In this document: positions 1-50,772 of the stretch, in pieces
How positions within the stretch are numbered: the stretch's first letter is position 1
Layout of the letters: each line of letters opens with the position of its first letter
IMG/VR virus record: IMGVR_UViG_3300031772_000052
Location: 1-50,772 of that record
Origin: a virus
DNA length: 50,772 nucleotides
Strand: one strand, 5' to 3'
Made by a program: the position numbers and the translations under genes
Notes under the pieces: generated by a model
Told to the model about the DNA's origin: nothing
Seen by the model: the letters and a program-made list of their open reading frames with translations, nothing else
The model's database searches: none

Positions 1-1
1 T

Positions 2-760
2 GGCGGTGAACTGCCGCTAGCAACCAAGCCCCACCCGGACACCGTCCCGATGACAATTCCCCCAAATCCACCGCCAAGATACGACGAGGTGTTTCGCCAG
101 GGAACCAAGGCGCTCAACGATGACGCCCGTGGGGTTCCGCCGAAGTACGACCAGGCCATGTACTGGAAGGCTCTTTATGCGTCGACGGAAAAGATGTCCC
201 AGGCCCCAGCCGTCAACGACCTGGTCGAGGCAGCGTCAAAGTCGAGGCAGCGGTTTCAGGTCGCCTGTGACAACCCGGCCGCGCCTGTTACGTCGATCAT
301 TCACGTTGTCATGGACAGACAGGTTGTTCCGACTGGCGGTGCGCTAGCGAAGATGGTGGTCTCGGATGGTCGCCTAGACTCCTCGGAAGATCATCTCAAG
401 GCCCTCGGGTACCAGTTCACAGAAGACGAGAGCGGGCACAGAGTCCAAACAGTTGATTCCGTTCCTGTGGGATTTGCTTACAATGCGCTCATGTACTGGG
501 GCGGCGCAAAACAGCATCGGCGATGGCACATGGCCGAACCCGTTGAAATCAATCCCTCGAGACACGGAGACCCGTGCTTCATGGACGACAAGTTTTTCGC
601 GGTGAGGGTCAAGTGGGCGGACCTCTCCAAGTTTGAAGAAGCCATCCAGTCGCTCATCACGACGCTTCAGGGTGCTTTTGGGAAATCGGAAGTCAGCGAA
701 CCGCACCCCTTGGTGTTGGCGCTCGACGTGTTCTGGGTTCATGAAACTGTATCGGGCTGA
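2..760 (+). CDS. Unknown protein, 5' end outside window
   Basis: The reading frame is open from the first bases of the window to a TGA at 758-760. An ATG at 50 is possible but has no Shine-Dalgarno sequence, and the residues before it (GGELPLATKPHPDTVP) read like normal protein, so the true start is probably upstream. From the ATG the product is 236 aa, starting with a proline-rich stretch and continuing as a mixed alpha/beta-looking soluble protein. I see no signal peptide, membrane segment or catalytic motif and do not recognise a family. It overlaps the next gene by 20 bp, so the two are probably co-expressed. Function unknown. Confidence 0.6.
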   Translation, partial: GGELPLATKPHPDTVPMTIPPNPPPRYDEVFRQGTKALNDDARGVPPKYDQAMYWKALYASTEKMSQAPAVNDLVEAASKSRQRFQVACDNPAAPVTSIIHVVMDRQVVPTGGALAKMVVSDGRLDSSEDHLKALGYQFTEDESGHRVQTVDSVPVGFAYNALMYWGGAKQHRRWHMAEPVEINPSRHGDPCFMDDKFFAVRVKWADLSKFEEAIQSLITTLQGAFGKSEVSEPHPLVLALDVFWVHETVSG

Positions 761-1295
761 TCGAGCGGGAATTCTTGCGGGAATCCGGCTGACCAAGCAA
801 GAGACCCTTGGGTGGGTCATCGCCCTTGGTGAGCCGGGCCGTGGTCGCTGGCTCGAATGCATTAAGCTCGACGGGAAAAAACCTCCCGTGGTCGCCGCGG
901 TAGACGACCAGAAGCTTGTATACGAGGCAGACCTGTTCAGCTTCGACACGGGAACCCGAAAGAGACATTCACTGGTCGCTCAGGATGACCCGAGCGACAG
1001 TCGTTTCCTTGTGGAGATCTCCACGGGACCTGACTGCATTCGAGGATGCCAGGGAGACACTGATGGTATCTCGGGTAAGCCCGCAAAGGTTGCGGTAGGA
1101 AAGGGAGCCCTCGGCGAGAACGGCAAGCTCGGCGCATGGGAGCACTCTCTTTGGATCATGAAGGACGGCGACGTCGTCATGGTTTCGCCGGCGGGTAACG
1201 ATGATGCCTACGTCGTTCTCTTCGTTAGCGGAGCTTTGAGTAAGATGCCGACGAAAGAATTTCGGCTGATTTCCAGTAGCAAGTTCCAGGCATAA
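741..1295 (+). CDS. Unknown soluble protein, 184 aa
   Basis: Translation from ATG 741 gives 184 aa starting MKLYRADRAG. The start lies inside the end of the previous gene (20-bp overlap) and has no clear Shine-Dalgarno sequence, so translation may depend on coupling; the exact start is uncertain. The sequence has alternating beta-type segments (LGWVIALGEPGRGRWLECIK, DGDVVMVSPAGND) and no membrane segment. No family is recognised. It could be a small virion or accessory protein, but nothing in the sequence decides this. Confidence 0.6.
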   Translation: MKLYRADRAGILAGIRLTKQETLGWVIALGEPGRGRWLECIKLDGKKPPVVAAVDDQKLVYEADLFSFDTGTRKRHSLVAQDDPSDSRFLVEISTGPDCIRGCQGDTDGISGKPAKVAVGKGALGENGKLGAWEHSLWIMKDGDVVMVSPAGNDDAYVVLFVSGALSKMPTKEFRLISSSKFQA

Positions 1296-1318
1296 GAGAG
1301 GAAGCCTGGAGGTTCATC

Positions 1319-1759
1319 ATGAACGCACAACTCAACAAAGCCCGTGAACTCGAAGAAGACATCAGGTACGACGCAGCGGAAGTAGAAAAAGCCAGCGTGG
1401 CAGCCCATCAGCTTTCCGATCGGGTCTCAATGGCCGACGAAAGCGGCTTGGCAACTGGCCTCGATCCGGATCATGTGGCGCAAGTGATTCGCGGAGCACG
1501 TAGCCTGTCAGTCAAGGCGATCGTCGCAAAGGACCAAGCGAAGATCGCCTCCCATCTCGCCGACGAAGTAGATGAACACTTGCTCATCTACGAGGTCAGC
1601 GCCTCCACCGGAAACTCGGCAATGGCCTCAGCGGTAAAAAAAGTCGACTCGGCAATGGCCGGGTTGGATTCCGCAGCGAAGACCGTCTTTGCTGTGCTAA
1701 CCCTGGCCAAGGCCGAGCTCGAGATGGTGACGGCCTCCTTTAGGGCTCTCACTAAGTAG
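1319..1759 (+). CDS. Small alpha-helical protein, 146 aa
   Basis: The ATG at 1319 is preceded by a good GGAGG seven bases upstream, which fixes the start. The product is alanine-rich and strongly helical: residues 1-45 (ARELEEDIRYDAAEVEKASV) and the C-terminal third (VKKVDSAMAGLDSAAKTVF) look like coiled coils. No Cys, signal peptide or membrane span is seen. The composition resembles small phage structural or scaffold-type proteins, but no family is recognised. It is followed by a strong stem-loop at 1777-1815. Confidence 0.7.
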   Translation: MNAQLNKARELEEDIRYDAAEVEKASVAAHQLSDRVSMADESGLATGLDPDHVAQVIRGARSLSVKAIVAKDQAKIASHLADEVDEHLLIYEVSASTGNSAMASAVKKVDSAMAGLDSAAKTVFAVLTLAKAELEMVTASFRALTK

Positions 1760-1776
1760 CACCTACCTAGCCTGCG

Positions 1777-1815
1777 ACTTCCCTCCCTGGCGCTAACCGC
1801 GCCTCGGAGGGAAGT
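1777..1815. other. Strong stem-loop between two + genes
   Basis: ACTTCCCTCC (1777-1786) pairs perfectly with GGAGGGAAGT (1806-1815), and inside it GGCGC pairs with GCGCC around a TAACC loop. Only two mismatched bases on each side separate the two helices. No T tract follows on the + strand, so it is not a classical intrinsic terminator. It could protect the 3' end of the 1319-1759 message, attenuate transcription, or bind a regulator ahead of the gene at 1854. Confidence 0.55.
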
Positions 1816-1853
1816 GCGTTGCGCTTCCACTTAGCCATCGGTAGACTGTTCCC

Positions 1854-2240
1854 ATGCAGCGCGTAATCGCTTCCTTCGCCGACGAACTCGTGAAGCTCGG
1901 CAAGGAAGACGACCACAAGCACGCCACCGGGGGCTATGCCAGGTCTGCCCTCATCGGCGCTCTGGCCACTCCGTTGGTAGGCTTGGCCGCGAACGTCGCC
2001 GGCCGGGCAATGAGAAATCGCACTCTCGCCAAGATGGTCAGCCCGAGTAAATTCGAAAAGCTCAAAGAGCTTGGACCGCTCATCGGACACGCTCCTCCGG
2101 TGCACCTGCCAGGAAGAACCCTTCGTCCTGCGATGGCCTATGACGATCTCGTTTCAAAGGCCGTGTCCGGTGGACTCACGGGCTCCGCAGTCCAGGCCGT
2201 CAGGGACAGCCTCTCGAAGAAAGAGCAGGCTGCTCAATGA
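1854..2240 (+). CDS. Unknown 128-aa protein with N-terminal ADELVKL helix
   Basis: The product starts MQRVIASFADELVKLGKED. The SFADELVKL segment is almost repeated at the start of the next gene (SFANELVKL) and resembles the start of the protein at 40888-41160 (SFLDELTKI). The middle (residues 27-50, ARSALIGALATPLVGLAANV) is a hydrophobic, small-residue helix that could touch a membrane. The rest is basic and helical. No known family is recognised. The Shine-Dalgarno sequence is poor. The stop overlaps the ATG of the next gene by 4 bp (ATGA), so the two are translationally coupled. A capsid-targeting or membrane role is speculation. Confidence 0.65.
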   Translation: MQRVIASFADELVKLGKEDDHKHATGGYARSALIGALATPLVGLAANVAGRAMRNRTLAKMVSPSKFEKLKELGPLIGHAPPVHLPGRTLRPAMAYDDLVSKAVSGGLTGSAVQAVRDSLSKKEQAAQ

Positions 2241-2482
2241 GCTTGTTTTCGGAGTCGTTCGCCAATGAGCTCGTGAAGCTTTCTTCGAACCTGGACCACG
2301 ACCTGGTCGAGCGAGAGAAGATGATCGACAAGGCCAGTGATGAGGCTCACGCCGAAGCGAAGAAAGACAAGTCGGATAAGCCCGAGGAATCTACCGCGGC
2401 CGCTCCGCTCGCCAAGACGCTGTCGACAATGGTCAGCCACGCCAAGCCGAATCATCTGCACATTCACTTCCATCAGAAGTAG
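2237..2482 (+). CDS. Small charged protein with N-terminal ANELVKL helix, 81 aa
   Basis: The ATG overlaps the upstream stop (ATGA). The protein starts MSLFSESFANELVKLSSNL, sharing the F-A-(D/N)-E-L-V-K-L helix with its upstream neighbour. A highly charged middle follows (REKMIDKASDEAHAEAKKDK), and the C-terminus is rich in histidine (NHLHIHFHQK). Its TAG stop directly abuts the TAG stop of the minus-strand gene that begins at 2483, forming TAGCTA with no spacer. Function unknown. The charged linker suggests a small accessory or virion-internal protein, but this is a guess. Confidence 0.65.
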   Translation: MSLFSESFANELVKLSSNLDHDLVEREKMIDKASDEAHAEAKKDKSDKPEESTAAAPLAKTLSTMVSHAKPNHLHIHFHQK

Positions 2483-3037
2483 CTAGACCGGCAGTTCCCT
2501 GAAGCTCTCTTTGCAGCTGACCATGAGCTGCGACGGGAACGTGCTCTCCCATTCGAAATCGTTCCATTCCGGAATCTTGTCGTCGGCATCGACGTGCAGC
2601 AGGAACTCAGAGCACACGACCATATTCGGCGAGGCCAGCGGATTCTTCACCTTGCGCCCGCGGCGCATCTCCCACCAGACCACAAGGAACCCGAAGAGAG
2701 CCAGGTAGTCGTAGCTCGCGTTCAGCATTCCGATAGCCTTGGCGACGCCGGTGGAAACGTCTGGAAGGACCAGAAACTTTTTGATGACCGTGTTCTTCTT
2801 GAGCCAGGCGCTCTCGAGCATCGGCTGAACGCCACCGACGGACGCCTGGAATACCATCGGCACTCCGTAGGGACAGATTCGAATCGCACAGTGACTCACG
2901 GGACTCTTGGTGAGCCAGCGAATCATTCGAGAGAGAAGATGATTCGACGTACTGAAGAGGACCACCACATCGCGATCTTCCGGTGTCGTTGGAGTTCGGT
3001 AGGGGCCGTTTGGATTCGTAGGCGTCTCGTCGGTCAT
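2483..3037 (-). CDS. NlpC/P60-like (permuted papain-fold) hydrolase
   Basis: The start at ATG 3037 (MTDETP) overlaps the stop of the upstream gene (ATGA); this is preferred over an in-frame start 30 bp further out. The 184-aa product has DVVVLFSTSNHLLSRMIRWL, then SHCAI with His49, and VVCSEFL with Cys142. The order His before Cys, with the 'CSE' signature, matches circularly permuted NlpC/P60 (YiiX-like) enzymes, which cleave peptide or amide bonds in cell-wall or lipid substrates. A hydrophobic helix (residues ~109-122, DYLALFGFLVVWW) lies between them. It follows a small membrane protein, so a cell-wall or lysis role is plausible. It is the last gene of its operon. The family call rests on motifs only. 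Confidence 0.6.
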   Translation of the reverse strand: MTDETPTNPNGPYRTPTTPEDRDVVVLFSTSNHLLSRMIRWLTKSPVSHCAIRICPYGVPMVFQASVGGVQPMLESAWLKKNTVIKKFLVLPDVSTGVAKAIGMLNASYDYLALFGFLVVWWEMRRGRKVKNPLASPNMVVCSEFLLHVDADDKIPEWNDFEWESTFPSQLMVSCKESFRELPV

Positions 3038-3333
3038 TGTCTGCTCACCAGCCAGTAGGCAAACCACACACCAAGGACTCCCATCAAAACGTCAGACACA
3101 TAAGCGTTGTACCAGCTCTCCGGGTGAAGCCATACCTGAGGCCATTTCTTCTCGGCGTAGCGTTCGAAGAACTCCCATCCGTAGGCGAGGAGCGCCATGA
3201 AGGCCATCGCATGAAGCAGAGGCTTTCTCGCGTACGCGAAACAGCTTCCGGCGAAGATCCAGAAGCAGAAGTGAATGACGCTCGACGTGTCTAAGAAGGT
3301 TTTGCCGGTTCTGATAGGTAGCAGCCAGTCCAT
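3034..3333 (-). CDS. Small integral membrane protein, 99 aa
   Basis: This protein has about three hydrophobic segments: residues ~17-35 (SSVIHFCFWIFAGSCFAYA), ~39-55 (LLHAMAFMALLAYGWEF) and ~80-97 (SDVLMGVLGVWFAYWLV). A conserved-looking polar stretch between the last two (WLHPESWYNAYVSD) suggests a functional motif rather than a simple holin. It overlaps the downstream NlpC/P60-like gene by ATGA, so both are made together. It could assist lysis or modify the inner membrane. I do not recognise the family with certainty. Confidence 0.65.
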   Translation of the reverse strand: MDWLLPIRTGKTFLDTSSVIHFCFWIFAGSCFAYARKPLLHAMAFMALLAYGWEFFERYAEKKWPQVWLHPESWYNAYVSDVLMGVLGVWFAYWLVSRQ

Positions 3334-3341
3334 GTCCCCTC

Positions 3342-4409
3342 CTACTCGTTTTCAGTGCCGCAATAAAATGTAGCAGTTCCGTAGTACCCGCCAAATGGCT
3401 CGTCGTGTTCAAGGCTAATGTGAATCTGCATACCGTACGAACTGTAGAGAGTCTTCTCTCGCAAATAATCCCAGTCGTAAATGGCCACACCCTTTGGCAT
3501 TCCACGCCATCCCGAGCCGCCGATTGGTTGGTACGTTGGATAGGCTCTGAGCGCGTCGTTTTGGTAGTCGCTCATCGATTTGTACTTCACCGGATCACCG
3601 AGAGGTAGCAGCGTTGTCGGGGGTAAACCCAGCTGCGGCGCAAAGACTCCAGCGTATCCTTGCGGCTGAAAGATCACAGTATCTGTCGGAACAACATCGT
3701 CAGAGAATTGCACCTCTGCAACGTCTATGATCAGCTTTTTGCCGATAGCTGGCTTGACGATGAAGCCACTTGTTACCGCGTGGTTGTAGGTCACTTTTAC
3801 TTCGTGAGCGGGGTTTTGAGCACTCAGGAAGGTTATCGCCCCAGTGGCGTAATTGATCGTGTAGTCGCCACCGGTCGCGTAATGCGGATCTTGCTCGACC
3901 TTGACCGCGTCGTCGACCTTGACGACGGCTCGATAACTATTGCCGCTGGCGTCTTTGAGGTAATCTTCACCCGTGAACAACCCATGATACGTATCGATTA
4001 CGCTACCGTGCGCCAACGTGTAGACGAGGTGGTCGCCAGAATCCGTCGCGATTTCATCAACGATACGCGCAGACTCACTGTACCAAGTGGTTCTATCTGT
4101 CCAGTCGTGAGAGTAGATTGTTACTGACGATGAGTCTGGTTTACTCGTAGCCGTGCGTACGCGCCCATCTGACGTTCTTGGCTGGAGCGAGGTGTTTGCC
4201 TTCGGCTTGTAAATCGTCTCGAATTCGCTCGCGTCCGATTTGTTGATGCTTAGTCTTCGGTAGACGCGGTCATCGATTGCTATGATTTCATACGATTCTC
4301 CGTCGTCCGAGTAAACAAAGCGAAGACTTGAAAACGTCCCATTGAGCCATTTTTTGAACTCGGACCAATCGGTGAAATCGATAACAATGCCGTCGTTGAC
4401 TCTGATCAT
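3342..4409 (-). CDS. Probable virion structural protein, 355 aa
   Basis: The 355-aa product is acidic and beta-rich, with no membrane segment. The C-terminal half has a shape often found in phage structural proteins: DYTINYATGAITFLSA followed by AHEVKVTYNHAV, resembling the Ig-like 'transition' motif found in the baseplate proteins at 38483 and 41157. The end (GGYYGTATFYCGT) is aromatic and beta-like. The ATG overlaps the stop of a tiny reading frame (ATGA). It lies downstream of fibre-like genes, so a decoration or fibre-attachment role is likely but unproven. Confidence 0.6.
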   Translation of the reverse strand: MIRVNDGIVIDFTDWSEFKKWLNGTFSSLRFVYSDDGESYEIIAIDDRVYRRLSINKSDASEFETIYKPKANTSLQPRTSDGRVRTATSKPDSSSVTIYSHDWTDRTTWYSESARIVDEIATDSGDHLVYTLAHGSVIDTYHGLFTGEDYLKDASGNSYRAVVKVDDAVKVEQDPHYATGGDYTINYATGAITFLSAQNPAHEVKVTYNHAVTSGFIVKPAIGKKLIIDVAEVQFSDDVVPTDTVIFQPQGYAGVFAPQLGLPPTTLLPLGDPVKYKSMSDYQNDALRAYPTYQPIGGSGWRGMPKGVAIYDWDYLREKTLYSSYGMQIHISLEHDEPFGGYYGTATFYCGTENE

Positions 4410-4456
4410 GCAGTCACCAGCTGGATAAGTGTCTCAGGTGTTTTGAAAGTTGCCAT
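4406..4456 (-). CDS. Tiny 16-codon reading frame linking two structural genes
   Basis: The frame reads MATFKTPETLIQLVTA. Its ATG overlaps the TAA of the upstream gene (TAATG), and its TGA overlaps the ATG of the downstream gene (ATGA). It therefore exactly fills a 46-bp gap that would otherwise break the chain of coupled starts and stops. It may encode a micropeptide or act only as a translational bridge carrying ribosomes to the 3342-4409 gene. It could also be chance; there is no independent Shine-Dalgarno sequence. Confidence 0.35.
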   Translation of the reverse strand: MATFKTPETLIQLVTA

Positions 4457-5448
4457 TATTCCACCACTAGTTGCATTAGCGCGTCAAACCTTCTGGTCTT
4501 AGACACGGTGCCGCCTGCATATTCAATTCCAATAACGGTACCAGCACTGAACGAAATTGCGCCGGAGTTGAAAAACGAATTATTCTGTATCGTCGTACTT
4601 TCGTCGTCGTGAAAGGCAAACTGTAAAAGGCCGAGAACCTTGATGACTCCGACCTGAACCGTGCCAGTTGTTATGTTTTGGATGGAGCGCACCCCGAGGT
4701 CTCCCGCCTGTTTTGTCAATACCCAACGGCTAGCAAGCGCTGACCCCTTGGGTATAGTAATGGTCCCCGTGCGGCTAGCAGTCCCGATTTCGTTGGTGTA
4801 GGTTACAGTAATGACGACGTTGCCGCTGCCCGACGCGAAGGCTGTCGTAACTTCGGCCTCGACAACGCTAGCCCATCCAGGAGATGTATACGGAGTACCT
4901 GCTGTAAATACGCTAGTATTGTTGTTGAATTGCGCTATGTTGGCTTCTGCCACCAGGCGAGACTGAGCAACTTCACCTTGAAATGAGGCGAATCGAATCA
5001 AACTCCCACTAAAACCAGTGGGGACGGTGTATGTGACCACCCTCTTGAAAGCGTTAGCAACAACAGCTCCCTCGGAAGCGTTAAACGACGGATTGACCAT
5101 ACGTGGTAACGCAATGGAACCAGTTGTAGCGACGGTTACTTGTAAGTTACCGAACGCATCCACGTGCAGGCTTTGAACCTTATTTGTTACGTTGTCTAAC
5201 CCACCGACCATTACTGGGTTCCCTACGGCCGTGGTGTCGTCCGCTGCAAGACCTTCAACCTGCCCGCCATACCCACTAGCTGCCGTGGAAGTTAAGATAT
5301 TTCCACTCGCGTCAGTGCGCACCGTTCTAGCGGTTGTGCCGTCACTGCCTACAATGAGAACGCCTTGAGTGTTTGCGGGAATGGCAACGCCATTCTCCAC
5401 ATTCATCGGGCGCTGATTGACGTCGTATAGGACTACTGGATTAGCCAT
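4456..5448 (-). CDS. Fibre- or adhesin-like structural protein, 330 aa
   Basis: The N-terminal ~95 residues contain GVLIVGSDGTTARTVRTDAS and AVGNPVMVGGLDN, modules also present in the upstream 582-aa protein (GILIAGKDGTVARFLR, AVGNPVLVGGYDG). The two are therefore related by duplication. The C-terminal ~200 residues form a different beta-rich domain starting around PRMVNPSFNASEGAVVAN. There is no membrane segment and little Cys. The start overlaps the stop of the upstream gene by 1 bp. The family style (V-V/P repeats with Gly-Asn turns) matches surface-exposed phage tail or head-decoration proteins. The exact function is unknown. Confidence 0.65.
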   Translation of the reverse strand: MANPVVLYDVNQRPMNVENGVAIPANTQGVLIVGSDGTTARTVRTDASGNILTSTAASGYGGQVEGLAADDTTAVGNPVMVGGLDNVTNKVQSLHVDAFGNLQVTVATTGSIALPRMVNPSFNASEGAVVANAFKRVVTYTVPTGFSGSLIRFASFQGEVAQSRLVAEANIAQFNNNTSVFTAGTPYTSPGWASVVEAEVTTAFASGSGNVVITVTYTNEIGTASRTGTITIPKGSALASRWVLTKQAGDLGVRSIQNITTGTVQVGVIKVLGLLQFAFHDDESTTIQNNSFFNSGAISFSAGTVIGIEYAGGTVSKTRRFDALMQLVVE

Positions 5449-7196
5449 CAGGTGTACTCCGTAATTCTTGCACTACCGTTGGCGACATCCCAGATACCGT
5501 CAATGGTGCCGGTGTACCCAGCGTCTACAAGCCAATCTTCTCCCGCGAGAATCAACTTGGTAAAGCTAGTTGCAGAGGCAGTCGCAGCGCACTTTACGTA
5601 CAGCTTCTTGTTCCCATCGTTGGTAATTCGTGCCGCCAGCCGTGACGTGTTGGCCGCAAGCAGGGTTACGTTGGTAGCGCTAGACGCTACGCTCGTTACG
5701 GTGCCTGTCTGTGCAGCAATCGGGCGAACCACCACACCAGGGGTGGTACCTACTGGAGGCAGCGCTGCCGTGCGGAGCCGCTGCACGTTGCCAGACGCGT
5801 CTTCGCCTGCGATGAGTACGGGGTCACCGACAACAGCAGCAGCTTGGGCAGCTGCACCGACCATGCGGGTCCTACCAGAAGTGTCTGTCAGTATCGTCTG
5901 GGCGTTGGTGCCGTCGTAGCCGCCTACCAGTACTGGATTGCCGACAGCAGCAGCACCGTCAGCCGCACGTCCCTCAACCGCAAGCAGGATTTCACCGGCT
6001 GCATGCGTTGTAACGGCATTGCCCGCCACTTGCGTAAGGTTGAATGGGAGGTTGCTCTGGTCAGACGAGATAACGACCGGCACAGAGCTAGCACTTGTTT
6101 TTTGTCCGACTGTCGGCGCAGTACTTCCTAGCCAAGCTCCAATATTTGTATCGAGGCGACCACCAACAAGCGCAGCAGGAAGCTGTGGTGTATCAACGGT
6201 AATGCTTCCGCCGTTATCACTGACTGGAATTACGGTTTGATCCGACGCAATGACCACTGGCGTAGACGCAGCCATAAGCTTTTGGCCGAGCGTGTTGATC
6301 CGCGCCTGAAACGCCGCTGTCGTGAGAAGCGTGAGCGCCGTTGCCTCGGAGGCTCGCGTCGACAACGCAATGTCGATGTCCGTATCAATAGAGGCTACGC
6401 TCGCGGCGACAGCCGCCAACGTGACCTCGGAGGCACGCGTGGCAAGTGTTGCCTGGCTCGCTCTACTGGACAGCGGAACATCGAAGTCAGTGTCGATTGA
6501 GGCAACGCTGGCCGCAGTGGCCGCGGCGGTTACCTCGGTTGCTCTTGTCAGAAGAGTTACTTCAAGAGCAAGACCGCCTGTGGCTCCAATGTTCGCCGTG
6601 ACGGTCCCGTTGACCGGGACCGGTGTCGCCCGAAGCTCGGCGTCTGTGAGTGGCCCGGTGACCGGTATCGGGCTCTGGTCCGAAGGCAACACAACCGGAG
6701 TCGATGCGGCCATGGCTTTTTGGCCAAGAGTATTGATGCGACCCGTGAAGGTGGCATCGGCCAGACGCGTTGCGAGAGTAGACTCACTGGCCCTCGTAGA
6801 GAGAAGCACGTCAAAGTTGGTGTCGAGAGAGGCAACGCTCGCGGCAACGGCGGCTAGGGTAATTTCCGATGCGCGAGTGGAGAGCAGAACGTCGACGCTG
6901 ACATCGATCGAAGAAAGACTCGCAGCAGCGGCGGCTAACGTGACTTCGCTGGCGCGAGTGGCAAGCGTGGCCTCGGTAGCGAGAGTGCTGATTGCCGCGT
7001 CTAGGTTTGGAGGGTTTTGGATTGCAAGTTGACCGCTGGCGTTGACCCGAAGGAAGCGCGCAACCGTGCCGTCCTTGCCGGCGATGAGAATACCTTCGGC
7101 GGTTCCGATCGTTGCCCCATCGTCGAGGGTGACGACGTTTCCATCCTCGTCGACGAGGTAGACGCCAGGCTGATTGGCTACGACGACGCCGGCCAC
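5448..7196 (-). CDS. Repeat-rich fibre-like structural protein, 582 aa
   Basis: Residues 1-60 hold a GILIAGKDGT module. Two long compound repeats follow at about residues 71-180 and 220-325. Each has two or three heptad-like units of the type LSTRASEVTLAAVAASVAS followed by a beta segment of the type INTLGQK-MAASTPVV-SDQ. A third SDQ segment lies around residue 380 (TSASSVPVVISSDQS). AVGNPVLVGGYDG-type modules and a beta-rich C-terminal domain complete the protein. Alternating trimeric-coiled-coil-like and beta units are typical of phage fibres. It lies downstream of the terminase and two small structural genes. Receptor specificity cannot be inferred. Confidence 0.7.
   Translation of the reverse strand: MAGVVVANQPGVYLVDEDGNVVTLDDGATIGTAEGILIAGKDGTVARFLRVNASGQLAIQNPPNLDAAISTLATEATLATRASEVTLAAAAASLSSIDVSVDVLLSTRASEITLAAVAASVASLDTNFDVLLSTRASESTLATRLADATFTGRINTLGQKAMAASTPVVLPSDQSPIPVTGPLTDAELRATPVPVNGTVTANIGATGGLALEVTLLTRATEVTAAATAASVASIDTDFDVPLSSRASQATLATRASEVTLAAVAASVASIDTDIDIALSTRASEATALTLLTTAAFQARINTLGQKLMAASTPVVIASDQTVIPVSDNGGSITVDTPQLPAALVGGRLDTNIGAWLGSTAPTVGQKTSASSVPVVISSDQSNLPFNLTQVAGNAVTTHAAGEILLAVEGRAADGAAAVGNPVLVGGYDGTNAQTILTDTSGRTRMVGAAAQAAAVVGDPVLIAGEDASGNVQRLRTAALPPVGTTPGVVVRPIAAQTGTVTSVASSATNVTLLAANTSRLAARITNDGNKKLYVKCAATASATSFTKLILAGEDWLVDAGYTGTIDGIWDVANGSARITEYT
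6222..6986 (-). repeat. Duplicated ~110-residue compound repeat inside fibre gene
   Basis: The two copies cover about 6657-6986 and 6222-6539. In each, coiled-coil-like units (ASEVTLAAVAASVAS, D-x-DxxLSTRA) are followed by INTLGQK, MAASTPVV and SDQ. The copies are similar but not identical, so the duplication is old or under divergent selection. Between them lies a beta linker (ATPVPVNGTVTANIGATGG). Confidence 0.7.
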
Positions 7197-7990
7197 TAGA
7201 CCACCGTCCTTGCGGTGTTCGTGACCTTGTTGCCGGTGTATGTGAAGATTTCGGTCATGGTTTCGCCAACAGCAACAGCCCCTGCGCCATCATACTGCTT
7301 TGTCACGACCTGGGTGACCTTGTTGCCGGTGTATGTGAAGAGCTCTTCGCGGATCTTTTTGATTTTCGCTGAGGTTTCCCAGACGGTGATGGAGTCCACC
7401 CTGGAACCAGTGTAGAGAATCTCTTCGTAGCTATCTTCGGCGATAAGATGAACGAGCTGGTCAAGCGGCCTGTGCTGTTCGCCAAACGGTGGCGACGGAA
7501 TGAAGAATGGGATGAACACCAGCGGCGTAACATCGATCGTGATCGGGTCGTTGGTGATGAGTAGCCAACCGCTGTCGTGTGCGTCGAATCCTTCAGTGAC
7601 GAAGACGTAGAGTCCAGCCGAGACCTCGCCAGCAGGCGTGTTGTCCGCATCTGTAGTGCGCGTGAGAATCGTTGGAACCGATCCGTTTGCGAGTTGAGTG
7701 ACTTCGTAGATGCAGTTGTTTAGGTTCGGGATCGTATCGAGGCCGCCGGCGGAAGTGACGAGGATTCGGTCTCCGACTACTGCGACCTCGGCGTCGAAGA
7801 CGTTGTTCGCGACAAGGTTGTTTGGGGAGGTGAACGTCTTGCCGGTTCCCGCGCCAGCGCCAATCCAGCTTGAATAGTCGCCAACGGTTTTGAGTCGACA
7901 GCTGTTCTTGGGGTCAAAGAGGATCGGTGCTCCACTACCACCGTCACTGCCACACAGATGGCAGGATCTCTTGCCGTTGCGAAACGGCAT
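7196..7990 (-). CDS. Probable structural protein, 264 aa
   Basis: The N-terminus MPFRNGKRSCHLCGSDG has a CxxC that could bind a metal or form a disulphide. The middle is beta-rich with aromatic turns (AGLYVFVTEGFDAHDSGWLL). The C-terminus carries two copies of FTYTGNKVT about 30 residues apart, also visible in the DNA as tgttgccggtgtatgtgaag near 7228 and 7322. FTYTG-type repeats resemble beta-hairpin adhesion modules. It sits between the 128-aa protein and the 582-aa fibre with 1-bp overlaps on both sides. No enzymatic motif is seen. Confidence 0.6.
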   Translation of the reverse strand: MPFRNGKRSCHLCGSDGGSGAPILFDPKNSCRLKTVGDYSSWIGAGAGTGKTFTSPNNLVANNVFDAEVAVVGDRILVTSAGGLDTIPNLNNCIYEVTQLANGSVPTILTRTTDADNTPAGEVSAGLYVFVTEGFDAHDSGWLLITNDPITIDVTPLVFIPFFIPSPPFGEQHRPLDQLVHLIAEDSYEEILYTGSRVDSITVWETSAKIKKIREELFTYTGNKVTQVVTKQYDGAGAVAVGETMTEIFTYTGNKVTNTARTVV

Positions 7991-8376
7991 TAGCCGATCG
8001 CCTGCAGGCTGACTCTCGCCATCAGCGCACTCGTCGCTCCACTGGTCCGAACAAGAAGAAGCTGTCTGTCCGTGATGATCATGGACTCACCTTCGGTCGT
8101 CACGAAGTCAGTCTCGTCGGTTCCACAGCACAGGATGAGCTCAGTTCCCTGGAGGTCTTTTTTTACGATGACCCAGTCGGTTTGTCCGCCAAGCTTGAGC
8201 TCGAAGGAGCGAATGATGTACGGGGAGCAGAGCTTGAAGTCGAACAGTCCCCCTGTTGCCGCGACTGGAAACGCCTCTATTCCATCACTTCGGACGGAGG
8301 TTCCCGGCGGAAGGGTCCCGTTGAAGTTCCCTCCGGCAGAGATTCGTTGTTCCATCGTCAGTATGCCGTAGGCCAT
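7990..8376 (-). CDS. Small virion-type protein, 128 aa
   Basis: This is a compact beta-rich protein (MAYGILTMEQRISAGGNF, FELKLGGQTDWVIVKKDL) without membrane segments. It overlaps the end of the large terminase gene by one base and the 264-aa gene by one base, so it is part of the same tightly coupled operon. Its size and composition fit a head-completion, decoration or fibre-base protein. No specific family is recognised. Confidence 0.6.
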   Translation of the reverse strand: MAYGILTMEQRISAGGNFNGTLPPGTSVRSDGIEAFPVAATGGLFDFKLCSPYIIRSFELKLGGQTDWVIVKKDLQGTELILCCGTDETDFVTTEGESMIITDRQLLLVRTSGATSALMARVSLQAIG

Positions 8377-10145
8377 TAGAATCTCCCCAGGACGATGTCA
8401 GCTGCGAGCTTGCAGTATGCCAGACTGTGTAGGCCGTCGTCCGGCTGGTCGATAGGGTGATCATACATCATCGTCCGGGTGCGCTCGTTGTACTCGACGT
8501 ACTCGGCGAGGATGTCTTTGGCGAAAGGTTCGAATGTTTCCCAGGCCGGAAAGAGAAACTGCTCTTCCTTGATGCTCTGGAAGATTCCAGACAGGACGGC
8601 ATTTCGGTTCACAATAAACTTGAACGAGTCGCCGTCCCAGCGCTTGCGTTCGCCGAGTGAGGTTGAGTAGGCAAACTGCATCACGCGATCGCGTCCGCGT
8701 TGCTGAAAGAGTCGGCTATTGATGCCCCATCCGTGCCCCCAGTCGACGCCTAGCATCTCGACGTTGAAGACCCCGCACCAGTGCAGGATGTCCGGCAGGA
8801 TGAGCTCGGGGTCGATTTCGCGGCCCACGTAGCGCTTCATGTAGAACGGCCAGAAGAGGTCGGGGTTTACGTAGGCGCCGATCGTCAAGATCGTCCAGGA
8901 AGCAAAGCGCTTCTTGCCGTGCTCCTGAGAACCTTCGGAGCGACCTTCACCCCAGTCGACGCCGGCAAAGCAGCGCAGTCCGTTGTGGACCGGATGGCGA
9001 CCGAAGGTAAATGCATGGCTGTCGATTCCGGTGACTTGCTTTGTAGGATGACAGCATCGCTCGATGTCCATCCTGGTGACTGGTGCCGATGCGCTGTCGT
9101 AGGAGACGCCGAGGATTTCGTTGTTGAACTTCGCTTCGGGCCACTTCTGCGAAGGAAGGACAATCTCTGTGTTCCAGGCGTCCTCGGTCTGCTTCCAGGG
9201 AACCATGAGCTGAGTGACGTGGTAGCCCTGGTAGAACTCACCGGGAGCCATCGTCACCCACTGCCCCGCGGCCGGGTTGATGGGCATCCCGCACTCGGGC
9301 TTGGAGCAGATGAGCCCCTTTTTTCCGATGTTCCTGGCGTCGAGAAGGTTCCAGTAGCGCGGACTATGGCGATCGCACGGGACCAACCATTCGTTCTGCG
9401 TAGACCAGCGCCAATATTCTTCGAGGGTATTCGAGAAGGTCAGCGGGGTTCCAGCGATCAGCTCGCTGCCGGCGACGCCGGCGCTGAGCAAAGACGCAGA
9501 CAGTGACTGCGAAATGACCTTGATGTTGTCCTTGAGTAGATCCTGGGCCTCGTCGAAGAAGACTCGACTGGCGGGAATTCCACGGGCTCGAGCTGGGGTC
9601 AAAAAGGCGTACCGAAGAAACATGTACGACCCGTTCGACAGCGTCTTTTCAAAGACCTGGTCGATGACGGTCTTGTCGATGAGGCTTTTGACGATCCAAG
9701 GCGAGTCCATCAGCGTCGGACGCAGTTTTTCGTTCGAGTACTGCCGTGTCTGCAGCGCCGACGGCGACACGTAGAGACTGCGCCACTGTGGATGAATGAT
9801 CGATTCGGTCACCTGTAGGATTGCAATCGTCGTGGACTTCGACACCTGACGAGAACACTTCATCACGACGCGCCGGTCGTTGTTGTTGTAGACCGGAAGC
9901 ATGAAGGCGTGGTTGTCGAGGCGGAGCGGCTTTCCTAGGTGATAGATGATCGCCTGTGCGATATCGCTCTTTCTTCCGTCAAAGAACTCGTGCCCGGACT
10001 CGTCCTTTTTGATTTCCAGGCCAGGGGCCCACTTGTACAGGTCGGACCAGTCGTAGCGAACAAAGCTTTCAATCGGCCGCTGGACATCTGGTATGTCCCA
10101 GTTGGCGCCCGCTTCGTCGTCCGTGGAATCATCAAGTGTCGACAC
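8376..10145 (-). CDS. terL: Terminase large subunit (packaging ATPase/nuclease)
   Basis: This 589-aa motor pumps DNA into proheads and cuts it at packaging. Residues 97-105 (CSRQVSKST) are the Walker A site, where the usual terminase pattern is preceded by VVMK. Residues 195-202 (VFFDEAQD) are Walker B with the catalytic Glu. A Cys/His cluster (C257DRH, C280...C285) suggests a zinc site as in GpA-type terminases. The RNase H-like nuclease follows, with acidic motifs GVDWGEG (~395), LGVDWGHG (~465) and a C-terminal DQPDDGLHSL. The start is GTG at 10145, overlapping the upstream TAG (TAGTG). The length is normal for the family. Confidence 0.93.
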   Translation of the reverse strand: MSTLDDSTDDEAGANWDIPDVQRPIESFVRYDWSDLYKWAPGLEIKKDESGHEFFDGRKSDIAQAIIYHLGKPLRLDNHAFMLPVYNNNDRRVVMKCSRQVSKSTTIAILQVTESIIHPQWRSLYVSPSALQTRQYSNEKLRPTLMDSPWIVKSLIDKTVIDQVFEKTLSNGSYMFLRYAFLTPARARGIPASRVFFDEAQDLLKDNIKVISQSLSASLLSAGVAGSELIAGTPLTFSNTLEEYWRWSTQNEWLVPCDRHSPRYWNLLDARNIGKKGLICSKPECGMPINPAAGQWVTMAPGEFYQGYHVTQLMVPWKQTEDAWNTEIVLPSQKWPEAKFNNEILGVSYDSASAPVTRMDIERCCHPTKQVTGIDSHAFTFGRHPVHNGLRCFAGVDWGEGRSEGSQEHGKKRFASWTILTIGAYVNPDLFWPFYMKRYVGREIDPELILPDILHWCGVFNVEMLGVDWGHGWGINSRLFQQRGRDRVMQFAYSTSLGERKRWDGDSFKFIVNRNAVLSGIFQSIKEEQFLFPAWETFEPFAKDILAEYVEYNERTRTMMYDHPIDQPDDGLHSLAYCKLAADIVLGRF

Positions 10146-11032
10146 TATGGCTTCTCGGCGGTCTTAGGCGGCGCCGGCGGAGGCGAGACCTCTCCTTGGA
10201 GCTCGGCGAGTGTTGGGATGTGAGTTTTTTCGACTCTCACGGAGAAAAGCGCGAACCGACTCTCCGCTGTTTCCGCGGGGAGTTGCTTTGGCGCAGAGGA
10301 CTTGGACTCCTTCGAAGCCTGGAGAGCCAGCTGCCCCCACGCACGAGCGTCCGTCATCCCGGGATTTGGAGCCTGCATCATCAGCTCGAATTGTCGAGTG
10401 GCGTGCATGAGAACAATTGCGTCCGTTCTCTCCGGCGTAACCTGCGTATCCAGGCCAAAGATGTATCGGATCTGTTCAGTAGACGGCTGGTCCATTCCAA
10501 CCGCAAGATAGTGTCCCTCTTCCTGAGGAAACTCCTTGAGCGTTGTCTTCCAGAATGCCGAATCCACGCTGCTGACATCACAGAAGAGCCGTCGATAGAC
10601 GGCGAGTGCTTCCGGAGTGAGCTCTTCCTTGCAGCGTTCCTTGAAAATTGAAATGAGGGCGTCGTCTGGCGTACGCGCCCAGAGCATCATTCCGATGACC
10701 GTTCGAGTCATCGGAGCACAGAAAAGATCCAGCGCATCTAGGACTACTCTGTCCGGCTTGCCAGTCAGAAATTCCGGCTGATCTTTCCAGAGAAGGTCGA
10801 TTTCTCGTGTCTTGGCCCACTCCAAGAATCCGTCAGTGAAGACGACGCTGGAGCTCTTCGACGCGAGGTAACTCTGAACAGACGCCGGTGCGTCTCTTCG
10901 AAGGGCGGCCTTGGTGTCCAAGATCCACAGGTCGCCCACTTTGGGCAGAGAGAGTTGCTCGAGAGCCTTCGGTAGATCGGCTTTCCGAGAAACTAGGTAC
11001 CGGAGAAATCTCTCATAGGGGTATTGAAGCAC
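10145..11032 (-). CDS. Unknown 295-aa protein upstream of terminase
   Basis: The protein is helical, with a proline-rich tail (SPPPAPPKTAEKP). The GTG at 11032 comes only two codons after the TAA of the 719-aa gene and in the same frame. No Shine-Dalgarno sequence is evident, so re-initiation or rare readthrough is possible. Position directly before terL is where small terminase subunits usually lie, but the protein is longer than most and shows no obvious helix-turn-helix. It may instead be a structural protein such as a tail-assembly or head-completion factor. Function unknown. Confidence 0.6.
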   Translation of the reverse strand: MLQYPYERFLRYLVSRKADLPKALEQLSLPKVGDLWILDTKAALRRDAPASVQSYLASKSSSVVFTDGFLEWAKTREIDLLWKDQPEFLTGKPDRVVLDALDLFCAPMTRTVIGMMLWARTPDDALISIFKERCKEELTPEALAVYRRLFCDVSSVDSAFWKTTLKEFPQEEGHYLAVGMDQPSTEQIRYIFGLDTQVTPERTDAIVLMHATRQFELMMQAPNPGMTDARAWGQLALQASKESKSSAPKQLPAETAESRFALFSVRVEKTHIPTLAELQGEVSPPPAPPKTAEKP

Positions 11033-11038
11033 GCGACA

Positions 11039-13198
11039 TTAGCTCAGCTCGACCTGTCGAGCGGCAACGCGCTTGACGCTCGAGGTCTTCTCTTGCTGAG
11101 ACAGCATCCTCAGCTTGACCAGGCCGTCGAGCACCTTGTTCAAGTGCATGATCGCACCCCGGACAGACTCCTCCGGAATGTCCTCAAGGCCGAGTCGAGA
11201 ACCAAGCAAGAGCTTCGCCAGGACGCCAGACAGGTCTTCGAGGACCGGCGCTACCGAGGCAAAGCGGTCGATGTTCTCCGGGTTGACAAACCCGAGCGAC
11301 AGGACCGTGTCGACCGAGTCGGAGTCTTCGAGCATTGCCGCTGACTTGATGAGATCCGCCATCGGCGGCCGAATCGAGGCAGCAAGACGAACCCTGGAAG
11401 GGGATGCTGTCTTGGTCGCTCCCGGCGTCGCCGGGTACCGAAGGTGGTGCACTTCGAGCACGATGTGGTTCTTGGCCGAGTCGAGCACGCCGGCGATCTT
11501 GTTCTGGCCCATGCCCCACGCCCCGAGAAGAAACGAAGCCTCGTGGCGAGCAAGTGAGTTGAAGTCGAACGAAACCTTCGTGACACCCTTGATCGTGGAT
11601 GCTGGCGTTGAGACAGAGGCGTACTTGCCAAGCTGCCGACCGCGAAAGACGTAGTGACCATTCGCCATCGACACCTTGAGCGGATGAACGTCGAGCGCAA
11701 ACTCTGCCGCCATCTTCTTGAAGACGTCAGCGCTTTCGGAGACCGAGGTGATTTTCGGGAACCGAACGAAGGTCATCTCCGCCGAGATGAGGTAGTTCTT
11801 TCCCGGACCAAGGAGCGGACCGAGGACCTTCGACTCCTTGATCTCCATGATGCCACTGACCCGCGGAGACGGAATCAAATTGAATCGATTGCCCTTGTAG
11901 TCGACGACGCCGATGCTGCGCTCGCCCTTGTAGATAGTGACGCTGGTGACGGTGAACGGAACCGTCGCCACGGCCTTCTTGCCGTCGGTGTAGACCATGA
12001 CGCCGGTCTTGCCGGTCTCGGGACGATCGACCGGAAGAACGATCTTCGGCTCGTCGTCGAGGGGAATACCGGCAATGCGATCTTGCATGGCCGCCAAGTT
12101 GGCGCCCACGAAGATCTTCATGCTCGCCTTGGAGCCGTTGAAGTTGACCACGTTCGGCAACACAAAACCCTTGGCGAGAACGCCACTCTTGTCCCTGACG
12201 CCATAGCGACCGAACTCGGTTGCCTGGACGACGGTTCGGTCATCCGAAAGAGGGTCGAACATGAACGGGTTCCGGTGCGCTCCGAGCTGCGCTCCGTAGT
12301 CCCCAGCGCCGTCGGACTTCACTGCGCCCTTGACGCTATTCGGCACGGGCTTTCCGTACGGACTCTCCGGCGGGGTCAGGGTGATCTCGCCGTTCTTGTC
12401 GACGTTCGACATGGAGTCGCCGACGGTGTCGCAGAACTTCGACTTCTTGAGCTCGAGCAAGTGACGCAAGCCCTGGCGGTCAGCGCGAACCAAGATCGGC
12501 TCGAACACGTTGTCGTTGGTGGCGAAAATTCTGTACTTGTCCGGACCGTCTTTTTTGACGGTCATGACCTTCATCGCCATGTCCTTGTCGAGCTCATCCT
12601 GAGAAGACTCCTTCGGCGCGGCCCATTTTTGCAGCGTCTCGAAGGTGCCTCTCTTCTGGTAGGCGGCGAGGATGTTCGGATCGGCCTTGCCGATTTTGAG
12701 CAGCTCGGCGATGTGTTCCTCTTTGCGGGTCGGGAGAATCAGCGCAGGAAGATTCGCAGACGCGTACTTTCCACCGATCGGAGGAAAGCGATTCTCGAAG
12801 CCCTGGTCGTCCTGCATTTGCGGCGGTGGCTTCGGCGTTGCAAGCCCAGCCCCGACGCTCTCTTGGAAAAATGCCCTGGCGAGATTGTCGTCAGTGAGCG
12901 GCTTGATCTTGCCTTCCTGGAAGAAGATGTCGATGGGAGCCAAGTGCCAGGACTTGACGATGATCGGAACACCGACCTGCTTGGGCGCGTTCGGGTGCTT
13001 CACGATCGCCGTGGCAATGCCGTAGCCCTTTTCTTTGTCGAGCTTCTGGAACTGAACGGACACGTCGAGGCCGATGTCCCGCGGGAGATGCTCCGAGACG
13101 AGCGCGGCGATCTCCTGGGGCCATTCCTGAACGTTGTCCGAGAGCTTCGTGTACTGAGCTCGGCGGAACTGCGGATCTTCAGAAAACAGGTCGCTCAT
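11039..13198 (-). CDS. Large probable virion protein, 719 aa
   Basis: ATG 13198 follows GGGAG with a 5-base spacer. The 719-aa product is mixed alpha/beta with no membrane segment. The first 150 residues include an IVKSWHLAPIDIFFQEGKI segment. The centre (residues ~250-480) is beta-rich (VPFTVTSVTIYKGERSIGVV). The last ~120 residues are helical (LEDLSGVLAKLLLGSRLGLE). Lys/Ala/Ser-containing GKYAS motifs occur twice. No family is recognised. The size and location between spike-like and terminase genes argue for a virion or assembly protein. A long + reading frame opposite it is a coding shadow. Confidence 0.7.
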   Translation of the reverse strand: MSDLFSEDPQFRRAQYTKLSDNVQEWPQEIAALVSEHLPRDIGLDVSVQFQKLDKEKGYGIATAIVKHPNAPKQVGVPIIVKSWHLAPIDIFFQEGKIKPLTDDNLARAFFQESVGAGLATPKPPPQMQDDQGFENRFPPIGGKYASANLPALILPTRKEEHIAELLKIGKADPNILAAYQKRGTFETLQKWAAPKESSQDELDKDMAMKVMTVKKDGPDKYRIFATNDNVFEPILVRADRQGLRHLLELKKSKFCDTVGDSMSNVDKNGEITLTPPESPYGKPVPNSVKGAVKSDGAGDYGAQLGAHRNPFMFDPLSDDRTVVQATEFGRYGVRDKSGVLAKGFVLPNVVNFNGSKASMKIFVGANLAAMQDRIAGIPLDDEPKIVLPVDRPETGKTGVMVYTDGKKAVATVPFTVTSVTIYKGERSIGVVDYKGNRFNLIPSPRVSGIMEIKESKVLGPLLGPGKNYLISAEMTFVRFPKITSVSESADVFKKMAAEFALDVHPLKVSMANGHYVFRGRQLGKYASVSTPASTIKGVTKVSFDFNSLARHEASFLLGAWGMGQNKIAGVLDSAKNHIVLEVHHLRYPATPGATKTASPSRVRLAASIRPPMADLIKSAAMLEDSDSVDTVLSLGFVNPENIDRFASVAPVLEDLSGVLAKLLLGSRLGLEDIPEESVRGAIMHLNKVLDGLVKLRMLSQQEKTSSVKRVAARQVELS

Positions 13199-13207
13199 GT
13201 CGACTCC

Positions 13208-13654
13208 CTAGGTAATCGGAACTGTTCCGCCCGTTGGTGGTCCCAAGGTTACCTTGACTGATGCAAGCGTCAAAGTATGAAGCGCATTCGCAAGTGCTTG
13301 AGCTTGCTGCTCCGGGGTGGCGTCATCTACGTGTAGGATAAGCGAAGTGTCGCCTATTGGGGTGAATATAGCGGGCGCAATCGCCAATTGGTTGACCGGG
13401 ATACAGATCATCGGAGCCCAGAATTTCACGAAAGCGAGCATCAGCTTGGCGGCGCCAACCGGCGCCCCAGGGTCAAAAGCCTTCGCCGCATCGTCTGCGA
13501 GAGCGTTCAGCTGACTCGGTGCGTTCGGCGCAGAGATTGAGGCGTACGCCACGTAGGCTGTCGCAAACATGAGACCGGCAATCTTCTGATCAACGGGCAT
13601 CGCCTTGAACATCGGAAGAAGGGCGGTCTCCATCGTTTTTGCGACCAGTGGCAT
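13208..13654 (-). CDS. Small alanine-rich virion-type protein, 148 aa
   Basis: The product has two long hydrophobic stretches (residues ~25-45, GLMFATAYVAYASIS, and ~67-95, AAKLMLAFVKFWAPMICIPV) within an Ala/Pro-rich sequence, ending in a beta-like tail (VTLGPPTGGTVPIT). This pattern also occurs in phage proteins described as putative minor tail or baseplate components. The ATG at 13654 abuts the TAG of the upstream gene directly. Function unknown; membrane association is possible. Confidence 0.6.
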   Translation of the reverse strand: MPLVAKTMETALLPMFKAMPVDQKIAGLMFATAYVAYASISAPNAPSQLNALADDAAKAFDPGAPVGAAKLMLAFVKFWAPMICIPVNQLAIAPAIFTPIGDTSLILHVDDATPEQQAQALANALHTLTLASVKVTLGPPTGGTVPIT

Positions 13655-14686
13655 CTACTCGTTCACCGGCACAGGCTCTCCCGCTTTCTTGGACAAGAAT
13701 ATGTAATCCGAGAGAATTTTACTATTATCTATGAAGTTCGACTGCAGCTCGGTCAGGTCTTTGATGGCCAATGCCACTGGCGGTCCCGACGGCCCCCAGG
13801 CGGTGTTGACCTTCAGGTCCTTGATGATGCCGATGAGTTTTTTGAGCATGTCGACGACGACTTTTCCAAGAAGAGCATTCTCGTCGGCATCTTTGCCGAA
13901 CTGAAACTTCGATCCCTCTCCGACCCAGGAACCGTCGTCGTAGTGCGTCTCTCGGAACTTGATGGTTCCTGCCACCTTGGGACCAGTGGTCGCCAGGACG
14001 GACACAGTGAGCTCGCGCCGGCCATCGTTGGCGAGATGGCCATACTTGAGCTGGGTCCGGGTTGAGCTCGGGCCGGTCTTGTCGAAGTACTGCTCGACAC
14101 CCATCGTCTCCGGCTCGGAGCCTGACTTGATCTTTCCAATGGAGCGCTTGAACCCGTCAGCACCTTCGGTGATGGTCTGAGCCACCGAGGTCATGACGTT
14201 GCCCTCTTTGAGCCAAGAGGTCCCTACGCCAGGTCCGCCGCCGATAAGCACGGAGCCGCCGCGAAGGATGCGCAACCGTGCTCCTCCTTCTGTGAACCAG
14301 ACCTTGTCCCCCGGAGAATTGTTCAGTTTTCCAAACTCATCAGAAGCATCTCCGATGGTGATCTTCTTCTTTAGGTTTTTGTCGTACTTGATGGGGAGGT
14401 GGAATCCAATGACGTAGCAAGTTCCGCCTGGGCCTAGCACGGCAACACAGTGAGATCCCTCTACCGGCTTTCCATGAAAACCGGTCCCATCAACCGCGGC
14501 GTCTGGCGTGAGAATGATGGCATCGAGCTTCGGGAAGACAGTTCCTTCCGGGCCATACCCAGAGAAGTAGTAAACGCCGTGCCCATGCTTGTCTCCGTTG
14601 CCGTCGACATAGGTCTTCTCTTCTCCGAGAATCCCGATGAGGATTTTATTTTCGTTGAGCTCAACGCCTCTTCCGCTGAACAGCAT
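13655..14686 (-). CDS. Baseplate spike-like protein, 343 aa (tentative)
   Basis: The N-terminal ~100 residues are beta-rich and glycine-rich ([18 protein letters not shown]), fitting an OB-fold. A segment rich in short beta strands and glycines follows ([20 protein letters not shown]), of the kind seen in phage spike proteins (gp5/gpV-like). The C-terminus is helical. This order (OB, beta prism, helix) is suggestive only. It is the first gene of a minus-strand unit divergent from ssb. No good Shine-Dalgarno sequence is present. Confidence 0.45.
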
Positions 14687-14773
14687 AAGTTCATACTACA
14701 TCACAACTCGCGCTCGGGTATAAGACCGTTGAACGCAAGTGTGCTGTGGTCGAACCGCAGCAGAAAGGTCCAA
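14687..14773. promoter_or_regulatory. Divergent intergenic region with candidate promoter
   Basis: This 87-bp gap separates the minus-strand spike-like gene from ssb and must hold signals for both directions. On the + strand CGGGTATAAGA (14715-14725) contains a -10-like TATAAG 50 bases before the ssb ATG. The identical 11-mer recurs at 15952-15962, inside a coding region. No convincing -35 is seen, and a phage polymerase may use different elements. Confidence 0.35.
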
Positions 14774-15169
14774 ATGTCCAGCGTGAACAAAGTGATTTTG
14801 ATTGGAAACCTCGGAGCCAAGCCGGAGCTCAAGCATCTGCCGTCGGGTCAGGCAGTGACTGAGATGAGGCTGGCAACGAATGAAGTTTTCACGGACAAGA
14901 ACAAAGAGAAGCAGGAGAAGGTCGAGTGGCACCGCGTTGTGGTTTGGGGAAAGCAAGCCGAGAGCTGCGCCCAGTACCTCGACAAGGGGCGACAGGTCTA
15001 CGTCGAAGGACGACTGCAGACGCGGTCGTGGGACGACAAGAAGACCAACGAGAAGAAGTACACGACCGAGATCGTCGCCAGTACCGTTCAGTTCCTCGGA
15101 GGAAAACCCGGCGGCAAGTCTGACGAAGGCTACACGGGCGCTCCGCCTCCATCCGACGACGACATCTAG
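14774..15169 (+). CDS. ssb: Single-stranded DNA-binding protein
   Basis: The 131-aa product has a clear bacterial-type SSB OB-fold: [20 protein letters not shown], then [20 protein letters not shown] and [13 protein letters not shown] short disordered linker and an acidic tip (PPPSDDDI) follow. It coats ssDNA during replication and recombination. The tip lacks the final Pro-Phe of the usual DDDIPF that binds partner proteins. The start is set by the SSB N-terminus and an AAAGG 6 bases before ATG 14774. It heads a + island of three genes ending at the terminators near 16112-16183. Confidence 0.95.
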
Positions 15170-15184
15170 CCTCCGAGGTTTCAC

Positions 15185-15619
15185 ATGCTACTGACATTTG
15201 CTGCGAGTAGAAAAAGGGTTCTCGGACGAATGATGGCGTCGGCAGTAGAGTCACTCACCGACCACGGCCTCATCAAAATCAGTCTCGGCGGACCCTTAGG
15301 TCGATTCAAGTTGCCGGTCTCTGTTCTTCCTAAGGCGTATGCAGCGATCAAAGTGCTGAATGCCCCCCGGACGGATCCGGACATTTGCAGTCGCATTACC
15401 AGGTGGGCAAAGTCGCTTGGCGTCACGGATCAGGAGATTTCCATCGCCGCAATGGTGACACCTGGACAAATCAGCCAAGTGAATGCACTGTTTGCGGAAA
15501 TCGCCTCGGTGTCGTCGGAGATCATGAGAGTTCATGAGATGACACCAAGGCAAGCCGGAGCCTACCTGAAGCTCTTCCTCGGAGAAGGAAATGGACAGCA
15601 AGTCGCAGCCGCGGCCTGA
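15185..15619 (+). CDS. Unknown 144-aa protein in ssb operon
   Basis: ATG 15185 is preceded by GAGG with a 6-base spacer. The product is basic and hydrophobic at the start (LLTFAASRKRVLGRMMASAV) and helical in the middle, with GVTDQEISIAAMVTPGQISQVN. No membrane span or metal site is evident. It lies 15 bp after ssb and overlaps the next gene by 29 bp in a different frame, so the three genes likely form one transcript. A DNA-metabolism role is suggested only by location. Confidence 0.65.
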   Translation: MLLTFAASRKRVLGRMMASAVESLTDHGLIKISLGGPLGRFKLPVSVLPKAYAAIKVLNAPRTDPDICSRITRWAKSLGVTDQEISIAAMVTPGQISQVNALFAEIASVSSEIMRVHEMTPRQAGAYLKLFLGEGNGQQVAAAA

Positions 15620-16115
15620 CGGACTCACGCAAGGAGAACTCGAACGAATCCAAGCGTTCGAGGAGGCCGTCAAGAAGTGGCAGGAGAAGGCGCTGGAGAA
15701 GGCCCCGGAGCGAGTAAAAACTCTGGGGCCTATTCTGCGCAAATCCGTTCGTACCGGCTCGATCAGTGCCCTTGTTCGGTTCTGCAAGAAGCACGAGATC
15801 GATGTGAAGCGACGCGACATGGAATCGTTTCGGGACTGGCTCATCACTCAGCGGTTCGACATGAAGGATCTTGAGCCGGCGGCGCGTGAGCGTCTTCGGT
15901 TCAAAACACTTCGTGGACAGCCAAAAGAGGAGATGAGTCAGTCGTACGCTGCGGGTATAAGAAAGGGAGAGAAGCTAAAATGTAGAGATTGTATTTGGTT
16001 CGTCAAAGCTCCGCTCGACGGAGACAAGAACGATCCAGACAGCAACAAGGCTTGTGTCGAATTCGGAACCAAAGGTTCTGACGACGCTTGCTACGGCTTC
16101 ACTCGCCCTAATTAA
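15591..16115 (+). CDS. Unknown 174-aa protein with C-terminal Cys4 motif
   Basis: ATG 15591 follows GGAG within AGGAAAT context. Residues 15-45 form a charged helix (QAFEEAVKKWQEKALEK). The C-terminus has CRDCIWFVK (Cys131, Cys134), ACVEFG (Cys155) and ACYGF (Cys167), spaced like a small zinc-binding knuckle. Similar C-x2-C...C...C-x-GF tails occur in phage proteins of unclear role. The ~130-residue N-terminal part has no recognised fold. It overlaps the previous gene by 29 bp and ends in a TAA that lies inside the first terminator stem. Confidence 0.65.
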   Translation: MDSKSQPRPDGLTQGELERIQAFEEAVKKWQEKALEKAPERVKTLGPILRKSVRTGSISALVRFCKKHEIDVKRRDMESFRDWLITQRFDMKDLEPAARERLRFKTLRGQPKEEMSQSYAAGIRKGEKLKCRDCIWFVKAPLDGDKNDPDSNKACVEFGTKGSDDACYGFTRPN

Positions 16116-16143
16116 AAGGCCCCACTCTAGGCTGGCCTTTTAA
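16112..16143. terminator. Symmetric hairpin, probably bidirectional terminator
   Basis: TTAAAAGGCC (16112-16121) pairs perfectly with GGCCTTTTAA (16134-16143) around a 12-base loop. The A tract before and T tract after the GC core suit termination in both directions. It separates the + ssb operon from the - RNA polymerase/metallopeptidase operon; the ssb-operon stop codon is inside the stem. Confidence 0.75.
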
Positions 16144-16145
16144 CG

Positions 16146-16183
16146 GCGCATCGGTGCTTCTCCCACCGCTGCGCTGTTTTTTT
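16146..16183 (+). terminator. Intrinsic terminator of ssb operon
   Basis: GCGCA/TGCGC and CGGTG/CACCG form a stem with one mismatch, followed two bases later by seven T residues (16177-16183). This is a classical + strand terminator. The T tract leads into AGCTATCAGA, which contains the TGA and TAG of the convergent minus gene; the same 17 bases recur at the terminator near 30763. Confidence 0.85.
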
Positions 16184-16188
16184 AGCTA

Positions 16189-17208
16189 TCAGACGGACGC
16201 TCGAGCGCCGCGGGCCGGGTTGTTCAGTGACTTCGCAACATCGGAATGGTAGGCCCGGTTTGATGGCGGCTTGGCCGTCGGCTGAGACTTCGCCTTGCCG
16301 CCTCCTGGTGACGGCGCCGTGCTCTTTGGCTTCGGATAGGCACCGACGTGCCAGGACGCCGAGGCGCTTGCTCTGAGAGCGCCGCTGGCCTTCGGCGGAG
16401 CCGGCATCTTCGGAGCTGCGGCGTGCTTCTCACTGCCGCTCTGTCCTCTCAAGTAGTCAATCAGCTTCTGAGCCAGGACCGTCGCAATGACCGGCGCAGC
16501 TGCAACGCCGGCGTGCATGGCAAAGCCCGGCGCCAGCTCCTTGATGACGGGCAGCGCTTCCATGCCAAGACGGCGTGCCCCCTTGGCAGCGCGATAGGTA
16601 GCGCGGGCCTCCTCGGCCATTCCGGGGAGCTGAGTCGCGGCGACCAGTGCCGGGGCGTGTTTGTGAACGAACTTTCGAGCATCACTGTCGTCTTCCCCTG
16701 GAGGAAGGAGCGACGCTCCCATAATGCCAGTCCTGGTGAGTTTTCCGGGGGTCGTCTCAAAGAGGTCGTGCACTAGATGCCAGGCATCGCCAAGGGCCGG
16801 CCTCGAAGCGTGCCCGAGCTCATGAAAAGCAACCGGCAAGGAGCTTCTGTTTAGCTGGATCAGCTCTTCGGGGGCTTCCCCGCGCCAGCCGATGGCGCTC
16901 ATGACGTTCTTCCCGGCACGGGACAGGACGTCGTTTCGCTGGAAGTAGGACTCTGGTCCGCCAAGAATAGGAACTGAGACGTTCTCGGCTGCGGCGAAGT
17001 CTCGAATCTTTTTCACGTCACGAGGAGCAAACTCAGCGATCTCCTCGATTGGCTTGCCGTAGGACTTCCCCGGTACCGCAGTTCCCGTCTGCAGCTTCTC
17101 GTGAAGCGCCGCAGGAATTGAAGGAAGGAGCCTCTTCAGCAGCTCATTTGAGCCAGCCATTGCGCCGGCGCCCATTATCGAAGACCCAAGATCCTGATGT
17201 CTTTTCAT
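16189..17208 (-). CDS. Probable zinc metallopeptidase (HELGH), 339 aa
   Basis: Residues 129-133 (HELGH, in VAFHELGHAS) match the HExxH zinc/catalytic signature of zincin peptidases. A third metal ligand is not identified with certainty. After the catalytic region the chain becomes helical (EEARATYRAAKGARRLG), with a hydrophobic segment near residues 220-245 (APGFAMHAGVAAAPVIATVLA), then a Pro/Ala/Ser/Lys-rich tail (APKMPAPPKASGAL) likely disordered. The ATG overlaps the RNA polymerase stop (TGATG), so they are made together. Possible roles are virion maturation, processing of the polymerase, or action in the infected cell. The enzymatic call is from one motif. Confidence 0.55.
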   Translation of the reverse strand: MKRHQDLGSSIMGAGAMAGSNELLKRLLPSIPAALHEKLQTGTAVPGKSYGKPIEEIAEFAPRDVKKIRDFAAAENVSVPILGGPESYFQRNDVLSRAGKNVMSAIGWRGEAPEELIQLNRSSLPVAFHELGHASRPALGDAWHLVHDLFETTPGKLTRTGIMGASLLPPGEDDSDARKFVHKHAPALVAATQLPGMAEEARATYRAAKGARRLGMEALPVIKELAPGFAMHAGVAAAPVIATVLAQKLIDYLRGQSGSEKHAAAPKMPAPPKASGALRASASASWHVGAYPKPKSTAPSPGGGKAKSQPTAKPPSNRAYHSDVAKSLNNPARGARASV

Positions 17209-20200
17209 CAGTACTTTCCTTTTTCGCCGAGGCCAAATTCAGCCCCGTAGGCGAACGCCGGAATCGGAGAGTAGTCGTGAATGTCGCTCTCGGCCCCCTT
17301 GGCGACTCCTTGAAGTATACCCTCCTCGAGTCGCTGATACCCGAGATGTGACATCCAATCGTTTCGCATGAACGGAATCTGACCCACGCCAGTCAAGAAC
17401 GGCTCGTGAATGATGGGCTTGTTGCCTACTTTGACCTCGTGTTTTCCGAGTCCAATGATTGCCTTGGCAACCTGGTCGCTGATGAGCGTGCCGTGTTTGA
17501 AGTGTCCCACGTCCTCTTTTAGCACCATGCCGACCGCGTCGTTGACCGGCTTCTTTCCGGTCAGCTTGCGATTGAAGTCTTCGACGACCGTGTACGGCGC
17601 AATGTCGCCGTGAATGAAGGCGCTGTCCCCGGGGTCGATGACCTTAGTCGTGTTGGTCACTGAACGAATCACGGTCTCGATGGCACGGCGCTTCAGGCTG
17701 ATGTCCTGCTCTTTGTAGGACTGTTGAATCTGGTCGGTGATGTAGTTCTGCGCCGGCAGCATACCCTTGAGCCGCTGGAGCTCCTGCGGCTTGATGAGGC
17801 CCAAGGAGATAGCGTCGCCCTTGGCAATCTTCGAACCCACACGAACCCTGGGGTCAACCAAGTCCTTCGGGATGTAGTGCTTCTTTCCGCCGATCCAAAT
17901 GTTCTCGCCAACGTTACCCGCCGCCTTGTCGATCTTCTCGACCTTGCCGTCATGCTCTGAAAGCGTGGCCTTGCTAGGGATGACCTTTGGCATCTTGAGC
18001 AGCTTGTCGATCTTGTCGTAGCCCGAGATGATTCCACGTGACCCTGAAGCGCCGCCGGAGTGGAACGTTCTCAGGGTCATCTGAGTCAGGGGCTCTGACA
18101 TTGCCTGCCCCGAGATGACACCCACGTTCTCCCCGAGCGGAGGCAGCTGACCGTTCTCGTAGAGACCGTAGCACTTCGAGCAGGTACCTTTCGGGGCATG
18201 GCAGGTGAGCGGAGAGCGAACTTCGACTTCTTTGACCTTGCGCTCGCGAAAGATGTTCATCAGTCCAGGCGTCACCACGGTACCGGCGTGGGCGATCACG
18301 GTCGGTCCGACCTTGATGTCTCGGGCCAGGAAACGGTCTTCTATGTCTTTCCCTTGACTCCCAACCAGTAGCTTGATGCCGTCGTGAGTTTTGCAGTCCG
18401 CATCGGAAATGATGTTCGTTCCCGAGGTCGCCAGGATGTCCTTCGTGAACGCTCCTGGGTGTTGGGTCTGTAGTTGCTTGTCAATGGTGACGCGACGAGC
18501 TCCGTAGGACGTCTGCCAGTACTCCGAGAACGGCAAGCCCTCGGCGTAGGAGTGCGTCACGGGGATCGAAGACGGATCTCCGTGGTGGTTGTCGGTCATC
18601 GTCGGCCCAGAGATGATCTGCTTGAGCTGGCCGATGTTGCCGCGAGCCCCAGAGTTCACCATCTGGAAGAAGTTGTTGTGCTGCGATGCGAGCTCGCCGG
18701 GCAGCGCTTTGTTGATTGCCTTGTCGGCGGCGCCAATGAGGTCGGTGGCTTCCTTTTGCTTGGCGGCGTCGAACTTGCCGTGCATGTGAAGCTTCGCCAC
18801 GTCTGCCTGCATTTTCTTGGCGATGCCCTGCGTGATAGGCAGCGCCGGCGTCAGGTCCTTTAGGCCGACCGTGAAACCGATTCGATAGGCATGCTGATCG
18901 CCGGCGTCCTTGAGTTTGTCGACAACCTTTCCAAAGTGCGTCGGGTCATTCTTGGCAAGGTCTTCGAACAAGTCCCTCAGACCGTTTTTGTCCATGAGCT
19001 TGTTCTTGAACTTGCCCCGGATTCCCTCCGGGAGCTCGGAAAGTATCTTGTCTCTCTCTGCAGGACTCCCCTTTGACAGCATGAAAAGCCCGAGCGCCGC
19101 GTCAGCGCCGGGGCTGATGACGATTCCGCCCGTGCCTGGATTATAGAGGTTCCGAGAGGGGTACATCTTGCGAGCTTCCTCGACAGCGTCGGTGAGCAGC
19201 GGCACGTGCACGGTCATCGTGTCGCCATCGAAGTCGGCGTTGAATCCCTTGACCACGAGCGGCGGAATCTTGACCGCGTCGCCGTCAGTGATCTTTGGAT
19301 TGAACGCCATGAGTCCGAACTTATGCAGCGTCGGCGCTCGGTTCAAAATGACCGGACGGTCCTTCATGACCGCCTCGAGCGACGATCTCGCCATGGTCGT
19401 GCGGGCGTCGTATTCGTTCATCGCCTCGTCGGGCTTTTTGCCAAGTCCGACCATCTGGCGAATCGCAAACGGCCGGAAGAGATTCCAGGCCATGTCCTCG
19501 GGAAGTCCAACCTCGTCGATGCCGAGCTTGGGTTCTGGGATGATCGTGCCGCGGCCGACTAGGTTCTGCTTGCGTCGGATGACTTCACGCTGGAAGAAGC
19601 CCTCCTTGGCAGGCTTTCCGGCGATCTGTTGGATGAACCCCTTTGGAGTTCGCGACTGCTGATAGAACGCAATCGGCTCGCCAAGTCCGGCCAGCGCCTT
19701 GGCGCCATTGTAGAGATTCTCCCGGAGCTCCGACTTCACGTCCTCTGGGATGTAGTGAACGCCGTGCTGCCACTTGAGCTCGTTGTTGATGAGACCCAGG
19801 TCGCGATAGAGCCAGTTGATTCCCTGAACCGACAACGAGCCATCTGGCAGCGGAGAGACCGGACGGTACTGAGGTGGGAGTACCGGGATCTTCGTTTGAA
19901 CGTAGGCGTCCTCGGGGCGAAGCTTGTTCTTCTTCAGCGCATGAAGGTATTTGAGCTGCTTGTTTGCCTTGTCGAGCTTCACCGGTGTCGATGCGGTCTT
20001 CGCTGCGTCAGTCCACTTCTTGATGTCTTCGTCGATATCGATGCGACTCAGCAGTTCCTTGACGGCGGCGCCGCCCGTGAGGCCGTGTTGTTCTGCGTTC
20101 CATTCGTTCGTCTTGGGATCGAAGAACAGCTTGCCGTTGACGAGACCCGAGAACTGTTTGTTGTTCATCCCGGTCAGGGTCTTGATGGGCGTCTCAAAGA

Positions 20201-23200
20201 CAGGATTCGGCATCGGCTCGGCCAGGTCAATGTGACCCCACTGGTCGTGGTCGCGACCGAAGATGATCGGGTCCATGAACCCGCCCTTTTCCTGCTGCAG
20301 GTCTTTGGCTCGAAGGAACATAGGCTCCTTCACCGCGCCTGAGCTCAGCCGAGTCGTTTCCTTGTCCGTCATCGGCTGGAGGACCATCTTGGAGCCGCGG
20401 CGCTCAACGTTGACGCCGGCGGCCTTCAGGTAGGACTCGAACTTCTTGTAGGCGAACGTTGGCTCAGGCGGTGGCTTAACCAAGCCCGCGGCACTACCGG
20501 CTCTCAGCCACTGCCAGAACTGGTCGTTCTTCGACGCCTTGTAGGTCGCCATCTCTCGAAGGTTCGCTCGAGCGCCGTGGGCCAACGCCGAGTACATCGT
20601 CAGAAGATCGACAGCCTTTGAACCTTCTTCGCCACCGCGGAGTGGTGCTCGGTTGATGTCGTACTTGCCTTCCTCGCGAGCAGAGAACTGGGACGTGGCC
20701 TGCTTGGTCAGCTTCAAGATGAACTGCGGACCGACGAGAACTTCGCCGATTGGTTTGTTCGTTGTTGGATCGAAGAGCAGTTCAGTGTCCTTGAGGTTGT
20801 GCTTTTTGAGGTCGTCCTTGACCTTCTGCGTGTAGTCCTCGTTCGAGAAGTTCTCGACGATGTAGGGCTTGCCGGTCTTTTCCGCAATCTTCGCCGCGGC
20901 GGTTTCAAGAATCTGCGACGGATTGATACGGGTCACGATGCCGTGCGGATTCAAGATGATGTCGATGGGCTTTCCGGCGGCGTCATGAGGAGACTCTCCG
21001 TCGGGAATGATCTTTGTGATGATGCCCTTGGCGCCGTGACGGTTCGTCAACTTGTCGCCAATCTGAGCGGGCTCGACGGTCTTGACGTAGACCTTGACCT
21101 TGCCAGCCGTTCGCACGACATCGACCACTTCTCCGTCGACCTCGTTGTCCCAGGTCTCTTTGAACGGTCGCTTGGGAGGAAGGCGCGTCAGCTTTGAAAG
21201 CTGAATCGAGTCCGGGTCGGTCTTGTTGTCCCGGACGCCGACCCACATCGGATCGCCCTTGTGAAGGACTTGCCCTTTTTTGACAACACCGTCTCCGTCG
21301 AGCTTTGCGACCTGGTTGTTGGTCAAGTCGTTCTGTCGCCAAGCGGTGTACTTGTTCATGGAGAGCTCGGCGTCTTTGTCGAGGGCGTCACCGAATTTGT
21401 ACATGTGCTCGCTTGAGAGCTTGGCCGCGGCGGACTCCGTGATGACGATGCCGTCCTCAAAGTTGTACCCCTTGAAGGGGACGTAGCCGGCGCGGAGATT
21501 GGTACCGATCGCTAGGTGACCATCTCTGGTGAAGTTCGAGTCAGCGATGACGTCGCCTTTTTTGACCTTGTGACCTGCTTCAACAAGCGGAACGGCGTGA
21601 AGGAACGCTTTGGAGTTCAGTGGGTAGTTGTTGAAAAGCGGCTGCTCGACGGAACCGTCCTTCGTCTTGATGTGAATTCGGTTCGCCGTGACCTTCTCGA
21701 TGACGCCGTCTTCCTTGGCGGAGATGGAGTATCCGCTGCCAATGTGCTTCTCGATGGTGTCCTTGCCGAGCTTGACCTGGACGAGCGGCGCCTCCCTATG
21801 AACGAGAGGAATGGCTTGCTCGAGCATCTTCGTTGCCATGAGGCCGCGGACGCCCTGGGCCGAAGGGAGAAAAGGAATCACGTTTGACGAGATAGAGAAC
21901 GCCTGCTTCGCATTCGGCAGTACCAGGTCAACGTCCGCAGCGTTGACCACCTGCATGTCGCCGCCGGCCATCGCCTTGACCTTGGTTCCAACGAACTTGC
22001 CTTCTCGGAACTGGTCCGGCATCGCGACGATCTTCGACTGGAAGTCCGCCGGCGAAACACTCACGTACTGCTTGGTCTTCGGGTCATAGAGCCTAGCGAG
22101 AAGCTGCCCCTTGTTGTTCTTCGAAGCCCCGAGCGGGAGCTGCATCACTGTTCCGATGTTTCCAGATTCTGGCGTGTGAATCGGGTCGATGAAGCCGAGG
22201 TGCGAAGGGTGCACCATGCGCTCTTCTTCTTTGATGGCATGCTCGGATTGAGCGCCACCCTCGCCGCTGATGGTGACCTTCGACAGCCCGTTCAGGATGT
22301 GCAGCGGGTTGTTCTGCTCGGGAGTATGCGAAAGATCTGTCTGCGTAAAAAACGTATCGAAGATGGGTGTAAACTCCTGGGCGGCAACGACACGGCTGAC
22401 CTGTGACGGCAGGTTTCTTCGGTTGTTGAGTCGAGAGGCGATCTTCCGACGGAACTCTTGAATCTTCGGAGCAAAACCACCGTCCTCGGTGATCATGCGC
22501 TCCTTGATGAAATCCGCGACAGACAGGATCTTCTTGAACTCGATCGATTGCCGGTCGTCGGGCTGTCGCTCTCCTCGATAGGTTCTCAGAAGTTCATGGG
22601 CTCCACGGACGAGAATGTCCGGAGTCACACGCTCAATCGGAGATCCGAGGGTTTTTTGCGTCACCTCGGGGGCAAGCTTCTTGTCGGCCAGGAACTCAGC
22701 GAATCCCTTGGCCGCCGACTCCGGAGAGTCGTACTGCTCGCCCGTAAAGAACGCGGCGACCTTCTTTGCCGCTGTCGCTTGACGGGCCGGAAGAAATCCC
22801 TTGTTGGCGTCGAGAAGATCCTGTCCCCATTGCTTCGCCATCATCCCGTCGCTGACGCCCATTTGCGACAAGATTGGATAGAGCGGTTGCTTGCCCTGCT
22901 TTTTGACCAAGTAGAACACGCCGCTTTCTTGGTCGAGGGCGATGTCAAACGGCTTTCCGGGAATATTGAACTCGGTCTTGTACTGCGCCTTGTTCGCCAG
23001 CTGCGTGACGTAGACACCCGGCTTTCGCCGGAGCTGATTGTTCACCTGGTAGTGCTTGCCGCCAATGATAAAGCTGCCGATGTCGGTCCCTTTTGGAAGG
23101 ACCGCGACCTTCACCTTGTTCGCTTCTGAGATGACCTTCCCGGTTTGGCGGTCGAGGAGCTCGAGCGAGGCGTAGACCGGGACGCCCCAGGTCTTGTCGT

Positions 23201-23375
23201 TACGAACGGCTTGCTTCTGGGACTCCCAGTCAGCCGGATCAACCGTGTCATCGATCCAGACCTTGTTCGCTTTTAGCTGTCGGTACCGTCCGTCAATGTT
23301 TAAGGCCTTGGTGAACGCCGAAACGGTGTCTTGCTTCATGCGTTCGAACTGACTCTGATAATCAAATGTCTCCAT
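17208..23375 (-). CDS. Single-chain beta-beta' RNA polymerase, 2055 aa
   Basis: The polypeptide holds RpoB-type motifs followed by RpoC-type motifs. Beta side: HPSHLGFIDPIHTPES (~391), GYNFEDGIVITES (~638) and IGDKLTNRHGAKGII (~774). Beta' side: GHIDLAEPMPNPVFETP (~1049), TKIPVLPPQYRPV (~1163), RPVILNRAPTLHKFG (~1342), active-site NADFDGD (~1381, three Mg-binding Asp), SGARGNIGQLKQ (~1577), and the trigger-loop region around YGARRVTIDKQLQT (~1626). The beta' zinc-2 ligands remain (DADC~1663 and CHAPKGTCSKC ~1727-1737); the N-terminal zinc-1 cysteines of bacterial beta' are missing. It is about 700 residues shorter than E. coli beta plus beta'. ATG 23375 (GAGAG, 5-base spacer) is preferred to GTG 23381. 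It catalyses DNA-directed RNA synthesis; no alpha or omega gene is seen. A sigma-like gene is at 45713-46558. Confidence 0.95.
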   Translation of the reverse strand: METFDYQSQFERMKQDTVSAFTKALNIDGRYRQLKANKVWIDDTVDPADWESQKQAVRNDKTWGVPVYASLELLDRQTGKVISEANKVKVAVLPKGTDIGSFIIGGKHYQVNNQLRRKPGVYVTQLANKAQYKTEFNIPGKPFDIALDQESGVFYLVKKQGKQPLYPILSQMGVSDGMMAKQWGQDLLDANKGFLPARQATAAKKVAAFFTGEQYDSPESAAKGFAEFLADKKLAPEVTQKTLGSPIERVTPDILVRGAHELLRTYRGERQPDDRQSIEFKKILSVADFIKERMITEDGGFAPKIQEFRRKIASRLNNRRNLPSQVSRVVAAQEFTPIFDTFFTQTDLSHTPEQNNPLHILNGLSKVTISGEGGAQSEHAIKEEERMVHPSHLGFIDPIHTPESGNIGTVMQLPLGASKNNKGQLLARLYDPKTKQYVSVSPADFQSKIVAMPDQFREGKFVGTKVKAMAGGDMQVVNAADVDLVLPNAKQAFSISSNVIPFLPSAQGVRGLMATKMLEQAIPLVHREAPLVQVKLGKDTIEKHIGSGYSISAKEDGVIEKVTANRIHIKTKDGSVEQPLFNNYPLNSKAFLHAVPLVEAGHKVKKGDVIADSNFTRDGHLAIGTNLRAGYVPFKGYNFEDGIVITESAAAKLSSEHMYKFGDALDKDAELSMNKYTAWRQNDLTNNQVAKLDGDGVVKKGQVLHKGDPMWVGVRDNKTDPDSIQLSKLTRLPPKRPFKETWDNEVDGEVVDVVRTAGKVKVYVKTVEPAQIGDKLTNRHGAKGIITKIIPDGESPHDAAGKPIDIILNPHGIVTRINPSQILETAAAKIAEKTGKPYIVENFSNEDYTQKVKDDLKKHNLKDTELLFDPTTNKPIGEVLVGPQFILKLTKQATSQFSAREEGKYDINRAPLRGGEEGSKAVDLLTMYSALAHGARANLREMATYKASKNDQFWQWLRAGSAAGLVKPPPEPTFAYKKFESYLKAAGVNVERRGSKMVLQPMTDKETTRLSSGAVKEPMFLRAKDLQQEKGGFMDPIIFGRDHDQWGHIDLAEPMPNPVFETPIKTLTGMNNKQFSGLVNGKLFFDPKTNEWNAEQHGLTGGAAVKELLSRIDIDEDIKKWTDAAKTASTPVKLDKANKQLKYLHALKKNKLRPEDAYVQTKIPVLPPQYRPVSPLPDGSLSVQGINWLYRDLGLINNELKWQHGVHYIPEDVKSELRENLYNGAKALAGLGEPIAFYQQSRTPKGFIQQIAGKPAKEGFFQREVIRRKQNLVGRGTIIPEPKLGIDEVGLPEDMAWNLFRPFAIRQMVGLGKKPDEAMNEYDARTTMARSSLEAVMKDRPVILNRAPTLHKFGLMAFNPKITDGDAVKIPPLVVKGFNADFDGDTMTVHVPLLTDAVEEARKMYPSRNLYNPGTGGIVISPGADAALGLFMLSKGSPAERDKILSELPEGIRGKFKNKLMDKNGLRDLFEDLAKNDPTHFGKVVDKLKDAGDQHAYRIGFTVGLKDLTPALPITQGIAKKMQADVAKLHMHGKFDAAKQKEATDLIGAADKAINKALPGELASQHNNFFQMVNSGARGNIGQLKQIISGPTMTDNHHGDPSSIPVTHSYAEGLPFSEYWQTSYGARRVTIDKQLQTQHPGAFTKDILATSGTNIISDADCKTHDGIKLLVGSQGKDIEDRFLARDIKVGPTVIAHAGTVVTPGLMNIFRERKVKEVEVRSPLTCHAPKGTCSKCYGLYENGQLPPLGENVGVISGQAMSEPLTQMTLRTFHSGGASGSRGIISGYDKIDKLLKMPKVIPSKATLSEHDGKVEKIDKAAGNVGENIWIGGKKHYIPKDLVDPRVRVGSKIAKGDAISLGLIKPQELQRLKGMLPAQNYITDQIQQSYKEQDISLKRRAIETVIRSVTNTTKVIDPGDSAFIHGDIAPYTVVEDFNRKLTGKKPVNDAVGMVLKEDVGHFKHGTLISDQVAKAIIGLGKHEVKVGNKPIIHEPFLTGVGQIPFMRNDWMSHLGYQRLEEGILQGVAKGAESDIHDYSPIPAFAYGAEFGLGEKGKY

Positions 23376-23454
23376 GAGCACTCTCAGTGTTGCGGAATAA
23401 GTTCATTGAAGGCAAACCTATTCATCACGGAACTTTACCAAGGAGAGCGGCCAG
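23376..23454. promoter_or_regulatory. Divergent region between RNA polymerase and + membrane gene
   Basis: This 79-bp gap must start transcription of the polymerase operon (minus) and of the 152-aa gene (plus). On the + strand TGCGGAATAAG (23391-23401) lies 54 bases before ATG 23455 and resembles the CGGGTATAAGA before ssb. An AGGAG for the + gene lies at about 23441-23445. On the minus strand no strong sigma-70 -35/-10 pair stands out. Confidence 0.35.
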
Positions 23455-23913
23455 ATGATAAGCATGTTTCGTAAGGCAAGAGAGCGAAGACTAGCACGTG
23501 CAACCAGCTCCGTATCGGCCGCCGTCGTTGCTACCGCAGTCGCCGCTACTGCAGGTGTGATGATCTTGAGGTCAGTTCCGTCGCTGAGCGACCTCGGGAC
23601 CACGGTCGTCAGTTCCGCGACTGGATCGCTAGTTGGCGTGTGGGCCAAGCACATTGCAGGCGTCCTGGTGTGCGGCGCCCTGATTGCTCTTGGTAATTGG
23701 ATTTACACGATGTTCAGCGCTCAATGGAGTCAAGCAGGCATGCCAGATCTCCCTCCTATGATTTCAAGGCCAGGTCCCGCAAACGGAGCCATTCCTATCT
23801 CGCCAAACCAGGCCCCAGCACAAGGAGCCCGCGGTTCGATGTTCACTCAAAACGTTTCTGCGCCGGCCGGCCAGAAAGCAGCTCCGTCGTTTCTCGACGA
23901 GTATCGCGACTAA
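23455..23913 (+). CDS. Small two-span membrane protein, 152 aa
   Basis: The basic N-terminus (MISMFRKARERRLARA) is followed by a hydrophobic helix (SAAVVATAVAATAGVMIL, residues ~20-38) and a second (HIAGVLVCGALIALGNWIY, ~66-84). The C-terminal ~65 residues are Pro/Gly/Ala-rich and probably disordered (PPMISRPGPANGAIPISPNQ). The start follows AGGAG by 9 bases. It is the only gene of a + island between the RNA polymerase and the portal cluster and ends in its own terminator. It could be a holin-like or host-membrane protein; no family is recognised. Confidence 0.65.
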   Translation: MISMFRKARERRLARATSSVSAAVVATAVAATAGVMILRSVPSLSDLGTTVVSSATGSLVGVWAKHIAGVLVCGALIALGNWIYTMFSAQWSQAGMPDLPPMISRPGPANGAIPISPNQAPAQGARGSMFTQNVSAPAGQKAAPSFLDEYRD

Positions 23914-23920
23914 AACAGAG

Positions 23921-23963
23921 CCGCGGCTTCGCTAGTCCAGGGAGCCGCGGATGTAATTTTTTT
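23921..23963 (+). terminator. Intrinsic terminator of 152-aa gene
   Basis: CCGCGGCT (23921-23928) pairs with AGCCGCGG (23943-23950), followed by ATGTAA and seven T residues (23957-23963). The last T residues form the TAA stop of the convergent minus gene that starts at 24315. On the minus strand the hairpin is followed by CTCTGTTTTAG, so weak termination of the portal operon is also possible. Confidence 0.8.
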
Positions 23964-24315
23964 ACGTATCACCGGCGCCGACTTCTCGCTCTTGAGACCA
24001 TTCACGCGGAGCTTCGGATTTCTCGACAGATTCCGTCGCTGGCTTGACCGGCTTTTCCCACCACTGAAGCATCATGTAGAGATCTTCGGTGGTGGTGCGA
24101 ATCTGATTGTCGCCGTCGCCCTCAACGGTCGTGGTCTTTCGTGTGAACTGCTGAATGTGTTCGATCGTGATTCCGCTCGAGCGATCGTTCGCCTGAGTCC
24201 GAATCTCCTCATAGGCCTCGAGTTCGTCCGCTTCGAACAGGTTGAAGTTCTTGACGTGGAACTTCCCGAGGTCCCTTTTTCCGCCTGGGGCCATGAGCGG
24301 CGTGACCTTGCTCAT
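23962..24315 (-). CDS. Small acidic protein downstream of portal, 117 aa
   Basis: The sequence is hydrophilic and helical (FEADELEAYEEIRTQANDR), with a Glu/Lys-rich tail. It starts by ATGA overlap with the portal stop and is the last gene of the portal operon. Its location is suggestive of a head- or connector-associated protein. No family is recognised. Confidence 0.65.
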   Translation of the reverse strand: MSKVTPLMAPGGKRDLGKFHVKNFNLFEADELEAYEEIRTQANDRSSGITIEHIQQFTRKTTTVEGDGDNQIRTTTEDLYMMLQWWEKPVKPATESVEKSEAPREWSQEREVGAGDT

Positions 24316-26321
24316 ATCGGACTGTTCTTTCTCGTCGGAGGCTTCATCTGCGGCAGAGGCTTATTGGCATCCTGTGCTTCGCCAGCGGTCTGACCCGGCG
24401 CCATTCCAGCCAGGAGCTGCTGCACCAAGTTCGCCATGTGCGGCATCTTGGAACGGAGCTCGTTGAGTACTTTGGTGCGCTCAGCCGGCGCAAGCTTTGC
24501 GACCCGCGTAGCCCACTGCTTGGCGATCCGCGAAGCATCGAGCTCGACAACCTTGCCACCGCCAGACTGGGTCCCGGCCTCCCCTTGCACGTTCGCCTGG
24601 GCCGACGACGCCTGTTGCATAGCGGCCTGCTGGGCCATCTGGGCGTCCTGGCCCGGCTGCATTTCCTGCATGCCCGGCAATCCTTGCGGCTGCTCGTCGG
24701 GCTGGCCAGGCTGCGCCTGCCCGGGCTGACTTGCCCCAGCTGGCGCTGGAGTCGCGCCAGGCTGCTGTGGGGCGTTCGGATCTACCGCGGGCTGAACCCC
24801 AGAGATCTGCGAGGCATCTTGCATCGCGGCCTGGGCACGGGCCTGGTACTTAGCCTGCTCGATCGAAGCCTCGCCCTGGGCCTGGGTCTGAGCCTTCATC
24901 ATCATCGCCTGGACGCGGTTACGGTCCTCGGTCTCGCCTTGGATGGCCTTCAGCTCTTCGTCGTAGTCGAATCCGAGCTCGGTGAGCATCGTGTGGTCCG
25001 AGATCTTGTTGGCGGCGTTCAGCTGGATGACCATCTGCTTGCGCTGGATGTCGTCCGCCATCTTGAACTCGGTGAAGCCGATGTTCACGTCGGGCAGGTT
25101 CAGGTAGAGCCGAATGCGGTTCTTGGTCCAGTTGACGAACCGAAGAAGCAATCGGCGATACATGAGGAACTGGTTTTCGAGCGTTCGAAGGGACACGGAA
25201 CTACCCGACCAGGAGAGTCCGCCGAAGACGAACTCGATCGGCACGCCCATGCCGCCCGTGATTTCCTTGTTCGTCACTTCGATCTCAGGACCAAGGAGCA
25301 GAGCTCGACCGTCACCGCCGAGGCGCTCAAAACCAAGCGGAACTGCCACGACCGAGATGTAGTTCGGGTCGACGCGCCAGCGACGGATCTCTTCTTGAAC
25401 CGTGCCCTGCCAGTTGCTCAGGTTGACGTGCTGGTAGGGGTCCTGTTGGCCGTTGGCCTGAGGGAAGATGAACTCAAGAGGCAGGATGCGCTGAAGGGCG
25501 ATCGCTTCCTGTGCCCGGCGAAGAACGTACAGGTAGAACATGCGACTCATCGAATGAATGATGAGCGGCTTGCCCCATCCCATGTCCTGCTCGGCGAGCG
25601 TCGGGCGCTTGAAGTGGAAGATGTTCTGCTCGGAAAGAGCGATGTCCCGCTTCATCTTGAGCGCCTCGAGGAACACCTTTGGAATGTCGACGAGTAGCTC
25701 GCGAGTCCCGTCCATGATCGCCCGCTTGACCTTGTGCGGGATCTTGTAGCGGTACTTCGATTTGCCGGTGACCGGGTTGTAGTAGATGTCGATGTTCTTC
25801 GGGTCCCAGCGAACGAAGTTGATTCCCGTTCGGTCCTTGATCGGGACGTCGACAATCTCACCGACGCCGGTTTTTCCGCAGCCGGTGCAGGTAAATTGGA
25901 ACTCGAAGTTGACGAACCGGAAGTCGAATGCCGTGTCTGACAAGCGGTCCGACTTGCCGCATTCTTTGCATTTCAGCCAGCGACTGAAGGGGAAGTTCAT
26001 GGAGATGAAGGCGTTGCCGTAACAGAAGTAGTCGAGGCCGATCTCAATGAGAAACGGCTTCATGTTGAGCGTTTCCTCGAGGACTTCTTTCCAGCCATCG
26101 CGGACGTGCTTGAGCTCGGCGTTGTAGATGAAGTCAGTGACCGGGTACTCGGCGATCTTCGTGACGACCGACCCAAACATCGGGTCCTTGTAGAAGAAGT
26201 ACTGACACCACCGGAAGAGCTCCTTCACGGTAGGCGGCATGTACGTCTGGGCAATATCGAAGAACGGGGACGGATAGATCGTCCCCCTTCTCCTGTCTAC
26301 TCCAGACCCGAAATCAGCCAT
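24312..26321 (-). CDS. Portal protein with inserted zinc ribbon, 669 aa
   Basis: The portal forms the ring through which DNA enters the head. The call rests on the overall pattern: an N-terminal loader region (YMPPTVKELFRWCQYFFYK), wing segments (DPYQHVNLSNWQGTVQEEI), the FVNWTKNRIRLYLNLPDVNI segment, and a helical C-terminus. An insertion at residues ~118-148 has CKEC...CTGC (Cys118, 121, 145, 148), a probable zinc ribbon not usual in portals. The C-terminal ~130 residues are Gln/Ala/Pro-rich (QQPGATPAPAGASQPGQAQ) and low-complexity. It is coupled to the 117-aa gene and lies in a head cluster. Confidence in 'portal' is good but not based on a search. Confidence 0.75.
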   Translation of the reverse strand: MADFGSGVDRRRGTIYPSPFFDIAQTYMPPTVKELFRWCQYFFYKDPMFGSVVTKIAEYPVTDFIYNAELKHVRDGWKEVLEETLNMKPFLIEIGLDYFCYGNAFISMNFPFSRWLKCKECGKSDRLSDTAFDFRFVNFEFQFTCTGCGKTGVGEIVDVPIKDRTGINFVRWDPKNIDIYYNPVTGKSKYRYKIPHKVKRAIMDGTRELLVDIPKVFLEALKMKRDIALSEQNIFHFKRPTLAEQDMGWGKPLIIHSMSRMFYLYVLRRAQEAIALQRILPLEFIFPQANGQQDPYQHVNLSNWQGTVQEEIRRWRVDPNYISVVAVPLGFERLGGDGRALLLGPEIEVTNKEITGGMGVPIEFVFGGLSWSGSSVSLRTLENQFLMYRRLLLRFVNWTKNRIRLYLNLPDVNIGFTEFKMADDIQRKQMVIQLNAANKISDHTMLTELGFDYDEELKAIQGETEDRNRVQAMMMKAQTQAQGEASIEQAKYQARAQAAMQDASQISGVQPAVDPNAPQQPGATPAPAGASQPGQAQPGQPDEQPQGLPGMQEMQPGQDAQMAQQAAMQQASSAQANVQGEAGTQSGGGKVVELDASRIAKQWATRVAKLAPAERTKVLNELRSKMPHMANLVQQLLAGMAPGQTAGEAQDANKPLPQMKPPTRKNSPI

Positions 26322-26331
26322 CGACTAGGTC

Positions 26332-27792
26332 CTAATCGTTCTTGTCGCCGGAGATGAGATCTCGTCCGGTCGCCAATCGATGAACCCCGAGAACGCCAAC
26401 GCCGGAAGAGACGAGCTGGCTTTTCTCTGCCGAGCTAAGCGCTCCCCATCCCTCGCGATGAAACTTAGCGAGCGTGTCAGTGACCTTGCCAGCAGGAGCG
26501 CCTTTTTTGCCCTTGCCGCCACTGCTTGGCTTTCCGGCCGTCCCCTCTGGTGATGGCGGTGGAGTTGCCGCCTTGGCCGCCTCCTCTGATCCGGGATGAA
26601 GCGGGACTTTCTCTTTTTGCCCGAGTACGTTAATTTTTTCAGGTGCCTTCCCCGGGTAGTCCTTCATGAATTCCCGCGGAAGACCGGCGTTTGTCCCAGA
26701 CGACGGGGCCGTCTGGTTCTCGGTGGGCGAATGGGCGCCAGGCTTGGATTCCGGTGCAGTGGTCTTCGCCTTGACTGGCTGCGGACCCTGCATTTTTGAC
26801 ATCGGATTTGGAGACTTGTGTCCTGGCTGATTCGCTGCGCCTGCTTGCGGAACGCCAGTAGTTGACCCCGGCATTGCAGCTGACGATCGAAGATTCTGCG
26901 ACTGCTTACCGGCAGAGAATTTTGCCTTTGCCGCGTCCAGCTTCGTAGCGTGAGCTGCCCGCTGTTCGCGAAGTTTCATGAGATTGCTCTCGTGATAGCC
27001 ACGCGCCGCCGGGTTTCCGCCAGGCGCCTTGGCCTGCGCAAGGGCACCTTCATGGTGAGCGATTTGCTCGTCGAGGCTAGAAAGTCCGCGCTGTCCTTTT
27101 TCGAGGCTTCCCTTGCGAAACTTCGAAACAACGTCCTCTGCCGTAGATCGAGCGCCACCGGCGACGCCGGAGCCAATGGCCTTGGCTCTCTGGGCAACTC
27201 CTGCGCCGCCTTCTCCTACGACCCTGCCAACGTCTCGGGCGAACATCCCCGGAGCCTTTGCGAGCTGACCGCCTGAAAGCTCAGCAAGCGACTTTGCGCC
27301 AATGCCGCCGGTTGCCTTTCGAAAAAGATTGCTGGCTCCTTCGATTACTCCGGTGGCAAGGCTCGCTTCCTTGGCGAGCTCGTAGCCAATTTTGGCGATC
27401 TCGCAGTCGATGAACTCATGATACGCCTCGTGATGAGACGCCTTCATCTGCGTCGCGGCCGACTGCATGTCACGCTCGATCCCATAGGCTGCCACTTTTT
27501 CAAAAACCACTGGCAGTACTTCCGTTGGAATGTTGGAGTCGCGACACATGGAAACGAAATAGTCACATGCTCGCTTCGTAAGACCCAGAGAGCTTCCTAC
27601 CGGTCCTGTCTCTGCGAGAATGATCAGGTGGCCATCGATGTCACCAGAGAGCTTCTCGAATCCAGTAAGTTGCGCTGATGCGGTCTTGACCATCGGAGCG
27701 ACTCGAAGAGGGGGCTTCGCTGTCTCTTCCGCGTGCTTTTGGAAGAAGTCGTTTCCTGGCTCGTCGAAGAGGTAATCGAAGTGGTTCTTCAT
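26332..27792 (-). CDS. Head-cluster structural protein, 486 aa
   Basis: Of the possible starts, ATG 27792 has GGAG seven bases upstream; an ATG at 27798 overlaps the upstream stop (ATGA) and would add two residues. Residues ~45-180 are globular and include LGLTKRACDYFVSM and EVLPVVFEKVAAYGIERD. The C-terminal ~250 residues are Gly/Pro/Ala/Lys-rich and likely disordered (KSPNPMSKMQGPQPVKAK). It lies between the 61-aa protein and the portal. A scaffold, internal head protein or portal-associated role is possible. No family is recognised. Confidence 0.65.
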   Translation of the reverse strand: MKNHFDYLFDEPGNDFFQKHAEETAKPPLRVAPMVKTASAQLTGFEKLSGDIDGHLIILAETGPVGSSLGLTKRACDYFVSMCRDSNIPTEVLPVVFEKVAAYGIERDMQSAATQMKASHHEAYHEFIDCEIAKIGYELAKEASLATGVIEGASNLFRKATGGIGAKSLAELSGGQLAKAPGMFARDVGRVVGEGGAGVAQRAKAIGSGVAGGARSTAEDVVSKFRKGSLEKGQRGLSSLDEQIAHHEGALAQAKAPGGNPAARGYHESNLMKLREQRAAHATKLDAAKAKFSAGKQSQNLRSSAAMPGSTTGVPQAGAANQPGHKSPNPMSKMQGPQPVKAKTTAPESKPGAHSPTENQTAPSSGTNAGLPREFMKDYPGKAPEKINVLGQKEKVPLHPGSEEAAKAATPPPSPEGTAGKPSSGGKGKKGAPAGKVTDTLAKFHREGWGALSSAEKSQLVSSGVGVLGVHRLATGRDLISGDKND

Positions 27793-27794
27793 CT

Positions 27795-27980
27795 TCATGC
27801 TCCGTCTGCCCACCAGGGGCCTCTTCCGCGTCCTTTAGCTGGATCAAAACCCTGTGCTTCCATCTCGGCGGCTTCTTTTTCGATTTCGACTCGAACTCTG
27901 TCCGCGGCTTCGGCTCGAAGATCTGAAATCATCTTCGACATTTCGCGTGCAGCTTTGACCGCCTCATCGTGGTCCATCAT
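27795..27980 (-). CDS. Small helical protein, 61 aa
   Basis: A 61-aa helical, charged protein (AREMSKMISDLRAEAADRVR) with a Gly/Arg-rich tail (KGRGRGPWWADGA). The ATG overlaps the upstream stop (ATGA). Its TGA overlaps a potential ATG of the following gene. Its small size, coiled-coil look and place before the portal suggest a small head or scaffold protein. Real because it fills the gap between two coupled genes and is consistent in frame. Confidence 0.65.
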   Translation of the reverse strand: MMDHDEAVKAAREMSKMISDLRAEAADRVRVEIEKEAAEMEAQGFDPAKGRGRGPWWADGA

Positions 27981-29110
27981 GCCACAGGAGGGCTTGTTGG
28001 CGTAGAATTTACAGGGGCTTGCTCAAGTGCTGGCGTCCCACTTCGAAGTTCTGCCCGTGCCTCAAGGTACGACCGAACGACAAGCAGCTTGGCGATGTGA
28101 ATGTCGACTGGATTGTCTTCTCGCCACTCGACGCCGGAAAGGTCTTTCTTTCCCAGGGTCAACCATGCCTTTTCGACGTCGACCTTGAATCCGGCAAACT
28201 CACTCTTTCGATCGAGCAGCGCCTGGGCGCCCGGAAACCACTCCTCCGGGGCATAGGCGAATCCGTTTTCCTCGAGGATCATCGCGATGTACGCCGAGAC
28301 CTCATTGTCCCACGGCGGTCCGGGATGAACGGTCTCCATGATTGAAACCGTGAACGCGATTTGTGATGGCGTCATTGGCTGATAGGCGCCGAAGATTGGC
28401 ACCAGGTCGTTCCAGGCCAGACCGCAGTTCTCGAAAACGTCCCAGTCTCCCCAGGGCGTGTACGTCAACGCAGCGATCATGAGAGCCTGGATCTTGTTGC
28501 GAGCCACCTCGCCGACCGGACCGAAGTCTCGTCGGATGGCCCACCACAGAGTCTCTGGCTCCCAAAAGACCCACGTGTCGACACCGTACTTTGCGTTGAG
28601 CACGTCGTAGATTCGAAGCGGGTGACTCCGTAGCGCCGAAAACACACGACCGTCGCTAGCCCGATCCGGGACCGCTGGCACCGGCGGCTCGACAGCTGGA
28701 GCCTCGTCTTGTTCGGAAGGAGCTTCTTCGGGTACAAGGTCTTTGTCAGAAGGCTTAGCCGATGCATCGATGAGATGCGGGGCGTGTTGTTCGATCTCAG
28801 ACTGAGCCAGCTCCTCATGAGACGACTCGGGCTGTTCTTGAAACGATTGCGGCTCTGGCTGAGACGGAGCTGGCTTTTGCTGAAACGACCGAGGCTGCTC
28901 CTGAAACGCTGAAGCAGGTCGCCCTTGAGATTCTTTTGGAACCTCGGCGGACGCTATCTCTCCCTCGAGCTCGTCGAATCCTTCTGGAGGGATTCCTTCG
29001 ACTCCAAGCGCTTGCTGAGTGGACCGAGAAAGACTGACGGCGGTCTTGTCGAAGCCGGATAGAGCGTCAAAGAACGACAGCTCCGCGTCGTTCAGCGGAG
29101 TGTTGCTCAC
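27977..29110 (-). CDS. Head-cluster protein with Gln/Pro-rich repeats, 377 aa
   Basis: The start is GTG 29110 after GAGG, 5-base spacer. The first ~35 residues (SFFDALSGFDKTAVSLSRST) may form a helix. Residues ~60-150 carry short repeats of the type SFQEQP, SFQQKP, SFQEQPE within an acidic/Pro-rich region, likely disordered. The C-terminal ~200 residues are globular and aromatic (VDTWVFWEPETLWWAIRRDF, GDWDVFENCGLAWNDLVPIF). The globular part resembles no family I can name. Genes on both sides are in the portal operon, so a head assembly or connector function is likely. Confidence 0.65.
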   Translation of the reverse strand: MSNTPLNDAELSFFDALSGFDKTAVSLSRSTQQALGVEGIPPEGFDELEGEIASAEVPKESQGRPASAFQEQPRSFQQKPAPSQPEPQSFQEQPESSHEELAQSEIEQHAPHLIDASAKPSDKDLVPEEAPSEQDEAPAVEPPVPAVPDRASDGRVFSALRSHPLRIYDVLNAKYGVDTWVFWEPETLWWAIRRDFGPVGEVARNKIQALMIAALTYTPWGDWDVFENCGLAWNDLVPIFGAYQPMTPSQIAFTVSIMETVHPGPPWDNEVSAYIAMILEENGFAYAPEEWFPGAQALLDRKSEFAGFKVDVEKAWLTLGKKDLSGVEWREDNPVDIHIAKLLVVRSYLEARAELRSGTPALEQAPVNSTPTSPPVA

Positions 29111-30256
29111 CTACGCCTCGCCGGTTGCCAGCTGCTTGATGAGCACCTTCTCGGTATCGGGAAGGGACTCGAAGATCTCCATCGCGTTCTTGGAGAACTG
29201 ATTGGCGAAGGCTTCGCCGAGATAGCCCTTCAGCTTGCCACCGGAGGCGACCTTTTTGAGATCGGCTTCGGTAAGGGTGTGTCCGTCCACCTCCGCGGAC
29301 CAACCGGTCGCCGTCTTGTCCATCGTCGACGCATAGGCGTCGGTAAGGCCGCGGTCGTAGTACTTCTTGAGTCCCGTCGACTCATCGAAGACGTCGAGCG
29401 CTTTCGCCATGGTCTCTGGATCGGTCTCGCTGATCGATGCGGCGAGCTTGTCGAGAACGTCACGAGCGCCCTTGTTCGTCGGCAGAAGTGACTTGCGCTG
29501 TTCGAGGTGCGCATCGAGATGCTGGTTCCAGTTTTGCGATGCCCACTTGTCGAGCAGCTTGCTGTCGCCAACGTCAACGCCAAGTTCTTCGGCGCGGTTT
29601 TTGACGGAGCTTGCGAAGCGATGCCGGTGCTCAGCGGAAAAATCCATCGCGTACTTGTCGAAGTACGCGGCCGCTTTCTTCACGTGACTCTCGTCCGGCA
29701 TGGCGTACTTGCGAATCACCGAGCCGTCACCGGTCTGCACGACGAGAGCGAAGTGTTCGTCTGGCATTTGCATCACCGCATTCATCTCGACCGCGGCCGC
29801 TTCCTTCGACAGAAGTTCCTTCTGGGCGAGCTTGCGCAGCATCCAACCGCCCTCGGAGCCCTCGACAAACGAGTTCGAGTCGCACTCGCCCGGTTCAACT
29901 CTCGCCGCATAGGCGTCGACGAGGCGAGACGAAGGGACTGCATACGCAACGCAGGCCTCCTTGATGAACTTCGCAGCGATAAAGCGTGCGGGGAAGGCTA
30001 GCTTTTCGTGGTTCGCTTGGAAGTACTGGGCGCTCAGCCAGGCGTTTCCGGGATCATTCACCGGGAACTTGCGCATGACGTTGGCTCGTTTGGTGATCAT
30101 CACCAGTCCGAAGTCCGAATCCTTGAGCTCCTCGAGGCGGTCCTCGGAAAGGGTCTCAAAAGGAGCCCTCGACAAGGTCCCCGGCATAGCCAATTTGGCC
30201 ATCAGTTCCTTAGAACTGTCATCGTAGAAGTCGAGTACATCTGCCGAAACGCCCAT
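29111..30256 (-). CDS. Head-cluster protein with two copies of ~70-aa module, 381 aa
   Basis: ATG 30256 has GGAGG six bases upstream; this decides the start over an upstream ATG at 30295. Residues ~49-118 and ~169-240 are two copies of one module. Copy 1 reads FGLVMITKRANVMRKFPVND, AQYF and VDAYA; copy 2 reads FALVVQTGDGSVIRKYAMPD, AAYFDKY and LDKWAS. Aligned patterns are F-[GA]-L-V-x-x-T, R-K-[FY], and Y-F, about 120 residues apart. The C-terminal ~130 residues are helical. It is the first gene of the portal operon, as many scaffold or capsid proteins are, but I do not identify it as capsid protein. Confidence 0.7.
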   Translation of the reverse strand: MGVSADVLDFYDDSSKELMAKLAMPGTLSRAPFETLSEDRLEELKDSDFGLVMITKRANVMRKFPVNDPGNAWLSAQYFQANHEKLAFPARFIAAKFIKEACVAYAVPSSRLVDAYAARVEPGECDSNSFVEGSEGGWMLRKLAQKELLSKEAAAVEMNAVMQMPDEHFALVVQTGDGSVIRKYAMPDESHVKKAAAYFDKYAMDFSAEHRHRFASSVKNRAEELGVDVGDSKLLDKWASQNWNQHLDAHLEQRKSLLPTNKGARDVLDKLAASISETDPETMAKALDVFDESTGLKKYYDRGLTDAYASTMDKTATGWSAEVDGHTLTEADLKKVASGGKLKGYLGEAFANQFSKNAMEIFESLPDTEKVLIKQLATGEA

Positions 30257-30269
30257 TTCGTGCCTCCGA

Positions 30270-30290
30270 GGGGGTAGGTTAACACCCCCC
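30270..30290 (-). promoter_or_regulatory. G5/C5 stem-loop just before Shine-Dalgarno
   Basis: On the minus strand GGGGG-TGTTAACCTA-CCCCC folds into a five-pair GC helix with a 10-base loop, ending two bases before the GGAGG (30263-30267) of the 381-aa gene. It could influence ribosome access or serve as a transcription attenuation or processing signal. No T tract follows. Confidence 0.45.
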
Positions 30291-30368
30291 TTCAATAGGG
30301 GTCAATCTACCAGGAGCACTCGGTTTTCCCAGGCATAAGGTAGGTAACAACAACAATACCTAAAAACA

Positions 30369-30431
30369 CCCCCGAAATACCCCAATTTCACACCCCCAAA
30401 ACACCCAAACGAACCCCCAAGTTCAACCCCC
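30369..30431. repeat. Array of six C tracts (G tracts on minus strand)
   Basis: Six runs of C start at 30369, 30380, 30393, 30404, 30414 and 30427 with lengths 5, 4, 5, 3, 5 and 5. Start-to-start spacings are 11, 13, 11, 10 and 13 bases, near one or slightly more than one DNA turn. On the minus strand these are G runs that could form G-quadruplexes or bind a repressor/activator on one face of the helix. They lie between the portal operon start (30256, -) and the + gene at 30504. Confidence 0.6.
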
Positions 30432-30503
30432 TGCGGTAGCGAAGAAGAGACGATTCGCCACCTCAGGTTTAACAAACAAACCCGTCTCAGGAGAGAAACC
30501 ACC

Positions 30504-30692
30504 ATGTTCATCAAACGCCGCAATACGCCCGCCACCGAATCCCTCGCCGTCAAGCGCAACCTCACTGAGGATGTGATTGACGTCGCGAAGGGAGCCCTCG
30601 CGTCCGGAATCGCCATCTACGGCGTGAACAAGCTCACGGATCGCGCTTCGAACGCAACTTCGAAGTTCGCCCGCAAGCTCGTGAAGTGGTAA
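30504..30692 (+). CDS. Small 62-aa protein in single-gene + island
   Basis: ATG 30504 is preceded by AGGAG about 10 bases upstream. The product starts with a basic segment (MFIKRRNTPATESLAVKRN), has a moderately hydrophobic helix (VIDVAKGALASGIAIYGVNK) and ends basic (SKFARKLVKW). It may sit at a membrane or bind nucleic acid. The island is closed by the terminator at 30730-30769. No family is recognised. Confidence 0.6.
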   Translation: MFIKRRNTPATESLAVKRNLTEDVIDVAKGALASGIAIYGVNKLTDRASNATSKFARKLVKW

Positions 30693-30729
30693 CTCGCTAC
30701 CAAGCGACAAACCACTAAACGGTAACTCG

Positions 30730-30769
30730 CTGCTGCATGACCTCACCAGAGGCATGCAGCAGTTTTTTT
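30730..30769 (+). terminator. Very strong intrinsic terminator
   Basis: CTGCTGCATG pairs perfectly with CATGCAGCAG; inside, CCTC pairs with GAGG around an ACCA loop, with one bulged A. Seven T residues (30763-30769) follow. It ends the 30504-30692 transcript right at the edge of the convergent minus gene, whose TGA and TAG lie in the next bases. The 17 bases TTTTTTTAGCTATCAGA are identical to those at the ssb-operon terminator. Confidence 0.9.
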
Positions 30770-30774
30770 AGCTA

Positions 30775-31068
30775 TCAGATGAGTGTGACGAAATCGACGG
30801 GCCCGGCAGAGGACGGGATCGTGATTGTCTTGCGAAGATTGATTGCGGGGATCTCGAGCTCGGCAACTGCACCCTGAGTCAGGTCCATCGAGAAGAGGCC
30901 GTTGTCGTCGGTGAAGTCAACAACCTCATCAGAGATTACTCCGACGCCGCTTGCGACCTGTCCCGACTGATCGCTCTCGGTGGATTTGATTCGAAAGCGA
31001 ACCTGCGTCTCCGGCACAGCGACGCCTGCAAGCGTCTGAATCGTTCCGGTGATCGTGCAGGTAGCCAC
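30775..31068 (-). CDS. Small Ig-like/carboxypeptidase-regulatory-like domain protein, 97 aa
   Basis: Start GTG 31068. The fold pattern CTITGTIQTLAGVAVPETQV followed by DDNGLFSMDLTQGAVAEL resembles a carboxypeptidase-regulatory/transthyretin-like beta sandwich. A similar domain makes up the C-terminal half of the 205-aa protein at 31836 (CSIQGTIIGPDGKPKQNEII...DGSFDLPVVRGS). It is the last gene in the baseplate/fibre operon. A fibre or head-decoration role is likely. Confidence 0.6.
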   Translation of the reverse strand: MATCTITGTIQTLAGVAVPETQVRFRIKSTESDQSGQVASGVGVISDEVVDFTDDNGLFSMDLTQGAVAELEIPAINLRKTITIPSSAGPVDFVTLI

Positions 31069-31069
31069 G

Positions 31070-31357
31070 TTACTTTCGCTCCTCGGGAAACTTCCGTCTC
31101 GACCAGTAGAACGCGAGGTGGAAGTTCAGTGCAACGAGAATCGACACCAGGCTAAATGCGACCATGAGAACACGCTCGGAGATGTTGTTGTCGGCCATCC
31201 ACACGTGTGCCACGGCCTCCCAGACCGCGGTGGCGATCATTGCGCAGATGGCAAGACTGACAGGGTTTTTCCTGTTCTGCCAAGCCCTGAAGAATCGAAT
31301 GAGGACGGGAATCCACACCAGCGTTGCCAGTGTAGCGAGCCCGATATAGAGGATCAT
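31070..31357 (-). CDS. Three-span membrane protein, 95 aa
   Basis: ATG 31357 (MILYIGLATLATLVWIPVLI) is preferred over an upstream start because it follows AGGT seven bases before. The protein has hydrophobic segments at residues ~3-20, ~30-48 and ~63-83 and a charged C-terminus (YWSRRKFPEERK). It is in a run of three short membrane proteins after the fibre genes. Lysis or superinfection exclusion are possible functions; no family is recognised. Confidence 0.6.
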   Translation of the reverse strand: MILYIGLATLATLVWIPVLIRFFRAWQNRKNPVSLAICAMIATAVWEAVAHVWMADNNISERVLMVAFSLVSILVALNFHLAFYWSRRKFPEERK

Positions 31358-31361
31358 TTTT

Positions 31362-31589
31362 TTACCTATGTGCTGGGCGCACTGAAGCAACTTTGGAATC
31401 AACACCTAAGCGTTCAAGCTTCTTCTGCTCGCGGCGCCGGGCGATGTCTTCGATCTGCGGCAGCGACGAGCTTGCGGCTGATTCTAGCCCCTTGTCGATG
31501 CGGCGGCTTCTTTTTTGAGCCAGCACAATCCCGGCCATCGATCCCACGAACAGGAGGCACCACAGTACGAAGCCGATCATTGAGGTCAT
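31362..31589 (-). CDS. Single-span membrane protein, 75 aa
   Basis: Residues ~4-24 (MIGFVLWCLLFVGSMAGIVL) form one N-terminal membrane helix; the rest is charged and helical (RRREQKKLERLG). This N-in anchor with a helical soluble part is a pattern of phage Rz-like spanins and small holins, but no sequence match can be claimed. It overlaps the upstream gene by ATGA. Confidence 0.55.
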   Translation of the reverse strand: MTSMIGFVLWCLLFVGSMAGIVLAQKRSRRIDKGLESAASSSLPQIEDIARRREQKKLERLGVDSKVASVRPAHR

Positions 31590-31825
31590 GGCTTGCGAGC
31601 CTCCTTCGGGGGTAGCTGATGTTGTCCGGTAATTTCACCAAGATGCTCAACGCGACCATCAACGCCGTCGACGGCTTTTGCAAGGGATGTGACTGAGTGC
31701 ATTAGACTGAGGAGCGTTTCGCTCATCTTGTCCATGCGCTTTTCTAGCCGATACATGAACCAAATGGCAACGAACATCGGAAACCCGAGCTCCTTGATCA
31801 TCGTCATGACTTCTTCGATCTTCAC
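31586..31825 (-). CDS. Holin-like/YvrJ-like small membrane protein, 79 aa
   Basis: The start is GTG 31825, preceded by AGGAGG and a 6-base spacer, which is decisive. The N-terminal helix (IKELGFPMFVAIWFMYRLEK) followed by a coiled-coil (MDKMSETLLSLMHSVTSLAK) resembles YvrJ and other phage holin-like proteins. These sit in the inner membrane and open it to lytic enzymes. Its neighbours are two other membrane proteins. Function rests on architecture only. Confidence 0.55.
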   Translation of the reverse strand: MKIEEVMTMIKELGFPMFVAIWFMYRLEKRMDKMSETLLSLMHSVTSLAKAVDGVDGRVEHLGEITGQHQLPPKEARKP

Positions 31826-31835
31826 GACGGACCTC

Positions 31836-32453
31836 CTAGAGCGCGGTGAAAAGAATGGACGACTGGTCTGGAACCAGAGCCTTTCGGTCGTAGCCGATCG
31901 CTGCGATGCGCAGACGGATCGTACTTCCGCGAACAACCGGAAGATCAAAGGAACCGTCGATGAGGGTGTACGTTTGCAGAAGCGTGTCCGCTTCGTAGCC
32001 GCGGCCGAGGCTGTCTTTTTGCACCGGGATGAGCGTGGCTTCGATGATCTCGTTCTGTTTGGGCTTTCCGTCGGGACCGATAATAGTTCCTTGGATTGAG
32101 CACATCGACGGAGCGTTGACCGACGGCAGTGGACCGAACTCGATGTCTTCATACTCAAGCGCCACCGGAACGCCGGCGTTCAGCTTCTTGACCAGAAACG
32201 ACGAAGTGACCAGCAGGTCCTTGGCGTGGTTGAAGTCGAAGACGTACGCGCCGGGCAAGTTCACGGCGTCGAGCTCGGTCATGGGGTTCGCGACAAAGCC
32301 GGCCTGAAAGAGATTCCCGGTGAGATTGAACCAGAACCCATCGGACATTCGCCTGACGGCAATCGTCGGCGACTGCGCAACTGCGCCGACTCCGGCCACG
32401 ACCAGATCGAGGTAGAGACGAGCAACACTTCCTCTTGCGAATCTATTGATCAT
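31836..32453 (-). CDS. Fibre-associated protein with Ig-like domain, 205 aa
   Basis: The first ~100 residues are beta-rich and aromatic (SDGFWFNLTGNLFQAGFVAN). Residues ~115-200 form a carboxypeptidase-regulatory-like domain (CSIQGTIIGPDGKPKQNEII, DGSFDLPVVRGS) related to the 97-aa protein at 30775. It overlaps the 102-aa gene by 11 bp. Together they look like accessory fibre components. No enzymatic motif is seen. Confidence 0.6.
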   Translation of the reverse strand: MINRFARGSVARLYLDLVVAGVGAVAQSPTIAVRRMSDGFWFNLTGNLFQAGFVANPMTELDAVNLPGAYVFDFNHAKDLLVTSSFLVKKLNAGVPVALEYEDIEFGPLPSVNAPSMCSIQGTIIGPDGKPKQNEIIEATLIPVQKDSLGRGYEADTLLQTYTLIDGSFDLPVVRGSTIRLRIAAIGYDRKALVPDQSSILFTAL

Positions 32454-32751
32454 CGCTTGGCTTTCTTCTTATCAGTTTCCCATTTTCAGAGGAGAAGGTC
32501 CATTCCCCTTCTGGCAGGGAGGCAGGATCAACAAGGGCTGCAAACACCTGAGATCGCTGCGTCATGGCGTTTCTCGCTCTGTCGGACAATGTAGCTGCTC
32601 GAGCTGCAAGGAGTTTCTCCTTCGCCCGGACCTCGTCCAGCTTGAGCTGAACCTCGCCGAGCTCGCTCAGCGATTCTGTGACCCATCGGTCAGCCTCAGA
32701 CAGTGCCCGGGCCGTCTCAGGAGAGAGTTCAATCTCATTCGCGCTGCTCAT
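32443..32751 (-). CDS. Coiled-coil fibre-associated protein, 102 aa
   Basis: The preferred start at ATG 32751 overlaps the TAA of the large fibre gene (TAATG). Residues ~10-70 form a coiled coil (LSELGEVQLKLDEVRAKEKL). The C-terminus is beta-like (GEWTFSSENGKLIRRK). It is likely a fibre chaperone or connector, but this is inferred from context. Confidence 0.6.
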   Translation of the reverse strand: MSSANEIELSPETARALSEADRWVTESLSELGEVQLKLDEVRAKEKLLAARAATLSDRARNAMTQRSQVFAALVDPASLPEGEWTFSSENGKLIRRKPSDDQ

Positions 32752-35700
32752 TAGTTGCTGGTGCAGATGGCCATCACGAGACCGTTGTCGAAGACGATGC
32801 AAAGCTCCTGGGCGCCGCCACCGGCGTCTCGCAAAAAGAGGCGTGCTTTGTTGGCAGCAGGAGTGGCGGGCGTGGCCGATTCGTCCAACAGAAGACTAAG
32901 TTGAAGTTCTAGTTCTCCGGTCATCGTTCCGCCGGTTTTCTTGAGTCTTTCGTTCACTGACGGAATGAGGAGCTGAGGCGTAACTCCGTCGAACTTTCCT
33001 TGTCCGGCGCCGCCTGCCGACAGCGAGATGTCACCAGCGCCAACCCCACCGCCGATGTTGGCTGTGTTCGGGTCGGCGAACTGAAGCGCTGCGGTTCCAC
33101 CGGTGAGTTTGTTCTGAATCGTCAGTGGCCCAGTCATTACGTCGCCGGCCGTGCGTACGCGCTGATTGACCGCGGGCACAAGCTTTGCGGTTTCACTACC
33201 ATTGAACGCTGCCTGGCCGACTGCGCTGCCAGTGAGCTGTAGCGGGGTCCCAGCAGTTCGAGTATTGGCGTCCTCAAGAAGAAGCGCTGTCAAGCCACTC
33301 GACGAGAGCTTGGTTCCAACGTACGTGATCACATTGGCGTCGCCGCTGACAGTTCCGAAGTTGTTCGCCCATTTGACGAAGTTGGTGCGGCCAGACTCAA
33401 GCGTATACAGCGGATTGATGCTGGTCACGCCATGGCAGCCAACAACCTTTGGGTTGTCTTCCTGGCTTCGAATGTAGAGGTCCTTCCTGGCGGTCGACGG
33501 GCCGAAGAAACACTCCTCTACGGTGTTGAACCTTCCAAGGTCGAGCATGACAGCGTGGGTTCCGACAACTGCCGTCGTCATCGAGCTGACATCGATGTGC
33601 CGCGCCAGGGAGTCGCGGCAGTTGGTCAGATTGAGAACCCCTTGATCAGGAGCACTCACCGCCGTGAACGATCCACTGAAAAGCAACTCCTCGGCAACTC
33701 CTCCGATGCATCCGTTCATCCCAACAATCGGATAGCCAGCTGCATTTGCGATGGAATTGATGGTCAGATTTCGAAGCTCGATCCCTCCGTTGTAGATAGC
33801 GAGCTTTACCGATGCACTCGGATTGCCGTCGAGAACGAGAATGTTTCCCGTGAGAAAAGACAGAATCCGAAAGGCTCCCGTTGTGTTTCTCGACCCGTCG
33901 AAGAACTCCACTACGTCCCCGACGCGACAGATGTCGCTAAGCGTCCCGGAGTAAGTGACGGTGACCTGGGATCCAGAAATTGAGAAAGTCGCGAACTGAG
34001 CCGCAAGATCTGGATGGCCGAGCGAGAGCCACGGTGTTGCGGCTGGCTGCGTACCAAAGAACCGAATGCGAGCGCGACCCTCTCCTTCGAGCCGAACGCC
34101 GCTGCGAAGAACCAGTGGCGTCGTCACAACGTAGTCGCCAGAGCGAACTACGATGTGTCCGCCGTCGACGTTCGCTGCTGCAACGGCATCTGCGATCGAC
34201 CAATGACCCTGGTAGTCGCCCTTGTTTCCGACAAGAATTGGGTAGTGCGTACCCTTTGGGCGGGGATGGAAGATAGCCTGATTTGCGATCGGAACCGTAT
34301 TCGCCGCAGTAGCAGCATCGGCCCCGACTACCCATCCTGCCAGATAGGTGTCGTTTGGGTGCGGAGTCGGGGAGACGCTTCCCTCTCGAGCCGGCGGGAA
34401 CGCCCGACGAACAACCGTAGTGCTCTGGAGGTATCCAACCTGCAGCTCGCCAGTTGCGCCGTAGCGAACGAGGATTTCCTTTGCGTCGGTTGCGCTGACG
34501 CCGGCGGTTGTATCAAAAGCCGCGGCCGACCGATCCCGGTAGCTGTCGACGAGAACGCCAAACGGAGCCACAACGGAGTCGAGTCGGACCCTCTTGAGCC
34601 CAACGCCATTCCAGTTGGTGACAACGTGAATCTGTCCCTGGTCGTCAGCGGCGGCGCCAAAACCAAGAATATTCACGTCGGTACCGGACTCAACGTAAAG
34701 GTTCCTGAGAACGAGAATCGGAAAACCAAGGCGAGCCTGAAAGGTCGGATTGAAGACGGCCAGCTCGTCCAGATTCGAAGCCGTTGCCGCTCGCTTGACC
34801 GCCATGACGACATTGACTTCGTCATGTGGCGTCAGCACCATGACGGGCCGAGACACGGACGAGATGAGGCTGGTCCCGTCGATAATTCCGGTCCTATCAG
34901 TCGAGGCGACCTGGTACCCATAGGAATTGTACGTGGCTCGCGAAACCGCGTTGCCGGAGCTGTCCAGAACCACATACCTGAGCTCGCCGAGCTCGGAAGC
35001 GCCAGCGCCGCTCGACACGTAAGAGATGTGAACCTGGCGCTGACGATCGACCGCGATGTCTGGCCAGGTATCGTTCTTCGTTGAGTTCACGCCGTTGACG
35101 AGTCTCTTCGCCAGGTCGACACTGCCAAAACCTGCTCCGGTCTCTGTCGAGATCTTCGTGTAGTACGGCTGGTTGTTGGTAACGCCGCCGTCTTGGTACT
35201 GGTAGACGATATGCAGCTTGTCGTCGGCATCGAGGACTGCTCGGGGGTAGAAGATCGGATTTCCACCAGGACTCACGCAGGTCACTGGCGAATCGACGAT
35301 GGTGCCACCGTTCTGATTGAACGCGCCTACCTTGATGACGAGGCCCTCGAAGAACACTACGATCAACGCGCCGTCAGTGGAGCGCTGACCGGCAATGATC
35401 GGATCTGTAACCACGGCCCCGCCGGTGTACAGCGTCGTCGCTGCGCCGCCAGGAGTGACCAGGTTGACTCTTCCACGAAGAACCGTACTCGACACCCCCC
35501 AGACGTAGGCTTCGCGCAATCCACCCACGTTCTTCTTCGCGTAGACCGACGGCCTTTTAGCGCCAGCGATAGTCTGAAGCGCCTCTAGGTACGTCCCGAG
35601 CGCCTGGGATAGCTCGCCGTTTCCTACAACCCGAACGATCTCCGCCCCGGATTCTCGCTTTCGTAGAACGAGGTAGTCGTTTCGGTCGTAGTTCAAATTG

Positions 35701-36266
35701 CCGCCCGAGGGCGTGATGACATCCAGGACGGCCGGGGTTCCAACGGGGCCAACGATGTCCTGACGTTCACCTCTTCCGTCGGTTGCAGTTCCGGCGCCCA
35801 GCTTGTACGCCGTGACGTTGGTTCCACTCAGCGTTGAAAACAAACCAGCGCCGGCATCGACCCCTGGCTCCGAGACGTCCCGCGACAAGGCGCTGTCCAC
35901 GGAAACCGGGAGAGGGTTTCTCCAAGTTCCGTTTGCCTTGAAAGCAACCACCGTCCCGGTTGCGGCTATAGAGGCATCGGCGGTCGCGGTAAGGGTGACG
36001 CCCGAGTCCGGGTCGTCGTCGATCGCAGAGGCGACGATGAACCACATGCCGGTCTGCGTGGGCAACGGAATAACCGTTGATACTCCCTGTGCAACGACGA
36101 TTCCAAATTGAACGAACGAGTACGGCGCAACGGTGGCGTTTACTCCGTCGTCTGTTGTTGCAGCGCCAGACAGATAGCCATCCCTTCCAACGATGCCGGA
36201 AGTGAGATCCTGAAAGGTTTTGCTAACATAGGCTCCTTTGAAGCCGACTGTCTTTGTGACCGACAT
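32751..36266 (-). CDS. Large tail fibre/tailspike-like protein, 1171 aa
   Basis: The N-terminal ~230 residues are beta-rich and likely attach the protein to the tail. Residues ~290-650 carry repeats of the form W-P-D-I-A-V-D...V-H-I-S-Y and DDQGQIHVVTNWN, suggesting a BNR/sialidase-like beta-propeller. Residues ~685-900 have a right-handed beta-helix entry segment (GGHIVVRSGDYVVTTPLVLR, then SGVRLEGEGRARIRFFG), as in pectate-lyase-like tailspikes. The C-terminus has MTGPLTIQNK and MTGELELQ motifs common in fibres. The TAATG start links it to the 505-aa gene. Polysaccharide binding or cleavage is plausible; catalytic residues cannot be picked. Confidence 0.75.
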   Translation of the reverse strand: MSVTKTVGFKGAYVSKTFQDLTSGIVGRDGYLSGAATTDDGVNATVAPYSFVQFGIVVAQGVSTVIPLPTQTGMWFIVASAIDDDPDSGVTLTATADASIAATGTVVAFKANGTWRNPLPVSVDSALSRDVSEPGVDAGAGLFSTLSGTNVTAYKLGAGTATDGRGERQDIVGPVGTPAVLDVITPSGGNLNYDRNDYLVLRKRESGAEIVRVVGNGELSQALGTYLEALQTIAGAKRPSVYAKKNVGGLREAYVWGVSSTVLRGRVNLVTPGGAATTLYTGGAVVTDPIIAGQRSTDGALIVVFFEGLVIKVGAFNQNGGTIVDSPVTCVSPGGNPIFYPRAVLDADDKLHIVYQYQDGGVTNNQPYYTKISTETGAGFGSVDLAKRLVNGVNSTKNDTWPDIAVDRQRQVHISYVSSGAGASELGELRYVVLDSSGNAVSRATYNSYGYQVASTDRTGIIDGTSLISSVSRPVMVLTPHDEVNVVMAVKRAATASNLDELAVFNPTFQARLGFPILVLRNLYVESGTDVNILGFGAAADDQGQIHVVTNWNGVGLKRVRLDSVVAPFGVLVDSYRDRSAAAFDTTAGVSATDAKEILVRYGATGELQVGYLQSTTVVRRAFPPAREGSVSPTPHPNDTYLAGWVVGADAATAANTVPIANQAIFHPRPKGTHYPILVGNKGDYQGHWSIADAVAAANVDGGHIVVRSGDYVVTTPLVLRSGVRLEGEGRARIRFFGTQPAATPWLSLGHPDLAAQFATFSISGSQVTVTYSGTLSDICRVGDVVEFFDGSRNTTGAFRILSFLTGNILVLDGNPSASVKLAIYNGGIELRNLTINSIANAAGYPIVGMNGCIGGVAEELLFSGSFTAVSAPDQGVLNLTNCRDSLARHIDVSSMTTAVVGTHAVMLDLGRFNTVEECFFGPSTARKDLYIRSQEDNPKVVGCHGVTSINPLYTLESGRTNFVKWANNFGTVSGDANVITYVGTKLSSSGLTALLLEDANTRTAGTPLQLTGSAVGQAAFNGSETAKLVPAVNQRVRTAGDVMTGPLTIQNKLTGGTAALQFADPNTANIGGGVGAGDISLSAGGAGQGKFDGVTPQLLIPSVNERLKKTGGTMTGELELQLSLLLDESATPATPAANKARLFLRDAGGGAQELCIVFDNGLVMAICTSN

Positions 36267-37783
36267 TATCGCCTCGCAATCAGTCGGAGCTCTCCGTCGG
36301 CCACCAGTGAGTCAGTGTCGAGGGCAAAGAGGTTGGCGCCCCTGCGTCGAATGGTGATCTTCTGCCGAGTGGACTTCCACATGAGCGACGGCGTATCGAT
36401 CGTCTGATTTCCGGTTGGATTCAAAAGAACGCTGACGGGAATCGTCGGCAGGTAAGCCTCCCCTGACGAACTCTGTCGCACCCAGACTTCTACACTGGAT
36501 GGCAGGCACCCGAAGTTGTGTTCGAGTGTCATCGGAAGCGCACCGGCTGTTGCGACCCAGCCCGAGTCATAGATTCCACTCACCGGGAAAGCGATCTTCG
36601 TCATCGGAGATCCGCCGGCGGGACGGAAGTTCGAGGCGTTGAGCTCGCCGCGGCCAACGTACACGCGACCTGCAACGTACGGCGGGTCGGTGTTGATGTC
36701 GGTAACCTTGACGCATCCAACACTCGGATGAGCGTCATCCTGGACGTGCCAGGTAAGTCCCGACAGAAGGTCGGCCTTGAACGTCCCACTGACCGTCACC
36801 TGGTTCGCGGTGTCGACGCTCTTGATGACGTAGCTCCCGGCCGCAGGACCGGTGCCATCGACAACCAGCAGGTCTCCTGCGATGACGGCACGCTTTGCCG
36901 CACTTCCGTTGAAGAGAGCGCTTGCCGAGCTGAACGTCTTTCCTGAGATTGCGCCGTCGACTCCGTTCTGTACGATTCGAAGATCTTGCGCAAACGCCGC
37001 CCCGGGGTCAGATGCCTTTTTGACCTTCAAGTTCGAGTTCGAGTAGTTCACTCGCTCGACGTAGAGATAGACGAAATTTCCGTTGGCAAGGATGGCGCCT
37101 GTCGAGTCGGCCGTCATGTCTAACGTAATGGCGTCACGGATTCGAAAGAGAAACCCGTCGATATTGAACATCGGCCACGAAGTCGCCGTACCTACCGTAG
37201 CGTCGAATTTCACTTGATTGGACGCCACGCCGGCCAGAAACGTATCTGGACCGGCAACCAGGCCAGAAGAAAACGATCGAGAGGGAGATGCGATTGCGTG
37301 TCCGGAGTCGACGCCGTTGTCCCTTGTGCGGTGGGCAATTCCTACATCGAGAAGACCACGGCCAGTAGGAGCAACGCTGAACCGATCTCCATACCCTGCG
37401 GACCGAGCGTTCCAGACCTCGAGATCGGAGTAGTCGAATCGATTTCTCGGCGAGTTGTCGGGAAGGCTGTCTCCGTTGTAGTCGTCTCCGTTGGTCGCAG
37501 ACGACCCAAGGTCAGCAATTGCCGGCGAGTTCGAAAGGTCCAGCGTGCCATCCGGGAGGATCGACACCGCCAGGCGGTCCGCCAGGTTGTACAGCGAACC
37601 CACGAGCAGGGCATATTCCGCCGGCGCCGCATCGAGCGGAGCTCCGGTGACAAGCGCTTTTCGAAGCGCCGCCAGATGGTCGTCGATGAGCTCGAAGTTC
37701 TGATTCACTGGCTCTTGCCAGCTATTGAGGAACTCGCCCAGTCCAGGGAGAGCAAGGTCGAGGAACGAAGTATACGTCGGCAT
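36266..37783 (-). CDS. Fibre- or baseplate-associated protein, 505 aa
   Basis: ATG 37783 follows AAGGAG by 9 bases. The N-terminal region (SFLDLALPGLGEFLNSWQEP, VNQNFELIDDHLAAL) is a common start of phage fibre proteins. The middle is beta-rich (FVYLYVERVNYSNSNLKVKK), then WHVQDDAHPSVGCVKVTDIN and a beta C-terminal domain (SVEVWVRQSSSGEAYLP). It is coupled to the large tailspike. It may be a fibre trunk or attachment protein. Confidence 0.7.
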   Translation of the reverse strand: MPTYTSFLDLALPGLGEFLNSWQEPVNQNFELIDDHLAALRKALVTGAPLDAAPAEYALLVGSLYNLADRLAVSILPDGTLDLSNSPAIADLGSSATNGDDYNGDSLPDNSPRNRFDYSDLEVWNARSAGYGDRFSVAPTGRGLLDVGIAHRTRDNGVDSGHAIASPSRSFSSGLVAGPDTFLAGVASNQVKFDATVGTATSWPMFNIDGFLFRIRDAITLDMTADSTGAILANGNFVYLYVERVNYSNSNLKVKKASDPGAAFAQDLRIVQNGVDGAISGKTFSSASALFNGSAAKRAVIAGDLLVVDGTGPAAGSYVIKSVDTANQVTVSGTFKADLLSGLTWHVQDDAHPSVGCVKVTDINTDPPYVAGRVYVGRGELNASNFRPAGGSPMTKIAFPVSGIYDSGWVATAGALPMTLEHNFGCLPSSVEVWVRQSSSGEAYLPTIPVSVLLNPTGNQTIDTPSLMWKSTRQKITIRRRGANLFALDTDSLVADGELRLIARR

Positions 37784-37796
37784 CCGATGCTTCTCC

Positions 37797-38432
37797 TTAT
37801 CGCACTACGCTGATCGTCCAGGTCACAGTGATGGTGACGTTGTCGAGCGGATCGAACGGCGTCGACTTGAACGTCTTGACCGACATGATCACTTCGTCCG
37901 GGTCGACCGTATCCGGAGGAGACTTGTTGATCTGCTTCTTGTCGCCTCCGACTACAAGAACCCCATCTCCGACAACCAAACAGGCTTCATTGATGACACG
38001 ATCGGCCAGGGAGAAGCTCGTCGGATCCACGCTGACCGAGTCGAAGCTGCCAACGAATCTCATGGACGTCGTCGTCGGCGTCGTGAACACCGAGATGTCC
38101 TGCCGAAGGACTTCGTGGTACAGCCCGGTTCGCGAAGGCCACGTCACGTCCGGCTGTTTAGGGCTGAATAGTTGCCCTGCCGGACAGCCTCCGTCTCCAA
38201 TCGCCATGCGAAAGATCGAGCCAACGAATCCGCCGCCGTTGGGACCAATCAAAACGTTCCTCGACGCGGTCAGACCTTGGTCGAGGATGAAGTTCTTTCC
38301 GTCATACACGACCTCAACGAGCCTGCCGTTCTTCCACGCCTCAACGCGAACATGGCCCATGGCATGGATGTCGTCGGAGACCGGAGCGCCCAGGATCGGC
38401 GTAAGGAATTTCAGAAACGGAGGCAAGCCCAT
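37797..38432 (-). CDS. Tail-collar/baseplate-like protein, 211 aa
   Basis: ATG 38432 follows AAGG with a short spacer. The protein is mostly beta, with a DGKNFILDQGLTASRNVLIG segment and a Gly-rich LIGPNGGGFVGSIFRMAIGD region typical of phage tail-collar or baseplate proteins. The C-terminus (DPLDNVTITVTWTISVVR) is a final beta strand pair. It lies between the 802-aa baseplate protein and the fibre genes. Attachment of fibres to the baseplate is a reasonable inference. Confidence 0.6.
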   Translation of the reverse strand: MGLPPFLKFLTPILGAPVSDDIHAMGHVRVEAWKNGRLVEVVYDGKNFILDQGLTASRNVLIGPNGGGFVGSIFRMAIGDGGCPAGQLFSPKQPDVTWPSRTGLYHEVLRQDISVFTTPTTTSMRFVGSFDSVSVDPTSFSLADRVINEACLVVGDGVLVVGGDKKQINKSPPDTVDPDEVIMSVKTFKSTPFDPLDNVTITVTWTISVVR

Positions 38433-38482
38433 GATTCACCTTGAGTCTAGTGGTCCACCGCTTTGGCCGTCAACCACGCCTA

Positions 38483-40891
38483 CTATATGGCAAACGCGTC
38501 GGTAACAGTCGCTAAAAAGTTGTCCCTGCGTTTGACCGAAGCGCTTGCCACCTGGTACGTCGCTGCGCCAACGGAAGGCGGAACGGCGACGGTGACTTCC
38601 CCTAGGTCCACCCGAGCCGCGGTGATCACCTGGACCTCGTTGCCAATGTTTCCAAAGTCGACCAAGAGCAGTCCCTGGACGTCTTGATTTCTCAGGGCAC
38701 CAAAGGAAGCGTTCGTCTTGGTGTTGAGTACAGAGGGAGCGGCGTAGGCCGTTCCTCCGAGAATGACATTGTCCCGCTTGAGCTGAATGGCGTCGTGACC
38801 AAGAAGCATCTCCTCTGGCAGGACGACGTACGGGAGATTTAGTTGCGCGCCAAGATCGACATCCGGGATGCTCAGCGAAAGCACGGTCGAGGAAATGCGT
38901 CGAAGCACCTGCCAGTACCCCTTGTTCGTTCCAAGCGAGATCCGAACATAGTCCCCGGTATCCACGCCTAGGGCAGAAAAGTCCACGCCGTAGTCCCTGA
39001 AATTCCCCGTCGCCTGGCTTCCACCGGCAATGGTTTCTCCGGTGGCTCGATCGATGACAAACCCCTGCTCCCACGCTGAGTTTTCTTCGTTCGACGTCAC
39101 GAGCGTACTCGCATCGATTCCGACACTGGTGAGTTCAAACACTTCTGTAATCTGCTCAGTCTCGTCTTCGTCGGTGTCGAACGAAAAGACAAACTCCGTC
39201 CACTGCGGTTTCATGTTGTTGAGGAAGGTGACGAGCTCCTTGACGTTGACCTTGGCGACCACGGACTCGGTGAGTACCTGCGGCAAAAACAGATGGTTCT
39301 CAAGGAGCGTCAGAGCCTTGGTTTCATCGGTATCTCCAGGACCTCGGGTCGCATTGTCGGTCAGGAATCGCTCGATGCCGCCACGGCCGAGGCGGTTCGC
39401 TACGAACCCAGGCTCGGAGATGCGGTCGATGATCTTCACGCCCGTGGTGAGCGACTGGAACTTCACCACGGCATCGCCAAAAGCCACGGTGGGGTTAAGA
39501 CCAGTCGGAAGGACGTAGTTTAAGATTTGACCGCGAGCGTCCTCGATCTCAAGGCTTCCATTGACCGTCAGCGTTGGAGGTACAAGGCTGACGACCGTTC
39601 CGGCCGACCTTGCGTACGGAAGGCCGAGAAGGATGTGCAATCCGCGCTGAAGATTTCCCGTCGTAGATCCCGTCCAGAAGGTATACCAAAGCCCTTGCAG
39701 GGCGAGCTTGTACGCGTCGGAGTTCACTCGGTAGAAGTCGATGAGGACCCCGAAGTTGCGGTAGGGGGTTTCTTTGTTGATGAGCGTTTTTTCTGCCCAC
39801 ATCGTGGGCACGCGACCCTCTAGCGGGCCGTAGTCGAGGACCGGAAACGCGGCCCTGCTGGACAGGATTCCGTCAGCCACTACGTAGTCCACGCCCTCTT
39901 GCAGGACCAATTCCGGGAGCTCGATCTTGTTCTGCAGGGTTGGAATGGAAGCGATGTTCTTGCTGACCCTCTGTCCGTGAGGAAAGGCATCGATCGTATA
40001 GTGAACACCGCCGTCGTCTTGGGTTACGGGGAAGTTTGGCGTAACCGCGATCTCTGTCGCGGACACAGGTCCGGCGATCGCATAGACTCCGGCATTTGGA
40101 CCCGCGGTAACCGTCAGCATTCGACCCGAAAGAAGTCCACTGAAGTCCTGCGAGGCGTCTCTTAGAATGTCATTTCCGACTGGAATGCTTCCGCCTGTTC
40201 CGGTCAGCATGAGCGTTGGCGTTGCATTGTAGGTGTAGACAGCCGTCACCTGGTCGCCGCTGGAGATTGTAGTTCCGCTCAAGCGAGCCACCGTCGACTG
40301 AGTCTCGTCGATCTCGTAGTCGAGTCCTCGGACATAGGCCGCATGCATGTAACTGACCGTCGTGACCTGGTCGATAGGAATTCTTCCGTCAAGCAGAGCT
40401 TGGATTGTTCCGTCGGTGTAGTTCACGACATAGTCGATGTTCTCGGTGTACTCGATGGGGCCGATTTTGACCGACACCGTGTTCGCGATGATTCCGCCGT
40501 ACCGCAGTGACCTCGAGCTGTCGTTGAAAAACTCAATCTGCTGGGACTGCGGAATCTTCCCGGTTGAGTTCGTGAGTACGAAGGTTTTGTAGAACGCCGT
40601 CTTCGCTCCGAGCGTTGTGGGCAAAAACCCTGTCAGCGTCAACACATCGCTCTTGACGAGAAGGTCACAGGTGCCGTCGATCATCGTGAACCGATTCCAT
40701 CTCTCCGTCAGGTAGAGAGGAACCGTTTCCATGATTGGAGAAAGCGTGGCTTCGATGATTTTGGATTCGAGGTTTCCGCTGATTTGCAGAAGCCCCGTCC
40801 AATACGACTCGAACAGCTGTCGGTCGTCCGACGGAAGGAGATCCCAGACGTCGTCGAGAAACCGCCAAAGAAATGCAGCAGACGTGCTCAT
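38483..40891 (-). CDS. Large baseplate-associated protein, 802 aa
   Basis: The N-terminus (LWRFLDDVWDLLPSDDRQLF, ESYWTGLLQISGNLESKIIE) is helical and aromatic, as in baseplate-wedge proteins. Ig-like inserts with YTDGTIQALLDGRIP and VTAVYTYNATPTLMLTG follow, with a 'transition' segment also found in the J-like protein (RMLTVTAGPNAGVYAIAGPV vs RAGMILTVSAPSSIQGRYTI). The GLWYTFWTGSTTGNLQRGLH region is typical of phage wedge proteins. The ATG overlaps the 90-aa gene (ATGA). It may be the gp6/gp7-like outer wedge. Confidence 0.65.
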   Translation of the reverse strand: MSTSAAFLWRFLDDVWDLLPSDDRQLFESYWTGLLQISGNLESKIIEATLSPIMETVPLYLTERWNRFTMIDGTCDLLVKSDVLTLTGFLPTTLGAKTAFYKTFVLTNSTGKIPQSQQIEFFNDSSRSLRYGGIIANTVSVKIGPIEYTENIDYVVNYTDGTIQALLDGRIPIDQVTTVSYMHAAYVRGLDYEIDETQSTVARLSGTTISSGDQVTAVYTYNATPTLMLTGTGGSIPVGNDILRDASQDFSGLLSGRMLTVTAGPNAGVYAIAGPVSATEIAVTPNFPVTQDDGGVHYTIDAFPHGQRVSKNIASIPTLQNKIELPELVLQEGVDYVVADGILSSRAAFPVLDYGPLEGRVPTMWAEKTLINKETPYRNFGVLIDFYRVNSDAYKLALQGLWYTFWTGSTTGNLQRGLHILLGLPYARSAGTVVSLVPPTLTVNGSLEIEDARGQILNYVLPTGLNPTVAFGDAVVKFQSLTTGVKIIDRISEPGFVANRLGRGGIERFLTDNATRGPGDTDETKALTLLENHLFLPQVLTESVVAKVNVKELVTFLNNMKPQWTEFVFSFDTDEDETEQITEVFELTSVGIDASTLVTSNEENSAWEQGFVIDRATGETIAGGSQATGNFRDYGVDFSALGVDTGDYVRISLGTNKGYWQVLRRISSTVLSLSIPDVDLGAQLNLPYVVLPEEMLLGHDAIQLKRDNVILGGTAYAAPSVLNTKTNASFGALRNQDVQGLLLVDFGNIGNEVQVITAARVDLGEVTVAVPPSVGAATYQVASASVKRRDNFLATVTDAFAI

Positions 40892-41160
40892 CGACCAGAG
40901 TCACTCCAAACGCGATTCCAGCGCTGCCGGTCAATTGGGTCCTTCGACGCCGTGACGCCTCCAAGCGCGCCCCAGCCTACGACTGGCTTAGTGTCTCCCG
41001 AAAAAGGAAGCCTCGTCGACGCGTCCTTCGGGTTGACCTCGATCGCCGAGGGCGCAAAGTCGTTGTGGAGCTCCATGAGCGAATCGGCCTGCTTTACCAG
41101 GCCTACAAGAGCGCCGGCGCTGCCGATCTTTGTGAGCTCATCTAGGAAGCTGCGAATCAT
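40888..41160 (-). CDS. Small protein with N-terminal SFLDELTKI helix, 90 aa
   Basis: The start MIRSFLDELTKIGSAGAL is preceded by GGAG with a 6-base spacer. The SFLDELTKI segment resembles SFADELVKL and SFANELVKL at 1854 and 2237. A hydrophobic stretch (AGALVGLVKQA) follows; the C-terminal half is polar. The ATG overlaps the J-like protein's stop, and its own stop overlaps the 802-aa protein's ATG. A short protein amid large baseplate genes could be a cargo or connector; function unknown. Confidence 0.6.
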   Translation of the reverse strand: MIRSFLDELTKIGSAGALVGLVKQADSLMELHNDFAPSAIEVNPKDASTRLPFSGDTKPVVGWGALGGVTASKDPIDRQRWNRVWSDSGR

Positions 41161-43238
41161 GAGAAGCTCCTCGACAGAACGATGTTCTGCGCAATGTAGC
41201 GGGCGATCTTCGGAGACAGCGGCCGCGTGGTTGGGTCCGGAATTGGAAGACTCGGAATCGCCATCACTCCGTTACTGTTCGGGTAGATGAACTGAGTCGT
41301 TCCGTCTTGATTGTGAATCTCTCCCTTGAGAGACTCGACCGTTCCAAGATCCACGAAGTCTGCCCCGTTGTTGTACATTAGGTCGACGAGGTCCGAGATC
41401 TCGAGCGCCCGGCCGTTGCTGATGTCGTTGATGGCGTTTTTGAGAACAGTCGTCATGGCGTCTGAGGTGAGCGCGGTCGCCTGAGTCGAAGCCGGGACCG
41501 TGTAGGCGATTGTCTTTTGCGCATCAACGTACGCCGGGATGAAGTGTCTCACCACCAGTGACGCGGTCTCGGAGCGATTCTGCGGATCATCACAGAACGC
41601 CTGGAGTGGTGCGATGTTCGCATCGTAGTCATACGACACGCGAACAGAGATCCCGGTCTCTAGCTGCTGGAACAGGATAAAGTTGTCTTCCTTTGCGCTG
41701 AACCTCAGCGTTGGATCCGTGACAACCAAGCGGTAGTCTGGCTCGCTGCCGATTCCGTAGACACCTTGTCCAAAGCCTCCGGCACCGTAGCCGCCAAGCC
41801 CATTGAGCAGCACACCGGTTGGTTGAAGGGTCAACGGGTCGAGTACTTCGACGCTGGTGATCTTCATGATCGGGACGTTCGTAATAGTGAACGCAGTCCT
41901 CGCGGTAGACCGCGCCGCCGCAATGGTGTCGATGGATGCCGGGTTGTAGTCGAATGAAACCGAGAGCAGGTCGTCGATGTTGTAGACCACGACGGCTCCC
42001 ACTGGAACCGCCGGGAACTGCCCAAAGATTTCGATCTGGTTTGCTGTCAGGGCGTTCTTGATGGTGTACCGACCCTGAATTGACGATGGCGCCGAGACCG
42101 TAAGAATCATCCCGGCGCGGACATTTTGCAGGAACGTTGCGCCGGCCGACTGCAAGGTCTTGTTGGTGAGAGCCGTTCCGTTTCCATCCGACAGTGATTC
42201 GATGTGGAAGATGTCGCCCAGGGCAAGTCTGGTAATGGTCCCGGTGGCATCGTCGAGAATGAAGTCCAGTCCCTCGGTGTAGATGGGAAAGTCGTTGATA
42301 GACCTTACCACCGGCTGCCGGTCGGTCCGGTCGATCGATGCGACTCCAAGGCCGTACGCAAACCCAGCGAGCAAAAGCGGCAGCGTCGACAGGTTCGCAA
42401 CTCTCCGAGTGGGGTCAATTTTCACGCCCACTGCGTCCTGAGACTGAGAGATGAACCCCGGCGTCCGAACCCACACGTCGACGTTTCCGCCGATGTGCAC
42501 GTTGTAGACGATGTCTCGCATCATCTCGGCATCGCCAAAGCCAACTGGCTGAATCTCGATGATACTGGTGAACTCCTCGGTCAAGGTGACAATGATTCCC
42601 CGGCCAGTTACCAGGGCGCGGACGGTAACGGCGACCTTGATGCGGTCGATGAGCTCGGTGTTGGTCTCGCGGTTTCTGCCAGCGTCGACCAAAAACAAGT
42701 TCGTCATGTTCGCGACGTTCACCGGTTCGGCTTCCATTGTCGTGATGGAGCCGGCGTCGATGTTGAACGCACTTCCTTCTTCGACGGCGATGATAGGAAT
42801 GTCGACGTAGAAAAGCGACCCGTCTTGGTTGATGGACATGGCCGACTTTGAAATCGAAACGCTCTCTGAGTTCGTGAACCGCTGTCCGGTGGGGCCGTAG
42901 AAGATCAGTACCCCCTTTGCGGCGGTGAATTCCGTGGGTTCAAAGAACCGCAAGCGCTCAACCGTGGACCCGATGTTGCCCGGCTGTCTTTCGACAAAGA
43001 CGTTTGACGCGATGGCGTCGACAACATCCTCTGGCATTGAATCGGGATCAGAGGTTTCGAGGATGGTCAGAACAGACTGAGTCTGCTGAAGGACCGTCAG
43101 TTCGTCGGCAATCGGCTGAAGAATGACCGACAGTGGTTCGATGAGGAGCCCGGTCGTTGCTACGCCAGACCCGACGTCGAACCGCGGATCGAACTCAAGA
43201 AGCTTCTGAATGATAAAGTCGTTGATTGGAAGTGTCAT
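41157..43238 (-). CDS. Baseplate J-like wedge protein, 693 aa
   Basis: The segment NTELIDRIKVAVTVRALVTG around residues 200-220, with GVLIFYGPTGQRFTNSESV, is characteristic of the baseplate J/gp6/gp47 family, which forms the wedge ring of contractile tails. Ig-like 'transition' modules (RAGMILTVSAPSSIQGRYTI) are inserted in the middle. It lies after gp25-like, as in many myoviruses. The ATG overlaps the gp25 stop. A length of 693 aa exceeds the usual 350-500, due to inserts. Confidence 0.8.
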   Translation of the reverse strand: MTLPINDFIIQKLLEFDPRFDVGSGVATTGLLIEPLSVILQPIADELTVLQQTQSVLTILETSDPDSMPEDVVDAIASNVFVERQPGNIGSTVERLRFFEPTEFTAAKGVLIFYGPTGQRFTNSESVSISKSAMSINQDGSLFYVDIPIIAVEEGSAFNIDAGSITTMEAEPVNVANMTNLFLVDAGRNRETNTELIDRIKVAVTVRALVTGRGIIVTLTEEFTSIIEIQPVGFGDAEMMRDIVYNVHIGGNVDVWVRTPGFISQSQDAVGVKIDPTRRVANLSTLPLLLAGFAYGLGVASIDRTDRQPVVRSINDFPIYTEGLDFILDDATGTITRLALGDIFHIESLSDGNGTALTNKTLQSAGATFLQNVRAGMILTVSAPSSIQGRYTIKNALTANQIEIFGQFPAVPVGAVVVYNIDDLLSVSFDYNPASIDTIAAARSTARTAFTITNVPIMKITSVEVLDPLTLQPTGVLLNGLGGYGAGGFGQGVYGIGSEPDYRLVVTDPTLRFSAKEDNFILFQQLETGISVRVSYDYDANIAPLQAFCDDPQNRSETASLVVRHFIPAYVDAQKTIAYTVPASTQATALTSDAMTTVLKNAINDISNGRALEISDLVDLMYNNGADFVDLGTVESLKGEIHNQDGTTQFIYPNSNGVMAIPSLPIPDPTTRPLSPKIARYIAQNIVLSRSFS

Positions 43239-43669
43239 TTCAGGGCCACCTGGGCTTGCGCCAAACGCTGCTCTTCATTGATGACCCCAATGATGACGTT
43301 CACCGACAACGTGCTTTCGTCCGGTGTGATATCTACAATCTGAAGACCGGAGAGTCTTTCAGATGCTGCTCGGGTCGTGGAGACCTGTCCGGACTTGATG
43401 CTCTCTTCGACTCTGGAGACGGTAATTCTGACGTCCGCGAAAAGCTCCGAGGCATCGTCGTAGTCGGCATTTCCTCCGATGAGCGCCCTGAGTCCGCCGC
43501 CCTTTCCGGGATTGAAGATAGATCGACCACCGTTGTTGAGCAGCTCGAGCGCGACAATCTGTACGAGCTTGTCGATGCCCGTAACTTCCTGTGGCGGACG
43601 TGGGATCCCCGGCACCAGTGTTCCGGTCGCCGGATCGAGGACCAGGATTTTTAGGTCGCCGCGTGCCAT
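43235..43669 (-). CDS. gp25-like baseplate wedge protein
   Basis: The start at ATG 43669 (MARGDLKILVLDPATGTLVP) is chosen because the longer alternative at 43702 would overlap the upstream gene. Core features are IDKLVQIVALELLNNGGRSI and a 'GGLR' turn, followed by the ELFADVRITVSRVEESIK helix and a beta end. This matches the gp25/GPW family, which links baseplate wedges to the sheath. The 144-aa length suits the family. The gene precedes the J-like gene, as in other myoviruses. Confidence 0.75.
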   Translation of the reverse strand: MARGDLKILVLDPATGTLVPGIPRPPQEVTGIDKLVQIVALELLNNGGRSIFNPGKGGGLRALIGGNADYDDASELFADVRITVSRVEESIKSGQVSTTRAASERLSGLQIVDITPDESTLSVNVIIGVINEEQRLAQAQVALK

Positions 43670-43679
43670 GTGGCCAATC

Positions 43680-45713
43680 CTAACATGCCGGCACCCCAGC
43701 ACTGGGACGAGAAACGTCTATGATATCGGAAGCAAAGCGCCCACCCGCACCGATGGCGAGATGGTCCGTACTGGCCGCCATCGCCCCAAGGCTGGCGGCG
43801 TCGATCGCCACGGTAGAGACAACGGCACCAAGTTTCTTTGCCTCGTCGGTGAGGAACTTGACGATGCCCTTGACGGTCTCTGCGTCCTTTTGAATCGCTG
43901 CAATCGCTGAGCGAATCTCGTGGCTCTTTCGGAGTCCGCCAAACTCGATGGCGTTCATCGAAAAGAGCTTCAAGTTGGTTAGCTTAGCCACCAGGTCGTC
44001 TCGAATGCTGGTGAGCTTCCTTCGAATGAAGGCGTCGTCGATAACGTTGGCGGCGCCGGTCATGCACTTGATCGCAGCGCCGAGGTAGGACATCTCTGCA
44101 ATGGGCATTCCCATGAAGTCAGCAAAAAGCCCAACCGATAGAGTGTCCTTGGCCCTGTCGAGTCCCATGCTGTTGAGCGCATCGATCATGTTGTCGATAG
44201 ATGGCCGCGCCAAGATAGAGAGCAGAATCATCGGCTGAACCGCGGCCTTGATGGCAATGCAGGTTTCAATCGAGGTTCCAAGGATTCCGTTCATCTGAAT
44301 CGCCGTGCCGGAAACGATGACCTGAAACGTTTTGAGGTCTGCATCGGTCGAGCTCAAGTCATCCATTCGACTCATCAGAATCTTGGCCTGCTTGGCAATG
44401 CCCGTGCACTTTGCTGCCAGGTCGGTGACGTCCTCGATTCCTTTGACCACGTGGTCGGAATTGATTTCGTCAAAGGCCTTGGTGAGTTCACCGTAGGTGG
44501 CCTTCATCGCCTTGTCGGTGGCGGCATCCAAGGATCCAGCGACGAACTGCGAGGCTTGAATCTTCGCCGCCAGCGCCTGGGCGGAAAGAAGAGCCGAAGA
44601 CCACGGGATCATCTGCGCCGCGATGACGTTGGTTCGGTCGTTGGTTTGGGCGATGGCCTGGCCGGTCCTGAGGTCGTTGTAGTGACGCTGATTTGCTCGA
44701 GCGCCGTCCACGTCGGTCTTGAGTCGAGTCAGTCTGGCAAGAAGCGTATCGACCGTCTGCAAGCGAATCGCGATGACCTTTTGAGCCGCGGGGCTCGAGC
44801 TGTAGTTGTTCACCACGTCTCGGAGATGCTGAATGTAGTAGTTGATCACGCTCGTCTGCTGCTTCACCGCCTCGATCTCTGCGACGATGATGTTCGACAG
44901 CTGCGGCACTACCATCATGGAGATTCTGGCATTCGCCGCGGTCGTCATAACCGGCGGCAAGATACCCTGGGCCTCAAGCACGTTCTCGATTGCAAGAATG
45001 CTCTGGTGTCCGCCGGGAAGCACCGGGGACAACGCCCTGAGAGCGCTGTCGAGAGCCGCCCTGCCCCTTTCAAATGCCTTCGTGTCGAAGGAGATCCCTG
45101 CGCTGGTGCTTCTTCGGCTCTTGGTGAACTCGGCGTTCGCTATCGCCAAGTAGGACGACACGGCGTCGAGGTCGATGTCCATATTCGTGATGGCCGCGTC
45201 CCTGGTGTGCATAAGAACCAAGAGCGTATTGGAAATTTGGATGATGTGTCTTCTCAGGCAGTTGAGGTTCTCGAGCTTGATGTCGACGACCTGAAGAAGG
45301 GTCTCGCACATTCTTTGAGCCACGATGAACGGCGTCTCTGGAATCAGCGACATCGTCATCATCGCATTGCCTGCAATGCCCTGCTCAAGGCCGAGCACAT
45401 CTTGAATTCGATTTCCTGATGGGGGAGGAAGGACTCCAGGCGTCATGGCCGAGAGCTCACCAGAGGCGAACTGATCTACCATCCCCTGGGAAGCCTGCGT
45501 CGTATCTCCAGCTGCAGTTCCCTGTGCCAGCGAGGCGACTTCCGACAGAAGGCCAGCAACGCTCAGATCGCCAGACTTCGCAAAAGGGTTTTGAAACGAC
45601 TTAACCGCGGTGACGAACTGCTCCGTCAGCTTGGTGATCTCCCTTGAGACGAAGGTTGGAAACGTGGCCCCAAGGCAGGCGATTTCCGTAAGCAGTTCAT
45701 CGGCAGTTGCCAT
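43680..45713 (-). CDS. Large helical baseplate/tail protein, 677 aa
   Basis: The product is almost all alpha-helix (SREITKLTEQFVTAVKSFQN, AEIEAVKQQTSVINYYIQH). There is no signal peptide; a hydrophobic helix occurs late (AAVQPMILLSILARPS). It lies directly downstream of the sigma-like gene with a 1-bp overlap and upstream of gp25. It may be a tape-measure-like or internal tail protein, or a structural partner of the sigma-like factor, but there is no motif. It is short for a tape measure. Confidence 0.6.
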   Translation of the reverse strand: MATADELLTEIACLGATFPTFVSREITKLTEQFVTAVKSFQNPFAKSGDLSVAGLLSEVASLAQGTAAGDTTQASQGMVDQFASGELSAMTPGVLPPPSGNRIQDVLGLEQGIAGNAMMTMSLIPETPFIVAQRMCETLLQVVDIKLENLNCLRRHIIQISNTLLVLMHTRDAAITNMDIDLDAVSSYLAIANAEFTKSRRSTSAGISFDTKAFERGRAALDSALRALSPVLPGGHQSILAIENVLEAQGILPPVMTTAANARISMMVVPQLSNIIVAEIEAVKQQTSVINYYIQHLRDVVNNYSSSPAAQKVIAIRLQTVDTLLARLTRLKTDVDGARANQRHYNDLRTGQAIAQTNDRTNVIAAQMIPWSSALLSAQALAAKIQASQFVAGSLDAATDKAMKATYGELTKAFDEINSDHVVKGIEDVTDLAAKCTGIAKQAKILMSRMDDLSSTDADLKTFQVIVSGTAIQMNGILGTSIETCIAIKAAVQPMILLSILARPSIDNMIDALNSMGLDRAKDTLSVGLFADFMGMPIAEMSYLGAAIKCMTGAANVIDDAFIRRKLTSIRDDLVAKLTNLKLFSMNAIEFGGLRKSHEIRSAIAAIQKDAETVKGIVKFLTDEAKKLGAVVSTVAIDAASLGAMAASTDHLAIGAGGRFASDIIDVSRPSAGVPAC

Positions 45714-46558
45714 CAGTAGTACCGCTTGACCCGGTCAGCGATTTGCTTGCGCAGGGCTCGAATCTTCTGCGGCGACATTCCGATAAGCGGAGAGAGCTGC
45801 ATTGGATCTTCAGTGGCCGGTTTGCCGAAGACTGTCAGGCCATTCTTCACATCACCGATCGGAGTGTGCTCGAGCACGACCTGTTGCTCGGGTGTCAGAG
45901 AGTTGTGCATGAAAATGAGTTGGTCGGCCAGGCGGCTCGAGCTCGTGTGTTGCTCCGCGCCGGGCAGATCTGCCATGAGATCCCTGCGTACTTCTCTTCG
46001 CAGAGTCTCCACGGTTCTGGGGGTGATTCGTTGCATCTCTTTGCTGAGGTCGCCGACCTCTGCCATGCTGCTCTTCATGTCGTCCGCGAGCTCGGCGTTC
46101 GAGGGCTCTCTTCCAAGGGACTCCCTGAGGGCCGCCTGTCGGTTCTGGTAGAGCCCAATCATCGTGGCGCGCTGCTCGGGGATCTTGCCGATATTCTGGT
46201 ACCGAATGAGATAGCGCCCCGTGTGCTGCATGTTCCAGTTGATATGCGTCGGAAGCGAGGCCTTCGAAGGATCGAAGGTCTCAAGCGACTTCACGTACTG
46301 GCGCAGCATGTCCGACTTGACCGCGGCCTTGGGCAGCGTAGTTGACCCGAGGTACTTACGACCCGCGTCGTGGATGATCCCTTGGTGGCGGTTGTAGAGC
46401 CAGGAAAAGTCCTGTTGGTTTGGATTCTGGCGCCAACGCTTCCAAACCTCGAGTTCCTCTTGGCGCATGCCTTCGCGGTCGACGCCGGGCGCCTCTGACT
46501 CCTTGGTCAGCCATGCTTCGAGTTCGCGATCGATATCGTACTCAGCCGGCGAATCCAC
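45713..46558 (-). CDS. Sigma-70-like transcription initiation factor
   Basis: GTG 46558 follows GGAG by 7 bases. The 281-aa product resembles sigma region 2 at ~50-125: FSWLYNRHQGIIHDAGRKYL, then YVKSLETFDPSKASLPTHIN. This is followed by region-3-like IPEQRATMIGLYQNRQAALR and LGREPSNAELADDM. Region 4 is recognisable (LTPEQQVVLEHTPIG, then a 20-residue insert, then MSPQKIRALRKQIADRVKR). Sigma factors direct RNA polymerase to promoters. It lies between the hub gene and the 677-aa gene, 22 kb from the RNA polymerase. I infer it is a partner of that polymerase and that it may be packaged. Region 1 is absent. Confidence 0.75.
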   Translation of the reverse strand: MDSPAEYDIDRELEAWLTKESEAPGVDREGMRQEELEVWKRWRQNPNQQDFSWLYNRHQGIIHDAGRKYLGSTTLPKAAVKSDMLRQYVKSLETFDPSKASLPTHINWNMQHTGRYLIRYQNIGKIPEQRATMIGLYQNRQAALRESLGREPSNAELADDMKSSMAEVGDLSKEMQRITPRTVETLRREVRRDLMADLPGAEQHTSSSRLADQLIFMHNSLTPEQQVVLEHTPIGDVKNGLTVFGKPATEDPMQLSPLIGMSPQKIRALRKQIADRVKRYY

Positions 46559-49217
46559 GATCGTTCTCCAATTCCTTTGCGTAGGCCTCCACTACCGACC
46601 GACGAAGCTGAACTATCTGTCTCTCTGAAAGCGGTTGCGGAAGCGGAAGCTTCATCCCGGTTTCCAGGCTATCACCAGTCGGAGACTGCTGCTCTGCGGT
46701 ATGGGATAGTGTCTCTTTGTTCGTTTTTTGTGATTTCGACTTCGCCGACTTCGCCGACTTCGCAGTCGTAGCCTGTGCCGCAGTCTCCGTGGCCGTCAAC
46801 GGAACTACGTTTGCCCCGCTGGCGTCAGTTTTGTAGCCAGCGGAGGCGTCTCTCACTGCAAGATTTTCTGACGACGAGTTACCCGGCGTAGCGCTGGACT
46901 TCGAGGCATTCCAGATCCTGTTCTCAAAGTCGTACATCACAGGTCTGCCATCGTAACGAGCAAAGGCCGAAGGTTGCGCTTCCGCCCCTGACCTCAGCTT
47001 GTCTCGCTGAGACTGGTCAGTGTTGTCCCCTCCGCTGTGAATCTTTGTATCAAAAATCGGAATTGCCCCGCTCATTGGAATTCCCGGCACTGACTCGGCC
47101 GAGTATCCGGATCCCGTGGAAATATCCCCAACGAACAGCTTGAGCTGACCCTCCGAGTAGTCGATCTTCCTGAACTCAACAGGCTGTCCCTTTTCGCCGT
47201 TCTTTGCGATGTCCGACGGACCTGCTCCGACAAAGCGAAACGCCTCATCTATCTTCGCCATGTCGCGAGCTGTGTACGCCGCGGCCTCCTCAAACTCTTT
47301 TCCCATGTCCCTGGCCGACCGGTATTTTTTTACAAGGGCAGCCACGGCATCTTCGAGACTGGCTGAGTCGTTGAGAATGGCGCCAGTTCCCGAGTTGCCA
47401 CCCTCGTTGAACACAATGGATTCCACTACGTGAACATTGTTTCCAAAAAACTTCTGATACGTCTTGTCGAGACCCGTAAGGGTCGCGTAGTCGTCAGAGA
47501 ACCACTCAGGGATCGGCGGCTTGTTGGTCCCTGCGTACACTTTTTCGAATGAAAAATTCCCCTCGGCGTCAACCGCAAGGTTGGTGATGGCTTCTCCGGT
47601 ATCCTTGTCAGTTCCTCCCGTAAAGTTCGGCCGGTTCAGGTCGACCTCGTTGACTAGCCTTGGGTAGATAATTCCGTAGGAAGTAGATGCGTGTCCTTGG
47701 GCATCGATCTGGTGAGTGACGGAGCCCAGATGTGCCACCATCGACAGGTTTGCATCGGAGTCATCAAGGGCGAGAACGGGAAATCCAACCACCGGCCTCA
47801 TGTTGTACGGACCGCTGAGGCTTGCTTGCCGGTTGGCGTACTTTCGCTTGAACCACTCGTAGCTCACCACGTTCTGAAGGTACTTCGGAGTCCCGCCTTT
47901 CGGTCCTCCGTTCGAGGTTGCACCAGGGTCAGACAGGCTGAGCGACGTTGCCGCGGGCGCCATGTTGATTCGCTCGCTCACAATGCCTCGAATTCTCTCC
48001 TCGTTCGTGCCCCAGTCGTAGTCATGGAACCTTGGCGACTGACCTTGGTTGTCGGAGTAGGTTCCGTCCGGCGTTCTCTTGGTCGACTCAGGAGAAGGAC
48101 CCTCTCTGGTGTTTCTGATGAGCGCGCTGAACAGCTCTACTTCTACTGGGCGCTGATACTTTGGCGCCAAGGACTCCAGTGCGTCGAGCTCCCTCATCAT
48201 GTGCTGAGGAAAGACCGTGAGCCGAGTGAGCTCGGACAAGAAGTCTTCGCTGTAGCCGGCGTGCTCGTACATCATCGGCATCAGCACGTTGCAGGTCGGC
48301 GGCGACAGCGTATACGCGTCGGGCTTGAATACCGAGCTGGCGATGATCTTCTCGGTTGCCATGGCGTAAGACTGAACAACGCCTTTGTCGTTTCTCTTTC
48401 TGATGATGTTCCCGTAGCTGTCCCTGGCAAAAATCTCTGCCCTCACATACGGAGGCGCCAGTAGCGACACCCATTCGTGGTAGACGGGCGCCAGTAGCTG
48501 GTTCACCAGCGTCGCCAAATTGGTCTCTGAAGATACTCGGTTCGCAAGCTCGTTGATCCATTCGCTCAAAAGAGAGAACTGGAAAAGTTTGTCTATCTTG
48601 CCAGCGCCAGCGCGAATGATTCGATCGGTGATTCTGAATCGATTTCGATTGTTGGTGTAGTGCGGATTGACATTTCCAACGTCGTCAATCGTCGCCAGGA
48701 TCGTGTCCAGGAACCTCTCTTGGTTGTTTTCGTTGATCTGAGAAAGGTTGTGGTACACGTAGGAATAGGTTCCGCCAACCGGCGTCGTGAACAACCCTTC
48801 CCCGGAGGACGTTTGATAGACAACCTGCTCCACGAATCCATTTCCCGCCGAAGCAACGTTGAGCCAGTACTGCTTGGCCTCCACCCAGAAGATCGACGGG
48901 TCTGCGCAGCGGATCTGGAAGGCTCGCCCAGCTCCTTCCTTGGTCCATCCACGGCCCACGACGACGCCTTCGAAAAGGAGCTTGTAGTCGGAGAGGTCGC
49001 CTTTGGGATTCAGGTCCCACGGGTCCGTGGTGAACACGTGCACCCAGGTTCCGTAGAGGATGTGTTTGATGCTGTTCGTCGGCGTCATGTTGATCTGCGC
49101 CGTCGCCGGGGCGCCCTCGTTCGCAGACGCCGTGACGCTCAGAAAGCCGCGCTCAACCAGACGACCTTCAAGATAGACTCGCACTCCAACGTTTGACCCT
49201 ACTCCGTGTCTCAACAT
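46542..49217 (-). CDS. Baseplate hub-like protein, 891 aa
   Basis: ATG 49217 follows GGAG with a 7-base spacer. The N-terminal ~120 residues (VGVRVYLEGRLVERGFLSVT, YKLLFEGVVVGRGWTKEGAG) have the beta-barrel style of phage hub (gp27/gpD-like) proteins. A large alpha/beta middle with FQFSLLSEWINELANRVSSE follows. The C-terminal ~150 residues are Ser/Ala/Lys-rich, containing a three-fold AKS repeat, and end in a helix (LSERQIVQLRRSVVEAY). It overlaps the sigma-like gene by 17 bp. It may hold the spike and initiate tube assembly. Confidence 0.65.
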   Translation of the reverse strand: MLRHGVGSNVGVRVYLEGRLVERGFLSVTASANEGAPATAQINMTPTNSIKHILYGTWVHVFTTDPWDLNPKGDLSDYKLLFEGVVVGRGWTKEGAGRAFQIRCADPSIFWVEAKQYWLNVASAGNGFVEQVVYQTSSGEGLFTTPVGGTYSYVYHNLSQINENNQERFLDTILATIDDVGNVNPHYTNNRNRFRITDRIIRAGAGKIDKLFQFSLLSEWINELANRVSSETNLATLVNQLLAPVYHEWVSLLAPPYVRAEIFARDSYGNIIRKRNDKGVVQSYAMATEKIIASSVFKPDAYTLSPPTCNVLMPMMYEHAGYSEDFLSELTRLTVFPQHMMRELDALESLAPKYQRPVEVELFSALIRNTREGPSPESTKRTPDGTYSDNQGQSPRFHDYDWGTNEERIRGIVSERINMAPAATSLSLSDPGATSNGGPKGGTPKYLQNVVSYEWFKRKYANRQASLSGPYNMRPVVGFPVLALDDSDANLSMVAHLGSVTHQIDAQGHASTSYGIIYPRLVNEVDLNRPNFTGGTDKDTGEAITNLAVDAEGNFSFEKVYAGTNKPPIPEWFSDDYATLTGLDKTYQKFFGNNVHVVESIVFNEGGNSGTGAILNDSASLEDAVAALVKKYRSARDMGKEFEEAAAYTARDMAKIDEAFRFVGAGPSDIAKNGEKGQPVEFRKIDYSEGQLKLFVGDISTGSGYSAESVPGIPMSGAIPIFDTKIHSGGDNTDQSQRDKLRSGAEAQPSAFARYDGRPVMYDFENRIWNASKSSATPGNSSSENLAVRDASAGYKTDASGANVVPLTATETAAQATTAKSAKSAKSKSQKTNKETLSHTAEQQSPTGDSLETGMKLPLPQPLSERQIVQLRRSVVEAYAKELENDRGFAG
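46738..46764. repeat. Short tandem repeat encoding AKSAKSAKS
   Basis: The 9-base unit gacttcgcc is repeated (two full copies and a third partial copy) within the hub gene and encodes a Lys-Ser-Ala repeat in its disordered C-terminal tail. This kind of repeat can vary in copy number. Confidence 0.6.
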
Positions 49218-49231
49218 CTAGCTTCTCCATA

Positions 49232-50350
49232 CTACTGCCCGGTGACTGATCCGAACTGATCGAGCGTCAGCTTGTTTGTACCCGTGAAGCTTATCCTCTC
49301 CGAGATCGGAGCCGTCTTTACAAGACCACCGTTCACGCCAGGAGGCACAGAATCCTGACTCGTAATCGCGCCAGAGTTTGCGTAATTCACCGCCGTGCCA
49401 GATGGCGGAATGTAGTTGCCGGCGAAGAACTCCCTCATCAAAAGAAAAGTCTGCTGGTCGTCTTGCTGTTGCTGCTGTGACTTGTTCCCTGTCTTCGTCA
49501 AGTCCAGGGCTGCGCTCATGTCCTTGAACAGCTGCTGCTCTGACGCGGTCAGTGTCGTCCGAGCGAACCGCATTGCCAAGAGATTTCCAGGACTCAGCGG
49601 CGAGCGGTTGATGACCAAGAGGTTGAATGAAAAGGGGACGGCCTTGTCCTGAATCGCATTCATCTGAAGGTTGCAGTTGAGCATGAAGCCTTCGACTACG
49701 ACGTCGTCGTACTGAAGGAACATCGTCGCCCGGTGCTTGACTGCCTGGGTGCCTCGTAGAAAGTTCTCGTAGTTCTCCTGGAACTCGTTCTTCCAGTCAT
49801 GGTTCTTCGCGTTGAGCAGCGTCCCTGAGTACGAATAGACCTCGGGACGGCGACCGAAGAAGAACGCAATCCACTCGCCGAAGGTGTCCGTGATCTGCAC
49901 CTTCTCTTCGCGATTCTCAGACACGCGTTCGAGAAAGAACTTCGTGTTCGGCGGAATGATATGAACCCACGGAGTCTTCGACGTATTTTTCGAGGGATCG
50001 TTTCCGCCGCTATCCCCAGGGCGTACTCTTCGAATGAGCCGAATGGTTGCCGACTGGTCTTTCTTCTCCATGAGCTGGCGAGCAAGGGAGCTCTCTCGGA
50101 GCTGATCGCGAACCGGCGTCGACTTCTCGGCTTTCCTCAGCGCATAGTGCCGCGACGCTCGATAGGCGTCATCGTTGTCAAAGCCGTCGATATTAGCCGG
50201 GACCGTGCTGTCGTCGAAAAAGCTCTGCGTAATTGGACCCGAGCCAAAGGCGTCGCTCAAAAAGATCCCGTACTCGATCAGGGTTTCATTCCTGAGCGGA
50301 GCTCGCTCCCGGTAGGTTGCGATGATTTCTTCTCTGCTTGTCCCCGCCAT
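49232..50350 (-). CDS. Tail/baseplate structural protein, 372 aa
   Basis: The start ATG 50350 follows GAGG by 5 bases; a longer in-frame start at 50410 is less likely. A helical N-terminus leads to a central beta domain (HIIPPNTKFFLERVSENREE, TFGEWIAFFFGRRPEVYSY, LRGTQAVKHRATMFLQYDDV). A Gln-rich stretch (SQQQQQDDQQ) lies before an aromatic segment (FLLMREFFAGNYIPP). The central domain suits a tail tube initiator or baseplate component. It is upstream of the hub. Confidence 0.6.
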   Translation of the reverse strand: MAGTSREEIIATYRERAPLRNETLIEYGIFLSDAFGSGPITQSFFDDSTVPANIDGFDNDDAYRASRHYALRKAEKSTPVRDQLRESSLARQLMEKKDQSATIRLIRRVRPGDSGGNDPSKNTSKTPWVHIIPPNTKFFLERVSENREEKVQITDTFGEWIAFFFGRRPEVYSYSGTLLNAKNHDWKNEFQENYENFLRGTQAVKHRATMFLQYDDVVVEGFMLNCNLQMNAIQDKAVPFSFNLLVINRSPLSPGNLLAMRFARTTLTASEQQLFKDMSAALDLTKTGNKSQQQQQDDQQTFLLMREFFAGNYIPPSGTAVNYANSGAITSQDSVPPGVNGGLVKTAPISERISFTGTNKLTLDQFGSVTGQ

Positions 50351-50351
50351 G

Positions 50352-50772
50352 TCAGCCTCGGTTGCTTCCTGGTCGACCGTCTCGGTTCGAGGTCCCGTCC
50401 GTGGCCGCAAGTCGCTGTGCCAGCTGCGTGTTCAGGGCGACAGAGATCGCCCGGCTCGCCACGAGCTTGTCGATGTGCCGCCGGCCGATGTTCCTCTTTG
50501 ACAGACCTAGCGGACCCCAGACCGTGTCGAACAAAAGAACCGTATTCGGAGGGTCGGACGGGTACTGAAGGTCAAATTCAATCGAATCATGTGCCTGGTC
50601 TATGCCCAAGCCCGCCTGCGAAAACACGTTTCGAGCAGTCAGCCGGTACACAGAGCCGCCGCCGGTGTATCGAATGAATACTGCCTCTGGGTATTGAACA
50701 CTGACAAGAATCTCCGTCAGCTCGATAGGAGCCGCACCGTCGCTGACTCCCTCGATGAGCCAGTTTGAGAGT
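50352..50772 (-). CDS. Tail protein, 5' end outside window
   Basis: The frame is open to the window edge, so at least 139 residues are encoded. It includes WLIEGVSDGAAPIELTEILV and VYRLTARNVFSQAGLGIDQA, with a beta-rich pattern. The end is basic (RLAATDGTSNRDGRPGSNRG). Its stop is one base before the ATG of the 372-aa gene. Position suggests a baseplate/tail component; family not recognised. Confidence 0.55.
   Translation of the reverse strand, partial: LSNWLIEGVSDGAAPIELTEILVSVQYPEAVFIRYTGGGSVYRLTARNVFSQAGLGIDQAHDSIEFDLQYPSDPPNTVLLFDTVWGPLGLSKRNIGRRHIDKLVASRAISVALNTQLAQRLAATDGTSNRDGRPGSNRG

Follow-up and report, generated by a model that had tools for sequence, protein, structure and literature searches.

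The window analysed here is the whole of IMG/VR record IMGVR_UViG_3300031772_000052, a stretch of 50,772 bases that is probably a fragment. Its genes lie mostly on the minus strand and include a terminase, a portal, RNA polymerase β and β′ regions, a sigma-like protein and a baseplate module. Identities to Salmonella phage Arash (OQ632216) of 32% for the portal, 34% and 30% for RNA polymerase β and β′ and 27% for the terminase, together with tail genes matching Arash gp6, gp8, gp10, gp13 and gp14, indicate that the phage is a distant relative of Arash. The features considered below are as follows.

1854–2240, plus strand: tagged 128-aa protein, MQRVIASFADELVKLG..., made up of the tag, a linker (variable in length within the family) and a conserved body
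1875–1901, plus strand: tag FADELVKLG, residues 8–16 of the 1854 protein
2237–2482, plus strand: tagged 81-aa charged protein, MSLFSESFANELVKLSS...
2258–2284, plus strand: tag FANELVKLS, residues 8–16 of the 2237 protein
8376–10145, minus strand: terminase large subunit, phrog_675 type, clade-defining
17208–23381, minus strand: RNA polymerase β and β′ regions in a single 2057-aa frame
24312–26321, minus strand: portal protein
26332–27813, minus strand: 493-aa protein beside the portal gene, with five phi-x-K-x-A sites, all in the first 150 aa
27977–29110, minus strand: conserved protein of the head module, 377 aa, with a single site (FDKTA, residues 20–24)
29111–30295, minus strand: 394-aa head-module protein with 13 phi-x-K-x-A sites against 1.0 expected (V allowed first)
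40888–41160, minus strand: tagged protein of 90 aa, encoded between the baseplate-J gene and a gp14-like tail gene
41086–41100, minus strand: second site LVKQA, a canonical [LIMF]xKxA, residues 21–25 of the 40888 protein
41122–41148, minus strand: tag FLDELTKIG, residues 5–13 of the 40888 protein
45713–46558, minus strand: sigma-factor-like protein, Arash Gp10 homologue, with N-terminal LTKES

The tag is seen as SFADELVKL at residues 7–15 of the 1854 protein, as SFANELVKL at residues 7–15 of the 2237 protein and as SFLDELTKI at residues 4–12 of the 40888 protein. The first-pass annotation had reported F-x-[DN]-E-L-x-K-[LI] near the N-terminus of these three proteins, and each instance was confirmed; its interval, 1854–2482, encloses two of the tagged genes and leaves the one at 40888 outside. 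The pattern F..EL.K[LI] has exactly three matches among the 576 six-frame window ORFs of at least 25 aa. Shuffling the 45 called window genes (16,407 aa) gave an expectation of 0.0040 motif matches anywhere and zero in the first 15 positions over 3000 rounds; this greedily called gene set contains two of the three tagged genes, a longer ORF that overlaps 40888 having taken its place, and the three observed matches are those of the six-frame ORFs.

The 1854 and 2237 proteins are otherwise different, as had been claimed, with 22 of 81 aligned residues identical even when the tag is included. Tagged orthologues of the 1854 protein are encoded by L008 (37% identity) and L011 (31%), both of which came from terminase relatives; an IMG/VR search for direct 1854 relatives confirmed none. 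FADELVK is the sole long contiguous block invariant across the three orthologues, and it is followed by a linker of very variable length and then by the conserved body. This block is kept even though the linker and body have diverged, and in this respect the tag resembles an address label that can be detached. No Pfam or PHROGs family was found at E 0.1 for any of the three tagged window proteins, and the isolate collection returned chance-level matches only when queried with the 1854 and 40888 proteins. A gene at 2483–3067 (minus strand), convergent with the tagged pair, encodes a 194-aa protein with a weak phrog_1128 match (2.7e-6). Its assignment as an untagged C92 amidase was not supported (E 0.027; no Pfam family).

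Recurrence of the tag and the proteins that carry it

A search of relatives had been proposed from the window alone, and it was productive. The DNA pattern TTYNNNRAYGARYTNNNNAARHTN gave 22 sites in 8 of 11 records (the window and ten terminase relatives), with G006 and G007 contributing the same five sites twice, and the reversed pattern gave 0. A looser DNA pattern gave 101 matches against 1 for its reverse in 26 related large-phage contigs; each contig had been picked because it contained one match or more, which leaves about 75 of the 101 matches beyond that selection. Further copies, for which the first-pass annotation proposed to search, are many in relatives, and in the window itself only the three matches occur. 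An IMG/VR scan for FADELxK[LI]A found 107 stretches against 65 for the reversed peptide, and an ATG lies at most 12 codons upstream in 36 of 85 distinct matches as compared with 5 of 33 reversed-peptide matches. The matches are also biased to N-termini: with start codons assigned by rule, an ATG lies 3–12 codons upstream in 56 of 71 matches versus 20% of called-gene phenylalanines, and a Shine-Dalgarno-like start precedes 27 of the 71 versus 7%. A chance origin of the motif is rejected on the strength of the shuffling, the reversed-pattern controls and this N-terminal bias.

Over 169 N-terminal cases the tag consensus is [AGS]-F-x-D-E-L-x-K-[IL]-[AGS], with variable x positions, and the N-terminal form in the clade is M-x(1-10)-[AGS]-F-x-D-E-L-x-K-[IL]-[AGS]. 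The residue before the phenylalanine, which neither collection pattern fixes, is A, G or S in 50 of the 51 tags outside the collection-scan patterns. At F+8 these 51 tags carry A in 27 cases, G in 11 and S in 9, a count restricted to this subset because the collection-scan matches require A there. Neither Arash nor Vibrio phage D69, the nearest isolates examined, has a match to a looser form of the tag pattern, and the isolate collection yielded nothing with a 30-aa tagged N-terminus as query. With the terms tried, the open-licence literature yielded no paper on an FxDELxK tag or a K-x-A prohead site.

What kinds of protein carry the tag? Their sizes run from about 60 to more than 700 aa, and several of their genes adjoin head or tail genes. 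A Pfam scan of nineteen tagged proteins identified one SNF2-type helicase (Helicase_C, 1.4e-13), one glycine-zipper protein (1.4e-5) and two Peptidase_C92-like amidases (1.6e-10 and, just under the cut-off, 6.7e-6), along with one kinase-like and one zinc-peptidase-like match that were weak and under their cut-offs; 13 of the 19 had no meaningful match. The two amidases are 29% identical, and against the Peptidase_C92 gathering score of 27 bits the one in L011 lies above (41.7) and the one in L080 just below (26.7). A short N-terminal element common to otherwise unrelated proteins, as in the T4 capsid-targeting sequence, is thus apparent at the sequence level. Three arrangements of tagged genes were recorded alongside. 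On the minus strand of L011 (7886–8967), adjoining tagged genes encode a 1854-family protein and the C92-like amidase. On the minus strand of L126 (8992–9807), a tagged 271-aa protein has a stretch, HEAAH, like that of zinc peptidases (Zn_peptidase_2, E 0.013, below the cut-off). On the minus strand of G018 (150981–163260), five tagged genes fall within about 12 kb near a tail-hydrolase gene and could possibly form a cargo island.

A K-x-A element in tags, head proteins, the protease and helicases

At its end the tag carries a second element, [LIMF]-x-K-x-A, which resembles a protease site and was not part of the first-pass annotation. The window tags end in KLG, KLS and KIG, which are less typical than KIA. 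Members of the 40888 family in G002 and G005 occupy the same gap between gp13-like and gp14-like genes and are likewise tagged, and a by-eye comparison places VRKIA (G002) and MVKRA (G005) at the position of LVKQA. In all of them FxDELxK ends in G or S and a canonical KxA follows about ten residues downstream, which suggests that targeting and cutting can be separate.

The same element is concentrated in head proteins. In ten Arash head proteins (gp218–226, a contiguous block, plus gp242, added for its site count) [LIMF]xKxA was observed 44 times against 5.0 expected (8.7-fold), and LxRxA and LxKxS stood at about 1-fold. The counts were 29 versus 24.8 expected in 61 other well-detected Arash virion proteins and 14 versus 15.9 in 103 undetected ones. 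This census covered 218 coding sequences, omitting short genes and gp225.1 and taking an unnamed row of the published Table 2 as gp138. In the clade, 30 hand-picked head proteins held 137 sites versus 20 expected, and the other 1791 proteins 542 versus 344; the 6.9-fold value for the head set is inflated because the set was picked partly from a KxA ranking, and the contrast between the Arash head set and the 103 undetected Arash proteins is the fairer one. Thirteen other motif variants in the 30-protein set ranged from 0.7- to 3.0-fold, KxS reaching only 2-fold and KxG showing no enrichment.

Within the window, the 29111–30295 protein is 65–70% identical in close relatives and is hence constrained; core protein, MCP-like protein and inner body are its candidate roles. 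The 26332–27813 protein belongs to a family of 409–493 aa with five to seven sites per member, N-terminal in 5 of 5 members (four homologues have seven sites each, all beginning within the first 163 aa), and its N-terminal part is a candidate long propeptide. In the Arash major capsid protein gp226 and four homologues, a fifth and weaker homologue being left out, K-x-A ends at residue 27–29; the homologues from G017 and G019 lack a hydrophobic residue two positions before K. The sigma-like protein has LTKES in the window and LTKQA and LEKEA at the corresponding position in G005 and G019, and its Arash homologue Gp10 accounts for 467 virion spectra (PMC10585845).

The candidate processing enzyme is encoded in the head module. 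Arash gp222 and clade homologues match phrog_18299, "head maturation protease", in 3 of 3 cases tested (E 2e-7 to 9e-6), and the profile match spans the catalytic region. An AlphaFold2 model (pLDDT 68, ordered domain 37–228) matches many viral proteins annotated as prohead protease, including Bacillus phage G Gp19 at 8e-14; a fold search of the PDB with the model found nothing at E 0.001, and a sequence search of the PDB remained at chance level. H106 and S162 are invariant in the 14 aligned members and are presumably the catalytic residues of a His/Ser-type enzyme. The element phi-x-K-x-A lies just before the protease domain in 10 of 15 homologues (residues 13–28) and just after it in 15 of 15 (residues 191–258), in flanks modelled with low confidence. 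The 14 aligned proteases all share K239 and A241 in the post-domain site, and nearly all share K27 in the pre-domain site. Variants of the latter are HIKMA in L106, L122 and L079, and KVG in L108, which suggests that G may be tolerated. A T4 gp21-type (S77) protease was considered as the processor and rejected: the PF03420 profile is absent in 25 of 27 records, and the two that contain it have only weak terminase matches to this clade. The phrog_675-type terminase is present in 25 of the 27 records tested, in 23 of these at E 1e-23 or better.

A further boundary is marked by the helicases. The tagged G018 helicase shares 39% identity with Arash Gp217 across the whole domain and is, on this comparison, an orthologue of a virion-packaged protein; Gp217, with 38 unique peptides and 1148 virion spectra, is among the most-detected Arash virion proteins (PMC10585845, Table 2). 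Since Gp217 itself carries no tag, packaging can occur without one. All seven clade helicases compared, each from a different contig, have a phi-x-K-x-[AG] that ends 8 or 9 residues ahead of a conserved HQ, although their N-terminal extensions differ in sequence and length, and Met1 of the Arash helicase lies 8 residues before the same HQ. In G018, L368 and L389 an FxDEL-like tag ends in the boundary site; the site stands alone in G013, G019 and L146; and in L366 an N-terminal tag, FRDELEKIS, lies about 250 residues upstream of a separate boundary site, LTKKA. Cutting after A or G would, as we read it, give the mature helicases an Arash-like start. The peptide coverage in Table 2 for Arash (100% for multi-site gp223) neither shows nor excludes propeptide loss (PMC10585845).

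One alternative hypothesis is that the tag and the KxA element are docking helices that are never cut and that serve one virion partner, such as the core, the virion RNA polymerase or the tail. Recurrence of the tag helices on many proteins would suit this hypothesis, as would the packaging of a tagless helicase in Arash and the G or S, in place of A, at the ends of the window tags. However, KxA is found on either side of the protease domain, in parts of the model that have low confidence; in the helicases its distance from the domain is constant and coincides with the start of the tagless orthologue; and in the 409–493-aa family it is confined to the N-terminal part. Each of these is a mark of a cleavage site, and we consider permanent docking unlikely.

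A probable head-targeting propeptide and its relation to known systems

We hypothesize instead that the tag is a head-targeting propeptide, similar in action to the T4 capsid-targeting sequence, that is trimmed by a prohead protease of K-x-A specificity; on the sequence evidence, all of it comparative, this is the probable explanation. The first-pass annotation had suggested such a T4-like N-terminal targeting signal, a proposal that is supported in part and is the best-supported reading given the recurrence of the tag, its K-x-A element and the packaged helicase orthologue, although confidence in the helix then envisaged is low, the 1854 protein having modelled poorly (pLDDT 49). The tag would join the assembling prohead core and draw unrelated cargo into the capsid, namely the SNF2-type helicase, C92-like amidases, the glycine-zipper protein and many small proteins. 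Its end would be, or overlap, the [LIMF]-x-K-x-A recognition site of the phage's own prohead protease, which would presumably cleave the bond after A (or G/S) and so free the cargo from the tag. The same protease would trim itself, the N-terminus of the major capsid protein and the multi-site core proteins. Trimmed cargo would be left free in the head with the DNA and may later be ejected into the host. The three window proteins would, by this model, be targeted to the capsid; whether they would be cut at KLG, KLS and KIG is less certain.

Entry into the core could involve binding to the scaffold, possibly through likeness to a core-protein helix. In G003, G007 and G009 the scaffold-like gene adjoining the protease contains (D/S)AGRIMARG, with D before it and FxDEFxKLAG after it, so that a tag-like stretch, also absent from the first-pass annotation, appears to lie within the scaffold-like protein of close relatives. 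In the gene after the protease the resemblance to the tag is clear in these 3 close relatives and weak or absent in 5 distant contigs, and a scaffold helix was accordingly rejected as the universal source of the tag.

It may be asked whether the tag addresses some other compartment or partner in the infected cell, such as the membrane, a phage nucleus or a replication centre. The helicase, amidases and glycine-zipper protein could act inside cells or at membranes, but the K-x-A element is common to the tag and to head-assembly proteins, the orthologue of the tagged helicase is abundant in Arash virions, and several tagged genes adjoin head or tail genes; we regard a destination other than the head as improbable. 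Coincidence, or functionless spread of one N-terminal stretch by duplication, might be argued from the mere three window copies, two of them in adjacent genes, but is scarcely credible given 0.004 expected matches, 169 N-terminal tags with varied x positions and a 1854 family that keeps the tag as linker and body diverge.

The propeptide model invites comparison with T4, in which the capsid-targeting sequence of IPI, IPII and IPIII, removed as a propeptide by gp21, is likewise a short N-terminal stretch on unrelated proteins (PMC9026906). As described there, it directs proteins to the core, and its end lies within or overlaps the site of the prohead protease, features that the clade tag would share; targeting and processing map to different residues, and processing can be blocked while targeting persists (PMC9026906). 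The two systems differ in sequence, in the site (a K-x-A element here, a cut after Glu in T4) and in the protease, that of the clade matching phrog_18299. For this reason the tag is described as CTS-like and not filed as a T4 CTS. The proteases of T4, phiKZ and SPN3US are reported to cut after Glu (PMC5694885, PMC10052503), and those of SPN3US and phiKZ at A-x-E and S/A/G-x-E motifs (PMC10052503, PMC5694885, PMC13282480). SPN3US and phiKZ resemble the clade in being large phages with a packaged multisubunit RNA polymerase, in long multi-site propeptides (candidates here) and in a protease site at the end of the enzyme's own domain; most SPN3US propeptides exceed 100 residues, and the published descriptions cited here do not portray that phage as having a short tag on many cargo proteins (PMC10052503, PMC5694885, PMC13282480).

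Arash itself has a homologous portal, terminase, RNA polymerase, sigma factor, baseplate, protease, major capsid protein and helicase and the same [LIMF]xKxA enrichment in its head module. It differs in that no FxDELxK tag was found, β and β′ are separate genes and the helicase starts at the predicted mature end. The single polymerase frame of the window has NADFDGD around residue 1381, and long fused frames also occur in the relatives compared; Arash has the two genes gp206 and gp216, and its polymerase homologues are packaged in virions (PMC10585845). A GTDB scan with the RNA polymerase, aimed at the host, recovered no relative. The K-x-A code may extend to Bacillus phage G, whose gp19 (L400, 16840–17742), a protease-like protein that the model matched structurally with 30% identity, has five [LIMF]xKxA sites versus 0.5 expected on both sides of the domain; its major capsid protein gp27 and most neighbours differ in lacking the enrichment.

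A bolder form of the model, which we hold at slightly less than even odds, is that the cargo packaged by a broad and almost uncultured large-phage lineage is set by two codes, a portable zip code and one for K-x-A maturation. A protein of any kind, once it had gained the roughly 16-residue N-terminal tag, would then enter the prohead core and undergo trimming by a protease of a specificity unlike those of T4, phiKZ and SPN3US, in a code that may reach Bacillus phage G. The tag would copy a core-protein helix, and cargo would thereby enter by scaffold mimicry. If the propeptide model is right, a second and independent capsid-targeting code, with a new protease specificity, would exist beside that of T4, the scaffold-like gene would be named in close relatives, and a short tag would be at hand for loading foreign proteins into large capsids. 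The capsid cargo of these large phages, which is probably what they inject first, would become readable from sequence alone, and since most tagged proteins have no known domain, the tag would also offer a route to unknown effectors of early infection.

Follow-up and report, generated by a model that had tools for sequence, protein, structure and literature searches.

Why would a phage carry a sigma factor gene in the middle of its baseplate genes? The question is raised by a viral contig of 50,772 nt (IMG/VR record IMGVR_UViG_3300031772_000052, called the window here), in which the initial annotation had noticed a 281-aa sigma-70-like protein between a hub-like gene and gp25/J-like genes, and had proposed that this protein is made late and may be packaged.

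A diverged sigma-70 family protein in the baseplate cassette

The product of this gene is a diverged sigma-70 family protein. The open reading frame stands as first described, except that its strand is corrected to minus, since the plus strand contains internal stops (Table 1). All three sequences on which the sigma assignment had been based are found in the protein, and their allocation was broadly right: FDPSK belongs to region 2.2, GREPSNAELADD to region 3 and MSPQKIRALRK, at the C-terminus, to region 4.

Taken as a single sequence, the window protein gives weak evidence of sigma identity, with matches to Pfam Sigma70_r3 (E=1.7e-4, under the gathering score), to PHROG 351 'RNA polymerase sigma factor' (E=2.5e-4) and to SigA in the PDB (E=0.006). 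At the level of the family the evidence is strong. The profile search against sigma-70 regions 2-4 that the initial annotation had suggested was made with an alignment of 13 sequences (A2; the window sigma plus 12 relatives), and it matched bacterial SigA and RpoS in the PDB over regions 2, 3 and 4 with E=1.8e-17; Sigma70_r3 is detected in 13/13 members. An AlphaFold2 model of the window sigma has a pLDDT of 75.8 and a pTM of only 0.40. In a Foldseek search of the PDB with this model, nearly all top hits are sigma factors (best E 8e-7, prob 1.00), so that both sigma homology and a sigma-like fold were found. The TM-scores of about 0.3 and the rmsd of ~21 over the whole chain are read as a different placement of the domains in the model, not as a failed domain match.

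One feature of region 2.3 deserves comment. The aromatic WW dyad of this region is used in -10 melting and is typical of -10 readers, and it is not conserved in the A2 alignment. The dyad is not universal among the sigma-70 family, however, so its loss does not exclude membership.

Table 1. Features of the window, with coordinates and strand
Feature	Position	Strand	Remarks
Early-type motif GGCATAAG	1289..1296	+	30 nt upstream of ATG at 1319
Early-type motif GGTATAAG	14717..14724	+	
Early-type motif GGTATAAG	15954..15961	+	
Fused beta-beta' RNA polymerase, 2057 aa	17208..23381	-	presumed sigma partner; beta' clamp coiled coil kept
Clamp coiled coil of fused RNA polymerase			LPPQYRPVSPLPDGSLSVQGINWLYRDLGLINNELK; expected dock for sigma region 2
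Variant motif GGAATAAG	23394..23401	+	points away from RNA polymerase start
Early-type motif GGCATAAG	30332..30339	+	
Structural gene, 802 aa	38483..40891	-	homologue of Arash gp14 (virion protein)
Baseplate J-like protein, 693 aa	41157..43238	-	Pfam Baseplate_J above cut-off; PHROG 6 E=2e-11
gp25-like baseplate gene, 155 aa	43235..43702	-	homologue of D69 VPHD69_0013; weak PHROG 2669 match
Downstream gene, 677 aa	43680..45713	-	kept in close relative G021
Baseplate-cassette sigma-70-family protein, 281 aa	45713..46558	-	GTG start at 46558, stop at 45713
Hub-like gene, 891 aa	46542..49217	-	homologue of Arash gp8 (cell wall hydrolase, virion protein)
Structural gene, 392 aa	49232..50410	-	homologue of Arash gp6 (virion protein)

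The location inside the baseplate cassette, between the hub-like and the gp25/J-like genes, is confirmed and is conserved among relatives. In the window, the sigma gene overlaps the hub-like gene upstream by 17 nt and the 677-aa gene downstream by 1 nt, and it is therefore read within one operon with them. By tblastn, the sigma has homologues in Vibrio phages D69, D148 and D181 and in Salmonella phage Arash, where the protein is gp10 and carries the annotation 'RNA polymerase sigma factor RpoS'. Scans of IMG/VR with a single sigma or a single RNA polymerase (RNAP) protein returned no matches, and alignment queries succeeded: the family alignments gave 17 and then 6 more sigma-bearing contigs, and a scan that started from the RNAP gave three further contigs (G021, G026 and G030). 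Several of these contigs are near-duplicates. The common order is the 49232-like gene, the hub/hydrolase gene, sigma, and the gp25-like, J-like and 38483-like genes. Sigma occupies the same position in Arash and D69 and, among 26 other viral contigs, in nearly all, and a J-like gene lies downstream of it in 24 of the 27 loci examined, the others being L017, where the contig ends, L012 and L126. Because the relatives' sigmas share only ~19-33% identity with the window protein, the arrangement must be old. A chance or artefactual ORF is ruled out by this conservation at the same place in many phages. Searches of the window for Rfam families and tRNAs found none.

The virion-borne orthologue and the fused RNA polymerase

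Evidence on packaging comes from phage Arash, whose virions were purified by sucrose gradient and whose virion proteins were identified by LC-MS (PMC10585845). There gp10 was detected with 24 unique peptides, 100% coverage and 467 spectra, alongside the RNAP subunits beta (gp206, 128 peptides) and beta' (gp216, 40 peptides); the list of 116 proteins probably includes some carry-over, a possibility that its authors concede for abundant proteins (PMC10585845). We compared unique peptides per length, because the spectra column of the table is odd for weakly detected proteins. By this measure gp10 ranks top of the 106 mapped Arash proteins, with 10.3 unique peptides per 100 aa, compared to 9.8 for the MCP, 8.4 for beta, 6.6 for beta' and 0.2-1.4 for enzymes that are likely carry-over. 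Its density is nearer to that of the RNAP than to that of most baseplate proteins. Spectra per residue are 2.00 for sigma, 2.31 for beta and 2.00 for beta'; an exact stoichiometry from such counts was set aside, as weakly detected proteins also reach ~1 spectra/aa.

Arash encodes a second sigma, gp196, which is more canonical than gp10, keeps the WW dyad and is absent from the LC-MS list of virion proteins. That gp196 was undetected argues that gp10 is present in virions specifically, yet gp196 might simply be scarce. The earlier proposal of a late and packaged sigma thus gains support from the Arash orthologue, and orthology and synteny suggest that the window's own phage packages its sigma as well.

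What would such a sigma work with? The gene for the fused RNAP sits between the terminase and portal genes. In the window the enzyme is a single beta-beta' fusion; in Arash, D69 and relatives of their type, the C-terminal part of beta' has its own gene, so that the enzyme is made of two polypeptides, beta+beta'(N) being fused and beta'(C) separate. Among the IMG/VR contigs found through the sigma, 13/13 with a length of 135 kb or more encode an RNAP of the same family; among those found through the RNAP, 6/6 with 150 kb or more encode the sigma. Altogether the two genes occur together in 15/15 distinct contigs from IMG/VR that reach 135 kb, plus Arash and D69. RNAP contigs without sigma are shorter fragments; among the ones examined over their whole length, G018, G019 and G020 stop short of the baseplate region, and the G021 contig ends within the sigma gene. 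Across 13 genomes, pairwise sigma identity correlates with that of RNAP (rho 0.66), TerL (0.83) and J (0.66). Judged from these contigs, sigma and RNAP are inherited together.

Bacterial sigma region 2 docks on the clamp coiled coil of beta', and in the phage RNAP this coiled coil can be aligned to that of bacterial beta'. The beta flap tip, judged by eye, looks shorter than the bacterial one, and no alpha subunit was found in the 10 genomes searched. We infer that the phage's own fused RNAP is the enzyme with which this sigma works, and we predict core binding and promoter-specific initiation.

The phage RNAP query matched one RNAP set in each of Arash and D69. It also matched several INPHARED 'phage' records, such as OR846602, OR844998, AFYI01000006 and AGRM01000005, where the hits look like ordinary bacterial rpoB/rpoC, which suggests host DNA in that collection.

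Promoter-like motifs and their candidate sigma factors

The relatives' genomes carry a promoter-like motif, TGGTATAAG, on the non-structural strand. In Arash, GGTATAAG is found in 15 of 72 upstream regions on this strand (0.2 expected), and 40 of the 41 GGTATAA sites in the genome lie on it; an TTCAATAA-like element stands upstream of the early -10 motif in Arash-type genomes, at a spacing of ~17-18 nt. TG[GT][TC]ATAA is followed by G in almost every case; the host sigma-70 consensus has T at this position. In D69, G001, G002, G006, G013, G014, G015, G017, G019 and G030, the non-structural strand is likewise distinguished by GG(T/C)ATAAG or TGTTATAAG. In the window, the GG(T/C)ATAAG core has four sites, all on the plus (non-structural) strand, compared to 0.8 expected from shuffling. 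The motif is also present in G019, G021 and G001 at the place of the variant near the window's RNAP gene. The early motif is not recognisable in G035, G037 and G038, the most divergent relatives, with divergent baseplate sigmas. Short palindromic repeats were seen in many intergenic regions of two of these genomes, around TTGATTCCGGAATCAA in G038 (L151-L158) and around TTGACTCCGGAGTCAA in G037 (L159-L165), in 14-18 regions each.

A different motif, TAAAATA, precedes genes on the structural strand and, in Arash, also the lone plus-strand endolysin gene. Its enrichment on the structural strand is seen in all seven genomes with a gp196-type second sigma (Arash, D69, G013, G014, G015, G017 and G030), most weakly in G014 and, with our gene calls, in Arash. 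In G001, G002, G019, G035, G037 and G038, no gp196-type sigma was found and TAAAATA shows no clear enrichment; G006, a 117-kb fragment with no second sigma detected, is ambiguous. G001 and G002 have the baseplate sigma only and still show the early motif, as does G019, whose contig stops short of the cassette. Enrichment of the early motif is therefore independent of the second sigma, and enrichment of TAAAATA tracks the second sigma, not the baseplate sigma. In the seven genomes with both sigmas, TGGTATAAG and TAAAATA are at times placed back to back between divergent genes (in Arash, L001 and L027-L030). As a separate observation, the non-structural block of D69 contains a gene annotated as an Srd anti-sigma factor (23371-23910; L002/L086), possibly a regulator of host sigma.

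This pattern is a correlation, drawn from incomplete genomes that fall into two or three clades. In its simplest reading, the baseplate sigma would read the TGGTATAAG-type early motif and the second sigma TAAAATA. We consider it fairly probable that the packaged sigma and the fused RNAP transcribe the early genes and that, in relatives that have one, the second sigma then serves the late genes. In such a cycle, the baseplate operon would yield baseplate proteins and sigma together late in infection, as co-translation with the baseplate implies late synthesis of the sigma. The sigma would bind the alpha-less fused beta-beta' RNAP, and the complex would be loaded into virions, delivered with the DNA and, on the non-structural strand, would transcribe the early genes from promoters of the TGG(T/C)ATAAG type. 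In two-sigma relatives, the unpackaged gp196-type sigma would direct transcription of the late structural genes, the baseplate sigma included, from TAAAATA promoters. Holoenzyme formation, injection, the pairing of sigmas with motifs and packaging in the window's phage are all predicted steps here; that the lineage packages a complete sigma-RNAP holoenzyme, injects it and later re-programs the same core with an unpackaged second sigma is a proposition whose chances we put as evenly balanced.

The pairing could also be the opposite one, which might be favoured by the absence of the WW dyad from the baseplate sigma while gp196 keeps it. The baseplate sigma would then be a late sigma resembling T4 gp55, directing RNAP to TAAAATA and reaching virions only through its binding to RNAP. 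Its gene is encoded among late genes, its region 2.3 is diverged, and TAAAATA is a short single element, as in T4 late promoters. This reading would nevertheless leave unexplained why TAAAATA is not clearly enriched in G001 and G002 despite their baseplate sigma and is enriched in every genome with the second one, and we think it unlikely. A sigma that serves the host core seems to us more doubtful still, although host RNAP is the usual partner of phage sigmas (PMC7824862) and the many enzymes in the Arash virion list would fit carry-over of an abundant protein. The phage has its own RNAP with a sigma dock, inherited together with the sigma, and the detection of gp10 but not of gp196 speaks against general carry-over. 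It would be surprising, finally, if the protein had been exapted as a structural component of the baseplate or tail and had lost its role in transcription: regions 2-4 are still recognisable by profile throughout the lineage, sigma co-occurs with RNAP, and the peptide density of gp10 is more RNAP-like than that of most baseplate proteins, even if a gene fixed among baseplate genes and a protein present in virions are what exaptation would predict. The packaged early sigma remains our preferred reading.

Comparison with known systems

The closest known case is Arash gp10 itself (PMC10585845; OQ632216), an orthologue by homology and position, virion-borne with an RNAP of the fused type encoded in the same genome. 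Arash differs from the window in having its RNAP in two polypeptides instead of one, and in having gp196. The Arash paper reports sigma and RNAP in virions and does not link the cassette, the RNAP and the promoters (PMC10585845). By gene content alone, the window's phage fits the mReC RNAP-encoding Caudovirales, tailed phages that, as here, have deeply diverged beta/beta' genes and baseplate, portal and terminase genes; the main text on that group does not mention sigma, packaging or promoters (PMC7481178). The protein class is thus already known, and its presence in virions was first seen in Arash; further reports of a packaged sigma were not found in the open literature searched. What appears to be new, within the literature searchable, is that the cassette is conserved and its sigma co-inherited with the fused RNAP, together with the two-sigma/two-promoter pattern.

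Phage-encoded sigma-70-related factors that switch promoter class are likewise found in T4 (gp55) and SPO1 (gp28/gp34). These act on the host core and are encoded outside any baseplate cassette, and they are not known to be virion components. A comparative study treats an own RNAP and an own sigma as converse strategies, with group 1 jumbo phages having RNAP without sigma and group 2 the reverse (PMC7824862). The lineage described here combines the two, with the sigma fixed in the baseplate block and an orthologue that is virion-borne. It offers a concrete answer to how a deeply diverged, apparently alpha-less RNAP starts transcription, and the cultured phage Arash and the predicted promoters make the sigma-RNAP idea testable.

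Packaging of a phage RNAP for early transcription is shared with N4 and with phiKZ/AR9-type jumbo phages, but the latter rely on non-sigma specificity subunits and N4 on a single-subunit enzyme, and neither uses a sigma-70 factor (PMC7598289, PMC4496689). The two RNAP sets without sigma that characterize the phiKZ/AR9 type differ from the single set and the sigma genes of Arash and D69. If our model is true, the lineage would represent a one-core, two-sigma version of the virion-RNAP strategy in which the packaged sigma is encoded in the baseplate operon: compared to phiKZ, AR9 and N4, one core appears to serve here with one or two true sigmas.
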